Positions 1 through 64,000 of a DNA stretch of 64,000 bases are shown piece after piece (positions within the stretch are counted from its first letter, which is position 1; every line of letters begins with the position of its first letter). Both the position numbers and the translations under genes were made by a program. Source of the DNA: Monosporascus cannonballus (lineage: Eukaryota > Ascomycota > Sordariomycetes > Xylariales); assembly GCA_004154925.1 (NCBI GenBank), contig QJNS01000274.1, positions 1-64,000 of the forward strand, given 5' to 3'. Under the pieces are notes generated by a model. That model searched no databases, was not told the DNA's origin, and saw only the letters and a program-made list of their open reading frames with translations.

Positions 1-83
1 TCTTCAAAGTCACTCAAGTACCGCTCCATAACGCTAAATATTAACCAATCAAATCCCACATCCCCGTAACGAGCTAACCAGGC
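1..83 (-). pseudogene. Partial exon of an X-element gene (X1 copy)
   Basis: On the minus strand, an AG acceptor (CTCAG at 84-88) is followed by an open frame reading A-W-L-A-R-Y-G-D-V-G-F-D-W-L-I-F-S. It runs out of the window at position 1. The same exon occurs in X2 (36732-36848) with only a few amino-acid differences, so this is genuine coding sequence of the X family rather than a chance frame. The protein family is not recognised. The substitutions between copies are mostly not RIP-type transitions, which suggests that X1 and X2 descend from distinct elements. Confidence 0.5.
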
Positions 84-2833
84 CTGAGTTGTAATTACGT
101 AAAAACGGTTTCGTTTAATACATTTATTTTTTTTTAAAAAACAAAAATCCGTAATAACTTAATAACAATACGTTTTTATAGTTATATATATATATATACG
201 ATTACTTTAACCATGGCTTATTATTAATATTACGATAATCCTAATCAGGACCTATTTGCTATTCTTATACCCTAATGCGTATAATAACTGTAACCTAAGC
301 CCGTTACGTTATTATCTTTTTTTTTAAAATACGATAAATCCGAATTTTCTTAGTTTTACCGGGTTACGCCCTTAGAACAAAACATACGTACGCGTACTTT
401 GAATTTTTGGTATTAACATAAAAGAATTAATATAACGTTTGAAAATTTTATTCGTAATTAGGTTTTTTGCGATAATTTAGGCTAAGTTATTAATTCGATT
501 ATTCGGATTAACCGATTAATTAACGTCTTAAAAAAAACAAATACGCAAAAAACTGTTGGTATGCGAAAATTGGCAGGAATTTTTGATTCCGGCTAATTAA
601 AACCCCGCTATACGCAGATACCATAATATATTATATGGGGAGCTTATAGTTTTTATAAAAGGGCCTGAATTCCGTTATCCGCTGGAAAAAGTATTATTTA
701 AAGTTAAAATAATTTATATTACCTTAAACGAAAATTAATACTTTGTAAAAGCGCTTGCCCTTAATTGGTTCAAATTTTTAAATCAAATAATTGTATACCT
801 TAGGAAAAAGTGGTAATCGTATAATGCGAAACGAAAAACGAAACAGTTCTGTAATAATAACGATCCGGATATTTTTATATATCCTTTTTTTTATGATTTT
901 AGCTATTATGATTAAAATAATTTCCAAGATTAACAGCAATTATTTGCCTTATTTATTGGGCAGGTTTTTATTATTTTCGGGTTTATTATGGGATGGTATC
1001 GATATATTAAAGGGATTAGGTATTTACAAAAGTTATTATACGTTAAATAAAGATGTAATTCGGTTAACGGAAAAAATTAAGGTAATTATATTAATTCCTT
1101 TATAATTATTTAATTTTAATTAAGATAAATTACGTTTTATAACCAGGTATAATAAGGCGATATCGTATTTTGGTACGATAATTTTAATGTTTAAAATTAT
1201 ATTCGTAATATAACGTTTTAATACCGTACCGTTATGTGGAATATTATTACCGCTTTTACCTGTTATTATAGACGTATGTTTAAAAAATTTAAAATAATTT
1301 ATATTCCGGCCTAATTAATATTATAAAATAAAATAATTTTATAAAACGTTGTAATAATATTTAGTACCGCTTAATATTTCTTATTAATTCGTAATTAATA
1401 TTATTTGGACTTTATTTTTTATTTTTGTTAATACGTTTTATAAACGTAATAAATAAAAGTTCCCCGGTTTTTTTAAATTAAAACGTATTCCGTATAATAA
1501 ACGCCGTTTGATTTCGTTAAATATAATTAACGAAAATAAAGGCATTATCGACGGTACTTATAACGTTTATCGAAAACTTTTTTAAAAGATATATTCATTT
1601 AAAAAAATTTTATCGGTTTTTAAAACGTTTTTATTTTATTTATGGAAATTAGAAAATAATTAATAATATTCGGAAAATATAGGCCAATTAAATCGAAACA
1701 GCCGATTTATACGATAAAAAACGGTAGCTTTTTTTGTTTTTGCTTTATTTTATATATAAATAAATTTCCTGCTTATATTTGTACGCATTTATTGGCCTAA
1801 TAATATAACCGGAACACATAAAATATAAATAACTTTAGAAATAAATCGTTAATTTTTAAATAAAATAACGTAATTATATTAAAAATTGCCGAAATTCCAC
1901 CTTCTTAAACTTTTTATCCTTTATATTTATAATATTTGTATATTTGTATATTTTTATAAGAATTATATATTTAATACGAATTATTTATAATAAAAACGTT
2001 TAACGTATATGGAATTTTCCGGAATACCTTAATCGAAACCCTTTTTTTAAAAACCGAATTTACCGAATTTAAATCTATTATGCATAACGTAATTTTTAAA
2101 TATTTTATCTTTTAATTTAGGAATATAGCTTATTTATATTGTTTTTAAGCGGTATAATCTTAATTAAAATATGCCGAATAAAGCCCTTTTATCGGATAAT
2201 TACAGGACCGGAAATATTTTTAATACGGCCGATATTTTATAAAGCGATAACTTTTTTAACCTCATTAAAAATAATAACTAACCCTTAATTAATATTACTT
2301 TTATCGATAAAAAATTTCGAAATTGGTGCCGTTTTTTTTAAAAACCCAGGTTTATTTATATTTTTCGTATATTATACGATATATCGACGTTAGTTATATT
2401 ACGCTGTTAATACCGATATTATTATTTTTTTATAAGGCCAGTTAATTTAAATACGGTAAAAAAATATTTTATTTCTACTGGATATTACGTTTTGTAATAT
2501 TAAATTAAGTATTTATTAATTCGATCTTAATATCAAATTTAGTTTTAATAAAATTTAAAGAAAAAATATAAAAAGCATTTAATTAAAAAAACAAACATTA
2601 TAATTTATGACTTGCTAGCGAACTCCGCCGGTCGAAAAATAGTATATATAACGTTAATATTATTTTTTTCCGAAATTCGTTTTTAATTAGGTACCGTATA
2701 TCCTTATAACGCGAATTCCATGGCCGTTATAATTTTTTGCGAAATAAATATTATGTTACTCGGGACTTTCGTAACAAAATCCTTAAACGCGCCTATTTTT
2801 TGTTTCGGAATTTCTGACTTGTTAAAGCATATT

Positions 2834-3251
2834 TGTTACGGATCCCCGAGTAGACCCGTTCTGGAGGCCCCAGGGCTATAGAAGAGGGAAAGTTCCACAT
2901 TCTAAGTCACGTAACTTAAAGTGATTTAGCTAATCTATTAAATCATATAGATCACTGTAATCTAGGTAATTTAACAGATCCAAGAAATCAGTATTATACC
3001 AGTAAAATAAAAAAAAATAAGACTTTAGGTTTCCTATATAAATAGCTACTTACGTAGTTTCGCTCTTTAGCTATTAATTTAAGCTCTTAATTAAAAGGTA
3101 ACTATACCGTTTTTTAATTAAGGGAAAAATTTTTAAATTTTTTAACGAACAAATTATTAAATTATTCTTCGCCTTATTATTACTTACAAATCAAAAATCC
3201 TTTTCGGATACTATTTATACCTCTAGGTAGATATATAACAGGTTCGTTATA
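2834..3251 (+). repeat. 5' LTR of element A
   Basis: This 418-bp direct repeat of 9659-10078 starts TGTTACGGATCCCC and ends TTCGTTATA. The differences from the 3' LTR are nearly all C/T or G/A, as expected when RIP hits both copies independently. Confidence 0.93.
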
Positions 3252-3549
3252 TTTTGATAATTCCTTAATTAATAGCCGACGAATAATTTACCACCTAATT
3301 GGGGTATAAACCTTTCTGAACTTAATGTAAACGATAATATAGAATAACGTTCAAAAAATAAATAATCTATACGATTCCCGTTATTAGCCAGTAAAGTATT
3401 ATTAATAGGACTTAACGATTTACCCTTTATTAAAGATGTTTTCCAATTAATCGATAATATAGTACCCCTTACCATTTAATCTTAAGCAGGTCCTTCCTCC
3501 CAGCCTTAACAATAACCTTCCCCAATTCCTCAGGATACGATTAAGGCTT

Positions 3550-4633
3550 TGGGAAAAGAGCCGGAGCAGAAGGAAGCAAAAAAAAAAAATATGGGGCAGA
3601 AGGCCAGAAAAAGGAACTTACAGCAAAGGAAAAACTAAATGCCTTAACGGCAAAAGTTCGAACCCTAAGGGAGAAAAACGTTCGGCTTACCAAAAGAAAA
3701 AAACTAGCTTTTCCTTAATTTGGCTCCCTTAAAGGACGAAACCAAAGGGTTGGTTACCGACCTCCTTCGATGGATCCAGGACGAAAAACGTCGACTCTAC
3801 CATTATTCGATGCGAACCAGATACGAAAAGGAACCATTCCACCCCCTAATTATTACGGAATGCCAAACGTCAAAGGTTATAAGCCAACCCCCCCTAAACC
3901 TTATAACGGATTAAAGGACCTTAATGGATTTTTGGTTTAGGCTAAACTTTACCTTAAATTCTATAAGAATTCTTTGACGGAAAATTATCAAAAAGTGATA
4001 GTTATCTTTTAGCTACTAATCGGATAAATTCGATAATAATTTAAACCCATTTTAACAAATTACTTCGAAAAATACTTAAAAAGATTTTCGGATTTTATTA
4101 ATTACGTTTTTAGCGATTATGGGAATCTCGAAAAAGAAAATGCGTAGCTTATTCGGAAATCCCGATAAGGAATAAAATATAATTAAGCAGCTTTATTTCC
4201 TTTATTAAATTAAGTTAGCCGCCAAATATATAATTATGTTTAACTACCTGGCCGCCATTTTAAACCTGCTAAAAACGTATTGTTTTACCTTTATTATAAC
4301 AGCCTAAAACCTTTGGTTAAAGATAAAATATATAAGGAACCAAAAATTGGATCTTTTACCAAATATACAAATAAGGTTATTATTGCCGACCGATATATTT
4401 TTAATCGGTACCTTAAGAAGAAAAAGACCGGCAAACGAGGTAACGATAAGGGTTCCAAAAGCCAGAACAAAAAGGATAAAGGCAAACCTCAGAAAAAAAC
4501 GAATTCCGTTTTGAAAAAGCCCAAGAAAAATAAGTCCAAAGTAAAATGTTTTAATTATGGCAAAAAGGGGCATTTTAAAAGTAAATGTTATTCCCCCGCC
4601 AAAAGGAACTCCAAGAAAAAAAGAATTCTTTAA
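3550..4633 (+). pseudogene. gag of element A
   Basis: This is the capsid/nucleocapsid precursor region. The frame near 3880-3960 reads P-P-K-P-Y-N-G-L-K-D-L-N-G-F-L-V, typical of the start of Ty3-type capsid domains. The C-terminal 117 codons (4280-4633) are Lys-rich and hold a zinc knuckle at 4547-4588 of the form C-x2-Y-x4-H-x4-C. The second cysteine has become tyrosine, as expected from a G-to-A transition in TGT. The N-terminal frame open at 3720-3914 and the capsid frame differ by one base near 3850, next to a run of four C, so there is a frameshift besides several stops. Confidence 0.8.
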
Positions 4634-7600
4634 CCCCAGAAAAAAACCAAAACGGCTAAATAAGAAACCGATAATAAGGCAAAAAAAGAAAACAAAAAAA
4701 TCAGCTCGATTTTTTTCCAGCCAGAATTCATTATTACTATTATTACTCAAATCCAGAACGACATCCTAAAATACGAAAATTATCTTATTTGCCAGGATTT
4801 TAATGTTAAAACCTGCAAATACCATCCAGGACAAACAGCTTTTAAGATAGCCATAAAATTAGGATGCCGGTATTACCTTAATTCCCAAAAGTATAAGATG
4901 CATATAAAGGACGGCCAATTTCGGCCAAATATCAATAACTATGGATAATTATCCTTAGAACTTTATAAGTTCCTAAAATATATTATTTACCCGAAAGAAT
5001 TAACAGTAAACCCTTACGGCCTATTACATTTTACTATTTGTTATATCGATAATTATCCTATTTATCTTAAATTTAAAAAAAAAATTATGGTTAAAATAAA
5101 ATAACGAAAAAATACTTACAGAATTAAATAACGAATACCGATATACGGAAATTCTCCGATAACTAAAGTACCCTAGGTTTTGTTACTTACATCCCGAGTT
5201 AAAGCGGAATCAAAAAGCCATATCGCAAGAATACTTATGTTATTTTCCGATATTTTGCGTTTAACATAAGCTCCTAAATATGGGAACACCCTTTTTAGAA
5301 AATTACTTTTTTGATTTTATAACCCAGAAAATATAAAACCTAAGGGTAAGCCAGGAAAAAAGTCCGATTTTGAAATTTTAATGCAAATATGGCAAAAAGA
5401 TATAGTTTCGGTATAAAAACGATTAATATATTAAATATGTTGTTAAAAAAGCTTACGAATGGAAATTTGCTTAAAACGGATAATATTAAAAGTTAAAAAA
5501 TTACAGAGGCCTTTAAAATTAAGGTACCAAAAAGCCCCAGTTTACAAAACCTTATGTAAAACGACAAAAGGAATACGTAGTCAGATCGAGATTTCCCTTT
5601 AATACAAAAACAAAATATTTAAAGCAATAATTAATTCCGGTACAAAAAGCAATTTTATATCCTTTATAATAGCAGAAAAATATTAAATTCCCTAGAAATA
5701 CAAATTAAAATTTTATAAATTACGCATAATAAATAAAAACTTATTTATATACGAAAGTAAACGAATTTTTCGAAAAACTGAAAAATTTTTAGTATAAGTT
5801 TAAAGATATCAAAAACGTATTTCGCTGGATATTGCCGATATCTCCGAACATAATATTATCTTGGGAATACCTTAACTTTATTTGAATAATTTACGGATTA
5901 ATTAAAAAAATAAATATTTTCTTAAAAAAACCAAATACCAAAAAGAAATAATCGAAAAATCTGTTATGTTATTAAGGAAATATAAATTTTTAATTAATTT
6001 TTTACAGAATCTCCGGAATACCAAAAATTTAAGCGATTATTTAAAAATAGAAAAAGTTACGAACTACCGTTAGATGGTTAATAGGACCATAGGATACCCA
6101 TTAAGGAAAAATATTATCCGAAATTTCATAAAATATATCACATAAATCGGGAAAAATTTAAAGCCTTATAAAAAAGCATATAATTAAATTTAAAAAGAAA
6201 ATATATCCAGCCTTTTAATTCCCCTGTTGGATACCTTATTCTTATGGTATTAAAAACTAAGGATGGCAAATAAAAAATCGATAAAAACGGAAACCTTATT
6301 TATTAAAAAATGATTAATTATAAACAGTTAAATAATATTATAATCAAAAATAAATACCTTTTAATATTTATAAATACCTTAAAAAAAACGCCAGTAAAAC
6401 TAAATAGTTTATAACTTTTGACCTTCGTAATAGTTATTACCGTATCCGAATAGCTAAAGGAAAAAAATGGAAAACGGTATTTAGAACAGTACATGGACTT
6501 TACGAGTACAAAGTAATGCCGATAGGACTTACCAATGCTTCCGCCAATTTCCAAAACTTAGCTATAATTATTTTCCGACAGTTCCTAGATAAATTTGTGT
6601 TTGTCTATCTCGACGGCATCCTTATCTACTTAGGAACCTTAAAAGAACAGAAGAAATATATGGTTCAGGTACTTAGAACTTTAAATAAAGCTAATATTCA
6701 AGTTAACCCAGCCAAAACCGTATAACATACCCAGAAACTAAATTTTCTGGGATTTATTCTTATTTCCGGATAAATTCAGATTTAATACTTTAAATTGGAA
6801 GTAATTAAGGATTAGCCTATTTCCGATAAGGCGACCGTTATAAATATCCGATAAATTTTAGGATTTACGGGTTACGTACGTAACCTAATCAAGAAATACT
6901 GAGATATTATCAAATTATTAACGAAACTTACTACTAAGGAATATGTCGGAAAAAAGTTCGAACTCTTAGAGGAAATAAAAAAAATATTCCGAAAATTAAA
7001 AAAAACAATTATTAACGGATTAATAATAAAGATGCCGAACTCAAACAAAAAAAAACGACTAAAAACCGACGCCTTAGAATACGCCTTGAGTACAGATCTA
7101 AAGCAACAAAAAAAAACGGCAAATAATATCTAATAGCATATTACTTAAAAGCATTCCGAGATGCAAAACTCAAACACCAGATTTATAACAAAAAGTTATT
7201 AATAATTATTAACGCTTTTAAGGAATAAAAACTTTATTTTAACAAAATAAAGAAACCCTTTGATATTTACTTTAACCATAAAAACCTTATTCGATTTATA
7301 AAAGCCCAAAAATTAAATAAACGATATAAAAAATGAATAATTTTTTAATCCAGATTTAACTTTAAAATATATCATATTAAAGGAAACAAAAACATCCAGG
7401 CGGATATTCTTAGTCGTAAAAGAAATTACGATTCCAAAATCCCCAGAAAAAATATATAAATACTATAATATAACAAGGACGGTACCGTATAGCTATATGA
7501 AATAATGAAAAAACCAACTCCCGAACTTTTAATACGGTTCCGGAATTCTTACGATATAAAAAACAGAAAAAAGTTTAATAACTAAAAGGATAGCCAAAAG

Positions 7601-8935
7601 ATTAATTGCTATACCATGGAAAAATCTATGTTCCCAAAGATCAACAGAAATAATTTATAAAGGAATTCCATAAAGACTTATTGTACGGATACCAAAAAAT
7701 TTTCAAAATTACTAGACGATTATAAGAAAAATATAATTTTTCAAAGTTACGCCGTATGGTCAAAAAAGTAATCAAAAATTGCAACATTTGCAACAAAACT
7801 AAGGTAGCACGTTATAAGCCCTATGGGCTACTGCAATTTACCAATATTCTTAACAAGGCGTAAGATATTATAACTTGGGACGTTATTATTAGCTTATCTT
7901 TATTTAAAAACCCAGTTACCGGAGTAAAATATAACGGAATATAGGTGATTATCGACAGATTTACTAAGTATAGGTATTTCCTACCTTTTAAAAGAAATAT
8001 AACGGCAAAATAACTAACTTATGATTTTATCAGATATTACCTAAACAAACATAAAATACCAGAAAAAATTATTTTCGATAAAAATACGTTGTTTATTTTA
8101 AAATTCGGCATTAACTTTTTTAAATAAATTAATATAAAATTTAAATTCTTAATAACTTATTATTCCTAAACGGATGGCCAAACCGGGAAATTAAATTAAA
8201 CTTTAAAATAATATTTTCGAAATTACGTTAATTACTAACAAAATAACTAGGTAAAACTTTTATTACTGGCACAAATCGTTTATAACATATCTGTTAACGA
8301 AAACATAGGCGTATTACCTTATACAATTATATACGAATATAATACAAAAACAGAACGACCCAAATAACCGCTTAACAAAATACCAAAAATTGCCATAATT
8401 ACCCCAAGAACAAAAACATTAACGACAAAAATCAAAATAATCCAAGCCCGTCTCCAGAATAAATTACGATTCATTTAATAACGGATAACCCAATATTATG
8501 ACCAAAAAAATTAAGGGATTAATTTTAACGAAAGAAAATTAAATTTATTTATTATGCCAAAAACAAAACGCGATTTCGAACATCTTATAGATCAAAATAA
8601 AAAAACCTAACGACAAATTCGATTTTAAGAAATTTGGCCCGTTCAAGGTTAATAAAGTTATTTCTAAAACTAACTATCGGCTGTCGCTACCCAAAAACAT
8701 AAAGATATATCTTATTTTTTACATTTTTTTGCTTAAACCAGCACGTAAAAATACCCCGTTAAAAACGGACCTAAAACTTAAAAAAATTTTAATAAGTACG
8801 AAATCGAATAAATACTGGACTCCAAAATGGTTAAAAACAAAGTTTAATATTTAATTAAATAAGAAAGATATTTACATAAGGAAAATACGTAAAAACCATT
8901 TAACCACTTAACAAACGTAATAAACCTAGTTAAGA
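4634..8935 (+). pseudogene. pol of element A: protease, RT, RNase H, integrase, chromodomain
   Basis: The domains run in Ty3/gypsy order. Protease is near 5620-5690: the frame reads N-S-G-T where D-S/T-G is expected, so the catalytic Asp is lost, and L-G-I-P follows near 5860. Reverse transcriptase is at 6516-6725: G-L-T-N-A-S-A-N-F-Q, then Y-L-D-G-I-L-I-Y in place of Y-L-D-D. RNase H is near 7050 (T-D-A). The integrase zinc finger is near 7690-7830 with C-N-I-C-N-K-T-K at about 7780. The integrase core lies near 7880-8000 (W-D-V-I-I and I-I-D-R-F-T-K). A chromodomain-like end lies near 8800-8930 (I-L-D-S-K then a Y-L-I-K segment), with stops at expected Trp/Gln positions. All domains contain TAA/TAG stops. 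Confidence 0.85.
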
Positions 8936-8953
8936 CGTTCTACCGCCAAAATC

Positions 8954-9565
8954 CTAACCGACCGTCTCCAATACGGCCAAGGTCGTAAGCGACAAAACCC
9001 CCCCATTCAAATCCAACCCTACGCCGTTCCAATCAAAAAAAATAAACGCCTCCGTTATGGCGTTTATTTCCGAAATAAGTTACGTTTATTCCGTTTTTAT
9101 ACGCCGTCGCTCTTTTTCCATCCTTTCCCGTTTCTTTAATTGGTCCAGTTCGTAACCCTCAAGAAATAACTATAACTCCTTCTTTTTTAAAATATTTTTT
9201 TAACAACGTAAACGTTGTAACTTGTTTATTCTTTTTAATATTTTCTTTTGAAATTTTCGTTATAATTCCATAAGCTCATTTTCGGCGGCACGATACTCCT
9301 TTTAAAGGTAATCGCGTTTAACATTAATGTTTTCTAATAAAAACATGGTAATCGTTAGTCCGTTACAATAACGCTAACGACAAATACAGTAATAACAGCT
9401 TAAAATATTTTTCAGCATAAAACATTTAAACTCTTTAAATAAAAGGCAATTAGAACAAGGTAATACCTTAAACCCAAACTTAAAAATATAAGTAAACCGG
9501 TTATTGCAAATTTAACGCTAATTCGTACGGAATAAGCGCGTCGGTTTTTTTACGCGACCCGCCAT
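8954..9565 (-). pseudogene. Antisense third reading frame of element A (Cys-rich plus coiled-coil protein)
   Basis: Read on the strand opposite to gag-pol, an ATG at 9565 opens a frame of 204 codons. It contains nine TAA/TAG stops, all explicable by C-to-T change at Gln codons or the matching change at Trp codons, and no frameshift. It begins M-A-G-R-V-K-K and carries a Cys-rich part with C-S-N-C at 9446-9457 and C-Y-Y-C further on, spaced like a zinc-binding domain. A Lys/Glu/Leu-rich stretch with coiled-coil character follows (for example L-M-E-L, I-N-K-L, Y-E-L-D-Q-L-K-K). Elements C, D and F carry a homologous frame at the same place and orientation, which argues for a real gene. Its function is unknown; a nucleic-acid-binding or regulatory role is only an inference. 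Confidence 0.6.
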
Positions 9566-9658
9566 AATAAATTAGCAGTAAGAAACATAATTTTTAATTG
9601 GAAAAAAAATACTTACCTTTTTATATTTGGGACAAAAATCCTGAAAGAAGGAAAATGG

Positions 9659-10078
9659 TATTACGGATCCCCGAATAAACCCGTTCTAAAGGCCCCAGGA
9701 TTATAAAAAAAGAAAGTTCCATATTCTAAATCACGTAACTTAAAGTAATTTAGCTAATTTATTAGATTATATAAATCATTATGATTTAGGTAATTTAACA
9801 GATTTAAAACATTAATATCATACCAGTAAAATAAAAGAAGGTATAAGACTTTAAATTTTTTATATAAATAGCTACCTACTTAATTTCGCTTTTTAGCTAT
9901 TAATTTAAGCTCTTAATCCAGAAGCAACTGCATTATTCTCTAATTAAGGGAAAAGTCTTTACATCTTTTTAACGGACAGACCACTGAATTATTTTTCGCC
10001 CTATTGTTACCTGCAAATCAAGAACCCTTTTCGGATACTGCTCATACCTCCAGGTGGATGTATGACAGGTTCGTTACA
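9659..10078 (+). repeat. 3' LTR of element A
   Basis: This 420-bp direct repeat of 2834-3251 has lost the initial TG to TA. It ends in TTCGTTACA and is followed by the duplicated target ATATT (10079-10083). Confidence 0.93.
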
Positions 10079-10083
10079 ATATT

Positions 10084-13000
10084 TGTCTTGAATTAAAAAA
10101 AACAGCTGGAATTCCGAAAATATGCTGGCTGTAAGCCGTAAAATTATGGAAATTAAACTTATCGATTTTAATAATACCGTACCTATTGTTAACAACGTAA
10201 ATAAGCTTAATTAGCTGGATACGGCAAAAAACAAAAATCAACTTATAAATAATATTAACGTAATTATTCGAAAAGTTTTTAATATCGAATTTATTAAGGA
10301 TAATTTGGCTTCGGATAACCGTAATATTTTATATATTAAAAAAATTATGATCTTATAGTACCAATTGTCAATAACTTAATTAATAACCTTAATTAAGGCG
10401 GTTGGTTATCGTGGTTATTATCGTCGGATAAATAAAATAAAAGTTTATTAAACGAAAATAAGCCGTTAATATAATTTTTTACCTTTTTGTTATTTTGTAT
10501 TTTTTATAAATAATATAATATTTATATTATACTTTTAATATTATTATAATTTTATTATTTACGTAATTTTAATTAATTAATTTCGGGAGCGTTTTATATA
10601 TTACCGTAATTACTTAATTATTATATTAATATAATTTGTTCGTTTTTAATAATAAAACTGCAAATAAAGAGATAATATTTTACGATACGATATACGGCAT
10701 AATTATTAACGAAATTAACATAAGTAATTAAGTTTAAAATTTACGTAATTTTAATTAATTATATTTCGTTCGAATATTTTGTTTTTTATAAGGTTATATA
10801 AGAATATTATATTGTTTATAATTAAATATAACGCATAATTTCGGGTTAACCCGTATATCCCGTTTGCAATTAATTTAGAAGCTAATATTTTTAAATATTC
10901 TTTGAATTTCTTTTTTCGTTTTGCCCTTTTTTGTACGTTATTATAACCTATATATTAATAATTCCTTTTTACGTTTTCGGGTCCCAAAATCTTATTCGTT
11001 TTAAGCGTAATATTTACGTTTAAATCTTTTTAAAAAAATTTATTCGGATTATATAATAAAATCGAATATTTGGGAATCGCGTATAAATATTTTTTGCCGC
11101 GTTTTTATACGTAATTTACATATTTATTATTTGCATAATTCCGGATATTATAATATCCATAAAATAATTACATAATATATATTTTTTAGTTAAACGGCCC
11201 GGTTCATAAAATTATAAACCTTTTTTTATATCGTTTATATAATATCTGATTTACATAACCTTTTCGTTAAATTATAAAATCCGTAATTAATTAAATGTTT
11301 GTAATTAATTTAATAATTTAATAACTTATAAGGCCGGTATAATCCGTTATAAGGTAAATCCTATTTTATTAGTTATTATTATGGAAAATATTGCGAATTA
11401 TATTATTAATATTTAATATTTATGTAAATGCTGTATTTTTCCGTAATAAAAATTCTATTGGTAATATAAGCCTTTTATAATGTTATCGAACTTATAAATT
11501 TTTAATAATTGTAACATCTTTTAATTAATATATATTTGTATTAATGTTAAAACGCAAAGTACTTATTTCTTTTTAACTTTCTGCCATTTTAATATCAATT
11601 TATGGCATATACTTAATATTTAGAATCGGTTATGTATAATATGTATTTTCCGTAAAAAATGTTTTATATTTTAAGATAATCGAATATTACTTCATTAATA
11701 CGAAAATCTTTTGATTAGGATTACGCCATCGGTTTTGCCTTTTTGCAAGTTATTCTGGTACCTGTTCCGGCTGTTTTTTGGTCTGAAATTTTGTTATCCG
11801 TCCTTAAGGTTATTTCTCGGGGGCAAATTATTTTTTAGGGATATTATTAGCGCATCTAATTCCTTTGGCCGGGCAAGCAGGGTTTTTTAAGTTTGTTCGG
11901 AGTATATTATCGAAAGCCATAACGGAAATTAACATTATTATATCGGTAAAGAATTTATTTACCTTTTATAATATTGTAAAATATATAAAAATATATATTA
12001 TAATATGGATTTTAGATATTAAGTAAAAAAAACAAATTAATAAATATTATATCGTAAATAGCGTTATTTTATATATTAAAATATAGCAGGTATTTGGAAT
12101 TATAAAACATTATAATTAAACAAATAATATTAATTATTTATTAAATAATTATAATAATTATATTTAATATTTATTTAATCGAAGTAATTTTATAAATTAA
12201 ATTAAAAAATTTATAATATTATATAGATTTCGTATAATTTATATATAATTGTTAAGTTTTTTCCTTATATATTATTATTTCGTTTTAAGAAAAAGTAATA
12301 TTAATTTTTTATTTATATTTAATAATTTATATAAACTTAATAATTTATATATTTATCATTATATAATCTTAAAATTCATGTATATATTAATTTTAATTAT
12401 ATATATTATTTTAAAATATTTTTATTATTTATTAATTATCCATAAACTTTATTTGTATATTATAAATCCTTATATAATTTTTATTAATATTAATAATATA
12501 TTCGGCAATTATTTAATATATTAATGTTATTTTATTTATTATATTTTATATCTTTTATTTGTATTTTTGATTTTAATTAAGCCGAATTTATATCGGTAAA
12601 CTTATAATATTATTAAATTTTTTAATTATAACTACTTATTTATATATACTTAATATTATGAAATTATTATAATAATATTACTGCAGTTTAATAAAACAAA
12701 ATACGGTAATTATATTCGGGAAATATATAGCGATTTAATAAAAAATTAAAACGTATATAAAAATCGTAACGGTGTTAAATTACCTTTCGATATAAATTAT
12801 ATTAAATACGGCGTTATTTTCCGTATTTTATTTTTTATTATATATACATTTATTTACACCCTGCCCTAGGTTATAAAATAAACTTTCTTTAAATTAAACG
12901 ATTATTCGATAAAATCCTAATATTTTAAAATTTTTATAAGATGGATTTTATTATTATATACCAAAAAACATAAATTGTTTACCGTTATATATGTATTAAC

Positions 13001-16000
13001 GTATATTTTATTTACGATAATTTCAGAATAATATTTAAATAAATATTCCCGGATTTTAATTATATATTTATAATTTATAACAGGTTTATAAAACTATATT
13101 TATATATTTTAATAATTTTTAAATTTCGGTTTTATTATATCCTGAACAAATTATGAAATAATATATAGCATTATTCGTTTTTTTCCTTATACCAGAATAT
13201 AATAATAGAATTATTAATACGGATAATACGGATTATTAAATAATAGGTTTTTAAAACCGTAAAGCTAACGTCCTTTATATTACAAATTTAACCGGCGTAT
13301 ATTTTTTAAAAAAACCGTATAATTCGAGCTATTAGCCGTTTTCGGGAATTTATAATTTATAACGATTTGTATAATATGGATAATATCAGGGATATGGTAA
13401 TCTTATGGTCCCGATTAAAAGAAATATAAAACCGTAATATATCTTATAATATATATTATATAAACGTTATTTTTATAATATTAAATCAAGGAAAAATCCG
13501 TAATTATACGTAATTAGCTGCCGAACAAATAACTTTGTACAAAGATTAGATTTTTAGGTACCGCGGCATATTCGGTATTAATATTAAGAACTTCGGCGGT
13601 TACCCGGAATATCCGATTGTTATTATGCCTATATAATATTTTAATACAAAGGAATTCTTAAAGCCAGCCGGGAAAAAAGTAAAGGAATCCCTAAAACCAG
13701 CCAGGGACTTAGTTATGCCGATAAAGGGAAAACGCGGCGAAGGGAAAAAAGCTAAATCCGGTTATCGACCTTTATAAAGGGAATTAAAAAGCCCCAGTTC
13801 GAAAAAGAAATAATTACCAAAATTTCTAATAAAATAATAACAAAATATAAAGGCGGTTTCGAAAAATATTAATTAGGACCGTACGCCGACAGATATTAAT
13901 TTTAATTACAGGAGGATAAGGTTATAAAACGTAATTAATTAGGATTTATTATAAACCCGAAATTTTAAACGTTTCGAATTAATATTTTAAAAAAAACGGA
14001 CGTCGGAATAGTTATACCAATAACAAAAAAAATAACCTTTTTAATATTGGCGAAAAATTATTTACATTATTTATTTACCCGCATAATTAATCCCTTATTT
14101 TAATTATTTAACCCAAATTAAGGTATTTTAAAGGTTAGAAAAAATAAAAATATTTTAAGAGTTAATACGACAAGTTCGAAAAAAAAACCGGAAAATAAGA
14201 TTTAAAAATTTTTAATTCAGTATCGTAAATTAAGGGCTATAATTAAAAGGATAATTTATTAATCACCGTAATAAATTATAATTCTAATCGCGTAATATAA
14301 AACTTTGTTAATTTTTTAATTAAAAAAATTTATTGTATATTTATTACGGTATATAATTGGTCCGGATAAAAAAATAATTAATGTTCCGTATAAAGTTTAA
14401 CGAATTAAAAATTAATTAAAATAACGAATTTAATAAGTAAATAATATATTAATAATTTTAATTAATATTATGTAAATATTTATAATTATTGCGTTTTACG
14501 ACCGTAACGTCGCGGCGAAACCGAACGCATTATTTTTTATCGGCCTTAATTAAGATCGGCAGAATTTCATTTTTTTATTTTTTAATTTGCCATTAATATT
14601 ATTATCCGATAAACACCGTTTATTTTTAACGCGTAACTTTTTAATTTCAATAAGGATTATTATTTCGATTTTTTTTTCCGATATATTATTTATAACGTTA
14701 GGTTACGGATTATTACGTTTTGGCGACGCCGGCGATTTCGGTAACGATATAAGAACAAACAAATTATGCAAATATAAGTACGGTAACGAAAACGGGGCTA
14801 CGAAGTTAAAAATATTTGGAAATAATAAATTTTATACCGACGTTACAAATAAAAGGGACAAAATAAATTCTTAATTAAAATTACCCAGTATATTATAAAT
14901 TATGCATATAAATATAGGCGCCGCTATAATTAAAATTGCAATTTTAAATCGCGAAAACGTATAAATTATGTGTCGGTTTAATATTTAAATTATTAAGATT
15001 ATTATTAAACCGTTAATTATTAATTTAAACCGAACGACCGTATACGACATAATTTAATTAAGATAAGGCGAAACTTAAAACGGCTTTATAATTTTTTCCG
15101 ATATTTGTCAAATTGATAATATAATAATAATCCGTAATTTATATAAATCGGTTTACGGTATAAAGATATGGCGCCGTTATTTCCGATTAAGCGAATTCCG
15201 CCGTTTGCAGAATATTACTTATGCTTTTTGTAAAATCGAAAATATAACTTTTTCGTATATTATATATAACGCAAAAAATAGGCGGGTTTTCAAAATATCC
15301 TAATATTATTATTTATCGAAACCAAGGACCGTTTTAATTAATTCGATTATGTTCTAAATTAAATATGGACTTTTAACTTTATTTAATTTATTTAGGAATT
15401 TATTAAATAAAAACCGTTTAAATTCAGTAAAAATAAATATTTATTTTGCCCTTTTCCCGCCAAACCGAAACAACCGCATAAAAAATAATTCGTTCGCCTA
15501 TTATTTATACTAAAATTTTATTATTTCCTAAATAACCGCCTTTACCAAACCGGCCTTTAGTTATTTTTACGGAAATATTTTCGAATTTAAAAGCTCGGGT
15601 ATATGGAGGAAATTAAGCATATATATATTGTAATAAAGTTTAACCGGAATTAGGTTATTATGATTCTTTTCCAGCATAATAATTTTGTTTTTTTTTAAAT
15701 ATGCCAAAATCGCTTTATGCATATATTTGCCGTTGAATAACGCGTATTATTAAAGCCTTATCTTTTTCCGGTACCGTAAATTAAAATTACTTTATTTCGG
15801 AAACTTACGGATAATATTTCGGCCGGCCAAAAGCTAAAATTAAGATTTGATAACTATTTCGTCTTAATTAAGATTATTTGCGATAAATTACGTATCGTCC
15901 TTTTTATTATCTAAGTCCGTTACGTTATTGTTTATTACAAACTTTATATTTTTATAGGTAATATGGTTTTTGGCTTACTGGGCCTGGATCGTTTTTGTTA

Positions 16001-16324
16001 TTTTAACCTTTTTCAAAATAAATAATATAATTTATTTATAGCTAATTATATTTAATCGCCTATAATTACAAATAGTTTGATCGAATCGTTATTATAAATC
16101 TTTAATCGAAAGGTTTTGTAATATATTTTATTATATTATTCGATTAATATTTAAAATATTTATACTTAGTTTAAAAACGATAATAAACACGACGATACGG
16201 ATAAAATTATTTAATTACTTTAAGTTATTATATATAGGAATTTGGTTTCCGTATAATATTTTGAAATTATAAAACTTAATAATTTTTTTAAAACTTTTAA
16301 TAAATATTCCCGGTTTATTATGGT
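10084..16324. other. Middle of X1: RIP-degraded, no gene identified
   Basis: This continues the sequence interrupted by element A. It is extremely AT-rich, with long TAA/TTA runs. Some frames on both strands are open apart from TAA/TAG, for example plus-strand 10105-10440 and the minus strand around 10900-11100. No conserved motif could be recognised. Part is presumably the coding capacity of the intact X1 element, since X2 lacks all of it. Confidence 0.5.
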
Positions 16325-17850
16325 TTTAATTAAATAATTACGGATATTTATGGTTTTCGCCTTATTATTAATATAAATAATAATTTTAATAATAAAACGT
16401 AAATTATTAAACTGGATTAAGCGGATATTATTTAATAATCCGGATATATTTATTATGAGAAAATTTAAATACTTTTAATTCGAACGTTAACCTTTAAGTA
16501 TAAAGAAAATAATAATATCGATTTCGGAACGATTAATATTAAAACGTTGGACCTCCGCCTTATAGCTATATCCAGTTGGGCCGCCGATTTGACGAAAACC
16601 GCTGTATTTCGCAATTTCTTTTATGGTATTATTAATAATTGCATTATAGGTAAATTAATACATATAAGCAAAAAAAATAAAACGTAAGTTACGGATATTA
16701 GCATATTTAAGCCGGAAGTTTTTTTATTTTAATAATTAATATATTTCGTTAATAATACTTAAATTATATTATCGTTCGAAAACAAGATTTAATATAGCAA
16801 TCTGGAATTAATTCTTTGATATTTATTTAGAATTAAAAATAATATAATTATCTTATCCGGCAATTATATTATCGAATATCTTTAAATTAAATATTTTCGT
16901 ATCCGCGGATATTAAAATAAAAGCAAAATATGGAATTATTAATATAAAAGTTCGTTATTTTTCCGTTAACTTAATTAATAATATAATTTAAATAATAATT
17001 AAATTAATTATTAACGAAAAAATTTAAATAATTAAAATTTCCTAAAGCTTATTTTAATAACGAAAAAAATATTAAGTTTTCCGAAATCCAGATTATATAC
17101 CGTATCGATTTATTTTTTCCGTAAAATACGGCCCTGCCCGCTAAATATAACGCCTAATATAAGGCAAATAAACCGACGGCGCAAAGTTTTTATAAGGTTG
17201 TTGGCCGTATACATAATATTGGCATATGGGTTAATTACGTTTATATCGGCAAAAAACCGGTAAAAATATCGGATAAAAATAAATATTTCGTTTTAAAAGG
17301 TTAAATACTTAAAGGTTTAAGGTATTTATCTTAAATTTTCGTATATATTATTTGCATTTAGCTAATTAAGAAAAAAATATATTTCGGGGCTTATAGGGTT
17401 ATATTATTATCGTACTGGCTTTAAGGGGGTAAAAGGTTATAATATATACTAATCGGGATTTTGGGATATTTTTTTATTATACTAATTTTTATTTCGTATT
17501 AATTAAAATCATTATTATATTAAAAGATAAAAATTTTAATTTTACGTTAAATTATATAAGTTAAAATGCTGGGAATTTCGTAATTAACATATATTGCTAA
17601 AGTTAATATTAATAATTTTTGCAAATTTGTATAAAAGCGTACCAAATGGAACGAAAAAATCACAACTTGCCACCTGGCCTTATTTTGGAGGTTCTGTTAT
17701 TTTTTGTAGGTATTATTTTTAAAGGAGTTTAACTGATATATTGGACCCCTGACAGATATTTCTTGATCAAAAGCTATAGCTGTGGCTACGGCTGCTGCGC
17801 CGCAGGCGCAGCCACAACCTCCAAAATGGGGTCCTGATCAAGATGAGGTA
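16325..17850. repeat. Right-hand conserved segment of the X family (X1 copy)
   Basis: This is present again at 37546-39065 (X2). Its last 0.9 kb is also at 48716-49485 plus 56258-56370 (X3). The plus strand shows long frames interrupted only by TAA/TAG, for example around 16550-16680 and 17060-17330, so it derives from coding DNA. No protein family could be assigned. The final 100 bases are much less mutated than the rest. Confidence 0.65.
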
Positions 17851-17852
17851 AG
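17781..17852 (+). pseudogene. Conserved Ala/Gln/Pro-rich N-terminal exon of an X-family gene (X1 copy)
   Basis: A GC-rich island in the AT desert encodes A-P-Q-A-Q-P-Q-P-P-K-W-G-P-D on the plus strand. It is conserved in X2 (39000-39060) and X3 (56298-56355). In all three copies the codon at the expected start is ATA, so an ancestral ATG changed to ATA is likely. In X1 the exon runs into GATGAG followed by GTAAGT, a good 5' splice site, after which similarity to X2 fades. The DNA also forms an inverted repeat (GGCGCAGCC with the preceding GGCTGCTGCGCC), but this is probably a by-product of the repetitive codons. Confidence 0.45.
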
Positions 17853-20800
17853 TTAGGTCGAGCTCTGACCGTCTTGTTCTGCCCTATATATCTATAAGGT
17901 GCTACTTAGAACTGTGATAATAATTAATATTTAATCATTAAATATAATCGTAATATCCAACGCATGCTTAATAACTAATTAATTTAATATTATAATTAAC
18001 CTAATTAATAAAATATGTTTTACTTTTTTCGATATATTTAAATTTTGCTTAATTACATTTGTATACGTAATATCAGAATCCCATAATAATTATTAAAATC
18101 TGAAAATCAACAATATTTATCGTAATATTAATATATTATCGCAATGCGTTAACCATATTTTAATTATTTATCAATATACTTTATTTTGTATATAAACGTT
18201 TTTTTCGAATGTATATTAATAATATTATTAATTTAAATATTAACGTCGACAAATATAAAAAATATTTAGATATTATATTAAATTTATTATATTAAACCTA
18301 AATTGATATTAACGCTACAACATCTTTTATTAGTTTTTTAATATTTTGCATATTTAATTATAACTTTAACGAAAACAAAATTTCAAAAACGGACAATCGT
18401 ATTAATAATTTCAGAAGATTAGTATTGTTTAACAGGTTTAATTTTTAAATTTTTAGTTTAAATATCATAATAGAATTACGTAAAAAGATCGTTAAATATA
18501 ATCTGAAAACGGTATTCTGCGAACGTAAAGTTTTAAATTATTAAATTAAACTTTGAAATAAACCAAATAATCGTGTATCTTTTAAGTTTAATCTAATTTT
18601 AGAAATAAAACAAGAACAAATAGACACTATTGTAAATTTATTCATGTACTTATTATATTACTTTTTATTATTAAAAAGATACCCCTTTTTAAAATAAATG
18701 TTTCCAAAAAGGTATATAGTATTATTCTGCCTTAACCGATTAATAAAAAATACGGTTAAACTATTTTATAGAGAAAGTTCACTCAAAATAAAAATTAAAT
18801 TCTTTTTATTTATATTAAAATTAATTTTTGATAGAGAAAAAAATACCAATTATGTAAAAGGAAAATAGTAATGTTAATATCTAATTACAGAAGATTACGA
18901 AAATCGGTTTAATTAAATCTATTTTTAATTAATATTTGGAACAATTTTACTTTTTTGCGGATTATTATTTTATATATATATTTTTATTTACCATAAACCT
19001 TAGTAAAATTATTTTGAAATTAAATATTATGATTTATTATTTTTTTAATATTAATTAAAAATATACCAAATGTTAAGAAACACTTAACGTAACACCTGTT
19101 ATATTATATTGTTTACTAACAATAGTTATAGACTTCAAAACAACCGAATCAAATAAACCCAACGAATTAACCAATATTTAGGAAAACGTTAAAGTTCAAT
19201 ATTTTCTAACAAAGGAAAATATTACGTTTTAAATTATTTCGATTTTAAGCATGATTTCAAAGGTTCTATTATTAAATGATATGGTATAAATGGCCGGTAT
19301 ATATACGTATATACCTTATTATAAGATATAAAAATAAACAAGTTGAACTAAAGAAATTTAAGATATAAAGAACTATATATTTATTATATTAACATTAAAA
19401 ACGTATTAATATATATTGAAAATAAATAATATTCTTCCGGCAAGGATATATAGTAAAAAACTTCCGTAATGTTTATTTTGCAAAAAGTATTATATAATTT
19501 CAAAATACTTCAAATTTTAATCGATTTGTAGAAAAGATTAAATTAATCGCTCTAAAATACCAGCACAATTATGATTTTTATTAATAATTATATTAAGACA
19601 TTAATCGAAAAATATAAATTTTGTTACGAATATACGGAAAATAATATTAAAGAATATTTTCGGCATTATTCAATTTCGACGTTTTAAACACTTTCTACAT
19701 AATATTAAATAAAGTCTTTAAAGAAATATTAAAATTAAGTAATTTACAACAGATAATTAAAATATTATGAATTGTAATTATAAACGATAGCAATCTAAAG
19801 TTTTCTTTTATCATAAAGAATAAAACTTTTAACATTTTCAAAACCAAGTTACTGGTTCTGTTAATTATTATTTATATATTGACAATTTACTAGAAAAAGG
19901 ATATTAAATCGTAAAAGTCGTAATATTTTTTATAGGATTATGAAACTTAGAATTTTAAAAATCAATATAATACCTGCTTTATATCATTATTTAAATAGTT
20001 TTTAACTATTATATTAAGAACATTACTAAATAAGTTAATATTTGATTTTTAAGTAAGATTAACGATAAATGTATTGAATTAATAGAAGAAAATAATTATA
20101 AATAATATAACAAGTGTCGAAAAAAGACTGAAATTCGAAAAAGTTTTTACATAGTTAGTATTATTAATATATCTTTCAATAAAACTAATAATTAATATAT
20201 TTTAATGAAATTAAATAAAAACGAAATCGAATAATTCGGGTTATATTAAAAATATTTTTATTAGATCAAATTAAATGAAAATAGTTCTTTACACGAGTAA
20301 AATTATCTACAACCTTGAAAAAAAACATAGAAACCTGGATTTATTAAGTAAACCTCTCTTATATTAAAACGGTATCTGGAATTATTTGATAAATATAACG
20401 TTATAAATTAAAATAAAAGAAAGATTCCATGAATAAAAAAATGCTTAAATATAGCCTTATAACTATAAACAGTAATAAATATAAATGAAAAATCGATAGT
20501 ATCGTTACCCGTAAATTCGCTAATATAAAAAAACATAATAATTAACTATTCTGTAAAATAAATAAATAATAGAGCTAAACTCGATCAATAACATTATAAA
20601 AAAGTCTATTTTTTACGATAATAAGGCGGTTGCCAAATACGAAACAAAATCCTGAATTAATTAGCCCGTTAAATATTAACAAGAAATTAAATTACTTCAG
20701 CAAATTTAAAATACCAGAAGATAAATATATAATTACAGGTTTTTATAAACGAATATAATAAAAATAATATTTATATTTACTAAATGGTTTTGAAGTATCA

Positions 20801-21648
20801 ATATACGTATATGTAATCTCATTATCTCATTTTATTTTACTTCAAAAAATCTTAATAGAATTTATATAATAACGTATAAATTATAATTAGCTATTAACCT
20901 TTTTTAAACAAAACTTGGTTATTCGAAAAGTGCGATCGTTAACTCTAAACGATCTACTTATTTCAAAGCGTTTTGTTTTAAAAGTTTTCGTTCTTTTTCT
21001 TTCTAATTTTTAATTATCATTTATTTATATAAATAATACTTTATATTTTCAACTACGTTTCCCATCCAAATTAATAAAATTTTATTTACGTTATTGTATT
21101 AAAATATTCCGTATAATATATTCCCAGAAATATTAGCGAAAAACTATTGAAAGTATTTTCTTTGTACTCATTCGTTTAATATTCAGAATATTCCAATAGA
21201 AATTCTAATTTTACGAATTTATAGATATACAAAATATATATAATACGAACAAAACAAAAACACATATTTGTGAGCAAAACAACCAAACGCTATTAATTTC
21301 GAAAATTTAATTATATTTCTTGAAAAGTGTTTCGGTCCAATATTTAAATAAAATCGTAATTTATACAAATAATAATAATCGTTATATTTTTTAATTAAAA
21401 ATATTTAAACGGAAATAACACAAAGAACCTTTATTACTTGTACAAAAAATGTAACTAATTGTTTTCTTATAATAAAGGCCAACAAAATAATATTTATACA
21501 CGAAAATAAGGTTAATTTCGTTAACATTATAATAGGTTTTACGAAAAAAATAAATACTTACAATAATTAACAAATTTATATTTAAACTATTCAACCTTAA
21601 TAATATTAATAGATAAAACGATAAAGTAATAATGTTTTCTAAAACTGT

Positions 21649-21990
21649 ATGTTTTATAACTTTAGCAGCCAGAAGCTAATAACTGATAGAATTGCCGCTG
21701 TTAAAAATTTGATTAATAATAACCAGAAATCTGTTATATTTCCTCATATTAACAAATTTATGTCTACCGGCATATCTTTAAGTTTCTTTTTCGAGAGTTC
21801 TGTTAACAAAAACGAAATATCCGGCAAATTTATGTCAATTAATAAAATTACCTCTACTAGTAACAGTTCGAATTTACAACCTGAAATTTTAATTAATAAT
21901 GACGTAATACCCGTTAAACCTTGTTATGACGATAAAACTATGTCCGCTAGAAAGTTGCTCCTAGCAAAAAAACTACTCAAATTTTTGTAA
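21649..21990 (+). CDS. Hypothetical protein, 113 aa
   Basis: This is an intact 113-codon frame with mixed codon use, unlike its RIP-mutated surroundings. The product is Ser/Asn/Lys-rich, with a hydrophobic patch (S-L-S-F-F-F) near residue 42 and a basic C-terminus (R-K-L-L-L-A-K-K-L-L). There is no recognisable domain. The frame 22044-22418 follows 54 bases later in another phase, so the two may be pieces of one gene separated by a frameshift or an unrecognised intron. The upstream start cannot be confirmed. Confidence 0.3.
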   Translation: MFYNFSSQKLITDRIAAVKNLINNNQKSVIFPHINKFMSTGISLSFFFESSVNKNEISGKFMSINKITSTSNSSNLQPEILINNDVIPVKPCYDDKTMSARKLLLAKKLLKFL

Positions 21991-22043
21991 CAGTTTTTAA
22001 AAAATATTTTTCGTTTAATAATATGAATTTTCTGTCCAAATAA

Positions 22044-22418
22044 ACGAAAATTAAATTAACCTTTTTATCTTTTATTAATAACGGCAAAAAGAATTATAAC
22101 AAAAAAAACAAAAAAACTAGTTCCGCTGCTTATTATATCCGAATTCGTAACGAATACGATAAAAATATCCGTCATTTCAACGCAGTTACTAAGCAAATCG
22201 ATCAAGTTCTTAATGAATCTATGTTTAAAAACTATTCGAAATACGTAAAACGCATTTATAAAAATAATAAAACGTACAATAACATTATACTCGTCAAAAC
22301 GGTTATTATAATAACTAAATATTACAATCTAAAAAATTCTATTAATAATAATATTAATAATTATATTGCAAAAATAAAACACATTACTTTATACGAAATT
22401 AGATTAATCGTAATTTAA
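22044..22418 (+). CDS. Hypothetical open frame, 124 codons, possibly the continuation of 21649-21990
   Basis: An uninterrupted frame starts right after a TAA at 22041-22043. It reads N-Y-N-K-K-N-K-K-T-S-S-A-A-Y-Y-I-R-I-R-N-E, then F-N-A-V-T-K-Q-I-D-Q-V-L-N. The first Met is at 22221, so the frame only makes sense as part of a larger gene or with a later start. It is Lys/Asn/Ile-rich and resembles no family I can name. A 125-codon frame without a single TAA/TAG in sequence this AT-rich is unlikely by chance. Confidence 0.3.
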   Translation, partial: TKIKLTFLSFINNGKKNYNKKNKKTSSAAYYIRIRNEYDKNIRHFNAVTKQIDQVLNESMFKNYSKYVKRIYKNNKTYNNIILVKTVIIITKYYNLKNSINNNINNYIAKIKHITLYEIRLIVI

Positions 22419-23268
22419 ATTTACATTGTGATTATTAATGCTAATAATATTTATTACAATATATTCGCATTGTAAAAAAATGTTTCTATGATTACCAAAT
22501 ATCGTAACAAAAAAATACTGTTAATATTATTAAAAATACTTTTATAAATGTAAACGTAATTTTTTAAATTATTACAAAACAAAATGGACAACAAAATCGT
22601 AACAGTTATCGAAATAATCGACGCCATAATTACGTTTATTTTTAATAAAAGGTAAGGAAATGTCTTTCGCTTAATTTACCGCTTGATAAAATATTTTATA
22701 AAATTAGAAATTGCGAAAACCATTGTTCAAAATATCAAATAATAAATGATAATACTAATATATTTTGTACTCGCAGTCACACATTCTTATTTTCATATAA
22801 ATTTATTTATGAAAATTCTAAAAGTTTTTTTAAGATTATTAAAAACCATCTATTTGGTTTCAAATTGGCATTTATACTTATAATGAAATATATCCTGTAT
22901 TAATAATTTAAACTTTCAAAATTTCCGTTTAATTTTACGGATAAATATTTAGCATTAAACTTTTAATTAAATTATTAAATCAAATTATATTAATGGTAAT
23001 ACCGTACGATATACAGTTATCTTTTAAAAGAAAGAGATATATATTAAGGATTTTATATAACTGTTAAGAGCTTAACAAACTAATGAATCTAAATCGTACG
23101 AGTTTATATTAATAAAAATATCTTAAGAGTTTAAGCACAAATATAATATTTAGTTATGTTTCGTAATACCAAACGTTTTTAAGTAAGAAAATATTATTAT
23201 AAACTGTCGTTATTTAAATTTCTAACTATAAATATATTTATATATTATAATTTCATATTTTTATAAAG

Positions 23269-23412
23269 TCTGGTTTTAAAGATTTTAAAATCGATTTCAT
23301 TAAATCTAGCTTTAAAGGTTTTAGGATTAATTCGGGCAAACTTGGTTTTAAAGGCTTTACAATCGATTTTGTCCAATCTAGCTTTAAAGACATTACGATC
23401 GATCTTGTCGAG
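23269..23412. repeat. 36-bp tandem repeat, four copies, open on both strands
   Basis: Four units start at 23269, 23305, 23341 and 23377, sharing a core of the form GGTTTTAAAG then ATCGAT. The period is a multiple of three. On the plus strand it encodes 12-residue repeats such as S-G-F-K-D-F-K-I-D-F-I-K. On the minus strand it encodes Lys/Asp-rich repeats such as L-D-K-I-D-R-N-V-F-K-A-R. The units differ at several positions but none introduces a stop, which suggests a former protein repeat. Confidence 0.75.
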
Positions 23413-24954
23413 CTATTACGTAACTTAACTTACTTAACTGGTAAATCCTTATTGTGATCGTTTTTAAGACCATATCTTGTTAGGTCGTAATAAGTATAAT
23501 ATTCGCCCAAAGATTCGTAATTTACTAATGTAATATACTAATATATTACGATTTATATATTTAAATTTATAAAATTATAAATGGTATTTATGATCGTATT
23601 TGAAGTCTTTTTTCAACGTTCTTTGAATTTCTCTAATTTTTAAAATTTGACATTGTTTATAAAATAACATTTTTAGTGTTTTTTAAATAGGTTAAAATTT
23701 TTCTGTATTTTTATATATTACGTTTCAAGCTATTATATCCCTCGTTTCTTTTGGCACATTTATATTTTAAATTAAAACGGTTGTTTTAGATTTTTTTAAT
23801 GAAAAATCTTTACTTAATAATTTGATTGTTTAGATAATAAGTTCTATCCTATTAAGCTTCTGATATTTCACTATTTTCTCAATAGATTTCTTTTATAAAC
23901 TATCGAATGTTCTTTTTTAATATTTATGTTTTCAACGTTCGTAATAAATAATAACTAGAAATACGCATTTGTAATAATCTTGTGGTAATATTTTTACAGT
24001 CTGCTAAATTACTTCTTTTTGTACTTAATATTGTATTTATTATAAAACTACAAAAAAATCTTTTTCTAATATTATTTTCTTTTTAGTCAGCTTGATGTAA
24101 TTATTTATTTATCGATTTCCCTTTGCTGGATAACGATTCGAAAATATTTATACCATTGTTTATCTATTTTATGTTGTTCGCTTTAATTAAGAAAATCGAA
24201 TTTTTTTATATATACCTACGATACGTTAATAACTAAATTTTTTAATCGGTATATATCGGGCATATCTGTTAGTTATGGTAAACGCCATATCATTTATTTT
24301 ATCGATTTGTAATTTTAAAGCAGATATGTTTAATTTATTTCTAATAATTTTTTATCCTTCTTTTTAATATATCTTTTTAGTTTCAAGATGCTTTTGAAAT
24401 TAACATTTTAGCTTTTCGCAATATTTGTCGAATCTTTTATCGTAGCAATCCAGGATTATATTGAATTTACATTGCATTAAAAATTTTGCCATCGTTTTTT
24501 TGATTATTTTCAAACTACTTCTTGAATATAAATATTTCGTTATTTTATCGTAGTTTTTTAAGTATTAAATATTTATAAGCTTTATATCTTATTTTGTTAT
24601 AATTACAGCATTTAATTTGATTTTAATCTTTTTTAAGTAAGTTCTAATTCTATAAGTACGACTGTTATATTATAAACTGTATGTCTATTTTATATAATAT
24701 TAGTAATAACTGCATTTTGTAGTTTAGTATTGTACTTAATCTTAAAGATCCTGATTCTTTTAAGTGTATTAGCGATTATTAATCTTAAATGCTATCGCGA
24801 CATAATCGGTTGTAAATTTAAACCGATTTATTTTAAAAGGCTGTTTGGAAAAGTTTTTTAAAACCGTTAAAAGATTTGACTATGAATATCCTTTGATTAT
24901 AAAAACTAGCCTTTTCGTTTTTAAAAAACCTGCTTCTAAGGTTTAGCGTGAGTT

Positions 24955-25307
24955 CGTTACGGCTAAACTTCCGCTGGAAAGGTTTTAGCGTTTCTAAGAT
25001 GATTTATATGATATAAATAATCTGAGAACAGATAATATAAATTATATAAAGGCACAATATATATAATAATAAAGGAACAGAAATATAAATAATAAATATT
25101 TTGTATAAAAAGCACCCGTTTGGTTTTATTTTTTATTTATTAATTTCGGGTTATAATTAAGGCCCACAGTCTTTTACTGCAGAAACAATGGGTAAATTCT
25201 TCAATGAATAAATTTGGAAATATTTTTCGTCTTTTTATAACCTACAATATAAATCCTTTTCGAATACTATTTATATTTTTTAGTTGATGTATAATAAGTT
25301 CGTTATA
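24955..25307 (+). repeat. 5' LTR of A2 (diverged)
   Basis: The last 70 bp (CCTTTTCGAATACTATTTAT and onward to TTCGTTATA) match the LTR end of element A clearly. The start, near CGTTACGG at 24955, is inferred from weaker similarity. The following TTTGATGGCTTC also matches the start of the internal region of element A. Confidence 0.6.
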
Positions 25308-25539
25308 CTTTGATGGCTTCTTAATTAATAGCCCATAATGGTGTAATACTTCCTTTAAATAAACGGTTTTCTTAATTAAATTAAGGCGATATTATAGGAC
25401 GATATTTAGAAAATAGATAATATACCCGATTCTTTTATTACTTAACGAAAAGTTAATAATTAAATTAGACGGATTATTGCTTTTCGAAGAGGCTTTTTAG
25501 TTAATTAATAATATAGCACCTTTTATTACATATTTTAAA

Positions 25540-26415
25540 AAAAGTTTTTTTTTCTTTTCAGCAACAGCTTACTTCTAAAAAGAAAATTATCAAAATTTAG
25601 AAATTCGAAATGAAAAAAAGCGGAAGCAAAAGAAGAATACTCTGCCAAAAGCTAAAAAAGAAAGGTAAGAAATCTTATAATTAGAGAAAAATACCCCACT
25701 GAAGAATAAAAGGAAAAAGAAAATGAATTATTCATCAATAAAAGATTATATATTTTAATAACGGAATTTCCAGCCTTAAAAACATTAAAATGCTAAGTTT
25801 GCCTATTCAAAATAACAAAAAGAATTTAGATTTGTTTCGATTTAGCGAAAACTAGTTATTAAAAGAAATTGTTTTACTTTTTAATTATTAGAGAATACTA
25901 GACGTTAAAGGCTATAAGCTAACCCTTTTAAAGCTTTATTATAAATGTATTGTCGTGAAAATAGCTTTTAGTTTCGACATGATTTTATTTCAATTTTATA
26001 AAATTTCTTTCATACAAAATTATTAAAAGATAATAGTTATTTCGCAATTACTTGTAACAAAAGGTTTTTTTATAGCTCGAACGTTTTATAAAGAATTATT
26101 TACAAAATTATTTTAACGATTTTCGGAATATAACTAATTATATCTTGAATACGTATTAGTATTTCGAATAAAATATAAACTTTATTCGGAAACTTAAACA
26201 AAATATAAAACGTAGTTAAATAATTGTATGTTCTTTCCCAAACTAAACTATTATCCGAATATACGACCGAACTTAATCGCTTAATAATTATCTTCAACTT
26301 GTTTTACAGCGTATTGTTTTATTCGTATTATAATAGCTTAAATCTCCAGGTTAAAGATAAGTTATATACAAAATCTAAGATTCGATTTTTTGCAGAACAT
26401 ATTAATAAATTTATT
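25540..26415 (+). pseudogene. gag of A2, N-terminal part
   Basis: This corresponds to about 3550-4385 of element A. The clearest stretch is 26224-26415, where the frame includes Y-N-S-L-N-L-Q-V-K-D-K-L-Y, matching Y-N-S-L-K-P-L-V-K-D-K-I-Y in element A. It is cut off by the insertion of element F. The remainder of gag continues at 34740. Confidence 0.65.
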
Positions 26416-26792
26416 TAGGACGGCTAGGTGGTTTAACGAACTATTAAACCTTAGTCGTATAGGTTTATATTGGCAGAAGTATAGTAGGATTCAAAGCAAT
26501 AAATATAATAACGTATTACGTTTTGTAATACTAAATATGCTTTAAATAACGAATTATTATTGCAAACTAATGTTATTTCAATTATGAAAATAATAAGCGT
26601 ATTATATTTAATTTTGGACTTATTACTAAATTGTATTTATTTTTGCATCACTAAATTTTGTTAAATAAGTGCTTTATCCTGATTATTCGTATTTAGCAGA
26701 TTTTTTCTAAGCATCCGTTACGTAATCTAAGGGGTGGTCCGTATTATTTTTGTTGACCGTTTCCTAAGGCCGGAACCTGTTACGCTATAATA
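26416..26792 (-). repeat. 3' LTR of element F
   Basis: This 377-bp copy is identical in length to 34358-34734. It contains the family signature read on the plus strand as CGGCTAGGTGG near the left end and GGCCGGAACCTGTTACG near the right end. Confidence 0.88.
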
Positions 26793-26864
26793 TGATTTTC
26801 CTTTTTCTAAATTTTCTTTTTAAGATTTTTATTTTTTCATGGTAATTATTACCGGTTCCTTACG

Positions 26865-27382
26865 ATATCCGGTCGCATTATTAAAAGTTATCGTTAGGTT
26901 TTTTTATTATTTATTAATAAAATCTGCATTTTGATTTTAATATATTTTAATTTCGAAACTATGTTATGCTTTTTATATTTCTTTAATAATTAAAAATGAG
27001 AAATAATGGAAAACGTTTTTAAATATAAAGTTTGCGTTAAACCTAAATATCCTTGTAATAAAACCGGCTTTTTTCGGGAAATATTTTCGCTAAAAATTAA
27101 TACTTGAAACGAACGGAGGTTTTGGTAAAAGAATGTTTTTTAAAATTAAAAAAACCTTATTAACAAGAAATAAAAAAGCCCATTACGCGTTTAATCCATT
27201 TTCGTAAAGAAAAAGCTTTTGTTCGTTTAAAAAGAATAAAAATGGTATAACGGGAATTATAATCGCTAAAAATATCAGAAAAGCAAAAACCCCAGAAACA
27301 AGCTATCGCCAAGGCTTTTATGACCGCATTAGTTTTTCCCGTTAGTTCCGTAAATTGGTTTAGTATCAGCAATACTGATTAG
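26865..27382 (+). pseudogene. Antisense reading frame of element F
   Basis: The frame is antisense to the F pol gene, at the same position as in A, C and D. It opens ATA-TCC-GGT-CGC, reading I-S-G-R, which corresponds to M-A-G-R in A with the start codon lost by G-to-A. A Cys-containing part follows (K-V-C-V-K-P-K-Y-P-C). In another phase comes a Lys/Leu/Gln-rich stretch (R-E-L, then K-I-S-E-K-Q-K-P-Q-K-Q-A-I-A-K) resembling the coiled-coil part of D. At least one frameshift and several TAA/TAG stops break it. Confidence 0.5.
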
Positions 27383-27449
27383 TCCGTTAAAAATATAGAT
27401 TAAAATGCGATTAATTTTAGTAATTTTGTTATTGCTATTGAAAAACTTT

Positions 27450-30400
27450 TAATCTGCGCTAAACACTAATAATATTTTTGGAGATTTCCTAGGTATTTTC
27501 GAAATCCGGGTACTTTTTCTATTTCATTAAAAACTGGGTAAATCCGTTTTGTTTCTGTATATCGAAAATCTTTTCCATTTTATATGTCTATTCGTCTTTT
27601 ACCTTTACGTCGTTTTATGCCGTATGCATTTTGATTGTATTTTTACTAATTCGAACAAGGAAACGTAAAATGTTGAATAAAGTTTAATTTTTGAGGGAAA
27701 TTTTAATTAGTAATTATTTTTAAAGATTTTTTAGCGATTTTGTATAAACCGATATATTTGAAATCGTGTTTTTTATTAGGTCGTTTTGTTTGAATATTTT
27801 TTGTACCGAAAAAAACCGTTTTTCCCTTTTCGAAATTTTGTTTTTTTAACTGTTTCTGATTAAAATATTTGCTTATTTTGTTGCATACGAATTCTAATTT
27901 TATGTTTACTTTTTGGTATAATTATTATAATTGTTCCGACGTAAGTATTATTTTCATATTAATTGGATTATCGTTAGGTATTTTTCTATAAACGTTTAAA
28001 ATAAAACCCATATTTATTTTCGCAGGTATTATGTTAATACTTTCGTAATATGTGGTATTATAAGTTAGATATATAATTATTGATTATTTAGCTTAATTAT
28101 TTTATTCGTAGTTAATATGGGATTATAAGTAAGTTTTAACGTTTAATTTATCCGTTTTGTTAATTTATTTGCTTAAAGTTTATATAGGTTATATAATTTA
28201 TGATTTAGGCCCATTTATGCTATAAGGCCTTACTAAAATTTAAATTCAAATATCGATTTTTTATTTAAAACCATTTTTAATAGCAATCCGTATGAAGTAA
28301 AAATATATCTGAAAAGAATATGTGTTATTTATTCCGCGTTTATGTCCTTATAATATGATAGGAAATAAAAGAATTTCGTAAATCTGTTAACGATTACGCA
28401 TATACTGTTATAATGTATTTTTATAACTGGACTTTTTAACATGAAAAATTTAATAATAAAATCGAATATAATTAAATATTATAATTGTTTTACGATCATT
28501 AATACCTGTATTTTTCTGTATAACTTATATTATCGAGCTTTCGTTTTGTTAGAAATATCGTATTATTATATGATTTTTCATATCGTTAAATTTATTTCGG
28601 AAAATGAATATATGTATTACAGCCGTTTTAAAATTTTGTAAATCTTTAAATATCTATGTAAATAATATTCGTATATGTTTTGAATTAAATCTTTTTAATA
28701 TCATTTCAAAAGTTATATTTTATTTGTTTTTTAATTTTCTAGAAAACCGTCGTTATATTAATAGATTTTCTGATATATATTGAAAGGTAGTGATCGAGAT
28801 GCCGGAATTTGTCGCGGGCGTCAATATGTTTTAAAGTGGTATTAAAAATTGTATAACTGATTTTCACCAATTTTTTTCGAAGTTTGGTCGCTTGCTTAAA
28901 GTATCGGTTTTGCCGTTTTCTAAGCCTTTTTTATAGATAATAACGAAATTAAAATTCGTTAACCTTTCCGCGTAACGAAATTATCGTTTTATAATTTCTT
29001 CGGTTATAGCAAATAGGGTAAAGTTTTGATAATACGTATAAAGCTAAATCTAATATAAGTTTCTTTTTAGAAAATACTTAAATTTTCGGAATATAATATA
29101 AATCGCTATAAGTTATTTAATTAGAATACCGTACTTAAATTCGGCTCTTTTAAATTTATATACAAATTGTAATAAAATATAATTTGCCTTAATTATTTAG
29201 TTATCTGATTATTATGTTTAATGCGTAATTCGAAATATCGGTTTATAATTTAATGGGGTGGTTTAAATCGTATATAATTAATACTGGTTCGCTGGTACTT
29301 ATATTTTTGATATCCTGAAATACTTTTATTATTTCGAACGTTTATTTGAAGCTTGTATTATGTAATAGAATTAACTAAAAATATAGTTATTTTGTTCAAA
29401 TTTCGAATATATTTTCTGTAATAATTAAAGAATTTAAAAAATATTTATATTTTTAACAGAAAATAGCATTTTCTATTTTGTATTTACAGCGACTTTCTTA
29501 GGATTTACCTTAATATATCCTTGGATAATAATATGTCTCAAATATTTCATTTTCTATTCGTAAAACTATTTTTTTACGTTAATATTCAACTTTACGGGCT
29601 ATAACATTTAAAAAAGTCTATAAATATATTTGGAATATATTTGCTTCGTTTTTACGAAAATAGAAATATCGTTGAAATTGAAGATAAGAAAAACCTCGAA
29701 GCATTTTCGAAATATATAGTTAATTGTTTATTAAAAAGTTGCTATTACGTTTGTAAATTCTATTAATGTAACCAAGTACTTACATAATCCGTATTTCGTT
29801 CTGAAGATTATTTTTTATTTGTACCTTTTTTTAATCTTAATAAGGTTATATTTATTTTTGAAATTGAATATTATACACTATTTAGTTCCGTAAAGTCGGC
29901 TTTTTATTTCCATAATTAAGGCTAATAGTATTCCATTTTTAATAACAATATCGTTTAATTATTGATAATTAACTATAAATCGCAATTTTCAGTTTTTTAG
30001 TACGAAATATATTAAATAATATATTAATACTTTTAAAGGTCAAATTTATCTTTTTTGGAACCGACTTTCCAGGTATTCTTTAAAAGCGCGTAATTCGTTT
30101 CCGTTAAGATTATAGGCAAGGTAAAACTTTGTTAAAAATCTTTTTTTAAAAATTATGTTATAATTTTATTCGTTATGTTCTAGTAATTTTGTATTAAGTT
30201 TCTTTTTTTAAAAAAAAGCTCTTTGTATTTATGCTATTATGATAATATATTAATTACATTTTTGTACCTATTGAAGCTGTTATTTTTGGTTGTTATTTAA
30301 ATACTTTAATTTCGTTTTAATAATAATAACAATACGTCGTATTTTTCGGATGCCTATTCTTTTTGTGTTTTGTTCTTTTAGGTAATAAGGTTTTTATCGT

Positions 30401-31920
30401 ATGATTATACCTGTATTCGTCGCCATTTTTGATTAAAAATTAAGATCTTAATTTTTTTGTCCGTTAATAAGGTATAAGGTGAGCTTTACCTAGCCAGTTC
30501 TTCTATTAATTACGACGCTATATTAATACATGAATATTTCTTCTTAAAATTATATCGTAATTTGTAAATAAAACCATATCGAAATTAATTATTTGATAAT
30601 GCCTTTAAATAAAAATCTTAAAGTAATTAATTTTATCTATAATTTTCCCGTTATCGTAAACGAATTCCTAATTCTCTGTATTCGTCGTTATATAAAGTTT
30701 TAACTTATATTTTTATAGGAATTTAAGCTTATTAACTATATCTAATATATTACAATTTCGACTCAAAATTCTCCAGTGTATTATTACAATATATTAAGAC
30801 GTTCTAATTCGTATATCCAAAGTAATAAAGTTATTAACGACTTTTATCGTCTCGTTTAAAAGCGTTTTTGGAAATTCCTTTTAATTTCTCTCAATTTCGT
30901 TATTTTACGGCTTTTTTATAGGTACCCTTTTTTTTAATTCCTTTTCGAATTTTTCGAACTTTATCTGTATTTCTATATATAGCGCGTTAAATTACTGTAT
31001 TTGTTATTATTGCCGGCGTACTGCTTTTTCGAACTATATTAATTATTATTTGTTTTACTGTAATTTCTTTTTTTATTAGGTAAATTTTTTTTTCTTAATT
31101 CTTATTATATCCTATTATAAATTATATTAATCATTCTTTCCGCGACTATTTGAAGATTAAGGTATTTTTTAAACACTTTTTTGTAAAAATCTTTTATTTT
31201 ATATGAAATTAGTTTTTTTTTCGTTTAATAATTATACCGCATATAATAATAGAAAGGGCTTTTTGCGAGTATTATTTTTTTGAGCCAGCTTTTTTTTTTC
31301 GACCAATTATTAAATACTTTCTCGGGTTATAGATCGAAAATATTATAATTATTATTTATTATTTTTATTTTGTTGCAGTTCCATTAAAGAATCGAATCCC
31401 TTATAAAATATATAAGTAATCTTTCCGTATATATATTATTTTTATTTTTCGTAACCGGGATGTTTTCGTCGTCGATAATATATGGTATATATTTTACTGT
31501 ATCAAGTAGGGGTTGCGGGACAGATTTTCTTTATTTAATTCTAGTATTTTCATAATTATCTTTATAAAACTTTTTATTATATTTGCGATATTTATTAAGT
31601 TAGTTTCCTAGTTTTTCGTATTCCTTATTGGAATTTTTGTTATAGAGGGTCTGGTATGTACTTAGGCCAAATTATGTTAATAAGTTTGCTTCTGTTTTTT
31701 GGCATTTCTTTGAATTTTTTTTCGGGTACAGGTTTTTAATTATTTTAACGGGGTTTTTTAGGCGCCTTGCATTTTACCTTGCCTTATGTCCTATTTTGTT
31801 ATAATTGAAATATTTGGTTTAGTTTAAGTCCTTTTTATAAGTGGCTTCCAGCTCTATAAGTTCTGGCTCCGTACCATAGGAAATGTTACCGCGTCGAAAA
31901 GCGTTGGTATTGGCCGTATA
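27450..31920 (-). pseudogene. pol of element F (chromodomain end through RT)
   Basis: Minus-strand sequence at 27480-27610 aligns with 47540-47690 of element D, the chromodomain-like end of pol. Farther right the sequence is collinear with D pol, but RIP stops are so dense that single domains are hard to point out. The nested LTR element interrupts the collinear region at 31921. Confidence 0.65.
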
Positions 31921-32085
31921 TGTCAGGGGCCAAGGGCCCTAGTGGAAGGATTAGCGTAGCGCTAATCCCGTGGCTCCTGTATATATAGCTAGCTGCTCCC
32001 ACGCATCTTCTTAGCTGTTCCCTAGATTTCTTAATAGACTTGTTATGGCCCATATCCTTAGCTACTACGTATGCAGCCTTTTACA
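31921..32085. repeat. Left 165-bp LTR of the small element
   Basis: It is GC-richer than its surroundings and nearly free of RIP. It contains a perfect 9-bp inverted repeat with a 3-base loop (GGATTAGCG-TAG-CGCTAATCC) and a TATATATAG box. Confidence 0.88.
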
Positions 32086-33266
32086 TATTAAGAAATCTCT
32101 TTTTTCGCGAACGGTCTGTCGCCGTAAAAAGTACGCCAGCGTTACGTACCCGTTATTCGTACCCAGCTTATTCGGCATGGATACCGAAAAACCATGCTTC
32201 AGGTTTTACGAACCGTTTGCAAATTAAAAAGCCGTAAAAATCATAACGCTTAAAGGTTTAAAATAAATAAAAAAGTATTCGTTAACGAAAAAGCGATCGG
32301 CAATAATTATACGTAATTCTTTTTTATTTGTGGAACCTTTAGCCGTTAATTTCAAAAGTTAACGTTTTTATTAAACATATAAAAAGCCTTAAAACAGCCG
32401 AACACTCAAATTTCTTTAAATTATATTGCCGTTATTTTTAAACAAAATTTAATAAAAAACAAAAAACTGGTTAACGTTTAATGGAATTACGTTAACGTAA
32501 CGCTTAAATAATATCCGAATATATTTTTTTGTTCGAAAATATTTTTTACAAAATTAAAAAAAATAAATAACCGGATAAAATTAAAAATCTTTTATTAAAT
32601 CCGGCCTTAACGCCAAAACGAAAAAATAATAAGATTATAAAAGGTAACTTAATATTTTAGAAAAATTCGCGTAATTCTTTCGTCGTTCGGACATATCGTT
32701 TTTAACGGCCTTTATTTTGGCGTATTTGTACGTAATAATTTTTTATTCGAAAAACTATATTATAAACCATATTAAAATTAATACGTTAATTATTAATTAT
32801 TAACGTAAGCGCCGTTAGCAAACGGAAAAATATTAATTAAAATATTATAAAACGGAATATTTTCGGAAAGGTTATTTTAAAAGAAAAAAGCCATTATCCG
32901 ATATATTGGCATTAATAAGGCCTTAAAACTTCCGTCGTTATTTAAACGATAAAGAATAACTGCGAAAACGTTCGATAAAATATAAGAAGATTTAAATTAG
33001 TTCGACGTTTACAAAACGTTAAAGGAATTAATGAAAAAAAGCCTTAGAAAAAGTAATATAAAAATATAAAGCTGGTAGTACGTAACGTACCAAAGATGTA
33101 CGGACATAAAGTACGTAATATGGTTTTTCCGTAACCGTCGGAAAACTTTTTGGATTAGGATTTGCGAATATCGCCGCCTTAAAGCAAAGTCCTTAAAAAG
33201 GTGCTACGAATAAGCGTTTGCCGCGTAACGGGAAAAAGCGAAAATTAGATATAGAGGGGGAGGTTA

Positions 33267-33431
33267 TGTTACGGGCCAAGGGCCCTAATGGAGGGATTAG
33301 TATAGCGTTAATCCCATGGCTCCTGTATATATAGCTAGCTGCTCCTACGCATCTTCTTACCTGTTCCCTAGATTTCTTAATAGACCTGTTATGGCCCATA
33401 TCCTTAGCTACTGCGTATGCTGCCCCTTACA
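33267..33431. repeat. Right 165-bp LTR of the small element
   Basis: This is a direct repeat of 31921-32085. The differences are mostly transitions; the hairpin is damaged here (GGATTAGTATAGCGTTAATCC has transitions in both arms). It is followed by the duplicated GTATA. Confidence 0.88.
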
Positions 33432-33436
33432 GTATA

Positions 33437-34357
33437 TCGGAATTTGTTATCGTTTTTCTCTTTGGTACCTTTAATACGTTAGGCGTATTGTCGATCGTCG
33501 ATCATAATTATTATAACAATATAATCTCATAAATAATTAGACCGATTAAACTTAAAAACCTTTTTTTTATATTTTTGAGGTCCTGAAAAAATGTATTTAT
33601 TAATATTCTTTATGCTTAATTTAATTTAAAAGTTAATTAAAGCAATATATTGCCGCAAATAGATATGAGTCTTTTTTATCGTAATTATTAAATTTGTATT
33701 CTAGCTTTTATTTTTTAATTTATTATTTTGAAATCTTTCGTTAATATTTATTTAAATTATTTTTAATTATTATATATTTATATTATTTCCGGATTTTATT
33801 TTTTAATTAATAAGATAACATATTTCCTTATAATAGGTTTAAACTAAATAACCGTATTTTTGGTAAATCTTCTAACTATAATTTCGATTCGTATAATAAG
33901 CGTAATTAATCGAATAAAAATAAACTTAAAATATATTTGACATTAAATTAAAAACAAGTCTAATTTCCTCGAAATTCTACCGAAAATCTTTAATTTTGGA
34001 AATTTAAAATCTTTTTCTAGTTTTTTGGTAAAATTTAGCTAAATAATATGATTTATTTCAAAAGGCTTTCCGGTTTCGGGAATTTTCTTTTTCCTTTTAA
34101 GCTTCTTATAAACGGTTTAAAAAGTCGTTATAAGAGTATTATTATCTTTTTTAAGCTAAATAATACGTTCGATTATAGTATCCAAACCTCGAAAACCCTC
34201 TTAGCGAAAAAGGCAAAGTTATTTTTTTCGGATTTTATTTTGATATCTAGGTTATTAAGGATTTAGTAAATGAGTTATTGGGGCTATTTGCTAATAAATA
34301 TAATATCGGCAATATTGCCCAATGTTTAGCGATATTAATAAATAAAAATTTATAACG
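33437..34357 (-). pseudogene. gag of element F
   Basis: This lies between the 5' LTR (34358-34734) and the nested element. The plus strand at 34048-34266 happens to be open, but the coding strand is minus: the homologous region of element D (42363-42560) is read from the plus strand there and shows the same relationship. It encodes the capsid part of the gag precursor, broken by stops. Confidence 0.6.
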
Positions 34358-34734
34358 TACAACGGCTAAACGGTTAAATTAATTATTAAACCTTAATTCT
34401 ACAAATTAATATTAATAAAGGTATTATAAAATTTTAAACAATAAATATAATAATATATTTTATTTGGTAATACTAAAAGTAATTTAAATAACGAATTATT
34501 ATTATATGTTAAAATCATTTAAATTATGCAAATAATAAAAGTATTATATTCATTTTTTGCCTTATTATTTATTTTTGTTTATTTGTATTTAGTGAAGATT
34601 TGCTAAATAATTATTTAATATTAATCATTCGTACTTAGCAGATTTTTGCTCTGCATTTAGTACGTGACCTAAAAGGTGGCCCGTATTATCCTTGTTGACC
34701 GTTTCCTGAGGCCGGAGCCTGTTACGTCGTAACA
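34358..34734 (-). repeat. 5' LTR of element F
   Basis: This 377-bp copy reads TGTTACGACG at its start on the minus strand (34734 downward). It is the partner of 26416-26792. Confidence 0.88.
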
Positions 34735-34739
34735 TTATT

Positions 34740-35945
34740 ATTGTTAATCGTTGTATTTTTAATCGGTGCTTGAAAAAAAAACCAATAGACGAATTTACCA
34801 TTAAAGCTTTAATAACCGAATTAAAAAAAATCAACGTAAATTTTAAAAAGAGACGAATATCGTTTCAAAAACGCTCAAAAAATAAATTAAAAATAAAGTC
34901 TTTTAATTCTAATAAAAAGAAATATTTCAAAAAAAGAAAGATTTTTTAATTCTATAAAAAGGCTAAAACGTTTAAATAAAAAAACCGATAATAAGGCATA
35001 AAAGAAGGAGAAAAAGGTTGGCCCGATTTGTTTTTCCAGCTAGAATTTAATATTGCTATAATTATCCAGATTTAGAACGACATTTTAAAGTGCGAAAATT
35101 ATCTTATTTACTAGAACTTCAAGGTTAAAACTGGTAAGTGCTACTTAGGATAAACTGTTTTAGGATAGTTGTAAAGTTAGGATGTTTTTATTATTTAAAC
35201 ATATAAAAGTATGAAATATATAATTCAAACGATTAATTTAAACCAGATAATAATAATTATAAATAGTTATTTTCCGAACGTTGTAAGTTTTTCGAATGTA
35301 CGGTATATATTAAAGAACTGTATTCAAATCTATTTGATATGCTGTATTTTATAATTTAGTATTTTAATAATTGTTTTATTCATTTTCGAGTTATAGAAAA
35401 TAACGGTTTTTAGCTCAGCTATTGTAAAACAACATTTATCGAGCGTCATTATAAATATAAATATACGGAGATTATATAATAATCTAAGTATTTTAGGTTT
35501 TAATATTTAAATCTCGAATCGGAATAAAGTTAAAAGGTTAAATTATGAGGCTATTTATGTTATTTCGTAACACTTTGAATATAATATAAGTTTTTAAATA
35601 TGGGATTAATTCTTATAAATGTTTATATTTTTAATTTTATAACTTAAAAATGCACAGCTAAGTACCTGAAAATAAGACTACTATTTTCGACTGTTAATAC
35701 AGTGGAAACAATAGTACAAATACATATATAATTATTGTACCAACTCGGTCCGCCGCTAGAGAAGCCCGAAAATGAAAATGTCTTTTTGCAAATAAATTAT
35801 ACCAGTTAAAAAAACCAAAAAGGTTTTTGAAATTAAGGTATTAAAAAACTTAGTTTTACAAGACCTTATATAAAGCGATAAAAGAAGTACGTAGTTAAAT
35901 TGAAATCCTTTTTGGATACGAGAATATAAATTTAAAAGTTATAAT
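34740..35945 (+). pseudogene. A2 gag C-terminus and start of pol
   Basis: This resumes the A2 sequence after element F and is collinear with about 4385-5640 of element A. It includes the segment matching 4640-4860 and the stretch just before the protease (compare 35880-35940 with 5560-5640). It stops where element D inserted (TSD ATAAT at 35941-35945). Confidence 0.7.
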
Positions 35946-36212
35946 TGTTACGACCTGACGGGTTCCGGTCTCAGATAACGGTTAACGAGGATAATACGGA
36001 CCACCTTCCAGGTTAGGTAACGGGTACTTAGCAAAGATTTGCTAAATATAAATAATTAGTATTAAGTAACTATTTAATAAGATTTCGTTAAACATAATAA
36101 AGCAAAATTGAATAATAATATCAAAATTAATATATATACGTTCGTTAATTTCCATAATTTCAATAATATTACCTTATAATCATTATTTATTATTTAAAAC
36201 ATTTTTAATATT

Positions 36213-36224
36213 ACAGCCGTGGTG
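36213..36224 (+). other. Left half of the origin-like stem-loop of X2
   Basis: The sequence AC-AGCCGTGGTG follows TAATATT at the junction with the LTR. The ten bases AGCCGTGGTG are the exact reverse complement of 42089-42098. Confidence 0.65.
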
Positions 36225-36228
36225 CTTT

Positions 36229-36292
36229 GGTGTTTTACTAGGGTATTCACCAATCGGATATCTGGGATTCCGGATTTTTTTTAGTGTTTTAC
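36229..36292 (+). repeat. Candidate Rep-binding iterons, left side of X2
   Basis: GGTGTTTTAC at 36229-36238 and AGTGTTTTAC at 36283-36292 are near-direct repeats close to the origin-like end. Related motifs GGTGTCCTTAC (41990-42000) and, on the minus strand, GGTGTTCCTTAC (42081-42092) lie on the other side. CRESS replicons typically carry short Rep-binding repeats of this kind beside the stem-loop. Confidence 0.4.
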
Positions 36293-36481
36293 CAATGGGA
36301 AGCGTAGGAATTTTTAGCGCTGGTGTTCGTGCATCGGTATGGGCTTTTCCCGCGCTAGTGGATGCGCCAAAGTTCGTATTCGAAATTAGTTTGCTTTTTC
36401 GAGTTTTACTTGTATTAGTTTTTTCTTGACGTATGCGCTAAGTCTCGTATTTCAGCGCATTAGCACCACCTACTTTATTGA

Positions 36482-36625
36482 CGTTTTTCTTTTTTTCTTT
36501 GTTATTTAATTTTCTTTTTTTCTTTATCTATTTAATCTTTTTTTAAGTTTTTTTAATTCCCTATTCCGTTATCGTCGCCCTTATTATTATTATCGCCGTT
36601 ATCGCCGTTATCGTTCCAGGTTTTA
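36482..36625. repeat. Pyrimidine tract and TTATCGCCG-type simple repeat in X2
   Basis: A CTTT-rich tract (about 36482-36560) is followed by TTATTATTATTATCGCCG and further TTATCGCCG units (about 36590-36620). On the minus strand the second part would encode an Asn/Asp/Gly-rich stretch (N-D-N-G-D-N-G-D-N-N-N-K-G-D-D-N-G). Confidence 0.55.
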
Positions 36626-36731
36626 TCTTAATCGTTGCTATGGTACTGTTTGTTATTTTGATTATGCGCGTTAGTATTAACGTATTTTGGTTAATTCTTT
36701 TTCTCCATAACGTCAATATATTTTACCTTAG

Positions 36732-36848
36732 CTAGCTCAGGCCTTCCTGGCTCGTTTTCCCAATTTCTTCAAAGTCACTCAAGTACCGCTCCATGACGCT
36801 AAATATTAACCAATCAAATCCCAAATCCTCGTAACGAGCCAGCGAGGC
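36732..36848 (-). pseudogene. Terminal exon of an X-family gene (X2 copy)
   Basis: After an AG acceptor (CTTAG at 36849-36853), 38 codons run to a TAG without interruption. They read A-S-L-A-R-Y-E-D-L-G-F-D-W-L-I-F-S, then V-M-E-R-Y-L-S-D-F-E-E-I-G. The X1 copy at 1-83 is nearly the same protein sequence. It is the C-terminus of an unidentified protein. The upstream exon(s), at higher coordinates, are RIP-damaged and could not be traced. Confidence 0.5.
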
Positions 36849-37545
36849 CTAAGTTATAATTACGTAAAAACGGCTTTATTTGGTACATTTCCTTTTTCAA
36901 AAATACAAATATTCATAATAACTTAATAACAAAACGTTTTTTATAAATATATATATATATACCGTTATTTTTGTAATGGCTTATTATTAATACCATTTTG
37001 GTTTTGATTAGGACTTATTTGCTATTCCTAAACCATAACGTATACAATAGCTGTAGCCCGAGCCCGTTATGTTATTATCCTTTTTCTTAAAATGCGATAA
37101 ATTCGAATTCTTTCAATTTTACCGGATTACGCCCTTAAAACAAAATATACGTACGTATACCTTGAATTTCTGTTATTAATACATAAAATTAATATAACGT
37201 TTGAAAATTTTATTCGCAATTGGGTTTTTTGCGATAATTTAGGCCGAATTATTAATTCGACAGCTTAAATTAATCGATTAATTAACGTATAGAAAAATAA
37301 ACTAATACGTAAACGGCTGTTAATATACGAAAGTTCGTAAGAATTTTTAATTCCTGCTGATAAAGACCTCGTTATATTTAGATATCATAATATATTATAT
37401 AAAATCTTTATAGCTTTCGCAAAAGGGCCTGGAATCCGCCGCTCGTCGGAAAAGTTATTATTCAAAATTAACGTAATCCATACCACTTTGGACGAAAGTT
37501 AACGCTTTGTAAAAACGTTTACCTTTAATTAATTCAAACTTTTAT

Positions 37546-39065
37546 ATTAGGTAATTACAGATATCTCTAATTTTAGCACTATTATAAATATAAATAATAA
37601 TCTTAGTAATGGAACGTAAGTTATTAAGCTGGATTAAGGGGATATTATTTGATAGCCCGAATGCATTAATTATCAAGAAAATTAAATACCCCTAATTCGA
37701 ACGTTAATCTTTAGATATAAGAAAAATAAAAATGTCGATTTCGAGACGATTAATACTGAAATGCCAGACTTCCGCCTTATAGCCATATCTAGTTAGGCCG
37801 CCGATTTAACGAAAGCTGCGATATTTCGTAATTTTGTTTTTTGTAATATTCCTGGCAGTTGCTATATACGCAAATTAATATATATAAATAAGGAAAATAA
37901 AACGTAAGTTACGGATATTAACATATTTAAGCCGAAAATCTTTTTTTTCCGATAATAAATATATTTCGTCGATAGTAACCAAACCATATTACCGTCCAAA
38001 AATAAAATTTAATATAATAATTTGGAATTAATTATTCGATATTTATTTTGGATTAATGATAATATGGTTATATTATCTGGCAATTATATAATCGAATAGT
38101 TTTAAGTTAAGCTTTTTTATATCCGTAGATATTAAAATAAAAGCAAAATATAAAATTATTAATATAGAAATTTGTTATTTTTTTTAAATTTATGTAATAA
38201 TATAATTTAAATAATAATTAAAGATTTTCCGAAATTTATTTTAATAACGAAAAAGTATTAAGCTTTCCGAAAACCAGAATATATACCGTATCGATTTATT
38301 TTTTCCGCAAAATACGGCCTTATTTGTTAAACATAACGCCTAATATAAGGCGAACAAACCGACGGCATAGGGTTTCCGTAAGGTTATCGGCTATATACAT
38401 AACGTTAATATATAAGTTAATTATGTTTATATCGGCAAAAAACCGGTAAAAATATTGGATAAAAATAAACGTTTTGCTTTATAAGATTAAATATTCGAAA
38501 ATTTAAGATATTTTTTTCAAATTTTAGAATATATTATTCGTATTTGGTTAATTAAGAAAAAATATGTTCCGGGGTTTATTACGGGCGATTTTAAGCCCTA
38601 TATATTATATTTTGGCTTATAGGATTATATTATTATCGTATTCAGTTAAAAGGGGTAAAAGGTTATAATATATACCAATCGAGATTTTAAGTTATTTTTA
38701 TACTTTAATAATTTTTATTTATTTTTAATTATAATTATTATTATATTAAGGAATAAAGATTTTAGCTTTGCATTAAAATATATCAGTTAAAATATTAAGA
38801 GGTTCGTAATTAATATATATTATCAAAATTAATAATGATAAATTCTGCGAATTTATATAAAAATGTACTAATCGGAACGAAATATCATAATTTACTATCA
38901 GGCCTTATTTTGGAGGTTTTATTGTTTTTATGGATATTATTTTTAAAGGAGTTTAGCTGATATATTGAACCTCTGACAGATATCTCTTAATCAAAAGCTA
39001 TAGCTGTGGCTACGACTGTTGCGCCGCAGGCGCATCCACAACCTCCAAAATGGGGTCCTGATTAC
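37546..39065. repeat. Right-hand conserved segment of the X family (X2 copy)
   Basis: This aligns with 16325-17850 of X1 over its full length. The junction at about 37546 marks where X2 jumps from sequence matching position 782 of X1 to sequence matching about 16325. RIP is heavy except in the last 100 bp. Confidence 0.65.
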
Positions 39066-40350
39066 GCTAAGGCAAATTATATTGCTAGTTATAAGGCTTT
39101 CGATCTTAATTATATTAAAAAACCGTTACTCTATGATTTTTATTTTTTCAATCTTTGTTATCGGCTTTTTTCTTCTGATAAAAAATCTTTCCTTTATCTT
39201 TCGTTTCGTTTACGTAACTTAATTAAAGAATAACGTAAACGTTTTATTTTTTGGTGTTCGTTTTTTAATCCGTTTTACGACGATTATAATCGATAAACTA
39301 ATTATTATTTTTTTCGTTATTATACCTAAAGAGTAATTTGGCGGTTATTGCCGTTATTTTAAATATCCGCGCGTATTTTATCGGTTTGCGCGGGCTATTC
39401 GGAAAATTACGTTTATTAGTTACTCTATCGAAATATTTATCGAATAGCCTAATAAAATTCGGTATACTTTTATTATTTATACTGGAAATTTAAATTTTAA
39501 TTTCTTTAGTTCTTGTCAATAAATGTTGTCGGTTTAAAAATCGAATTACGCAAATTATTATTACTAGCGGCGTTCGGTTGGATTTTGATATTATTACGTT
39601 ACGCAATTATATTGCACGTATTTTAATTATACGGGCCTATAACGGGCCTAAGGGCAACATTTTTAATCCCGGTTTTCCAGGGTGTTTATAGTTATTTTAA
39701 TCTGCTGGGCGTTTTTTTAGTTTTATAACGGTTACGGATATTTACATATCTAATTTCTTATTTGGCGATAATACTATTTTGGAATTTGTTAAACCTAGGG
39801 CTTGTATTTATTAACCTATTCGGCGTAAAGTTAAAAAATGCGTTTTTCTCGATAAGATTTATAATAAGTATTTTATTTATGTTATTAATAATTTAAAAAA
39901 TCGACCTGTTAATATTTACTTCCTGATATTACGAAAATTAGAATTTAAGAATAATATTAATGGTTTTCTGCGTATTACGGGAGATATTCGGCTTAATTTT
40001 AATATTTATTTCCTTATTATGGTTTATGTTTCAGCTTTGTTTTATAGAAATTATTTTTCGGTTATTTAATTTATTTTAATAGAAATTAATTCCGAAAATA
40101 AAGGTAAGCCATTAATACATAAGCGTTTTGGCTCTTAATATCGGGTTCCTTTTCGGCTTAATACTTTATGCCGCTAATAATTTGGTTAATTGGATGTTTT
40201 TATTATTATTTTAAATCGAGTTATTAAATATGTTATATGTAATAAAATTTAGGAATATTCGGGCCATACTATATTAAAAGAAATCAAACATTTAATATTA
40301 ATAATTATCGTCGTTTTTTATATTTTTTAAAAATAAATTTAATGTTTCCG
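39000..40350 (+). pseudogene. Decayed plus-strand gene of X2, unknown family
   Basis: The frame opens at an ATA (39000) with the conserved A-P-Q-A-type start and P-P-K-W-G-P-D. It stays open to 39233 (F-D-L-N-Y-I-K-K-P-L-L-Y-D-F-Y-F-F), and continues in shifted phases. The segment from about 39570 to 40330 reads as one frame for some 250 codons with only TAA/TAG stops, for example G-V-R-L-D-F-D-I-I-T-L-R-N-Y-I-A-R and F-N-P-G-F-P-G-C. This pattern marks a real gene hit by RIP, with two or more phase changes that may be introns or indels. I do not recognise the family. Confidence 0.5.
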
Positions 40351-40921
40351 TCCTATTATTTAATATATTTATTCCTTTTATTTTTATTAGTAAAGGCTTT
40401 TTTATTTCTATGAAAACGTAATTTCCCTCTATTTATCTTTCGTTTACCCCTATATATTAACGTAAGTTTTCGTTAATTAGGTATATATAAAATTGTCCCT
40501 AATTAAGAAAATATATTTTCTATACGTATTTATTCGTAAGGGAAAAACTTTATTAATAACCGAATATTTATTTATAATATTTTAGTATTTATTTATTATA
40601 TAAAGGTATATCGTTTACCATTATATATTAATTATACGGGGATGATATAAAAATAATAACCTATTTTCCTATTATGTATATATATAGTCTTAATAAACAT
40701 ACCTATATTATTTTGTATATACGGATATTTCCGAATATATCAATATATTTTAATTGAATTATATTAATTTAATTAACTTGCTTATCGTAAAACTGCAGAT
40801 AAATTACTTTCACCGTGTCCATTTATATAAATTCCAGTTAATATATATAACTTTTTCCAAAAAAGAGGGTCCTCTTAAGGAACGAAAAAAAAAGGGCCTT
40901 AAAATAAGGGAGTTATGTTAT

Positions 40922-41925
40922 TCAAAATATATTTATATAATCGGAAAACAATGAAGTCCCTGGTCTAATATATGTTATGCAAAAAGATGTATTTTTATAA
41001 ATTAACGCCTTCGAGCCGCCGAGTTCGAAAGAAAAGGGGTGGGGGGGTACCCCTTCCGTAAAGCCGCAATGGCAACGGGCAAAATGTTTACCTGGTGGAT
41101 TTTCTAGGTTTTTTTCAACCTAATCCAAGGCCTCTTTTAGTAGGTCCCATATTCCGTCAAATTTCGGTAAGGTATATGTAGGTATCGAAAGTTTAAAGTG
41201 GTCGTCTATATAAGAGCGTATATTGCCGTAATTAAATATCAATTCTTTAGGTACGTCCGATTTAAAATGAGATACGAATTTGTCCTTATTGGTAATTATC
41301 TTCGCTATTAACCAAAAGTCTTTTTTGATTTTTTTTAATAACTTTAATTCTATTATGTTGCTGCCGATATAGGTTAAACGTCTTTTGCTTTTATAGAAAT
41401 AGCGCCAAGCCGTTAATTTATTACCTATCCTGGCGATATTTAAGTATAATCTCTTAATGTTAAAATAACGTAAATTCTTTAATTTTTTTGTATCTATTTT
41501 CTAATTCCATAGAAATAAGGAATACCGTTTTTATGTTTTTCGCAGATAACCTAATATTGTTAAAAATTAAATTTGTCGATTCTTATTATAAACTTTTATG
41601 GGTTCAAGTAGCATTTCGGGTATGTTAAAAAGACGGATTTGGTCGTTAATTTAAATCGGCCCGTATTATCGGTAAGTAGGTTTTTTAGGATTAGTTTTCA
41701 AACGCTTTTTCGTATATTTAGTATAATTTATACGGTACTAGTAATTTATGCTTCGAAGTCGAAAAAGTTATCTGGTTATCTATTAAAGGGCCAGTTATTT
41801 ATAACTGCTTTAGGTTTATCTAAAATAATAAAATTAAGAAATGATTCTAAGTTATCGGGCATTAATACCTAAACCGGTATTATTACCTAAAATAAAGAAT
41901 GTGGAGATATGATTTGTAATGCCAT
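40922..41925 (-). pseudogene. Rep-like (HUH endonuclease) gene of CRESS/geminivirus type, decayed
   Basis: Replication initiator proteins of this class nick the origin nonanucleotide and start rolling-circle replication. On the minus strand a frame from ATG 41925 (alternative ATG 41862) reaches F-L-T-Y-P-K-C at 41611-41631, the standard motif I of geminivirus-type Rep. About 30 codons later, where motif II should have two His residues, the frame has P-Y-F-Y (41509-41520). Both changes fit C-to-T. This first part has many TAA/TAG stops. Near 41480 the phase shifts; the second part is open to a TGA at 40922-40924 with a single TAG and resembles the Rep oligomerisation region (N-I-R-S-Y-I-D-D-H-F). 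No motif III or Walker-type helicase could be located. The gene reads away from the origin-like end, as in CRESS replicons. It is not functional. Confidence 0.6.
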
Positions 41926-41989
41926 TTTGTAAATATGAAATTAATGTTTAGGTTTATTTTACTGTGCATTTTGGGATATTAGGTTTTTT

Positions 41990-42092
41990 GGTGTCCTTAC
42001 GTACTTAGTTTGTGTTTGTTATTTGTTGGTTCGTTTCATTATGTTGTTTTTTGTTATACGTATTGGTTTGCGTGATTTGGAGTAAGGAACAC
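41990..42092. repeat. Candidate Rep-binding iterons, right side of X2
   Basis: GGTGTCCTTAC at 41990-42000 and its inverted relative at 42081-42092 (GTAAGGAACACC on the plus strand) flank the region between the Rep start and the stem-loop. They share a core with the repeats at 36229 and 36283. Confidence 0.4.
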
Positions 42093-42116
42093 CACGGCTA
42101 AAAACTTTTAATATTA
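42089..42116 (+). other. Right half of the origin-like stem-loop with TAATATTAC
   Basis: CACCACGGCT is followed by AAAAACTTTTAATATTAC. TAATATTAC is the invariant geminivirus nonanucleotide, cut by Rep between TAATATT and AC. The nonanucleotide alone could arise by chance in AT-rich DNA. The exact GC-rich stem at both element ends and the adjacent Rep-like gene make it meaningful. Confidence 0.65.
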
Positions 42117-42248
42117 CAATACCGTTTTTATACATTAAGTAAATATAATACGTTATTATATTTATTATTTAGAATTTTTGAATATTTTTATTCTTATAAA
42201 TCCGCAAAATTACGGTTTAATAATTAATTAAACCTTTTAACCGTTATA

Positions 42249-43400
42249 CGTTATGAGTTTTTATTTAATAATACCCTTAAACTTTGAGCAATATTGCCGA
42301 CATTATATTTACTAAAGAGTAACCCGAAGAGTCTATATATGAAGTTCTTAATAACTCGGATATTAAAATAAAATCCGAAAAAAAAAGAAAAGTTTCTCCT
42401 TTTTTGCGAAGAGGTTTTTCGTTGGCTGGACGCTATAAACGAACGTATCCTTTAAGTTAAGAAAAATAACAATAGCCTTACGACATCCTTTTAAGCCGCT
42501 CATAAAAGGCTTAAAGAAGAAGAAAAGGCTCTCGAAACCGGAAGATTTTTTCGAATACACTAAATTATTTAGTTAAATTTTATTAGGGAATTAAGAAAAA
42601 TCCTTAAATTTTCTAAACCAGAACTTTTTACCGAAATTTTGATTAAAGTATAATTATTTTTAATTTAATACCGAATATATTTCGGATATGTTTTCATTTA
42701 ACTTATTACGTTTATTATATAAATAGAATTTGTAATCAAATAATCTATTGGAAATACGGCTATTTAATTCGAACATATTATTAAAAAGTACGTTATTTTA
42801 TTAATAAAAAATCAAAACTCGAAAATAATACGAATTTATAATAATTATAAATAATTTAAAGAAATATATAAAAAGGCTTTCGGACGAAAAAACGAAAAAA
42901 TAAAAGCCAAAATATAAGCCTAGTAATTATAATAAAAAGGATGAGTTTTTAGTTAGGGCAGTACATTCGTTTAATTAATTTTTATGTTAAATTAAGGATA
43001 GAAAATATTAATGGTTAAATTTTTTGACAGCGAAAAAAAGAAATATAAAAAGAACTTTTTAAATTAAATCGGCCTAATTATTAATCGGATTATATCGTTA
43101 TAATAATTATAAATAACGACCGATAATATACCTAGCATATTAAAGGTACTAAAAGAAAAAATAATGATAAACCTTAATAAATAGTTAATATTAACGTTTT
43201 TCAACGCGGTAATATTTTTATGGTACGAAACTAAGGCGTATAGAGTTAAAAGTTATTTACAGGAAGAACTAAAACCAGACCAAATATTTTAATTATAATA
43301 AAATAGGATATAAAATAGCGTGGTCTAAGGTATTTAAAAAAAAACCCTATTAAGATAGCTGGAAACCTGTATTCGAAGGATAGCCTAGAAAAAATTAAAA
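42249..43400 (+). pseudogene. gag of element D
   Basis: This begins just after the 5' LTR. The capsid frame includes F-K-P-L-I-K-G-L-K and K-P-E-D-F-F-E-Y near 42490-42560. A zinc-knuckle relic near 43290-43330 reads Y-F-N-Y-N-K-I-G-Y, where Cys and His positions have become Tyr. The minus-strand frame open at 42363-42560 is only a shadow. Several stops are present. Confidence 0.65.
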
Positions 43401-46400
43401 AAATAAAAGCAAACCCATAAATATGATTTGGCCTAAGTACGTATTAGGGCTCTTATGGCGGAAAATCTAAGAGGGAATACGAAACGCTACGAAGCTAATT
43501 TAATAAATATTGCGAATATAATAAAAAGCATTATAGGAATAATTATGCGAATATGAGGATTGGACAAAAGAAATCTATTTCCGAACTTTTGATCAATACG
43601 GCAAAATATATGCCATATATTATCGATGACGAAAATATCCCGGTTATGAAAAATAAAAATAATATATTTATAAAAAGATTATTCATGGATATTTTAAAGG
43701 GTTCGATTTTTTAAAGCGAATCGACAATAATAAGAATAATAAATAATAATATCGATATTTTCGATTTATAATCTTAGAAAGTTTTTAATAATTAGCCGAA
43801 AAGAAAGCTGACCTGAAAAAAAGTAATACCCGTAGGAAAACCACTTTTCTTATTGTTAATAATATAATTATTAAACTGAAAAACACTTAATTTAATATAT
43901 AATAGAAAAGTATTTCCAAAAGCATACTCTAAATTTGTATTTTCAATTAATATTTATTATAAACCTTTAAGAAAAAGAATTATTAAAAAGAATATATTAA
44001 TTTGTAAATATATTTAAAATAATAATTAATCTAACGCATAACAAGGTATAATAGAAAATATAAAAAACTATTTTTTATATAAAAAATGGATTATAAAAAA
44101 ACTAAAAATAATTAATATAACTTAAAAAATAGTATGCTGGTAAGAACGATAAAGATAATAACTTAATGCGATAAATACCGAAATATAAAAAAATTTAACA
44201 AATTCGAAAAAGAATTAAAAAGAGGTTGTTTATAAAAAAGCCGCAAAATAACGAAACCTGAAGAAATTAAGAAAAACTTTTTAAAAAGGCTATAGACGTA
44301 ACGATACAAACCCGTAATAATTTTATTGCTTTAGATATACGAATTAAAACATATTAATATACCGTAATAGTGAATTGCGAAGCTTTAGGCAGAAATTACA
44401 TTATACCGGATATGGTTAATAAATTTAAATTATAATAAATATACAAGTTCAAATCTTATATAACGACGAATGCCGAATTTTAGGAATTTGCTTATAATAA
44501 TAGAAACATTATATACGAAATTAATTATTTCGAGATTTTTATTTAAAAATAATGTTATATAATGAATTTCGATATCGTTTTCCTTAAGAATTACGATGTA
44601 ATTTTAAGATTACTATAAATATGCGAATATCAAATCCTGATTAATAAAAAGATTAGCTAAATACAATTTACCTTATATCTTATTAATAGATAAAAAAAGA
44701 GAAAATTAAGATTTTAATATTTGATAGGAAATAACGACGAACATAGACATAAAAATACGATAAAAACCTTATTTTTAAAACCGATAAAATATAAGAAAAG
44801 TTTGATATTAAAGAAAAACATAAGGTATCGTTATTATTAAAACGAAATTAAAGTAACTAAATAATTATTTAAAATAACAACTTTAAAATTTAAAAGTTTT
44901 AATTAATATATTATTATAATATCGTAAATACGAATAACGTCTTAATAAGAAACTTAATACGAAATTACCAGAATATAGTAAATAAAATTGTAGAATAATC
45001 CTTAAAAAAGGATTTTCGACGAAGTTTTACCTTATTTATAACCTTAACGGAAACAAATTACGCGCTTTTAAAGAATATCTAGAACATTGGTTATAAAAGG
45101 GATAGAATCGACGTTCGATATTACCAGGAGATTACCTAACATTTTTTGTATCAAGAAAAACGAAAAATTACGATTTGGAATTAATCAGCGGTAATTAAAG
45201 GACATTATTATTAAAAATAGAATATTATTATTTTTAATTATAAAAATAAAAAACGATTTTATGGAGCTAAATAAATTATATTATTCGATCTTAAAAATAT
45301 AACTTTATTAGAATAAAAAGAAAATACAGGTACAAAATATTTTTCAGAACGAAATATAAATTATTTAAGTATTTGGTTACATAAATAAGATTTCTGAATA
45401 TACCAGCAACTTTTTACTGAATATTTAATTATGTATTACGAAAATATTTCGTTATTTTCGTTATATATTACCTTTGTAACATTTTTATTTTTTCTTAAAT
45501 AAAAGAAATATAAGCAAAATACGTTTATAAAATTTTTAAAACTTTATAAAACGTGAAATTATTTATTAATACAAAAAGAATTAATTTTACGTATAAGAAA
45601 TAAAATATCTAGGATATAATATTGCTTTGCAATATATTAGAATAAACCTTAAGAAATTTATTATAATTATAAAATAATAAATGCTAAGTATAATTAAGGA
45701 AATATAAATATTTCTTAGATTCGTTAATTATTACAGAAAGTTTATTCGAAATTTTAATCATTATATTTTTAATAAACATTACGAAAAAAAACAAATTAAA
45801 TAAACGGCCGAATTAAAAAACGTTTCAGAATATTAAGGATACGATTATCAGCGAACTAATATTAATTATGTACGATTTAAACCGCCTAATCGAACCAAAA
45901 ACCGATATTTTAAATAATGTATTCCGCATAATAATTGGATAAGGAAATAATTCAGGCAAATTATACCTTATTGCATTTTTTTTATATAAGTGAAAAGAAG
46001 CCAAGCTTAATTACGGTATTCCAAATAAGGATATTTCGACCATTATTATAGTATTTTGAAAGTTTAAGTATTTCTTTAAAAAAGTTTATATTAGATTAAA
46101 GTTTATATAAATTATTAAAACGTTATCCGATTTATTACGACCAAAAGATTAACCGGACAATAATTTCGATTTCGCTATTATTTATAAAAAAGGATTAAAA
46201 CATAGCAGAATAAATGGTTTAAGCAGGCGACGAAATTTCGAAAAGAAATTGGTTAAAGTTAATTATATAATTCTCGATACTATTATAGAAAGGTATTTAC
46301 GCCCGCGACAAATTCCGATAATTCGAGCAATACCTTTTGATATATACCAGAACCTTTAATAATATAACGACGGTTTTTTTAAAAAGAAAAACCAAAAAAC

Positions 46401-47700
46401 CGATAAAATATAAATTCTAAAAGAATACCACAAAGATTTAGTACGAAACATGTAGGAATATTAGTTATATAAATTTTCAAAAATCTATAAAATCTAAAAA
46501 CAGCTTTAACGTATATATTTTTTTCACAGAACAAAATAAATAATATAAAAAAATATAATAATTCAATATTTATGCCAGAATAAAAGTTCGCCGACATAAG
46601 CAATACGGAAAATTACAGTTATTACCAATAGTAAAACGATTATAATATTTAATTATATTTAACTTTATTACCAAATTTTTTATGTTAAGAAATCAAATTA
46701 TAAAAATATATTATAATAGCATTTTCGTAATGGTTAACCGATTTACGAAATCTTCTTGTTTTTTACCGTATTATAAGGATAAGGACGTCGAATATATGCT
46801 ATATATTCTTTTCAAATATATTTTCAGCATATACGGATTATTAATAAAAAATATTTTAAATAAAAGATCGACGTTTTTATTTCAAATTTGGTAAGGCTAT
46901 ATGGCATACATTAATTTAAATCACAAATTACTTAACGCATTTAGGCCTTAAATAAATAAACAAATAAAATAAACGAATTAAATTTTGAACATTTACTTAT
47001 AATCTTATATTAATTACGAATAAAATAACTAAATTAAAAAATTACAAATTACGTCATTAATTTATAACACCAATTATTACGAAAGCATTAAAATAACGTT
47101 TACGAACGTAAATATTGGTTTTATTTTAAAGGTTTACAAAAAGTTACGCAAAAATGGTTTAATTAATATAAAAACAACTTTTACGTCAAAATAATTAAGA
47201 TACTTGCACCAAAAAATTAAAAACAAAATTGGAATTCGTACGAAATTAAATAAGCAAATATTATAATTAAAACGATTAAAAGCATTAATTTTCGAAAAAG
47301 ACGAAATAATTTTCCTTGTTACCAAAACTGTTTAAATAAAACGACCTCACAGAAAATTCAATTTTAAATATATCGGTCCATATAAAATCACCAAAAGATT
47401 CTCAGAAAATAATTACTAATTAAAACTTTTACCAAAGTTAAACATTATCCAATTTATTAGGTTTTTTTAGCCGAATTAATAATCAATATAATTAAAATAT
47501 ATATGGTACAAAATAACATAAAAGTAAAGACGAATCAACATACGAAATAAAAAAGATTTTCGATATACGAAAATAAAACGGATTTACCTAATACCGAATC
47601 AAATAAAAAAAATATTCTGATTCCGAAAATACCTCGGAACCCGCCAAATATTTCATTAACGTCTAATGCCTGCTAAAGAATTTTTACCAATAATAATAGA
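43401..47700 (+). pseudogene. pol of element D: RT, integrase, chromodomain
   Basis: This is collinear with element C. The clearest part is the integrase core at 46682-46894 (N-S-I-F-V-M-V-N-R-F-T-K, then I-F-S-I-Y-G-L), where the first catalytic region reads V-N-R-F-T-K instead of V-D-R-F-T-K. The C-terminal GPY/F-type module lies near 47340-47400 (Y-I-G-P-Y-K-I). A chromodomain-like end follows at 47540-47690 (I-F-D-I-R-K, later Y-S-D-S-E-N-T-S-E-P). Stops are frequent throughout. Confidence 0.75.
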
Positions 47701-47759
47701 ACTACCAAAAATAATCGTATCTTAATTAATGTTTTTAACGGATTAATCGGTATTACCGA

Positions 47760-48266
47760 TACCAAAATAATCTACGGGACCAGCGGAGGAAATTAATACG
47801 GCTATAAAAATTTCGGCCATAGCCTATTCCTGGCGTTTTTGCTTTTTTAACTCCTTTAGCAATTATAATTTTCGTTATATTACTTTTATTTTATTAAGCG
47901 AAAAAAAGCTTTTGGTTTCCGAGAACCGATTAAACGCGCAATAACCTTATTTCTTTTGCTAATAACGTTTTTGTAATTCCAAAAAAACGTTTTTTTACGA
48001 AAACCTTCTTTCGTTTTAGGCGGTATTTTTGGCGCGAATATTTTCCAAAAAGGAAAAAGGAACACCAATTCCATCTTAAAATATTTACGTTTAATACAAA
48101 CTTTATATTTGGAAACGTTTTTTATAATTTCGTATTTCCAACAAATAAAAAAATACAAAAATTACGGTATAATTTTAAAAATAAAATCGTTAAAAATAAA
48201 AAGCAGGTTTTGCCGACGAATAATAACGGAAACCTAAGGACGACCTTTAGAAATACAACCCGATAT
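47760..48266 (-). pseudogene. Antisense reading frame of element D
   Basis: The frame starts ATA-TCG-GGT-TGT (I-S-G-C) at 48266, equivalent to M-A-G-R in element A with the ATG lost. In the same phase the 90-codon frame 47886-48158 is open. It carries Cys/Tyr residues at zinc-ligand-like spacing (C-W-K-Y, then K-Y-K-V-C-I-K-R-K-Y) and a basic part (G-S-R-K-P-K-A-F-F-R-L-I-K). After a phase change the coiled-coil-like part follows (L-L-K-E-L-K-K-Q-K-R-Q-E), with TAA/TAG at Gln-type positions. The layout matches A, C and F. Confidence 0.55.
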
Positions 48267-48337
48267 TGTAAACAACCGGTGATATTTATCAAGAAAAATA
48301 AAATCTTAACGGCAAGATTTAGAGATAAAGAAAATCG

Positions 48338-48715
48338 CATTACGACCTAACGAGTTTCGGCCTTAGGAAACGGTTAACGAAGATAATACGGACTACCTTC
48401 CAGGTTACCTAAGGGATATTTAGTAAAAATATATTAAGTACAAATTATTAGTATTAAGTAATTACTTAATAAGATCTCCCTAAGCATAATTAAGTACTGA
48501 TAAGCCGTAATATCAAAACTAATATATATACGTTTGTTATTTTCTATAGTTTAAATAATACCAGCTTATAATAATAAATCGTTATCCAAGACGCCTTTGG
48601 TATTACGAGACGTGATACGTTATTATATTTATTGCTCAGAATCTTACGATATTCCTGCTAACATATATCCGTACGACTAAGAATTAATAGTTGGTTAAAC
48701 CCCCTAGCCGTCGTA
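48338..48715 (+). repeat. 3' LTR of element D
   Basis: This 378-bp LTR starts at 48338 (CATTACGACC, expected TGTTACGACC) and ends CCGTCGTA. It shows the uninterrupted sequence at the X2 insertion point (TTTGGTATTACGAGACG at 48597-48613). The target duplication ATAAT follows. Confidence 0.88.
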
Positions 48716-49485
48716 ATAATCGATTTAAAAATAAAAGATAATTTTTAAGACTTATTTAAATAACGAAAATGATATTAAAGTTTTTGAAAACCAGATTATG
48801 TACCGTATCGATTTTTTTCACGTAAAATAGAGCCTTGTTCGTTAAATATAGCCCTTAATATAAAGCAAACAAACCGACAACGAAAAGTTTTTATAGGTTT
48901 ATCGACCATATATAAAATATCAATATATAGGTTAATTACGTTTATATCGATAAAAAACCGGTAAAAATATCGAATAAAAATAAATATATTATTTTGTAAA
49001 ACTAAACACTTAAAGTTTTAAAATATTCATCTTAAGCTTTCGAATATATTATCTGTATTTAACTAATTTAAAAAACTATATTTCAGGATTTATTATAAAC
49101 GGTTTTCAACTTTATATATTATTATTTTAATTCGTATAATTATAACATTGTTATATTAATAAAAATAAAATCACGAGTTAAAATATATATTAAACGATGT
49201 TTTTTATTATTTTTTTGAACTAATAATGTTAATTCCATCTTATTTAAAACTAAATATATATATATATAAAATAAAGATTTTATTTCTGTATTAACTTTCC
49301 GTAACTAGAATTTAAGTGGCGTTAAACTATATTTATAGTGATAAGATTTATTTTAATAATTATTAAAAATTTATATAAGGATTTATATAAGGGTCTCGAA
49401 AAATTAAAACTTAATATTCAGCCTTATTTTAAAGGTTATATTCTTTTTATAAATAAGATTCTTAAAGGGGTTTAGTTGATATATT
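48716..49485. repeat. X3, left part: third copy of the X-family right-hand segment
   Basis: This aligns with about 17040-17745 of X1 and 38240-38960 of X2, for example around ACCGTATCGATTT at 48800. It begins directly at the right-hand target duplication of element D and is interrupted by element C at 49486. The rest is at 56258-56370. Confidence 0.7.
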
Positions 49486-49834
49486 TCTTATAACCTAACG
49501 AGCTGTGGCCTCGAGAAACGGTCGTAACAAGAAAATGACTAAGCCATATGGGTCGAATCACGTGATGGCTCGACAGGATCTATCGTAAAGCCCATAAAGC
49601 CAGGCTCGATAAGGTCGAAAAGATAAAATATAATACTCTTATTATTTCCATAATTTAAATAATATTAATTTGTAATATTTGTTAATATTAATTATTTATA
49701 ATACGATTTTTGTATTTTTGGTATTAAAAGACGTAATTAAGTTATTTTATTATTACAGAGTATTACGATATTTCTGTTAATATGAACCCGTACGATTAAG
49801 GTTTAATAATTAGTTAAACCCTTTAGCCGTTATA
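49486..49834 (+). repeat. 5' LTR of element C
   Basis: This 349-bp LTR has one copy of a 36-bp unit (around GCTCGACAGGATCTATCG) that is duplicated in the 3' LTR. Confidence 0.88.
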
Positions 49835-50870
49835 CGTTGCAAGTTTTTATTCAGTAATACCGTCAGACTTTGAATAATATCGCCGATATTATGTTTATCA
49901 GTAAACAGCTCAAATAGCCCATTTACCAGATCTCTGATAACCCGGATATTGGAACAAAATTCGAAAAAAAAGAAAAAATTTCGTTTTTTTCGCGGAACAG
50001 TTTTTCGACGCCTGGATACTATAAACGAACGCATTATTCAGTTTAAAAAAGATAATACTGATTTTACGACATCCTTTTAAGCCGCCTATAAAAAGCTTAA
50101 AAAAAGGAAAATTTTCGAAACCGGAACACTTTTTTAAGCAAATTAAGTGATTTAGTTAAATTTTACTAAACAATCAAAAAAGGTTTTTGAACATTTTAAA
50201 TTAAAACTATTTAACGGAACCTCGATAAAGTTAAAACTATTTTTAAAATAATACCAAATATATTTCGGGTATTTTTTTATTCGATTTATTACGTTTATTA
50301 TATAAGTAAAATTCGTAATCGGACGACTAATCGGAAATAGAATTATTTAGTTCGAACTCGTTATAAAGAAATATATTATGTTATTAATCGAAAAACGAAA
50401 CCCGGAAATAATACGAATTTATAATATATACAATTAATTTAAATAAATATTAATAAAGGTTTTCGGATTAATACACAGAAATTAAAAGCTGAAATGTAAA
50501 TTTAATACTTATAAGCAAAAGAATTAATATTTAATTACCGTAATACGTGTAATTAATTAATATTTAAATTAAATTAAAAATATAAAAGAAATATTTTTAG
50601 ACCTAATTAGCTTAATTATTTATCGGATTATATCGTTATAGTAATTAAAATTAACGATCGATAATACGTTTACCGTATTAAAAAATACCAAAGGAAAAAA
50701 TAATAATAAATCCCCATATACGGCCAATACTAGTACTTTTCGATACGATAACACTTTTTACGGCATAGAACTAGGACCTATAGAATAAGGAGCCATTTAT
50801 AGGAAACATTGGAGCCAAACCAAATACTTTAATTATAATAAAATAGGGCATAAGACAATATAGTATAAGG
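49835..50870 (+). pseudogene. gag of element C
   Basis: This follows the 5' LTR and aligns with D gag. The zinc knuckle at 50825-50866 reads Y-F-N-Y-N-K-I-G-H, then K-T-I-stop-Y. All three cysteine positions are Tyr (TAC or TAT) while the His is kept, a clean illustration of G-to-A RIP on the coding strand. Confidence 0.7.
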
Positions 50871-53800
50871 CATCCAAAAATCTCATTAAAACAACTGGAA
50901 ATTTATACCTAAGAGATAAGTTAGAGAAAATCAGAAAAATAAAAGTAAACTCATTAACATAATTCGGCCTAAGTACGTACCAGGCCTCCCATAACAAAAA
51001 ACCTAATAAGGGCTATTATAACAAGAAATTCGACGAAAAATACAAAAAGCTAAAAAGCTGGCTTAATAAATATCGTAAGCTTAACAAAAAGCTTTATAAA
51101 GATAATTACGTAAATATTAAAATTAGATAAAAAAATATATCCCAGAACCCTTAATCGATACTGCAGAATGTATACCATATATTGTCGACGCCGAGAATAT
51201 CTCGATTACGAAAAATAAAAATAATATATTTACAGACTGATTATTTGTATATATTATAAAAAATTCCGTTTTTCAAATCGTACCGGAAATAACAAAAACG
51301 TTAAATAATAATATCGATATCTTCGATCGATAGCCCCAAAATATATTTAGTAATTAGCCAAAATAGAAAGCTGGTCCAAAAAAAATAATGCCTGCAAAAA
51401 GGTTTTTTTTATTATTATTAGTAATATAATTACGAAACGGAAAAGTGGTTAATTTAGCACATAATAAAAGATATTACCAAAAAGTTGATATAGATTTTTA
51501 TTTTTAGTTAGTATTTTTTATAAACCTTTACAAAAAAAGTATTAAACGAAATACGTTAATTTATAAAAAAACTTTAAAACGATAATTAGTACGACGTATA
51601 ATGGGATATAATAGAAAACATAAAAAGAAGTTTATCTAATAAAAAAGAATTATAACAAAACTAAAAATAATTAATATAGTTCGAGAAAATAGTACGTCGG
51701 TAACAATAACAGATATAATAACTTAATGTGTTAAATATTAAAATATAAACAAAGTTCGACAAATTGGGATAAGAATTAAACAAATATATTTATAAAAAAG
51801 CCATAAAATAACAAAACTTAGAAAAATCAAGGGGAATTCTCAAAAAAGATTTTAAACCTAAACAGAAAAGCCGTTAGTAAACTTATTATTTTAAATATAT
51901 AAATCGGAACGTATTAGTATACCGCAATAACAAATTACAGAGCTTTAGGCGGAAATTATATTATATCGGATGCAGTTAATAAATTTAAATTATTATAGAG
52001 ATATAAGTTAAAACCGTATATAACGACGAATGTCAAAGGTTAAGAATTCGATTATAATAATAAGAAAATTATACGCAAAATTAATTGTTTCAAGATTGTT
52101 ATTTAAAAACGATATTAGATAATTATTTTGATATCGTTTTACTTAGGAATTACATTATGATTTTAGGGTTATAATGGATATGCAAGTACAAAATCTTAAT
52201 TAATAAATAGATTAACCAAATAAGGTTTACGTTATATCTTATTAGTAGATAAAAAAAGAATTACAATTTTAATATTTAATCGGGAATAGCGACGAATATA
52301 AGTATAAGGATACTACAGAAATCTTATTACCCAAAGAACAAAATATTAAAAAAATTAGTATTAAAAAATATAAGATATTGTTATTATTATTGAAACGAAA
52401 TTAAAGTAATTAAATAACGATTTAAAATAATAACCCCAAAGGTCTAAAGGCTATATTAATATATTACTATAATAGTATAAATACAAATAGTTTTCAAAAA
52501 AAGCTTGGTACGAAATTATTAAATTATAACAAATAAAATTATAAAATAATTTTTAAAAAAGATCTTCGACGAAATTTTACCTTATTTATAACCTTAAAGG
52601 AAATAAGCAATGCATTTTTAAAAATACCTGGAAAATCGGTTATCAAAATAGATTCGACCTTCAAAATTACCAGCAGAATATTTTATATTTTTCGTACCAA
52701 AATGAAAATTTCAACTTATAGTTAATTATCGACAATTAAACAATATTATAATTAAAAATCGAATATTATTATCGCTACTTATAAAAATAAAAAACTGACT
52801 GTATGGAATTAAATAGTTTATAGCATTCGATATTAAAAACAAATATAACTTTATTAAGATTAAGGAAAAATATAAATAAAAAAAATTTCAAGATAAAATA
52901 CGAATTATTTAAATATTTGATTATATTAATTGGACTTAGGAACGTAGCAATAATTTACCAATGGATAATTAATTATATGTTACAAAAATATCTTAATGTT
53001 TTGGGTATATATTATCTCTACAATATTTTATTTTTTCAAAAGCAGAAAAAACATACGCAAAATATATTCATAAAATTCGTCAAGTTTCATAAAATGCAAA
53101 ATTACTTATTAACGCAGAAAACGATCAATTTTACGTATAGAAAATAAAATATCTGGAGCATATTATCACGTTAGGACATATTAAGATAAATCTCAAAAAA
53201 ATTGCTGCAATCATAAAATAACAGGTATTAACAATAATTAAAAAGGTATAAATATTCTTTAAATTCGTTAATTATTACAGGCAATTTAGTCGAAACTTTA
53301 GCAAAATAATTATACTTTTAACGAACTTTACGAAAAAAGATTTAAATAAACGTCTAAAACGAAAAAAAAACATTTTAAAATATTAAAGATACGGTAATTA
53401 ACAAGTTAGTAATAATTATATACGATTTAAACTGCCCCGTTAAATTAAAAACCGATATTTCGAATTACGTATTAAATATAGTAATCGGATAACAAAATAA
53501 TTAAGACAAATTACACCTTATTATATTTTTGGTACAAATTAAAAAAAGCCGAATTTAATTACGGCATTTTAAATAATGAATTTGTAACTATTATTATAGC
53601 ATTTTAAAAATATACGCAATTTTTTAAAAAGGACTTATACCAGGTTAAGGTTTATACGGATTAGCAAAATTTTACCCGATTTATTACGATTAAGAAATTT
53701 ACAGAACTATAATTTGGTTACGTAAAAAAATTGGGGAATTTTGATTTTATTATTATTTATAAAAAAAAGCTTAGAAAATAGCAAAATAAACGTTTTAAGT

Positions 53801-55270
53801 AAACGACCAAACGTCGAAAAGAAATTAATTAAAATTAATTGTACAATTTTGAATACTATTATAAAAGGATATTTATGCCCGCAATAAATTATGACAATTC
53901 GAGCAGTACCTTTTGATATGTCTTAAAGGATCCAGTAATATAACGACGGTTTTCTAAAAAACTAAAAAATGGATAAAATATAAATTTTAAAAAAATACCA
54001 AAAAGATTTAATTCAAAAAAATACAAATATTAATTATATAAATATTTAAAGATTTACAAAACCTTAAAACGATTTTAGCGCCTATATTGCTTTTTTAAAA
54101 CAAAATTAATAATATAAAAATTTACATATTAATACGATGTTTACGTTAAAATAAAGGTTTAATAATATAAGCTATACAGAAATTACAGTTATTACTAATT
54201 ATAAAGCAACCGTAATATTTAATTATAATTATCTTAATTATTAAGTTTCTTATATTACAAAATCTAATTACAAAAGTATATTATAATAATACTTTTATTA
54301 TCGTGGACGGATTTACGAAATGTTCTTATTTTCTACCATATTACGAAAATATAAACGCCGAATAAACAATATCTATTTTTTTAAATGTACTTTTATTATT
54401 TCCGGATGATTAATGAAAATTATTTTAAATAAAAGGTTAATATTTGTATTTAAATTTTAGCAAAACTTAATAATATAAATCGGCCTAAATTATACATTAT
54501 TTAATATTTTTAAACTATAAACAAATAAATAAACGGAACGAACGAACCAAATTGTAAAATCTTATTTACGAAATTATAATAATTATAAACAAAATAATTA
54601 GGTTAAGAGATTACTAATCGCATAATTAATTTATAATACCAGTTATTACGAAGACATTAAAATAATATTTGCAAACGTAAAATGTGATTTTATTTTAGAA
54701 ATTTACAGAAAAATACGTGACGACGGCCTAATTAATATCAAAATAATTTTTAAGTCGGAATAGTTACGATAATTACATAAAAAATAAAATTAAAATAAAA
54801 ATTAATACGAAATTAATTAAAAAAGTATTATAATGAAAAAAAGTTTAAAAAAATTAATTTTCGAAAAAAAAGAAATAATTTTCCTTATTACAAAAAACAT
54901 TTAAATAAAACGACTTAATCAACAATTTGATTTTAAATATATCGGTCCATATAAAATCGCCAAAAAAATCTCAGAAAATAATTATTAAGTAGAACTTTTA
55001 CCAAAAACCAAATTCCATTTAATTCTTTACGTGTTTATATTTGAATTAACAATAAATATAATTAAAATATACACGGTATAAAATAACGTGAAAATAAAGA
55101 ACGAATAAGTATATAAAGTAAAAAAGATTTCGATATATAAAAAAACGGATTTACTTAATATCTAATTAAATGGAAAAAGTACCCGAATTCCGAAAATATA
55201 TAATAATTTGCCAAAAATCTTATTAACGCCTAACGTTTATTAAAGAATTTTTATTAATAATGCCAAAGTT
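50871..55270 (+). pseudogene. pol of element C: RT, integrase, chromodomain
   Basis: RT is clearest at 52917-53147: G-L-R-N-V-A-I-I-Y-Q, then Y-L-Y-N-I-L-F-F in place of the Y-L-D-D-I-L box, so both catalytic Asp are lost, then a T-x-N-F-T tail. Integrase core similarity lies near 54270-54480 and the GPY/F-type module near 54920-54960 (Y-I-G-P-Y-K-I-A-K). The chromodomain-like end lies near 55110-55260, with Y-L-I-K-W-K-K-Y-P-N-S-E-N intact. Confidence 0.78.
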
Positions 55271-55289
55271 GACCGGATTAAAAGTCCCC

Positions 55290-55803
55290 TAATTAATAAA
55301 CGATTAATTGGTAAACTTAAGGCTAAACCAGTTAAAAAAAGGCGCGGCCTTTGCCGATATAACCTTAGCGGCCTTCAATTCGACTTATTTTTCTTAACGT
55401 TTCAACTTATCCAATTCCTCCAGGAATCAAAACTTACAAAATAATATACATATTATACGATCGGTCCATAATTTCTTTTATTTTCGAAACCGACGAACTT
55501 TGGCCTGCGCCTATTCCGTTTCTTTTTTAACTTTTTTTAATTTCGTTTTAATTTTAATAAAATTAAAAACGAGGTTTTTAAGTTAAAAGATTAAAACCCG
55601 TTAATGTTATAAAGGTTTTAATTCCGCATTACGTATTTTTCGTACCGGAAACAATCCGACAAAAAAATACGATAAAATAATAATCCGTAACGAATATAAT
55701 ACGAATATATAGACATATTTATAACGCGAAAAATATTAAGCTTAAATAAATTATTTTGTTTTTTCGTTTTTCTGTTAATCGATTTTTTAATACGACCCGA
55801 TAT
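55290..55803 (-). pseudogene. Antisense reading frame of element C
   Basis: The frame starts ATA-TCG-GGT-CGT-ATT (I-S-G-R-I-K-K) at 55803, matching M-A-G-R-V-K-K of element A except for the lost ATG. A Tyr/Cys-rich part follows (Y-S-Y-Y-I-R-Y, then D-C-F-R-Y-E-K-Y) at the spacing of the Cys-rich part of A. In another phase comes the coiled-coil-like part (F-L-E-E-L-D-K-L-K-R, then V-E-L-K-A-A-K). There is one frameshift plus TAA/TAG stops. Confidence 0.55.
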
Positions 55804-55872
55804 AATGGCAAAAAAATGTTTACAAAAAAAAAAAGAAATTTTCGAAACGGAAATTATAGAAAAGGAAAATCG

Positions 55873-56257
55873 TATTATAACTTAACAAACTGCGGCCTCG
55901 GAAAACGGTCGCAACAAAAAAATAATTAAACTATGTAAATCGAATTACGTAATGGCTCGACAGGATTTATTGTAGAGCTCATAAAGCCAGGCTCGATAAG
56001 ATCTATCGTAAAGCCCATAAAGCCAGGCTCGACAGGGTTAAAAGGATCAAATATAATACGCTTATTATTTCCATAGTTTAAATAATACCAGCTTACAACA
56101 TATATTAATATTAATCGTTTGCAATACGACTTCTGTACCTTTGGTATTAAGAGACGTAACTAAGTTTTCTTATTGCTACAGAGTCCCACGATACTTCTGT
56201 TAACATAAACCCGTATGACTAAGGTTTAATAGTTGGTTAAACCCCCTAGCCGTCACA
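55873..56257 (+). repeat. 3' LTR of element C
   Basis: At 385 bp it is 36 bp longer than the 5' LTR because the unit GCTCGAYARGATYTATYG-to-CCAG occurs twice in tandem (about 55952-56024). It ends CGTCACA, followed by the ATATT duplication. Confidence 0.88.
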
Positions 56258-56370
56258 ATATTGGACTTTTGATAATTACTTCTTAATCAGAAGCTATAGT
56301 TATAGCTACGGCTGCTGCGCCGCAAGCGCAGCCACAACCTTCAAAATGAAGTCCTCATTGCGATGAGACA
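56258..56370. repeat. X3, right part, at the edge of the AT-rich block
   Basis: This continues X3 after element C and includes the third copy of the GC-rich A-P-Q-A-Q-P-Q-P exon (56298-56355; the ATA start is at 56298). Similarity to X1 and X2 fades after GTCCTCATTGCGATGAG. Normal base composition begins shortly afterwards, so the compartment border coincides with the end of the repeat. Confidence 0.65.
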
Positions 56371-58121
56371 AATCACATGGAATTTGTATCGAAAAATACA
56401 TTATTAACCGTCTTCTTTTTAACAACTTAATAATAACTTAAGTAAGTCGTGATACACTGTAATTCTTAGGAAACAGCAGAATCATTAATAATGCTGCTTT
56501 GCATATAAATTGTGTAAGGATTGACATTCTAGGCAATTCCAGTACTTCGTGAGCCTGGTGGAGGAACTAACATTATATACTCCCGTCTATTGCATGCCCC
56601 CGTTTTAACAGCGTCAAATTTGTAATCCGACCCGTACGCACAATCCGTATGATGCGCTTACCTTTACTTTCCTATTTGCGCGAGCCAAAACCTAAATGCG
56701 GAAGTCGGCTCTAAGGGAAGCGGAATTTTCGACATAATAGCCCTCGTCCACTTCCTTCGTAAGCTCACTACGTTAAAACGAGAGCATTACCAGACGTAAC
56801 TAGTATCTCTATTAGTCGGATTTCCACGGTATAACTGCCAACCTAAACCGTACCACTAGCTTTAATAGTTTTAACTATACCAACTGCCCCACTACTTGTG
56901 CACTCGTACTAACAGTTAATATCTCTAGCCTGCTCAGAATCCAGCCAACCCATGCTGGGAACTATGACGCTCCGGATTTGTCAGCCACGCTTGGTCGCAC
57001 TACGCTAATCTAAATACGTATAATGTTTACAATGAAACCAAACCATAACCCCATTACATGCGTTGTTCAGCTGTCATAGAATAGGGGTATCTGTGTTAGT
57101 CATCAAGGGCCCAGTACCCCGGAAAACCTTTATTCCGGCGCGTCCACAATATATAGAGAGCTTCCTAGCCACCGCTCCCTAGAGCTCACACCTAGTCAGA
57201 CAATTATCACTTCTCATACTCTACGTTACCTTATCTACCGATCAGTTTAACTGTGACATCAGCGGTCCTTGGAGGACCGTTGGATACTCCTAATAGTGGT
57301 ATTGGCAAGTTGACATCTCGTATCATTTCCCCGAACGCGGCCGCCTACGACTGCCCATGCCCGCCAACATTTGTAAGCCAACATTTATAAGCAGAGCGGC
57401 CCGTAAAATTACCAGTGCTCTCATGGACTAAGATGACGAAAGTGAGTCAAGCAGTCGGACCCCATTAGATAGATTATACAGTACACAGGGTATTTTCTGT
57501 TAGTTTCCTCCTCCGGGTTACTGTACATCAATATACGCCTGCATACAAATTTGTATTTTGAATAGACATAGCCCAATACTTTCGTTATGCTTAGCACTAT
57601 CAGGCGATATTACAAGTCGATCCGGAAGCAAGTAGTTTATGTACATCCCATGCAGTTTTCATAGGACTTTACATTTTAACCCTTCACGGCAACACCTGGG
57701 ACGGTGGAGGCAACTAACAGAAAATACCTTTGAATACTGTACTGGTAGGGTGAGTGGAACCCCTGGCAGCTGTGAATAGTCATACGGCAATAGGAGCCTT
57801 CAGGCTAGTTACATCCGTTTTGGTGCCCCTCGGAATCGGAACGGGCGGATTGAGATTATGTGTAAACTGTCTGCTAGACTAAGGCAGGAGGTTGCGGCAA
57901 GAGTCCCTAGAACCCCTACGCTAACATTAACCCTGCCTGAAAGGTTTCCGGTAGGAACTTCCGGTCCCATCTCCCTACGGAAGTGACTATAATACCTATA
58001 AATATCGCCTAGGTTGTCCACACATCTGATTTAGATGTTGGTCACTCGCGCCGAACAATACGAAGTACCGCACCATCAACATAGAACGACTTGAACTCTC
58101 GACGCATTCGTCAAATTCATC
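56371..58121. other. Gene-free stretch of normal composition
   Basis: No frame on either strand is long, coherent or family-like. TATATAGAGAG at 57151-57161 is followed by a CT/CA-rich stretch (GCTTCCTAGCCACCGCTCCC) that resembles a fungal core promoter and 5' leader, yet no ATG-led frame follows, so it may be a relic. A near-direct repeat GCCAACATTTRTAA occurs twice near 57361-57391. The last 150 bp presumably hold the promoter of the DUF1993 gene. Confidence 0.5.
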
Positions 58122-58768
58122 ATGCCGTCCCTCTACGACATCAGTATTCCAATCCTGACCAAGGTCGTACGGGCGGAGCTGCACCTCATTAAGAAGGGTA
58201 CGGACTGGGCCACGGAGAAGGGTTCGCCTCTGAAGAACTTGTGAACTGGAGAATTCACGAAACCATGTTACCCCTATGGGCACAAGTCGCCATCACTACC
58301 GGGCACACCAGGCTTGCTATCAACTACCTAACCGGTAGCACGTTTCCAGTAATGGAGATCAAAGAGGCCATACCATTGGAGGGGCTGCATGAGATGATCA
58401 ACACACCCCTCAAGCAGTTGGCGGGTGTTACTAGCGCTGAGAAGGTCTCTGCTGAGGAATCCACGATGGTGGCTTCTAAGTTAGGGGACAGGCAGTGCCA
58501 CTTAACGGTGGTGGACACCCTCCAATTTTACACGATGCCGGACGTCTATTTCCACATCACCACATTATACGACATCTTGACGATGAAAGGTGTGCCCTTA
58601 GGCAAGATCGAATTTCTAGGACCCTTCCTCGAGAGTGCGTTGAGTAGCAGAAATTATGACCCAAGACAACCGAGAAAAGTGGCGAAGGAGAACGTTGCTA
58701 CGAAACTGGGGTGTGTTTATATCACGGCTTCCTGTTGGGATATGCATGGGACCGACCAATTCACGTAG
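58122..58768 (+). pseudogene. DUF1993-family protein gene with a one-base frameshift
   Basis: The ATG at 58122 opens M-P-S-L-Y-D-I-S-I-P, the typical start of DUF1993 proteins, and is read for 40 codons to a TGA at 58242. The rest of the family pattern continues in the next phase: E-E-L-V-N-W-R-I-H-E-T-M-L-P-L, then V-Y-F-H-I-T-T-L-Y-D-I-L and G-V-P-L-G-K, ending at 58768. A single missing base in AAGGGTTCG near 58219-58224 accounts for the break. DUF1993 proteins are small (about 170 aa) soluble proteins of unknown biochemical role, common in fungi and bacteria. The downstream part is otherwise intact, so this is either a recent pseudogene or a sequencing error. The 3' end faces the deoC relic. 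Confidence 0.8.
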
Positions 58769-58989
58769 TTGTTGCTTGGTAATACGTGGACCATGCTTGC
58801 CCTTGTATCTCGACCTGACCTAAGACCAACCTGGGGTGACTTTTACATAATTGGGTTTAATCTAAGCTATGACTAGCGGTCGTGTTGGCTTTACTATATA
58901 AGTAAATATATACAACAGAAATAGTCCGTGTCTGCACAATCACACAAGTTCCAGATTCCCATTCTCTCAATGGGTTCCACCCGCTGTGC

Positions 58990-59713
58990 CTACCATAACT
59001 TGAATTGGAATCTCAATAGGTCCGTGGCCGATTCCCAGCCTGGCAGCCTCTTCAAGAATGTCAGTGTGGATGTGGCTGCTATACGTATGATGCCGATGGA
59101 CATAGCAAAGAGAAACTCGTTAACAACCCTGATCCCTTCAGCAGCCTTGATCCGCACAGTTGGGCCGACGCTGTCCAGCATGAGTCCCATGTGCAGGACT
59201 GTGGCGTTTCTGTGGATGTAGTGTCCATTGGCCCTCTTCACGAAATCGTATCCGGTTGACGTCTTGACGGGAGTTACCGATGACTCGGTGCAGGTCTTGC
59301 AGAGGCGAACGTTGCGGGCATCGGCAAGGAAGCTGTTCTTGGACTTGATCCCAAGACTGCCGCGTGGGTCGACCGCCGCGCTAATGACATACTCCCAGTC
59401 GCCGCTGGGCAGTTTCCAACATTGACCGCCATGCCGACCTCTTGCGCGCCAACTTTGACGGCCCCCCTCAGTTTTCAGGACCTCGATGGGGGTTTGGTGC
59501 TACCGTGGACTTCCCCCACCGCGGCAGAGATGCGTACCTCGGTGCCATCCCGGACCTCTATAGCTGCGGTGATACTGTATGGATTGATGCAGACGACGGC
59601 AACTCCGAAATTCTTGGCTAACAACAACCTTTCAAGGATCTCGACATCCATCTTCGACTGATGTAGTTCGAGTGACCAATCACCTTGGCGTTCCGATGCA
59701 GAGACGTCATCAT
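58990..59713 (-). pseudogene. deoC: Deoxyribose-phosphate aldolase (DeoC) relic
   Basis: DeoC splits 2-deoxyribose-5-phosphate into acetaldehyde and glyceraldehyde-3-phosphate in nucleoside catabolism. On the minus strand the frame starts at ATG 59713 (K-V-I-G-H-S), shifts to E-I-L-E-R-L-L-L-A-K, then V-V-C-I-N-P-Y-S-I. It continues through G-E-V-H-G-S-T-K and V-G-A-Q-E-V-G-M-A-V-N-V-G. After another phase change comes V-K-T-S-T-G-Y-D-F-V-K, then I-K-A-A-E-G-I-R. The Schiff-base Lys (V-K-T-S-T-G) and the second Lys (I-K-A-A) remain, but the catalytic Asp of the E-I-D-M motif is Gly (E-V-G-M). At least four phase changes, two of them at C5 and G6 runs, break the gene. A short TATA-like stretch lies just upstream. 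Confidence 0.82.
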
Positions 59714-60071
59714 AGACCCTATATAAAATGTATGGCGGAGGAGAATGTTGGAGAGTTATCGATGGAATCTGCTGTTGACTAATAGTCCTTTGCGAGAAAA
59801 CCAGTGAGTTGTGGGACAGAGTGGATGTCTATTTGGAGGCAGGTCAGCTTGCAATGCTCACATATGGAGAATAGAGAAAGTCGACTTTCTGAACAGCTAC
59901 TAAGCGACATACCAGAGGCGAAAACGCTACCAAAAGAATACGCTGGAAAAGACTAAATCGAAATGAAAACTCAAAACTGATAGCAAACGCTAAGGCACAA
60001 GTTGGAGTTGGGTTGGTTAAGGGGATGTAGGCCCCTGCCGAGAGCCGGTTGGGGGGGCGGCGACCGGAGGA
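59714..60071. other. Spacer with no gene seen
   Basis: This is upstream of the deoC relic and downstream of the possible exon at 60072-60272. CTATATAAAATG at 59719-59730 (TATA-like in both directions) would fit a promoter of the relic. No coherent frame was found. Confidence 0.4.
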
Positions 60072-60272
60072 TTACGCAGTGTAACGTGGAGAGTCATATG
60101 GAGGTGGCGGAATGTCGGCATCATAGAGGGGAGGACGATCTTCCGGGTCCGGGTTGGGCAGCACGGCGGCGCCCATCTCACGCAGGAGGCAATGGAGCTC
60201 ATCCCGCGGGGAAGGGGGCGGAAACAGGGCGGCACCAACGGCCCACAAGACGAGAACACCGAAAAACAGTTC
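60072..60272 (-). CDS. Possible terminal exon of an unknown gene, 66 codons plus stop
   Basis: After a TTTAG acceptor (60273-60277 on the plus strand, reverse), the minus strand reads E-L-F-F-G-V-L-V-L-W-A-V-G-A-A-L-F. Next comes D-E-L-H-C-L-L-R-E-M-G and a Pro/Asp-rich tail ending P-P-P-P-Y-D-S-P-R-Y-T-A before TAA. A hydrophobic segment followed by a PPxY-containing acidic tail is typical of a membrane protein C-terminus. Upstream, GTAAGC at about 60357 and GCTAACT near the acceptor could make an intron, but no ATG-led first exon was found. The plus-strand frame at 60002-60349 is Arg/Gly-rich and looks like a shadow. Confidence 0.25.
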   Translation of the reverse strand, partial: ELFFGVLVLWAVGAALFPPPSPRDELHCLLREMGAAVLPNPDPEDRPPLYDADIPPPPYDSPRYTA

Positions 60273-60277
60273 CTAAA

Positions 60278-60841
60278 GTATATTGTTCGCCCATCACACA
60301 GTTAGCCCACAATCTTAGTGTGAATGAATTGGAGGATTGGAGGCGGTAAAGTGGGCTTACAGAATGTTCCGTTGAAGGGGGAGAGAAAGAAGAAAAATAC
60401 CCGGGGTTTTGAGAGGTGCGTCTAAATCATTCCCAGTGCCCATCACTCTTAGCACGTCAAAGGAAACCGCTAACTTAGTTGACTTACGTCCAGCTAAAGC
60501 AGCTGAAGACGCCATTTTACAGTCGGTAGGAAGGAGTTGAAGCAGTAGGGCTCAGCGCACTTGCCGTACGAGGAATGAGGTATACGGTGGTAATGACCAC
60601 CTGGGGTTTTGCTTCAGACACGCCGCCATGGCAACTTCTTGACCTACTCAGCTTTGATTTCAGGGGTAAGATGCCCGGAGTCTGCAGAAAATCCCGATAA
60701 CTCATTAACGTCCATTTCTTACCGCATCCTCGTTTCTGTGAAGGTCCAGTCGCAGTACGTCTCCCCTACCTCGTCGATCTAGAGTGTGGGATTTGAGAGG
60801 GTACAACCCGTTCAAAGGGATGGGTACCCGCCTGGTTTACC
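60278..60841. other. Spacer downstream of the transcription factor gene
   Basis: This contains the 3' flank of the transcription factor gene. A 62-codon minus-strand frame at 60517-60705 has no family features. Nothing else is supported. Confidence 0.4.
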
Positions 60842-62847
60842 TTATGCCCAAAGTGCTTGCCAGTCAAACCAATTAGACGAGGCACCAAAGTCGAGATTTC
60901 CTTCCAGAGCGGCATCTACGGCATCGAGGTCGAAAGTGGGATCCAGATGGCCGAAAACGTCCAGATCAGGAGCGGCGCCTAAGAATGATGGGTCGACGTT
61001 TCCTCGCTCATGCGGTTGGCGGGTGGGTTCCTCTGGGACTGCCACAGTCGGCCCCACGCCGTCACCGGTAGGTATGCCAGCATTCCTCGAGGGGTCTGCC
61101 GTTTGAGACTCTTGGGAGGTAAGCGAAGCGACGGCCTTGTCCATCTCTTGGAGTACTTGCTCTGCCATGGAGGCCATAACCTTGGCAGTCCAGAATATAC
61201 CTCCTAGTGATTTCAGGAGCTGTGTGTTTTTCTGGAAATCCTGCTTGCCGCGGTTCCTGAACATGGGAACATCACTATATCGCATTTTTCGATATGCTAC
61301 GCTCAATGACAGTGATACGCCGTAGGGAATAATGGGCATGTATGATACTTGCTCGTTATATTCCTGGCTAACGATTGATGTTATGCGATTGGCGGAGAGG
61401 GAACGGCGGCTATTGGTTGCCGGAGGTGGCAATATGCTGGTAGTCGTCATCCCGCCTGATGGGAGCCGACATGATAGTATGGAAACTGAGTGATAGAGGA
61501 CTTCTAAAGAGGCTGTCGACTCGTCAGCAACTATATCTTGGACTCAAACGGCACAGTCATAAGCCCATACCTAGGAAGGCACTTGGAACTTTGGTCGCAC
61601 CGGCATCGATGATCATCTGCTCGAAGATGGGCAACTCGATTACCTTCACCTCCTGTATAAGCAAGTTTTTCGGGCGATATAGGTCTATGACCTTATCGAG
61701 TAATCTCACAACCATCAGGAACAAGCGGAATGGAGCAGATTGTGCCTCAATGCAGGCGTCTAAGTCCCATCCGATATCCCGCTCGTGAATGAGAAGCGCC
61801 CGGCCGTATAGGGACGAAGTGATCCTATCCAATGCCCACAGACAGCAGAATAGCGATCGCGTGCTGATAAAATCGTCCCTATCTCTATCCGCCGCCAAGT
61901 GGAGGCCGAGTGTGTGCATCTGATGCACCGCATCGGTGAACGCACGGGCCGGCTGGTCAGCTTCTTCGGGGCACGTGGGCTGCATGTACAGTGAAAAGAC
62001 TAGAAGTATCCGGGTCTCTATTACCCGATCCGTGATGAACCCGGCATCGATTGTTGTCCGTATAGCAGTGGAAAGCGCAGCGCTAAATTCGTTGCGGCCC
62101 AGTAGACCCTCTCGATTTTGTAGCCGAAGGTGAGGTACAGCCTCCGGTTCTGAGGCCGCGGCTAGGCTCACTACCTGCTGTAAAACAATCCATGCTATCT
62201 CATCTTCAGGAGGTCTCGCCAGATGAAGACTGATAGCCGGGAAGAGGGGATCAAGTTTCTCTACATAGATACGACGGAGAGCGACAAAATCGGAGGCGGG
62301 CGGGCGACAAGGGAGATAGGAGACCTGGACATGAGGCTTCAAAATGCCCTGTGTAGTACGGCCCGACGTTGATTCTTGCCCGGTTGCTGAACTCGCCGAA
62401 CAAGGTTTGTCCGGCACACGAGACTGCCATACCCCTACGCCTCCTCGGATAGAATGGTCCCGGCTCGAGTAAGGACTAGTTACTTCAATGAACATGCATT
62501 CAGGGTTCATGTCGCCGACAAACCTGGAGACGCGGCCTGCCGTGTTTGTGATATCAGTCTGTGTGGCCGGCGCTGTCGATGGCGATTTGCCATTGCTGGA
62601 TGCTGTCTGGAGATGCCGATCCGTTCTGGGCTGAGACTCCTTATCATTAGCGGCTTTATTTGTCGCAGAGCATGGAGGATGTCCCGATTTGCCATGTACG
62701 CATCGCTTCTACTTTACATCGTCAATATATGACCATAGTTAAGGACATATAACAAACCTTGCGGCGCCGGCAAAGTGAGCAGGCCTGTGCGACTTGCTTA
62801 CGCTTGAGAGGGAAGCCGGCCGAGTCGGAACCCACAAACTTGACCAT
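60842..62847 (-). CDS. Zn-cluster fungal transcription factor, three exons, about 632 aa
   Basis: Exons are complement(62758-62847, 61571-62708, 60842-61512). The introns of 49 and 58 bp have GT...AG ends and phases that fit. The start has an in-frame TGA four codons upstream. Residues 23-33 give C-S-L-C-R-R-R-K-K-R-C across the first intron, the first half of a Zn2Cys6 cluster; a fourth Cys follows nine residues later, but the usual following Cys are not seen. Exon 2 carries the fungal-specific transcription factor domain: R-R-I-Y-V-E-K-L-D-P-L-F-P, then L-G-L-H-L-A-A-D-R and C-C-L-W-A-L-D-R. Exon 3 has the conserved P-Y-G-V-S-L-S-L-S-V-A-Y-R-K-M-R and an acidic tail rich in D, F and W (D-L-D-V-F-G-H-L-D), a likely activation domain. 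It probably acts in the nucleus, perhaps on the divergent DUF1479 gene. Confidence 0.88.
61513..61570 (-). other. Intron 2 of the transcription factor gene
   Basis: This 58-bp intron has donor GTATGG, branch-like GCTGACG and acceptor ACAG. It joins S-A-F-L to S-L-E-V-L-Y-H-S-V-S-I-L-S-C-R in phase 1, restoring the usual family sequence. Confidence 0.8.
62709..62757 (-). other. Intron 1 of the transcription factor gene
   Basis: This 49-bp intron has donor GTTTGT, a branch-like TTAACTA, and acceptor TAG before AAGCGATGC. It splits the zinc cluster after R-R-R-K, a common intron position in this family. Confidence 0.8.
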
Positions 62848-63439
62848 GACCGTTCAACCACCAACCGACAAGACTTGCATGGAAACTTTCGACAGACCAT
62901 GCCAGCGAAGGTCCGGTTTCCTGGCCTACGCTCGCCAGCTACGCTCAGTGACAAGGCTATCGCCTATAGAAGATCGCGTAATTGGAAGTGGAATGAGACG
63001 GGTGCCGGGCGGAGTGTTCGTGGGCTCCACTAGGAAGAAATATGCGGCGGACTAACCCCTTTTAGTAACTCCGCCTACAGCAGTTCTCAGGTCATGCAAG
63101 CTTCGAACTATCGGCCGCACAACTGTACGGATCGTGAGTCAAATACATCATCAGGCATCCCCGTATCGCATTGTCCTGAGGGATTCGATAATCTAGTATC
63201 GGATTAACCCAGGTCACAGCCGGAGTACGTACCCGGTCGGATGATTCCGAAAGGAGCAGCTCCGATGCATTCAATTGAATATAATAAGACCCCTGGTAGG
63301 GGGCATTCTGTCAGTAAAAGCTGGAAGTACAGATGTTCGACTTTCCTTTCATATATAGCACAGGATAAAGGGCATATCCCTTAGACATAGTGTCCCATAC
63401 CCCAAGACTTCTGCGCGGAGTCTCGAGTCAACCGAAGCC
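62848..63439. promoter_or_regulatory. Shared promoter region of the divergent transcription factor and DUF1479 genes
   Basis: These 592 bp lie between the two start codons. ATATATAG at 63351-63358, 82 bp before the DUF1479 ATG, is a plausible TATA box. No binding palindrome for the neighbouring factor was identified with confidence. Confidence 0.5.
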
Positions 63440-64000
63440 ATGTTCAAAATATCGAGGATCGATCAGCCCAGACCTTGTCAAGTCAGATTGATGACGGCGG
63501 CCGCGGCTCAGACCCAGCCCCGGACTCCCGTTAAAAGAGAGGGAGACATCTCAGATTCATTTATTTCCCTATCTGGTACCGAAAGGCCGCCGCTACCACC
63601 GAGGTTTCTAGACCTCAAAAAGGCCCTCATTGCTGGCCACGAACACCGTGTGGTTGAGAGCTGGAAGCGATTACTCGGCAGACTCCGAGCCGAAAACCAG
63701 ACAATAGCCAGAGAGGGGCCGATGATCATCCCCAACATCAATTTCCATGAGTTGGATAAAGACCTCATAAAATTCGGCGCCGAGATCAGAAAGAGGGGAG
63801 TACTTGTTGTCAGGAATGTTGTCCCGGAAAAGGAGGCAAGGGCTTACAAGGGCGAAATCGAGGAGTATGCGAGACGGAATCCTTCAACGCGAGGTATGAG
63901 CTACCCGAACCATCTATGGTTATTTTGATAAGAACTAATACACGATAGCCTTTCCTCAAGATAACCCGCAAGTTTTTGAGTTGTACTGGTCCGCGCCGCA
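63440..64000 (+). CDS. DUF1479 family protein, 5' part, runs off the window
   Basis: The product belongs to the DUF1479 family of putative 2-oxoglutarate/Fe(II)-type oxygenases; the substrate is unknown. The first exon (63440-63893) reads P-L-P-P-R-F-L-D-L-K-K-A-L, then W-K-R-L-L-G-R-L and R-K-R-G-V-L-V-V-R-N-V-V-P, then E-I-E-E-Y-A-R-R-N-P-S, all characteristic of the family N-terminus. A 55-bp intron (63894-63948; GTATGA, ACTAATAC, TAG) is supported because the second exon continues A-F-P-Q-D-N-P-Q-V-F-E-L-Y-W-S, the next conserved block. The metal-binding motifs lie beyond the window. An alternative Met occurs at residue 18. It is transcribed divergently from the transcription factor gene. 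Confidence 0.9.
63894..63948 (+). other. Intron 1 of the DUF1479 gene
   Basis: This 55-bp intron has donor GTATGA, a branch site within GAACTAATAC and acceptor GATAG. Splicing restores the conserved N-P-S-T-R-A-F-P-Q-D-N-P block. Confidence 0.85.

What the first reader, a model, noticed from the sequence alone, without database searches (positions are those of the whole stretch)
36213..42114. X2 looks like an integrated rolling-circle (CRESS-type) element with cargo in a fungal genome
The two ends of a 5.9-kb insertion are exact inverted repeats (AGCCGTGGTG and CACCACGGCT). Joined head to tail they form a stem with a loop containing TAATATTAC, the geminivirus-type origin. A Rep-like gene with motif F-L-T-Y-P-K-C starts near one end and reads away from it, and short repeats resembling iterons lie on both sides. 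The interior carries segments shared with other elements in the window. An element of this size, with origin-like termini and captured repeat DNA, is not one I can match to a described fungal transposon class. Fungal genomes are known to hold Rep-like relics of circular ssDNA replicons, so the class is plausible.
Basis: partly seen in the sequence, partly recalled or inferred. Interest (0 to 1): 0.9.

Follow-up and report, generated by a model that had tools for sequence, protein, structure and literature searches.

The report
Geminivirus-origin-bounded jumping element in fungus
A fungal genome holds about two dozen copies of a 3.5-kb mobile element whose ends are the two halves of a geminivirus-type replication origin and which sits at host copies of that origin's cutting site TAATATTAC, so it likely spread by rolling-circle replication with its own geminivirus-like Rep, a predicted link between single-stranded DNA viruses and transposons.

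Summary
X2 (36213-42115) is one of 24 copies whose two ends I could pair in this 88.8-Mb genome; 16 measure 3.4-3.6 kb. X2 is longer because a 2.35-kb repeat (about 36726-39072) sits inside it, so the 'cargo' is nested. Typical copies begin (TAATATT)AC-AGCCGTGGTG and end CACCACGGCT-[G/A]AAAACTTT-TAATATT(AC). Joined, the ends give a 10-bp stem and an 18-nt loop with TAATATT^AC. Uninterrupted relatives of two host targets exist by the thousand, and different sublineages occupy the same nucleotide of one host repeat. The minus-strand gene is geminivirus-Rep-like: a profile of its motif I pieces matched six PDB sequences, all Reps (best 4e-4); the window's two pieces gave weak matches to Gemini_AL1 and Gemini_AL1_M only. 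An opposed gene under past purifying selection starts with an Arg/Tyr-rich tract, in a capsid gene's position; its identity is unproven. No intact gene was seen in the copies whose frames were listed. Best mechanism: Rep-driven rolling-circle transposition aimed at the nonanucleotide (inferred). A 9-bp target duplication by an unseen transposase is not excluded. Closest precedent: the truffle geminivirus-like transposon (Liu 2011), with different ends and genes.

The parts
36206..36212 (+). TAATATT immediately left of the element (host target half in the rolling-circle reading)
   Evidence: exact in 25 of 33 left ends; sequence further out differs between copies except where they share a host repeat (by eye)
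36213..36224 (+). left end of element: AC + stem half AGCCGTGGTG
36213..42115 (+). whole integrated unit X2 (AC...TAATATT), 5,903 bp including nested insert
36226..36330 (+). iteron-like GGTGTY near left end (36229, 36322 in this copy)
36561..36671 (+). Arg/Tyr-rich start of gene 2 (capsid-position gene); the codon that is ATG in 10 other copies reads CTA here
36726..39072 (.). nested repeat insertion (ends CCTTAGC...GCTAAGG) splitting gene 2; not part of the element
   Evidence: not inside the other copies compared; pieces match window 1-792, 16324-17855 and 48713-49485
39078..40136 (+). main part of gene 2, same strand as TAATATTAC; broken by stops in this copy (ends approximate, projected from copy C21)
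   Evidence: 357 codons without a stop shared by 75% of copies; third-position transversion excess; piece matches
40303..40556 (+). second stretch without shared stops (85 codons; approximate), exon or small third gene, unidentified
41123..41500 (-). Rep-like gene, piece with LNIA (PNI-like), YFYK (motif III) and central-domain-like part, 126 codons open
   Evidence: Gemini_AL1_M E=0.061, below cut-off
41599..41697 (-). Rep-like gene, piece with GRF...FLTYPKC (motif I)
   Evidence: Gemini_AL1 E=0.026, below cut-off; profile of six such pieces against PDB, six hits, all Reps, best 4e-4
41990..42093 (.). iteron-like GGTGTY near right end (41990 plus, 42088 minus)
42090..42115 (+). right end: stem half CACCACGGCT + loop AAAAACTTT + TAATATT
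42116..42117 (+). AC completing TAATATTAC at the right junction (host side in the rolling-circle reading)
49644..49982 (+). related copy of the flanking host repeat without the element; diverged at the junction, so weak as an empty site

Best explanation
X2 is one of 24 paired-end copies of a roughly 3.5-kb fungal mobile element whose ends are the two halves of a geminivirus-type origin hairpin and whose copies sit at TAATATTAC-like sites, and it likely spread by rolling-circle replication started by its own geminivirus-like Rep, which is predicted to cut TAATATT^AC both at the joined origin and at the host target. Shown: the family, the ends, the target, uninterrupted relatives of two target sites, two opposed genes, and the Rep motifs I and III. 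Inferred: Rep nicks the origin, releases a strand AC...TAATATT, then nicks a host TAATATT^AC and joins the strand there, so that the host supplies TAATATT on the left and AC on the right and the element the rest. Inferred: the 5.9-kb size of X2 comes from a later nested insertion, and RIP has since broken the genes.
For: Same typical ends in 24 paired copies, 16 of them 3.4-3.6 kb; a Rep piece is found in 24 of 24 and a gene 2 piece in 22 of 24. Uninterrupted relatives of two target repeats: 3,339 and 1,922 places, reversed controls 1 and 0 (the patterns themselves held one (A/G)(A/G)TATTA(C/T), and only the first 100 places of each are listed). C91/C289 and C245 lie at the same nucleotide of one host repeat but differ by 0.054 transversions per site, while C245 is nearest to C467 (0.026) and C91 to C30 (0.013), both at other sites: best explained by independent insertions. 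Rep: profile of six stop-free motif I pieces from six copies, six PDB hits at E<=10, all replication proteins, best 4e-4, aligned GRF...K..FLTYPKC. Window pieces: Gemini_AL1 (0.026) and Gemini_AL1_M (0.061), each the only family listed. YFHK/YFYK fits motif III YxxK (PMC6668415, passage). TAATATT*AC is the cleavage site of the listed geminivirus Reps and viral stems are 9-11 bp (PMC7826260, passages). Rep and gene 2 are opposed, with the hairpin between their starts once the ends are joined. GGTGTY: 6 in C21 (0 of 300 shuffles reach 6), 5 in C95 (2 of 300) (one copy at each end overlaps the stem).
Against: No circular form or joined origin seen: all 8 hits of a joined-origin pattern (up to 3 mismatches) are ordinary right ends. 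The two 9-mers are identical in 14 of 24 copies, as a 9-bp target duplication would also give; the expected asymmetry (right exact 22 of 24, left 19 of 24; all ends 25 of 27 and 25 of 33) is not significant, p 0.25, 0.16, and 0.07 by transversions. Loop 18 nt against 10-13 in viruses. PF00799 over the genome found nothing, nor in the control genomes. Pfam E-values of 0.026 and 0.061 are in a range that unrelated families also reach with such pieces (0.018-0.024). A 71-aa piece over motifs I-II had no geminivirus hit; the 126-aa window piece and the motif III profile had no Rep hit in PDB. Third-position excess is not significant in Rep (14/13/25, p 0.08; 15/19/21, p 0.6). No SF3 helicase recognised. 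GGTGTY not significant in C91 (28 of 300). No relative in viral contigs or in three protein searches.
Confidence: 0.7

Rival explanations
1. A cut-and-paste (DDE) transposon that makes a 9-bp target duplication with strong preference for TAATATTAC; the Rep gene is a passenger.
For: The 9-mers on both sides are identical in 14 of 24 copies; the truffle element carries transposase ORFs beside Rep (PMC3198968 section 8). The left/right test does not exclude it.
Against: The inverted repeat is not terminal on the right: 9 further, mostly conserved bases lie between CACCACGGCT and TAATATTAC. The target equals the Rep cutting site that the joined ends recreate. No transposase among the families matched by the pieces searched; not all of the element's DNA was searched.
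Confidence: 0.15
2. An integrated ssDNA virus fossil multiplied passively, carried along when host repeats copied themselves.
For: Several copies lie inside two abundant host repeats.
Against: Many flanks look unrelated (by eye). At one site of one host repeat two different element sublineages are found, and close elements (C30, C91; 0.013) lie at different sites.
Confidence: 0.05
3. A Helitron or other known rolling-circle transposon class.
For: Rolling-circle type enzyme motifs.
Against: Ends are not TC...CTRR (recalled definition); the Rep motifs are geminivirus-type with one-tyrosine YxxK; no helicase family matched in the pieces searched.
Confidence: 0.02

Closest known systems
Geminivirus-like transposon of Tuber melanosporum (Liu et al. 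2011, PMC3198968; abstract and section 8 read)
   Same: Repeated fungal element with a geminivirus-like Rep; the Rep ORF is interrupted there too
   Different: There: 37-bp terminal inverted repeats, no obvious target duplication, two transposase ORFs, copies over 95% identical. Here: 10-bp stem halves, loop carried at the right end, TAATATTAC at both junctions, no transposase found, opposed gene with Arg/Tyr-rich start, several diverged sublineages. Sequence relationship could not be tested
Geminiviruses and other CRESS-DNA viruses (PMC7826260, PMC6668415: passages)
   Same: TAATATT^AC in a hairpin loop, stem length, Rep motifs I and III, central-domain-like piece, two opposed genes with Rep on the strand opposite TAATATTAC (arrangement recalled)
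   Different: Chromosomal unit-length copies at nonanucleotide sites; loop 18 nt; no SF3 helicase recognised; capsid unproven
Integrated bacterial plasmids with CRESS-like Reps (pCRESS, PMC6668415: passages)
   Same: Rep replicon integrated in chromosomes
   Different: Bacterial; borders there were defined by direct repeats taken as attachment sites, here the border is the origin's nonanucleotide
IS200/IS605, Helitrons, Replitrons (recalled)
   Same: HUH-enzyme transposition, some into short fixed targets
   Different: Other enzymes, ends and targets; not of the geminivirus Rep kind

Membership tests
CRESS/geminivirus-type rolling-circle replicon | Nonanucleotide TAATATTAC in the loop of a 9-11 bp hairpin | tested here: met
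   10-bp stem, z -4.3; shared by the family; but the loop is 18 nt, outside the 10-13 given in PMC7826260
CRESS/geminivirus-type rolling-circle replicon | Rep endonuclease motif I (FLTYP) | tested here: met
CRESS/geminivirus-type rolling-circle replicon | Motif II (HUH) | tested here: inconclusive
   YFHV in C30 and Y/H variants elsewhere; RIP can turn His codons to Tyr; the 71-aa piece had no Pfam Gemini hit
CRESS/geminivirus-type rolling-circle replicon | Motif III (YxxK) | tested here: met
   RYFHK / RYFYK in several copies and the window; by eye, no profile support
CRESS/geminivirus-type rolling-circle replicon | SF3 helicase domain in Rep | tested here: inconclusive
   not recognised in the pieces searched; genes broken
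CRESS/geminivirus-type rolling-circle replicon | Circular form | not testable with these tools
   no reads held; no joined origin found in the assembly
CRESS DNA virus | Capsid gene | tested here: inconclusive
   selected gene with Arg/Tyr-rich start in capsid position, but the tract itself shows no codon-position signal (15/19/19) and no homologue was found
Truffle geminivirus-like transposon (Liu 2011) | 37-bp terminal inverted repeats | tested here: not met
   10 bp
Truffle geminivirus-like transposon (Liu 2011) | transposase ORFs | tested here: inconclusive
   no Pfam transposase in the pieces searched; not all DNA searched
DDE terminal-inverted-repeat transposon | inverted repeats at the very ends | tested here: not met
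   right end has 9 mostly conserved bases outside the repeat before TAATATTAC
DDE terminal-inverted-repeat transposon | target site duplication | tested here: inconclusive
   identical 9-mers in 14 of 24, also predicted by the rolling-circle model
Helitron | 5' TC and 3' CTRR ends, RepHel | tested here: not met
   ends read AC...ATT; definition recalled; RepHel not searched for as such

The most novel reading that the evidence does not exclude
An ssDNA virus of fungi that lives as a transposon: a geminivirus-like genome with Rep and capsid genes that integrates as unit-length monomers by Rep cutting chromosomal copies of its own origin nonanucleotide, making the origin sequence double as the integration site.
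Probability: 0.33. Interest if true: 0.92.

Novelty: new variant of a known kind. Interest (0 to 1): 0.76.

Why it matters
Whether ssDNA viruses can turn into transposons, and how CRESS genomes enter chromosomes, are open questions. Here the junctions, the target and the predicted cutting site are the same nine bases, repeated over two dozen insertions with thousands of uninterrupted relatives of the target for comparison. That makes the idea that Rep itself integrates the DNA directly testable. It also suggests a way to find such elements elsewhere: look for TAATATTAC flanking both halves of an inverted stem.

Tried and rejected
Rejected: 'cargo' (extra DNA before gene 2 in C1; between the genes in C2 and C571; inside gene 2 in C3 and X2; in or at the start of Rep in C108 and C90; from gene positions and alignments; C157 not resolved). 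Chance occurrence of TAATATTAC (true for the motif alone; not for the family). Rolling circle versus target duplication by left/right mismatch: leaned the expected way, not significant. PF00799 over the genome: nothing, also nothing in its controls. Viral contigs with two Rep profiles: no relative. Protein database with gene 2 halves and a Rep piece: nothing; the search only considers proteins of 0.55-1.75 times the piece's length, so full-length relatives could be missed. PDB with gene 2 profiles: nothing, or one ribosomal protein at 0.12; PDB with the 126-aa Rep piece: six unrelated hits from 0.084 up; with the motif III profile: three unrelated hits from 0.1 up. Pfam and NCBIfam with pieces also gave weak hits to unrelated families. 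In one search the stretch taken as a non-coding control also showed a position bias (49/37/26, p 0.03); shared-stop mapping shows no long open frame over all of it but an 85-codon one just beside it. Structure prediction was not run: its stated rule does not list loci cut from this genome, and the window's own gene 2 is in short pieces. Literature: ten searches showed only Liu 2011 as a fungal geminivirus-like transposon; of other papers I saw listings or passages only.
Full report
CHECK. TAATATTAC flanks both ends (36206-36214, 42109-42117); on its own it is no rarer than chance in this AT-rich DNA (9 seen, 6.45 expected, 16 of 100 shuffles reach 9). The joined ends fold as predicted (10-bp stem, z -4.3).

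FAMILY. The window lies in an 88.8-Mb genome of 618 contigs. A weak fungal transcription-factor match below its cut-off, RIP-type indices in X2 and in copy C21 (thresholds recalled) and AT-rich stretches beside a GC-rich block fit an ascomycete (inference). Right ends: 13 places; left ends: 15; reversed-pattern controls 0. RIP-tolerant patterns inside the element found 32 left-end and 28 right-end places. By position and orientation I paired 24 copies. Sixteen measure 3.4-3.6 kb (C5, C20, C21, C30, C45, C68 twice, C91, C95, C112, C207, C245, C289, C311, C467, C522). The others are longer: C3 5.4 kb, X2 5.9 kb, C1, C2, C90, C108 and C571 10.3-11 kb, and C157 24 kb, which may be two partial copies. 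The extra DNA is at different places: before gene 2 in C1, between the genes in C2 and C571, inside gene 2 in C3 and X2, in or at the start of Rep in C108 and C90. In X2 it is a 2.35-kb repeat with inverted ends CCTTAGC...GCTAAGG, pieces of which recur in the window. So the element is about 3.5 kb and the cargo reading falls.

BORDERS AND TARGET. Outside TAATATTAC the flanks differ between copies, except where copies share a host repeat (by eye). Left TAATATT is exact in 25 of 33, right TAATATT in 25 of 27 (C608 moved by one base; C254 and three loop-less right hits left out). TAATATT has a density of 0.0019 per base on the window's plus strand, so 25 of 33 is not chance. Several copies lie at one position of an abundant host repeat. 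Patterns running uninterrupted across the two target sites, each with one (A/G)(A/G)TATTA(C/T) built in, have 3,339 places (reversed control 1 and 0) and 1,922 places (controls 0); in the first repeat the listed places often read GGTATTAC or AGTATTAC (first 100 places listed). The window has a related uninterrupted copy at 49644-49982, diverged at the junction, and another stretch at about 48560 reading GGTATTAC. In the second repeat C91 and C289 (0.017 apart) and C245 (0.054 and 0.055 from them) sit at the same nucleotide, while C91 is nearest to C30 (0.013) and C245 to C467 (0.026), which lie at other sites. Independent insertion at that site is the best explanation.

GENES. A Rep piece is found in 24 of 24 paired copies and a gene 2 piece in 22 of 24, missing C20 and one C68 copy (searches matched stretches each). 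On the strand opposite TAATATTAC the Rep-like gene starts near the right end. A profile of six stop-free motif I pieces found six PDB sequences at E up to 10, all replication proteins, best E 4e-4, aligned GRF...K..FLTYPKC (that 6we0 and 1l2m are wheat dwarf and tomato yellow leaf curl virus Reps is recalled). The window's own two pieces have one Pfam match each, Gemini_AL1 (0.026) and Gemini_AL1_M (0.061), in the right order but below the curated cut-offs. Such E-values alone are weak: with other pieces unrelated families reached 0.018-0.024. What counts is that they are the families expected beforehand. Motif III reads YFHK or YFYK, preceded by (F/L)(H/Y)(P/L)NIA, where PMC7826260 gives HPNI for the wheat dwarf virus DNA-bridging stretch (passage). 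Motif II is degraded. An A-rich run of variable length lies between motifs II and III. The 126-aa window piece and the motif III profile find no Rep in PDB. Third-position excess in Rep is not significant (14/13/25, p 0.08; 15/19/21, p 0.6). No helicase was recognised.

On the other strand a longer gene has 357 codons without a stop shared by 75% of the copies and a third-position excess of transversions (35/35/69, p 0.0002; 38/33/65, p 0.001; relatedness of copies ignored), so it was a protein under selection while the sublineages diverged. In 21 of 22 copies examined (the exception, C1, is interrupted) it is preceded by an Arg/Tyr-rich stretch (19-24 of 36 residues in the best window of any frame), with ATG at the same place in 10. 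The tract itself shows no codon-position signal (15/19/19) and is built of CGN-TAY-like units, so a microsatellite origin cannot be ruled out. A stop at the same place after it in many copies, next to GTACGT, suggests an intron (inference). Basic starts and this opposed arrangement are typical of CRESS capsid genes (recalled), but no homologue was found. Another 85-codon stretch without shared stops follows. In the frame listings (fourteen copies and the window, several in part) no frame covers either gene; the longest on the gene 2 strand is 164 codons. Other copies were not listed.

ITERONS. GGTGTY occurs 6 times in C21, all within about 140 bases of an end (0 of 300 shuffles reach 6), 5 in C95 (2 of 300), 3 in C91 (28 of 300, not significant); one at each end overlaps the stem.

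MECHANISM. The simplest account is that Rep nicks TAATATT^AC at the joined origin, makes the strand AC...TAATATT, and cuts and joins at a host TAATATT^AC. This explains the asymmetric right end (stem, nine loop bases, TAATATT), TAATATT on the left and AC on the right, monomer insertions (no joined origin found at up to 3 mismatches) and the target. Cutting and joining by this Rep are inferred; TAATATT*AC cleavage is reported for geminivirus Reps (PMC7826260, passage). A 9-bp duplication by an unseen transposase predicts the same uninterrupted sites; the left/right test does not separate them (p 0.25 by pairs, 0.16 by exactness, 0.07 by transversions).

NOVELTY. Liu et al. 2011 (PMC3198968; abstract and section 8 read) described a geminivirus-like transposon in truffle with 37-bp inverted repeats, no obvious target duplication and two transposase ORFs. 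I found no other in ten searches of the held open-access library. The present family differs in ends, target and gene content, hence 'new variant of a known kind'. Whether it is related to the truffle element could not be tested, since no other fungal genome was on hand.

Noticed in passing
36726-39072: Nested repeat with inverted ends CCTTAGC...GCTAAGG inside X2; pieces recur at window 1-792, 16324-17855 and 48713-49485.
   Followed up: partly
48392-48614 and 49644-49982; flanks of X2: Very abundant host repeat (3,339 uninterrupted places of one 35-base pattern) that is a repeated target; listed copies read GGTATTAC, AGTATTAC or AATATTAC at the site.
   Followed up: partly
G000 C91, C245, C289 flanks: Second abundant host repeat (1,922 places) occupied at the same nucleotide by different sublineages.
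   Followed up: yes
1-56000 versus 56001-64000: Sharp change from about 24% to about 50% GC: AT-rich repeat block beside a gene block with DUF1993 (58265-58768), a weak Fungal_trans match (61557-62510) and a Gig2-like protein (63440-63928).
   Followed up: no
Rep gene of 14 copies, between motifs II and III: A-rich run whose length differs between copies and changes the reading frame.
   Followed up: partly
about 40303-40556: Second stretch on the gene 2 strand without shared stops (85 codons); one 83-aa piece of it had no Pfam match.
   Followed up: partly
G000 C157:205129-229264: Left and right ends 24 kb apart; heavily nested or two partial copies.
   Followed up: no
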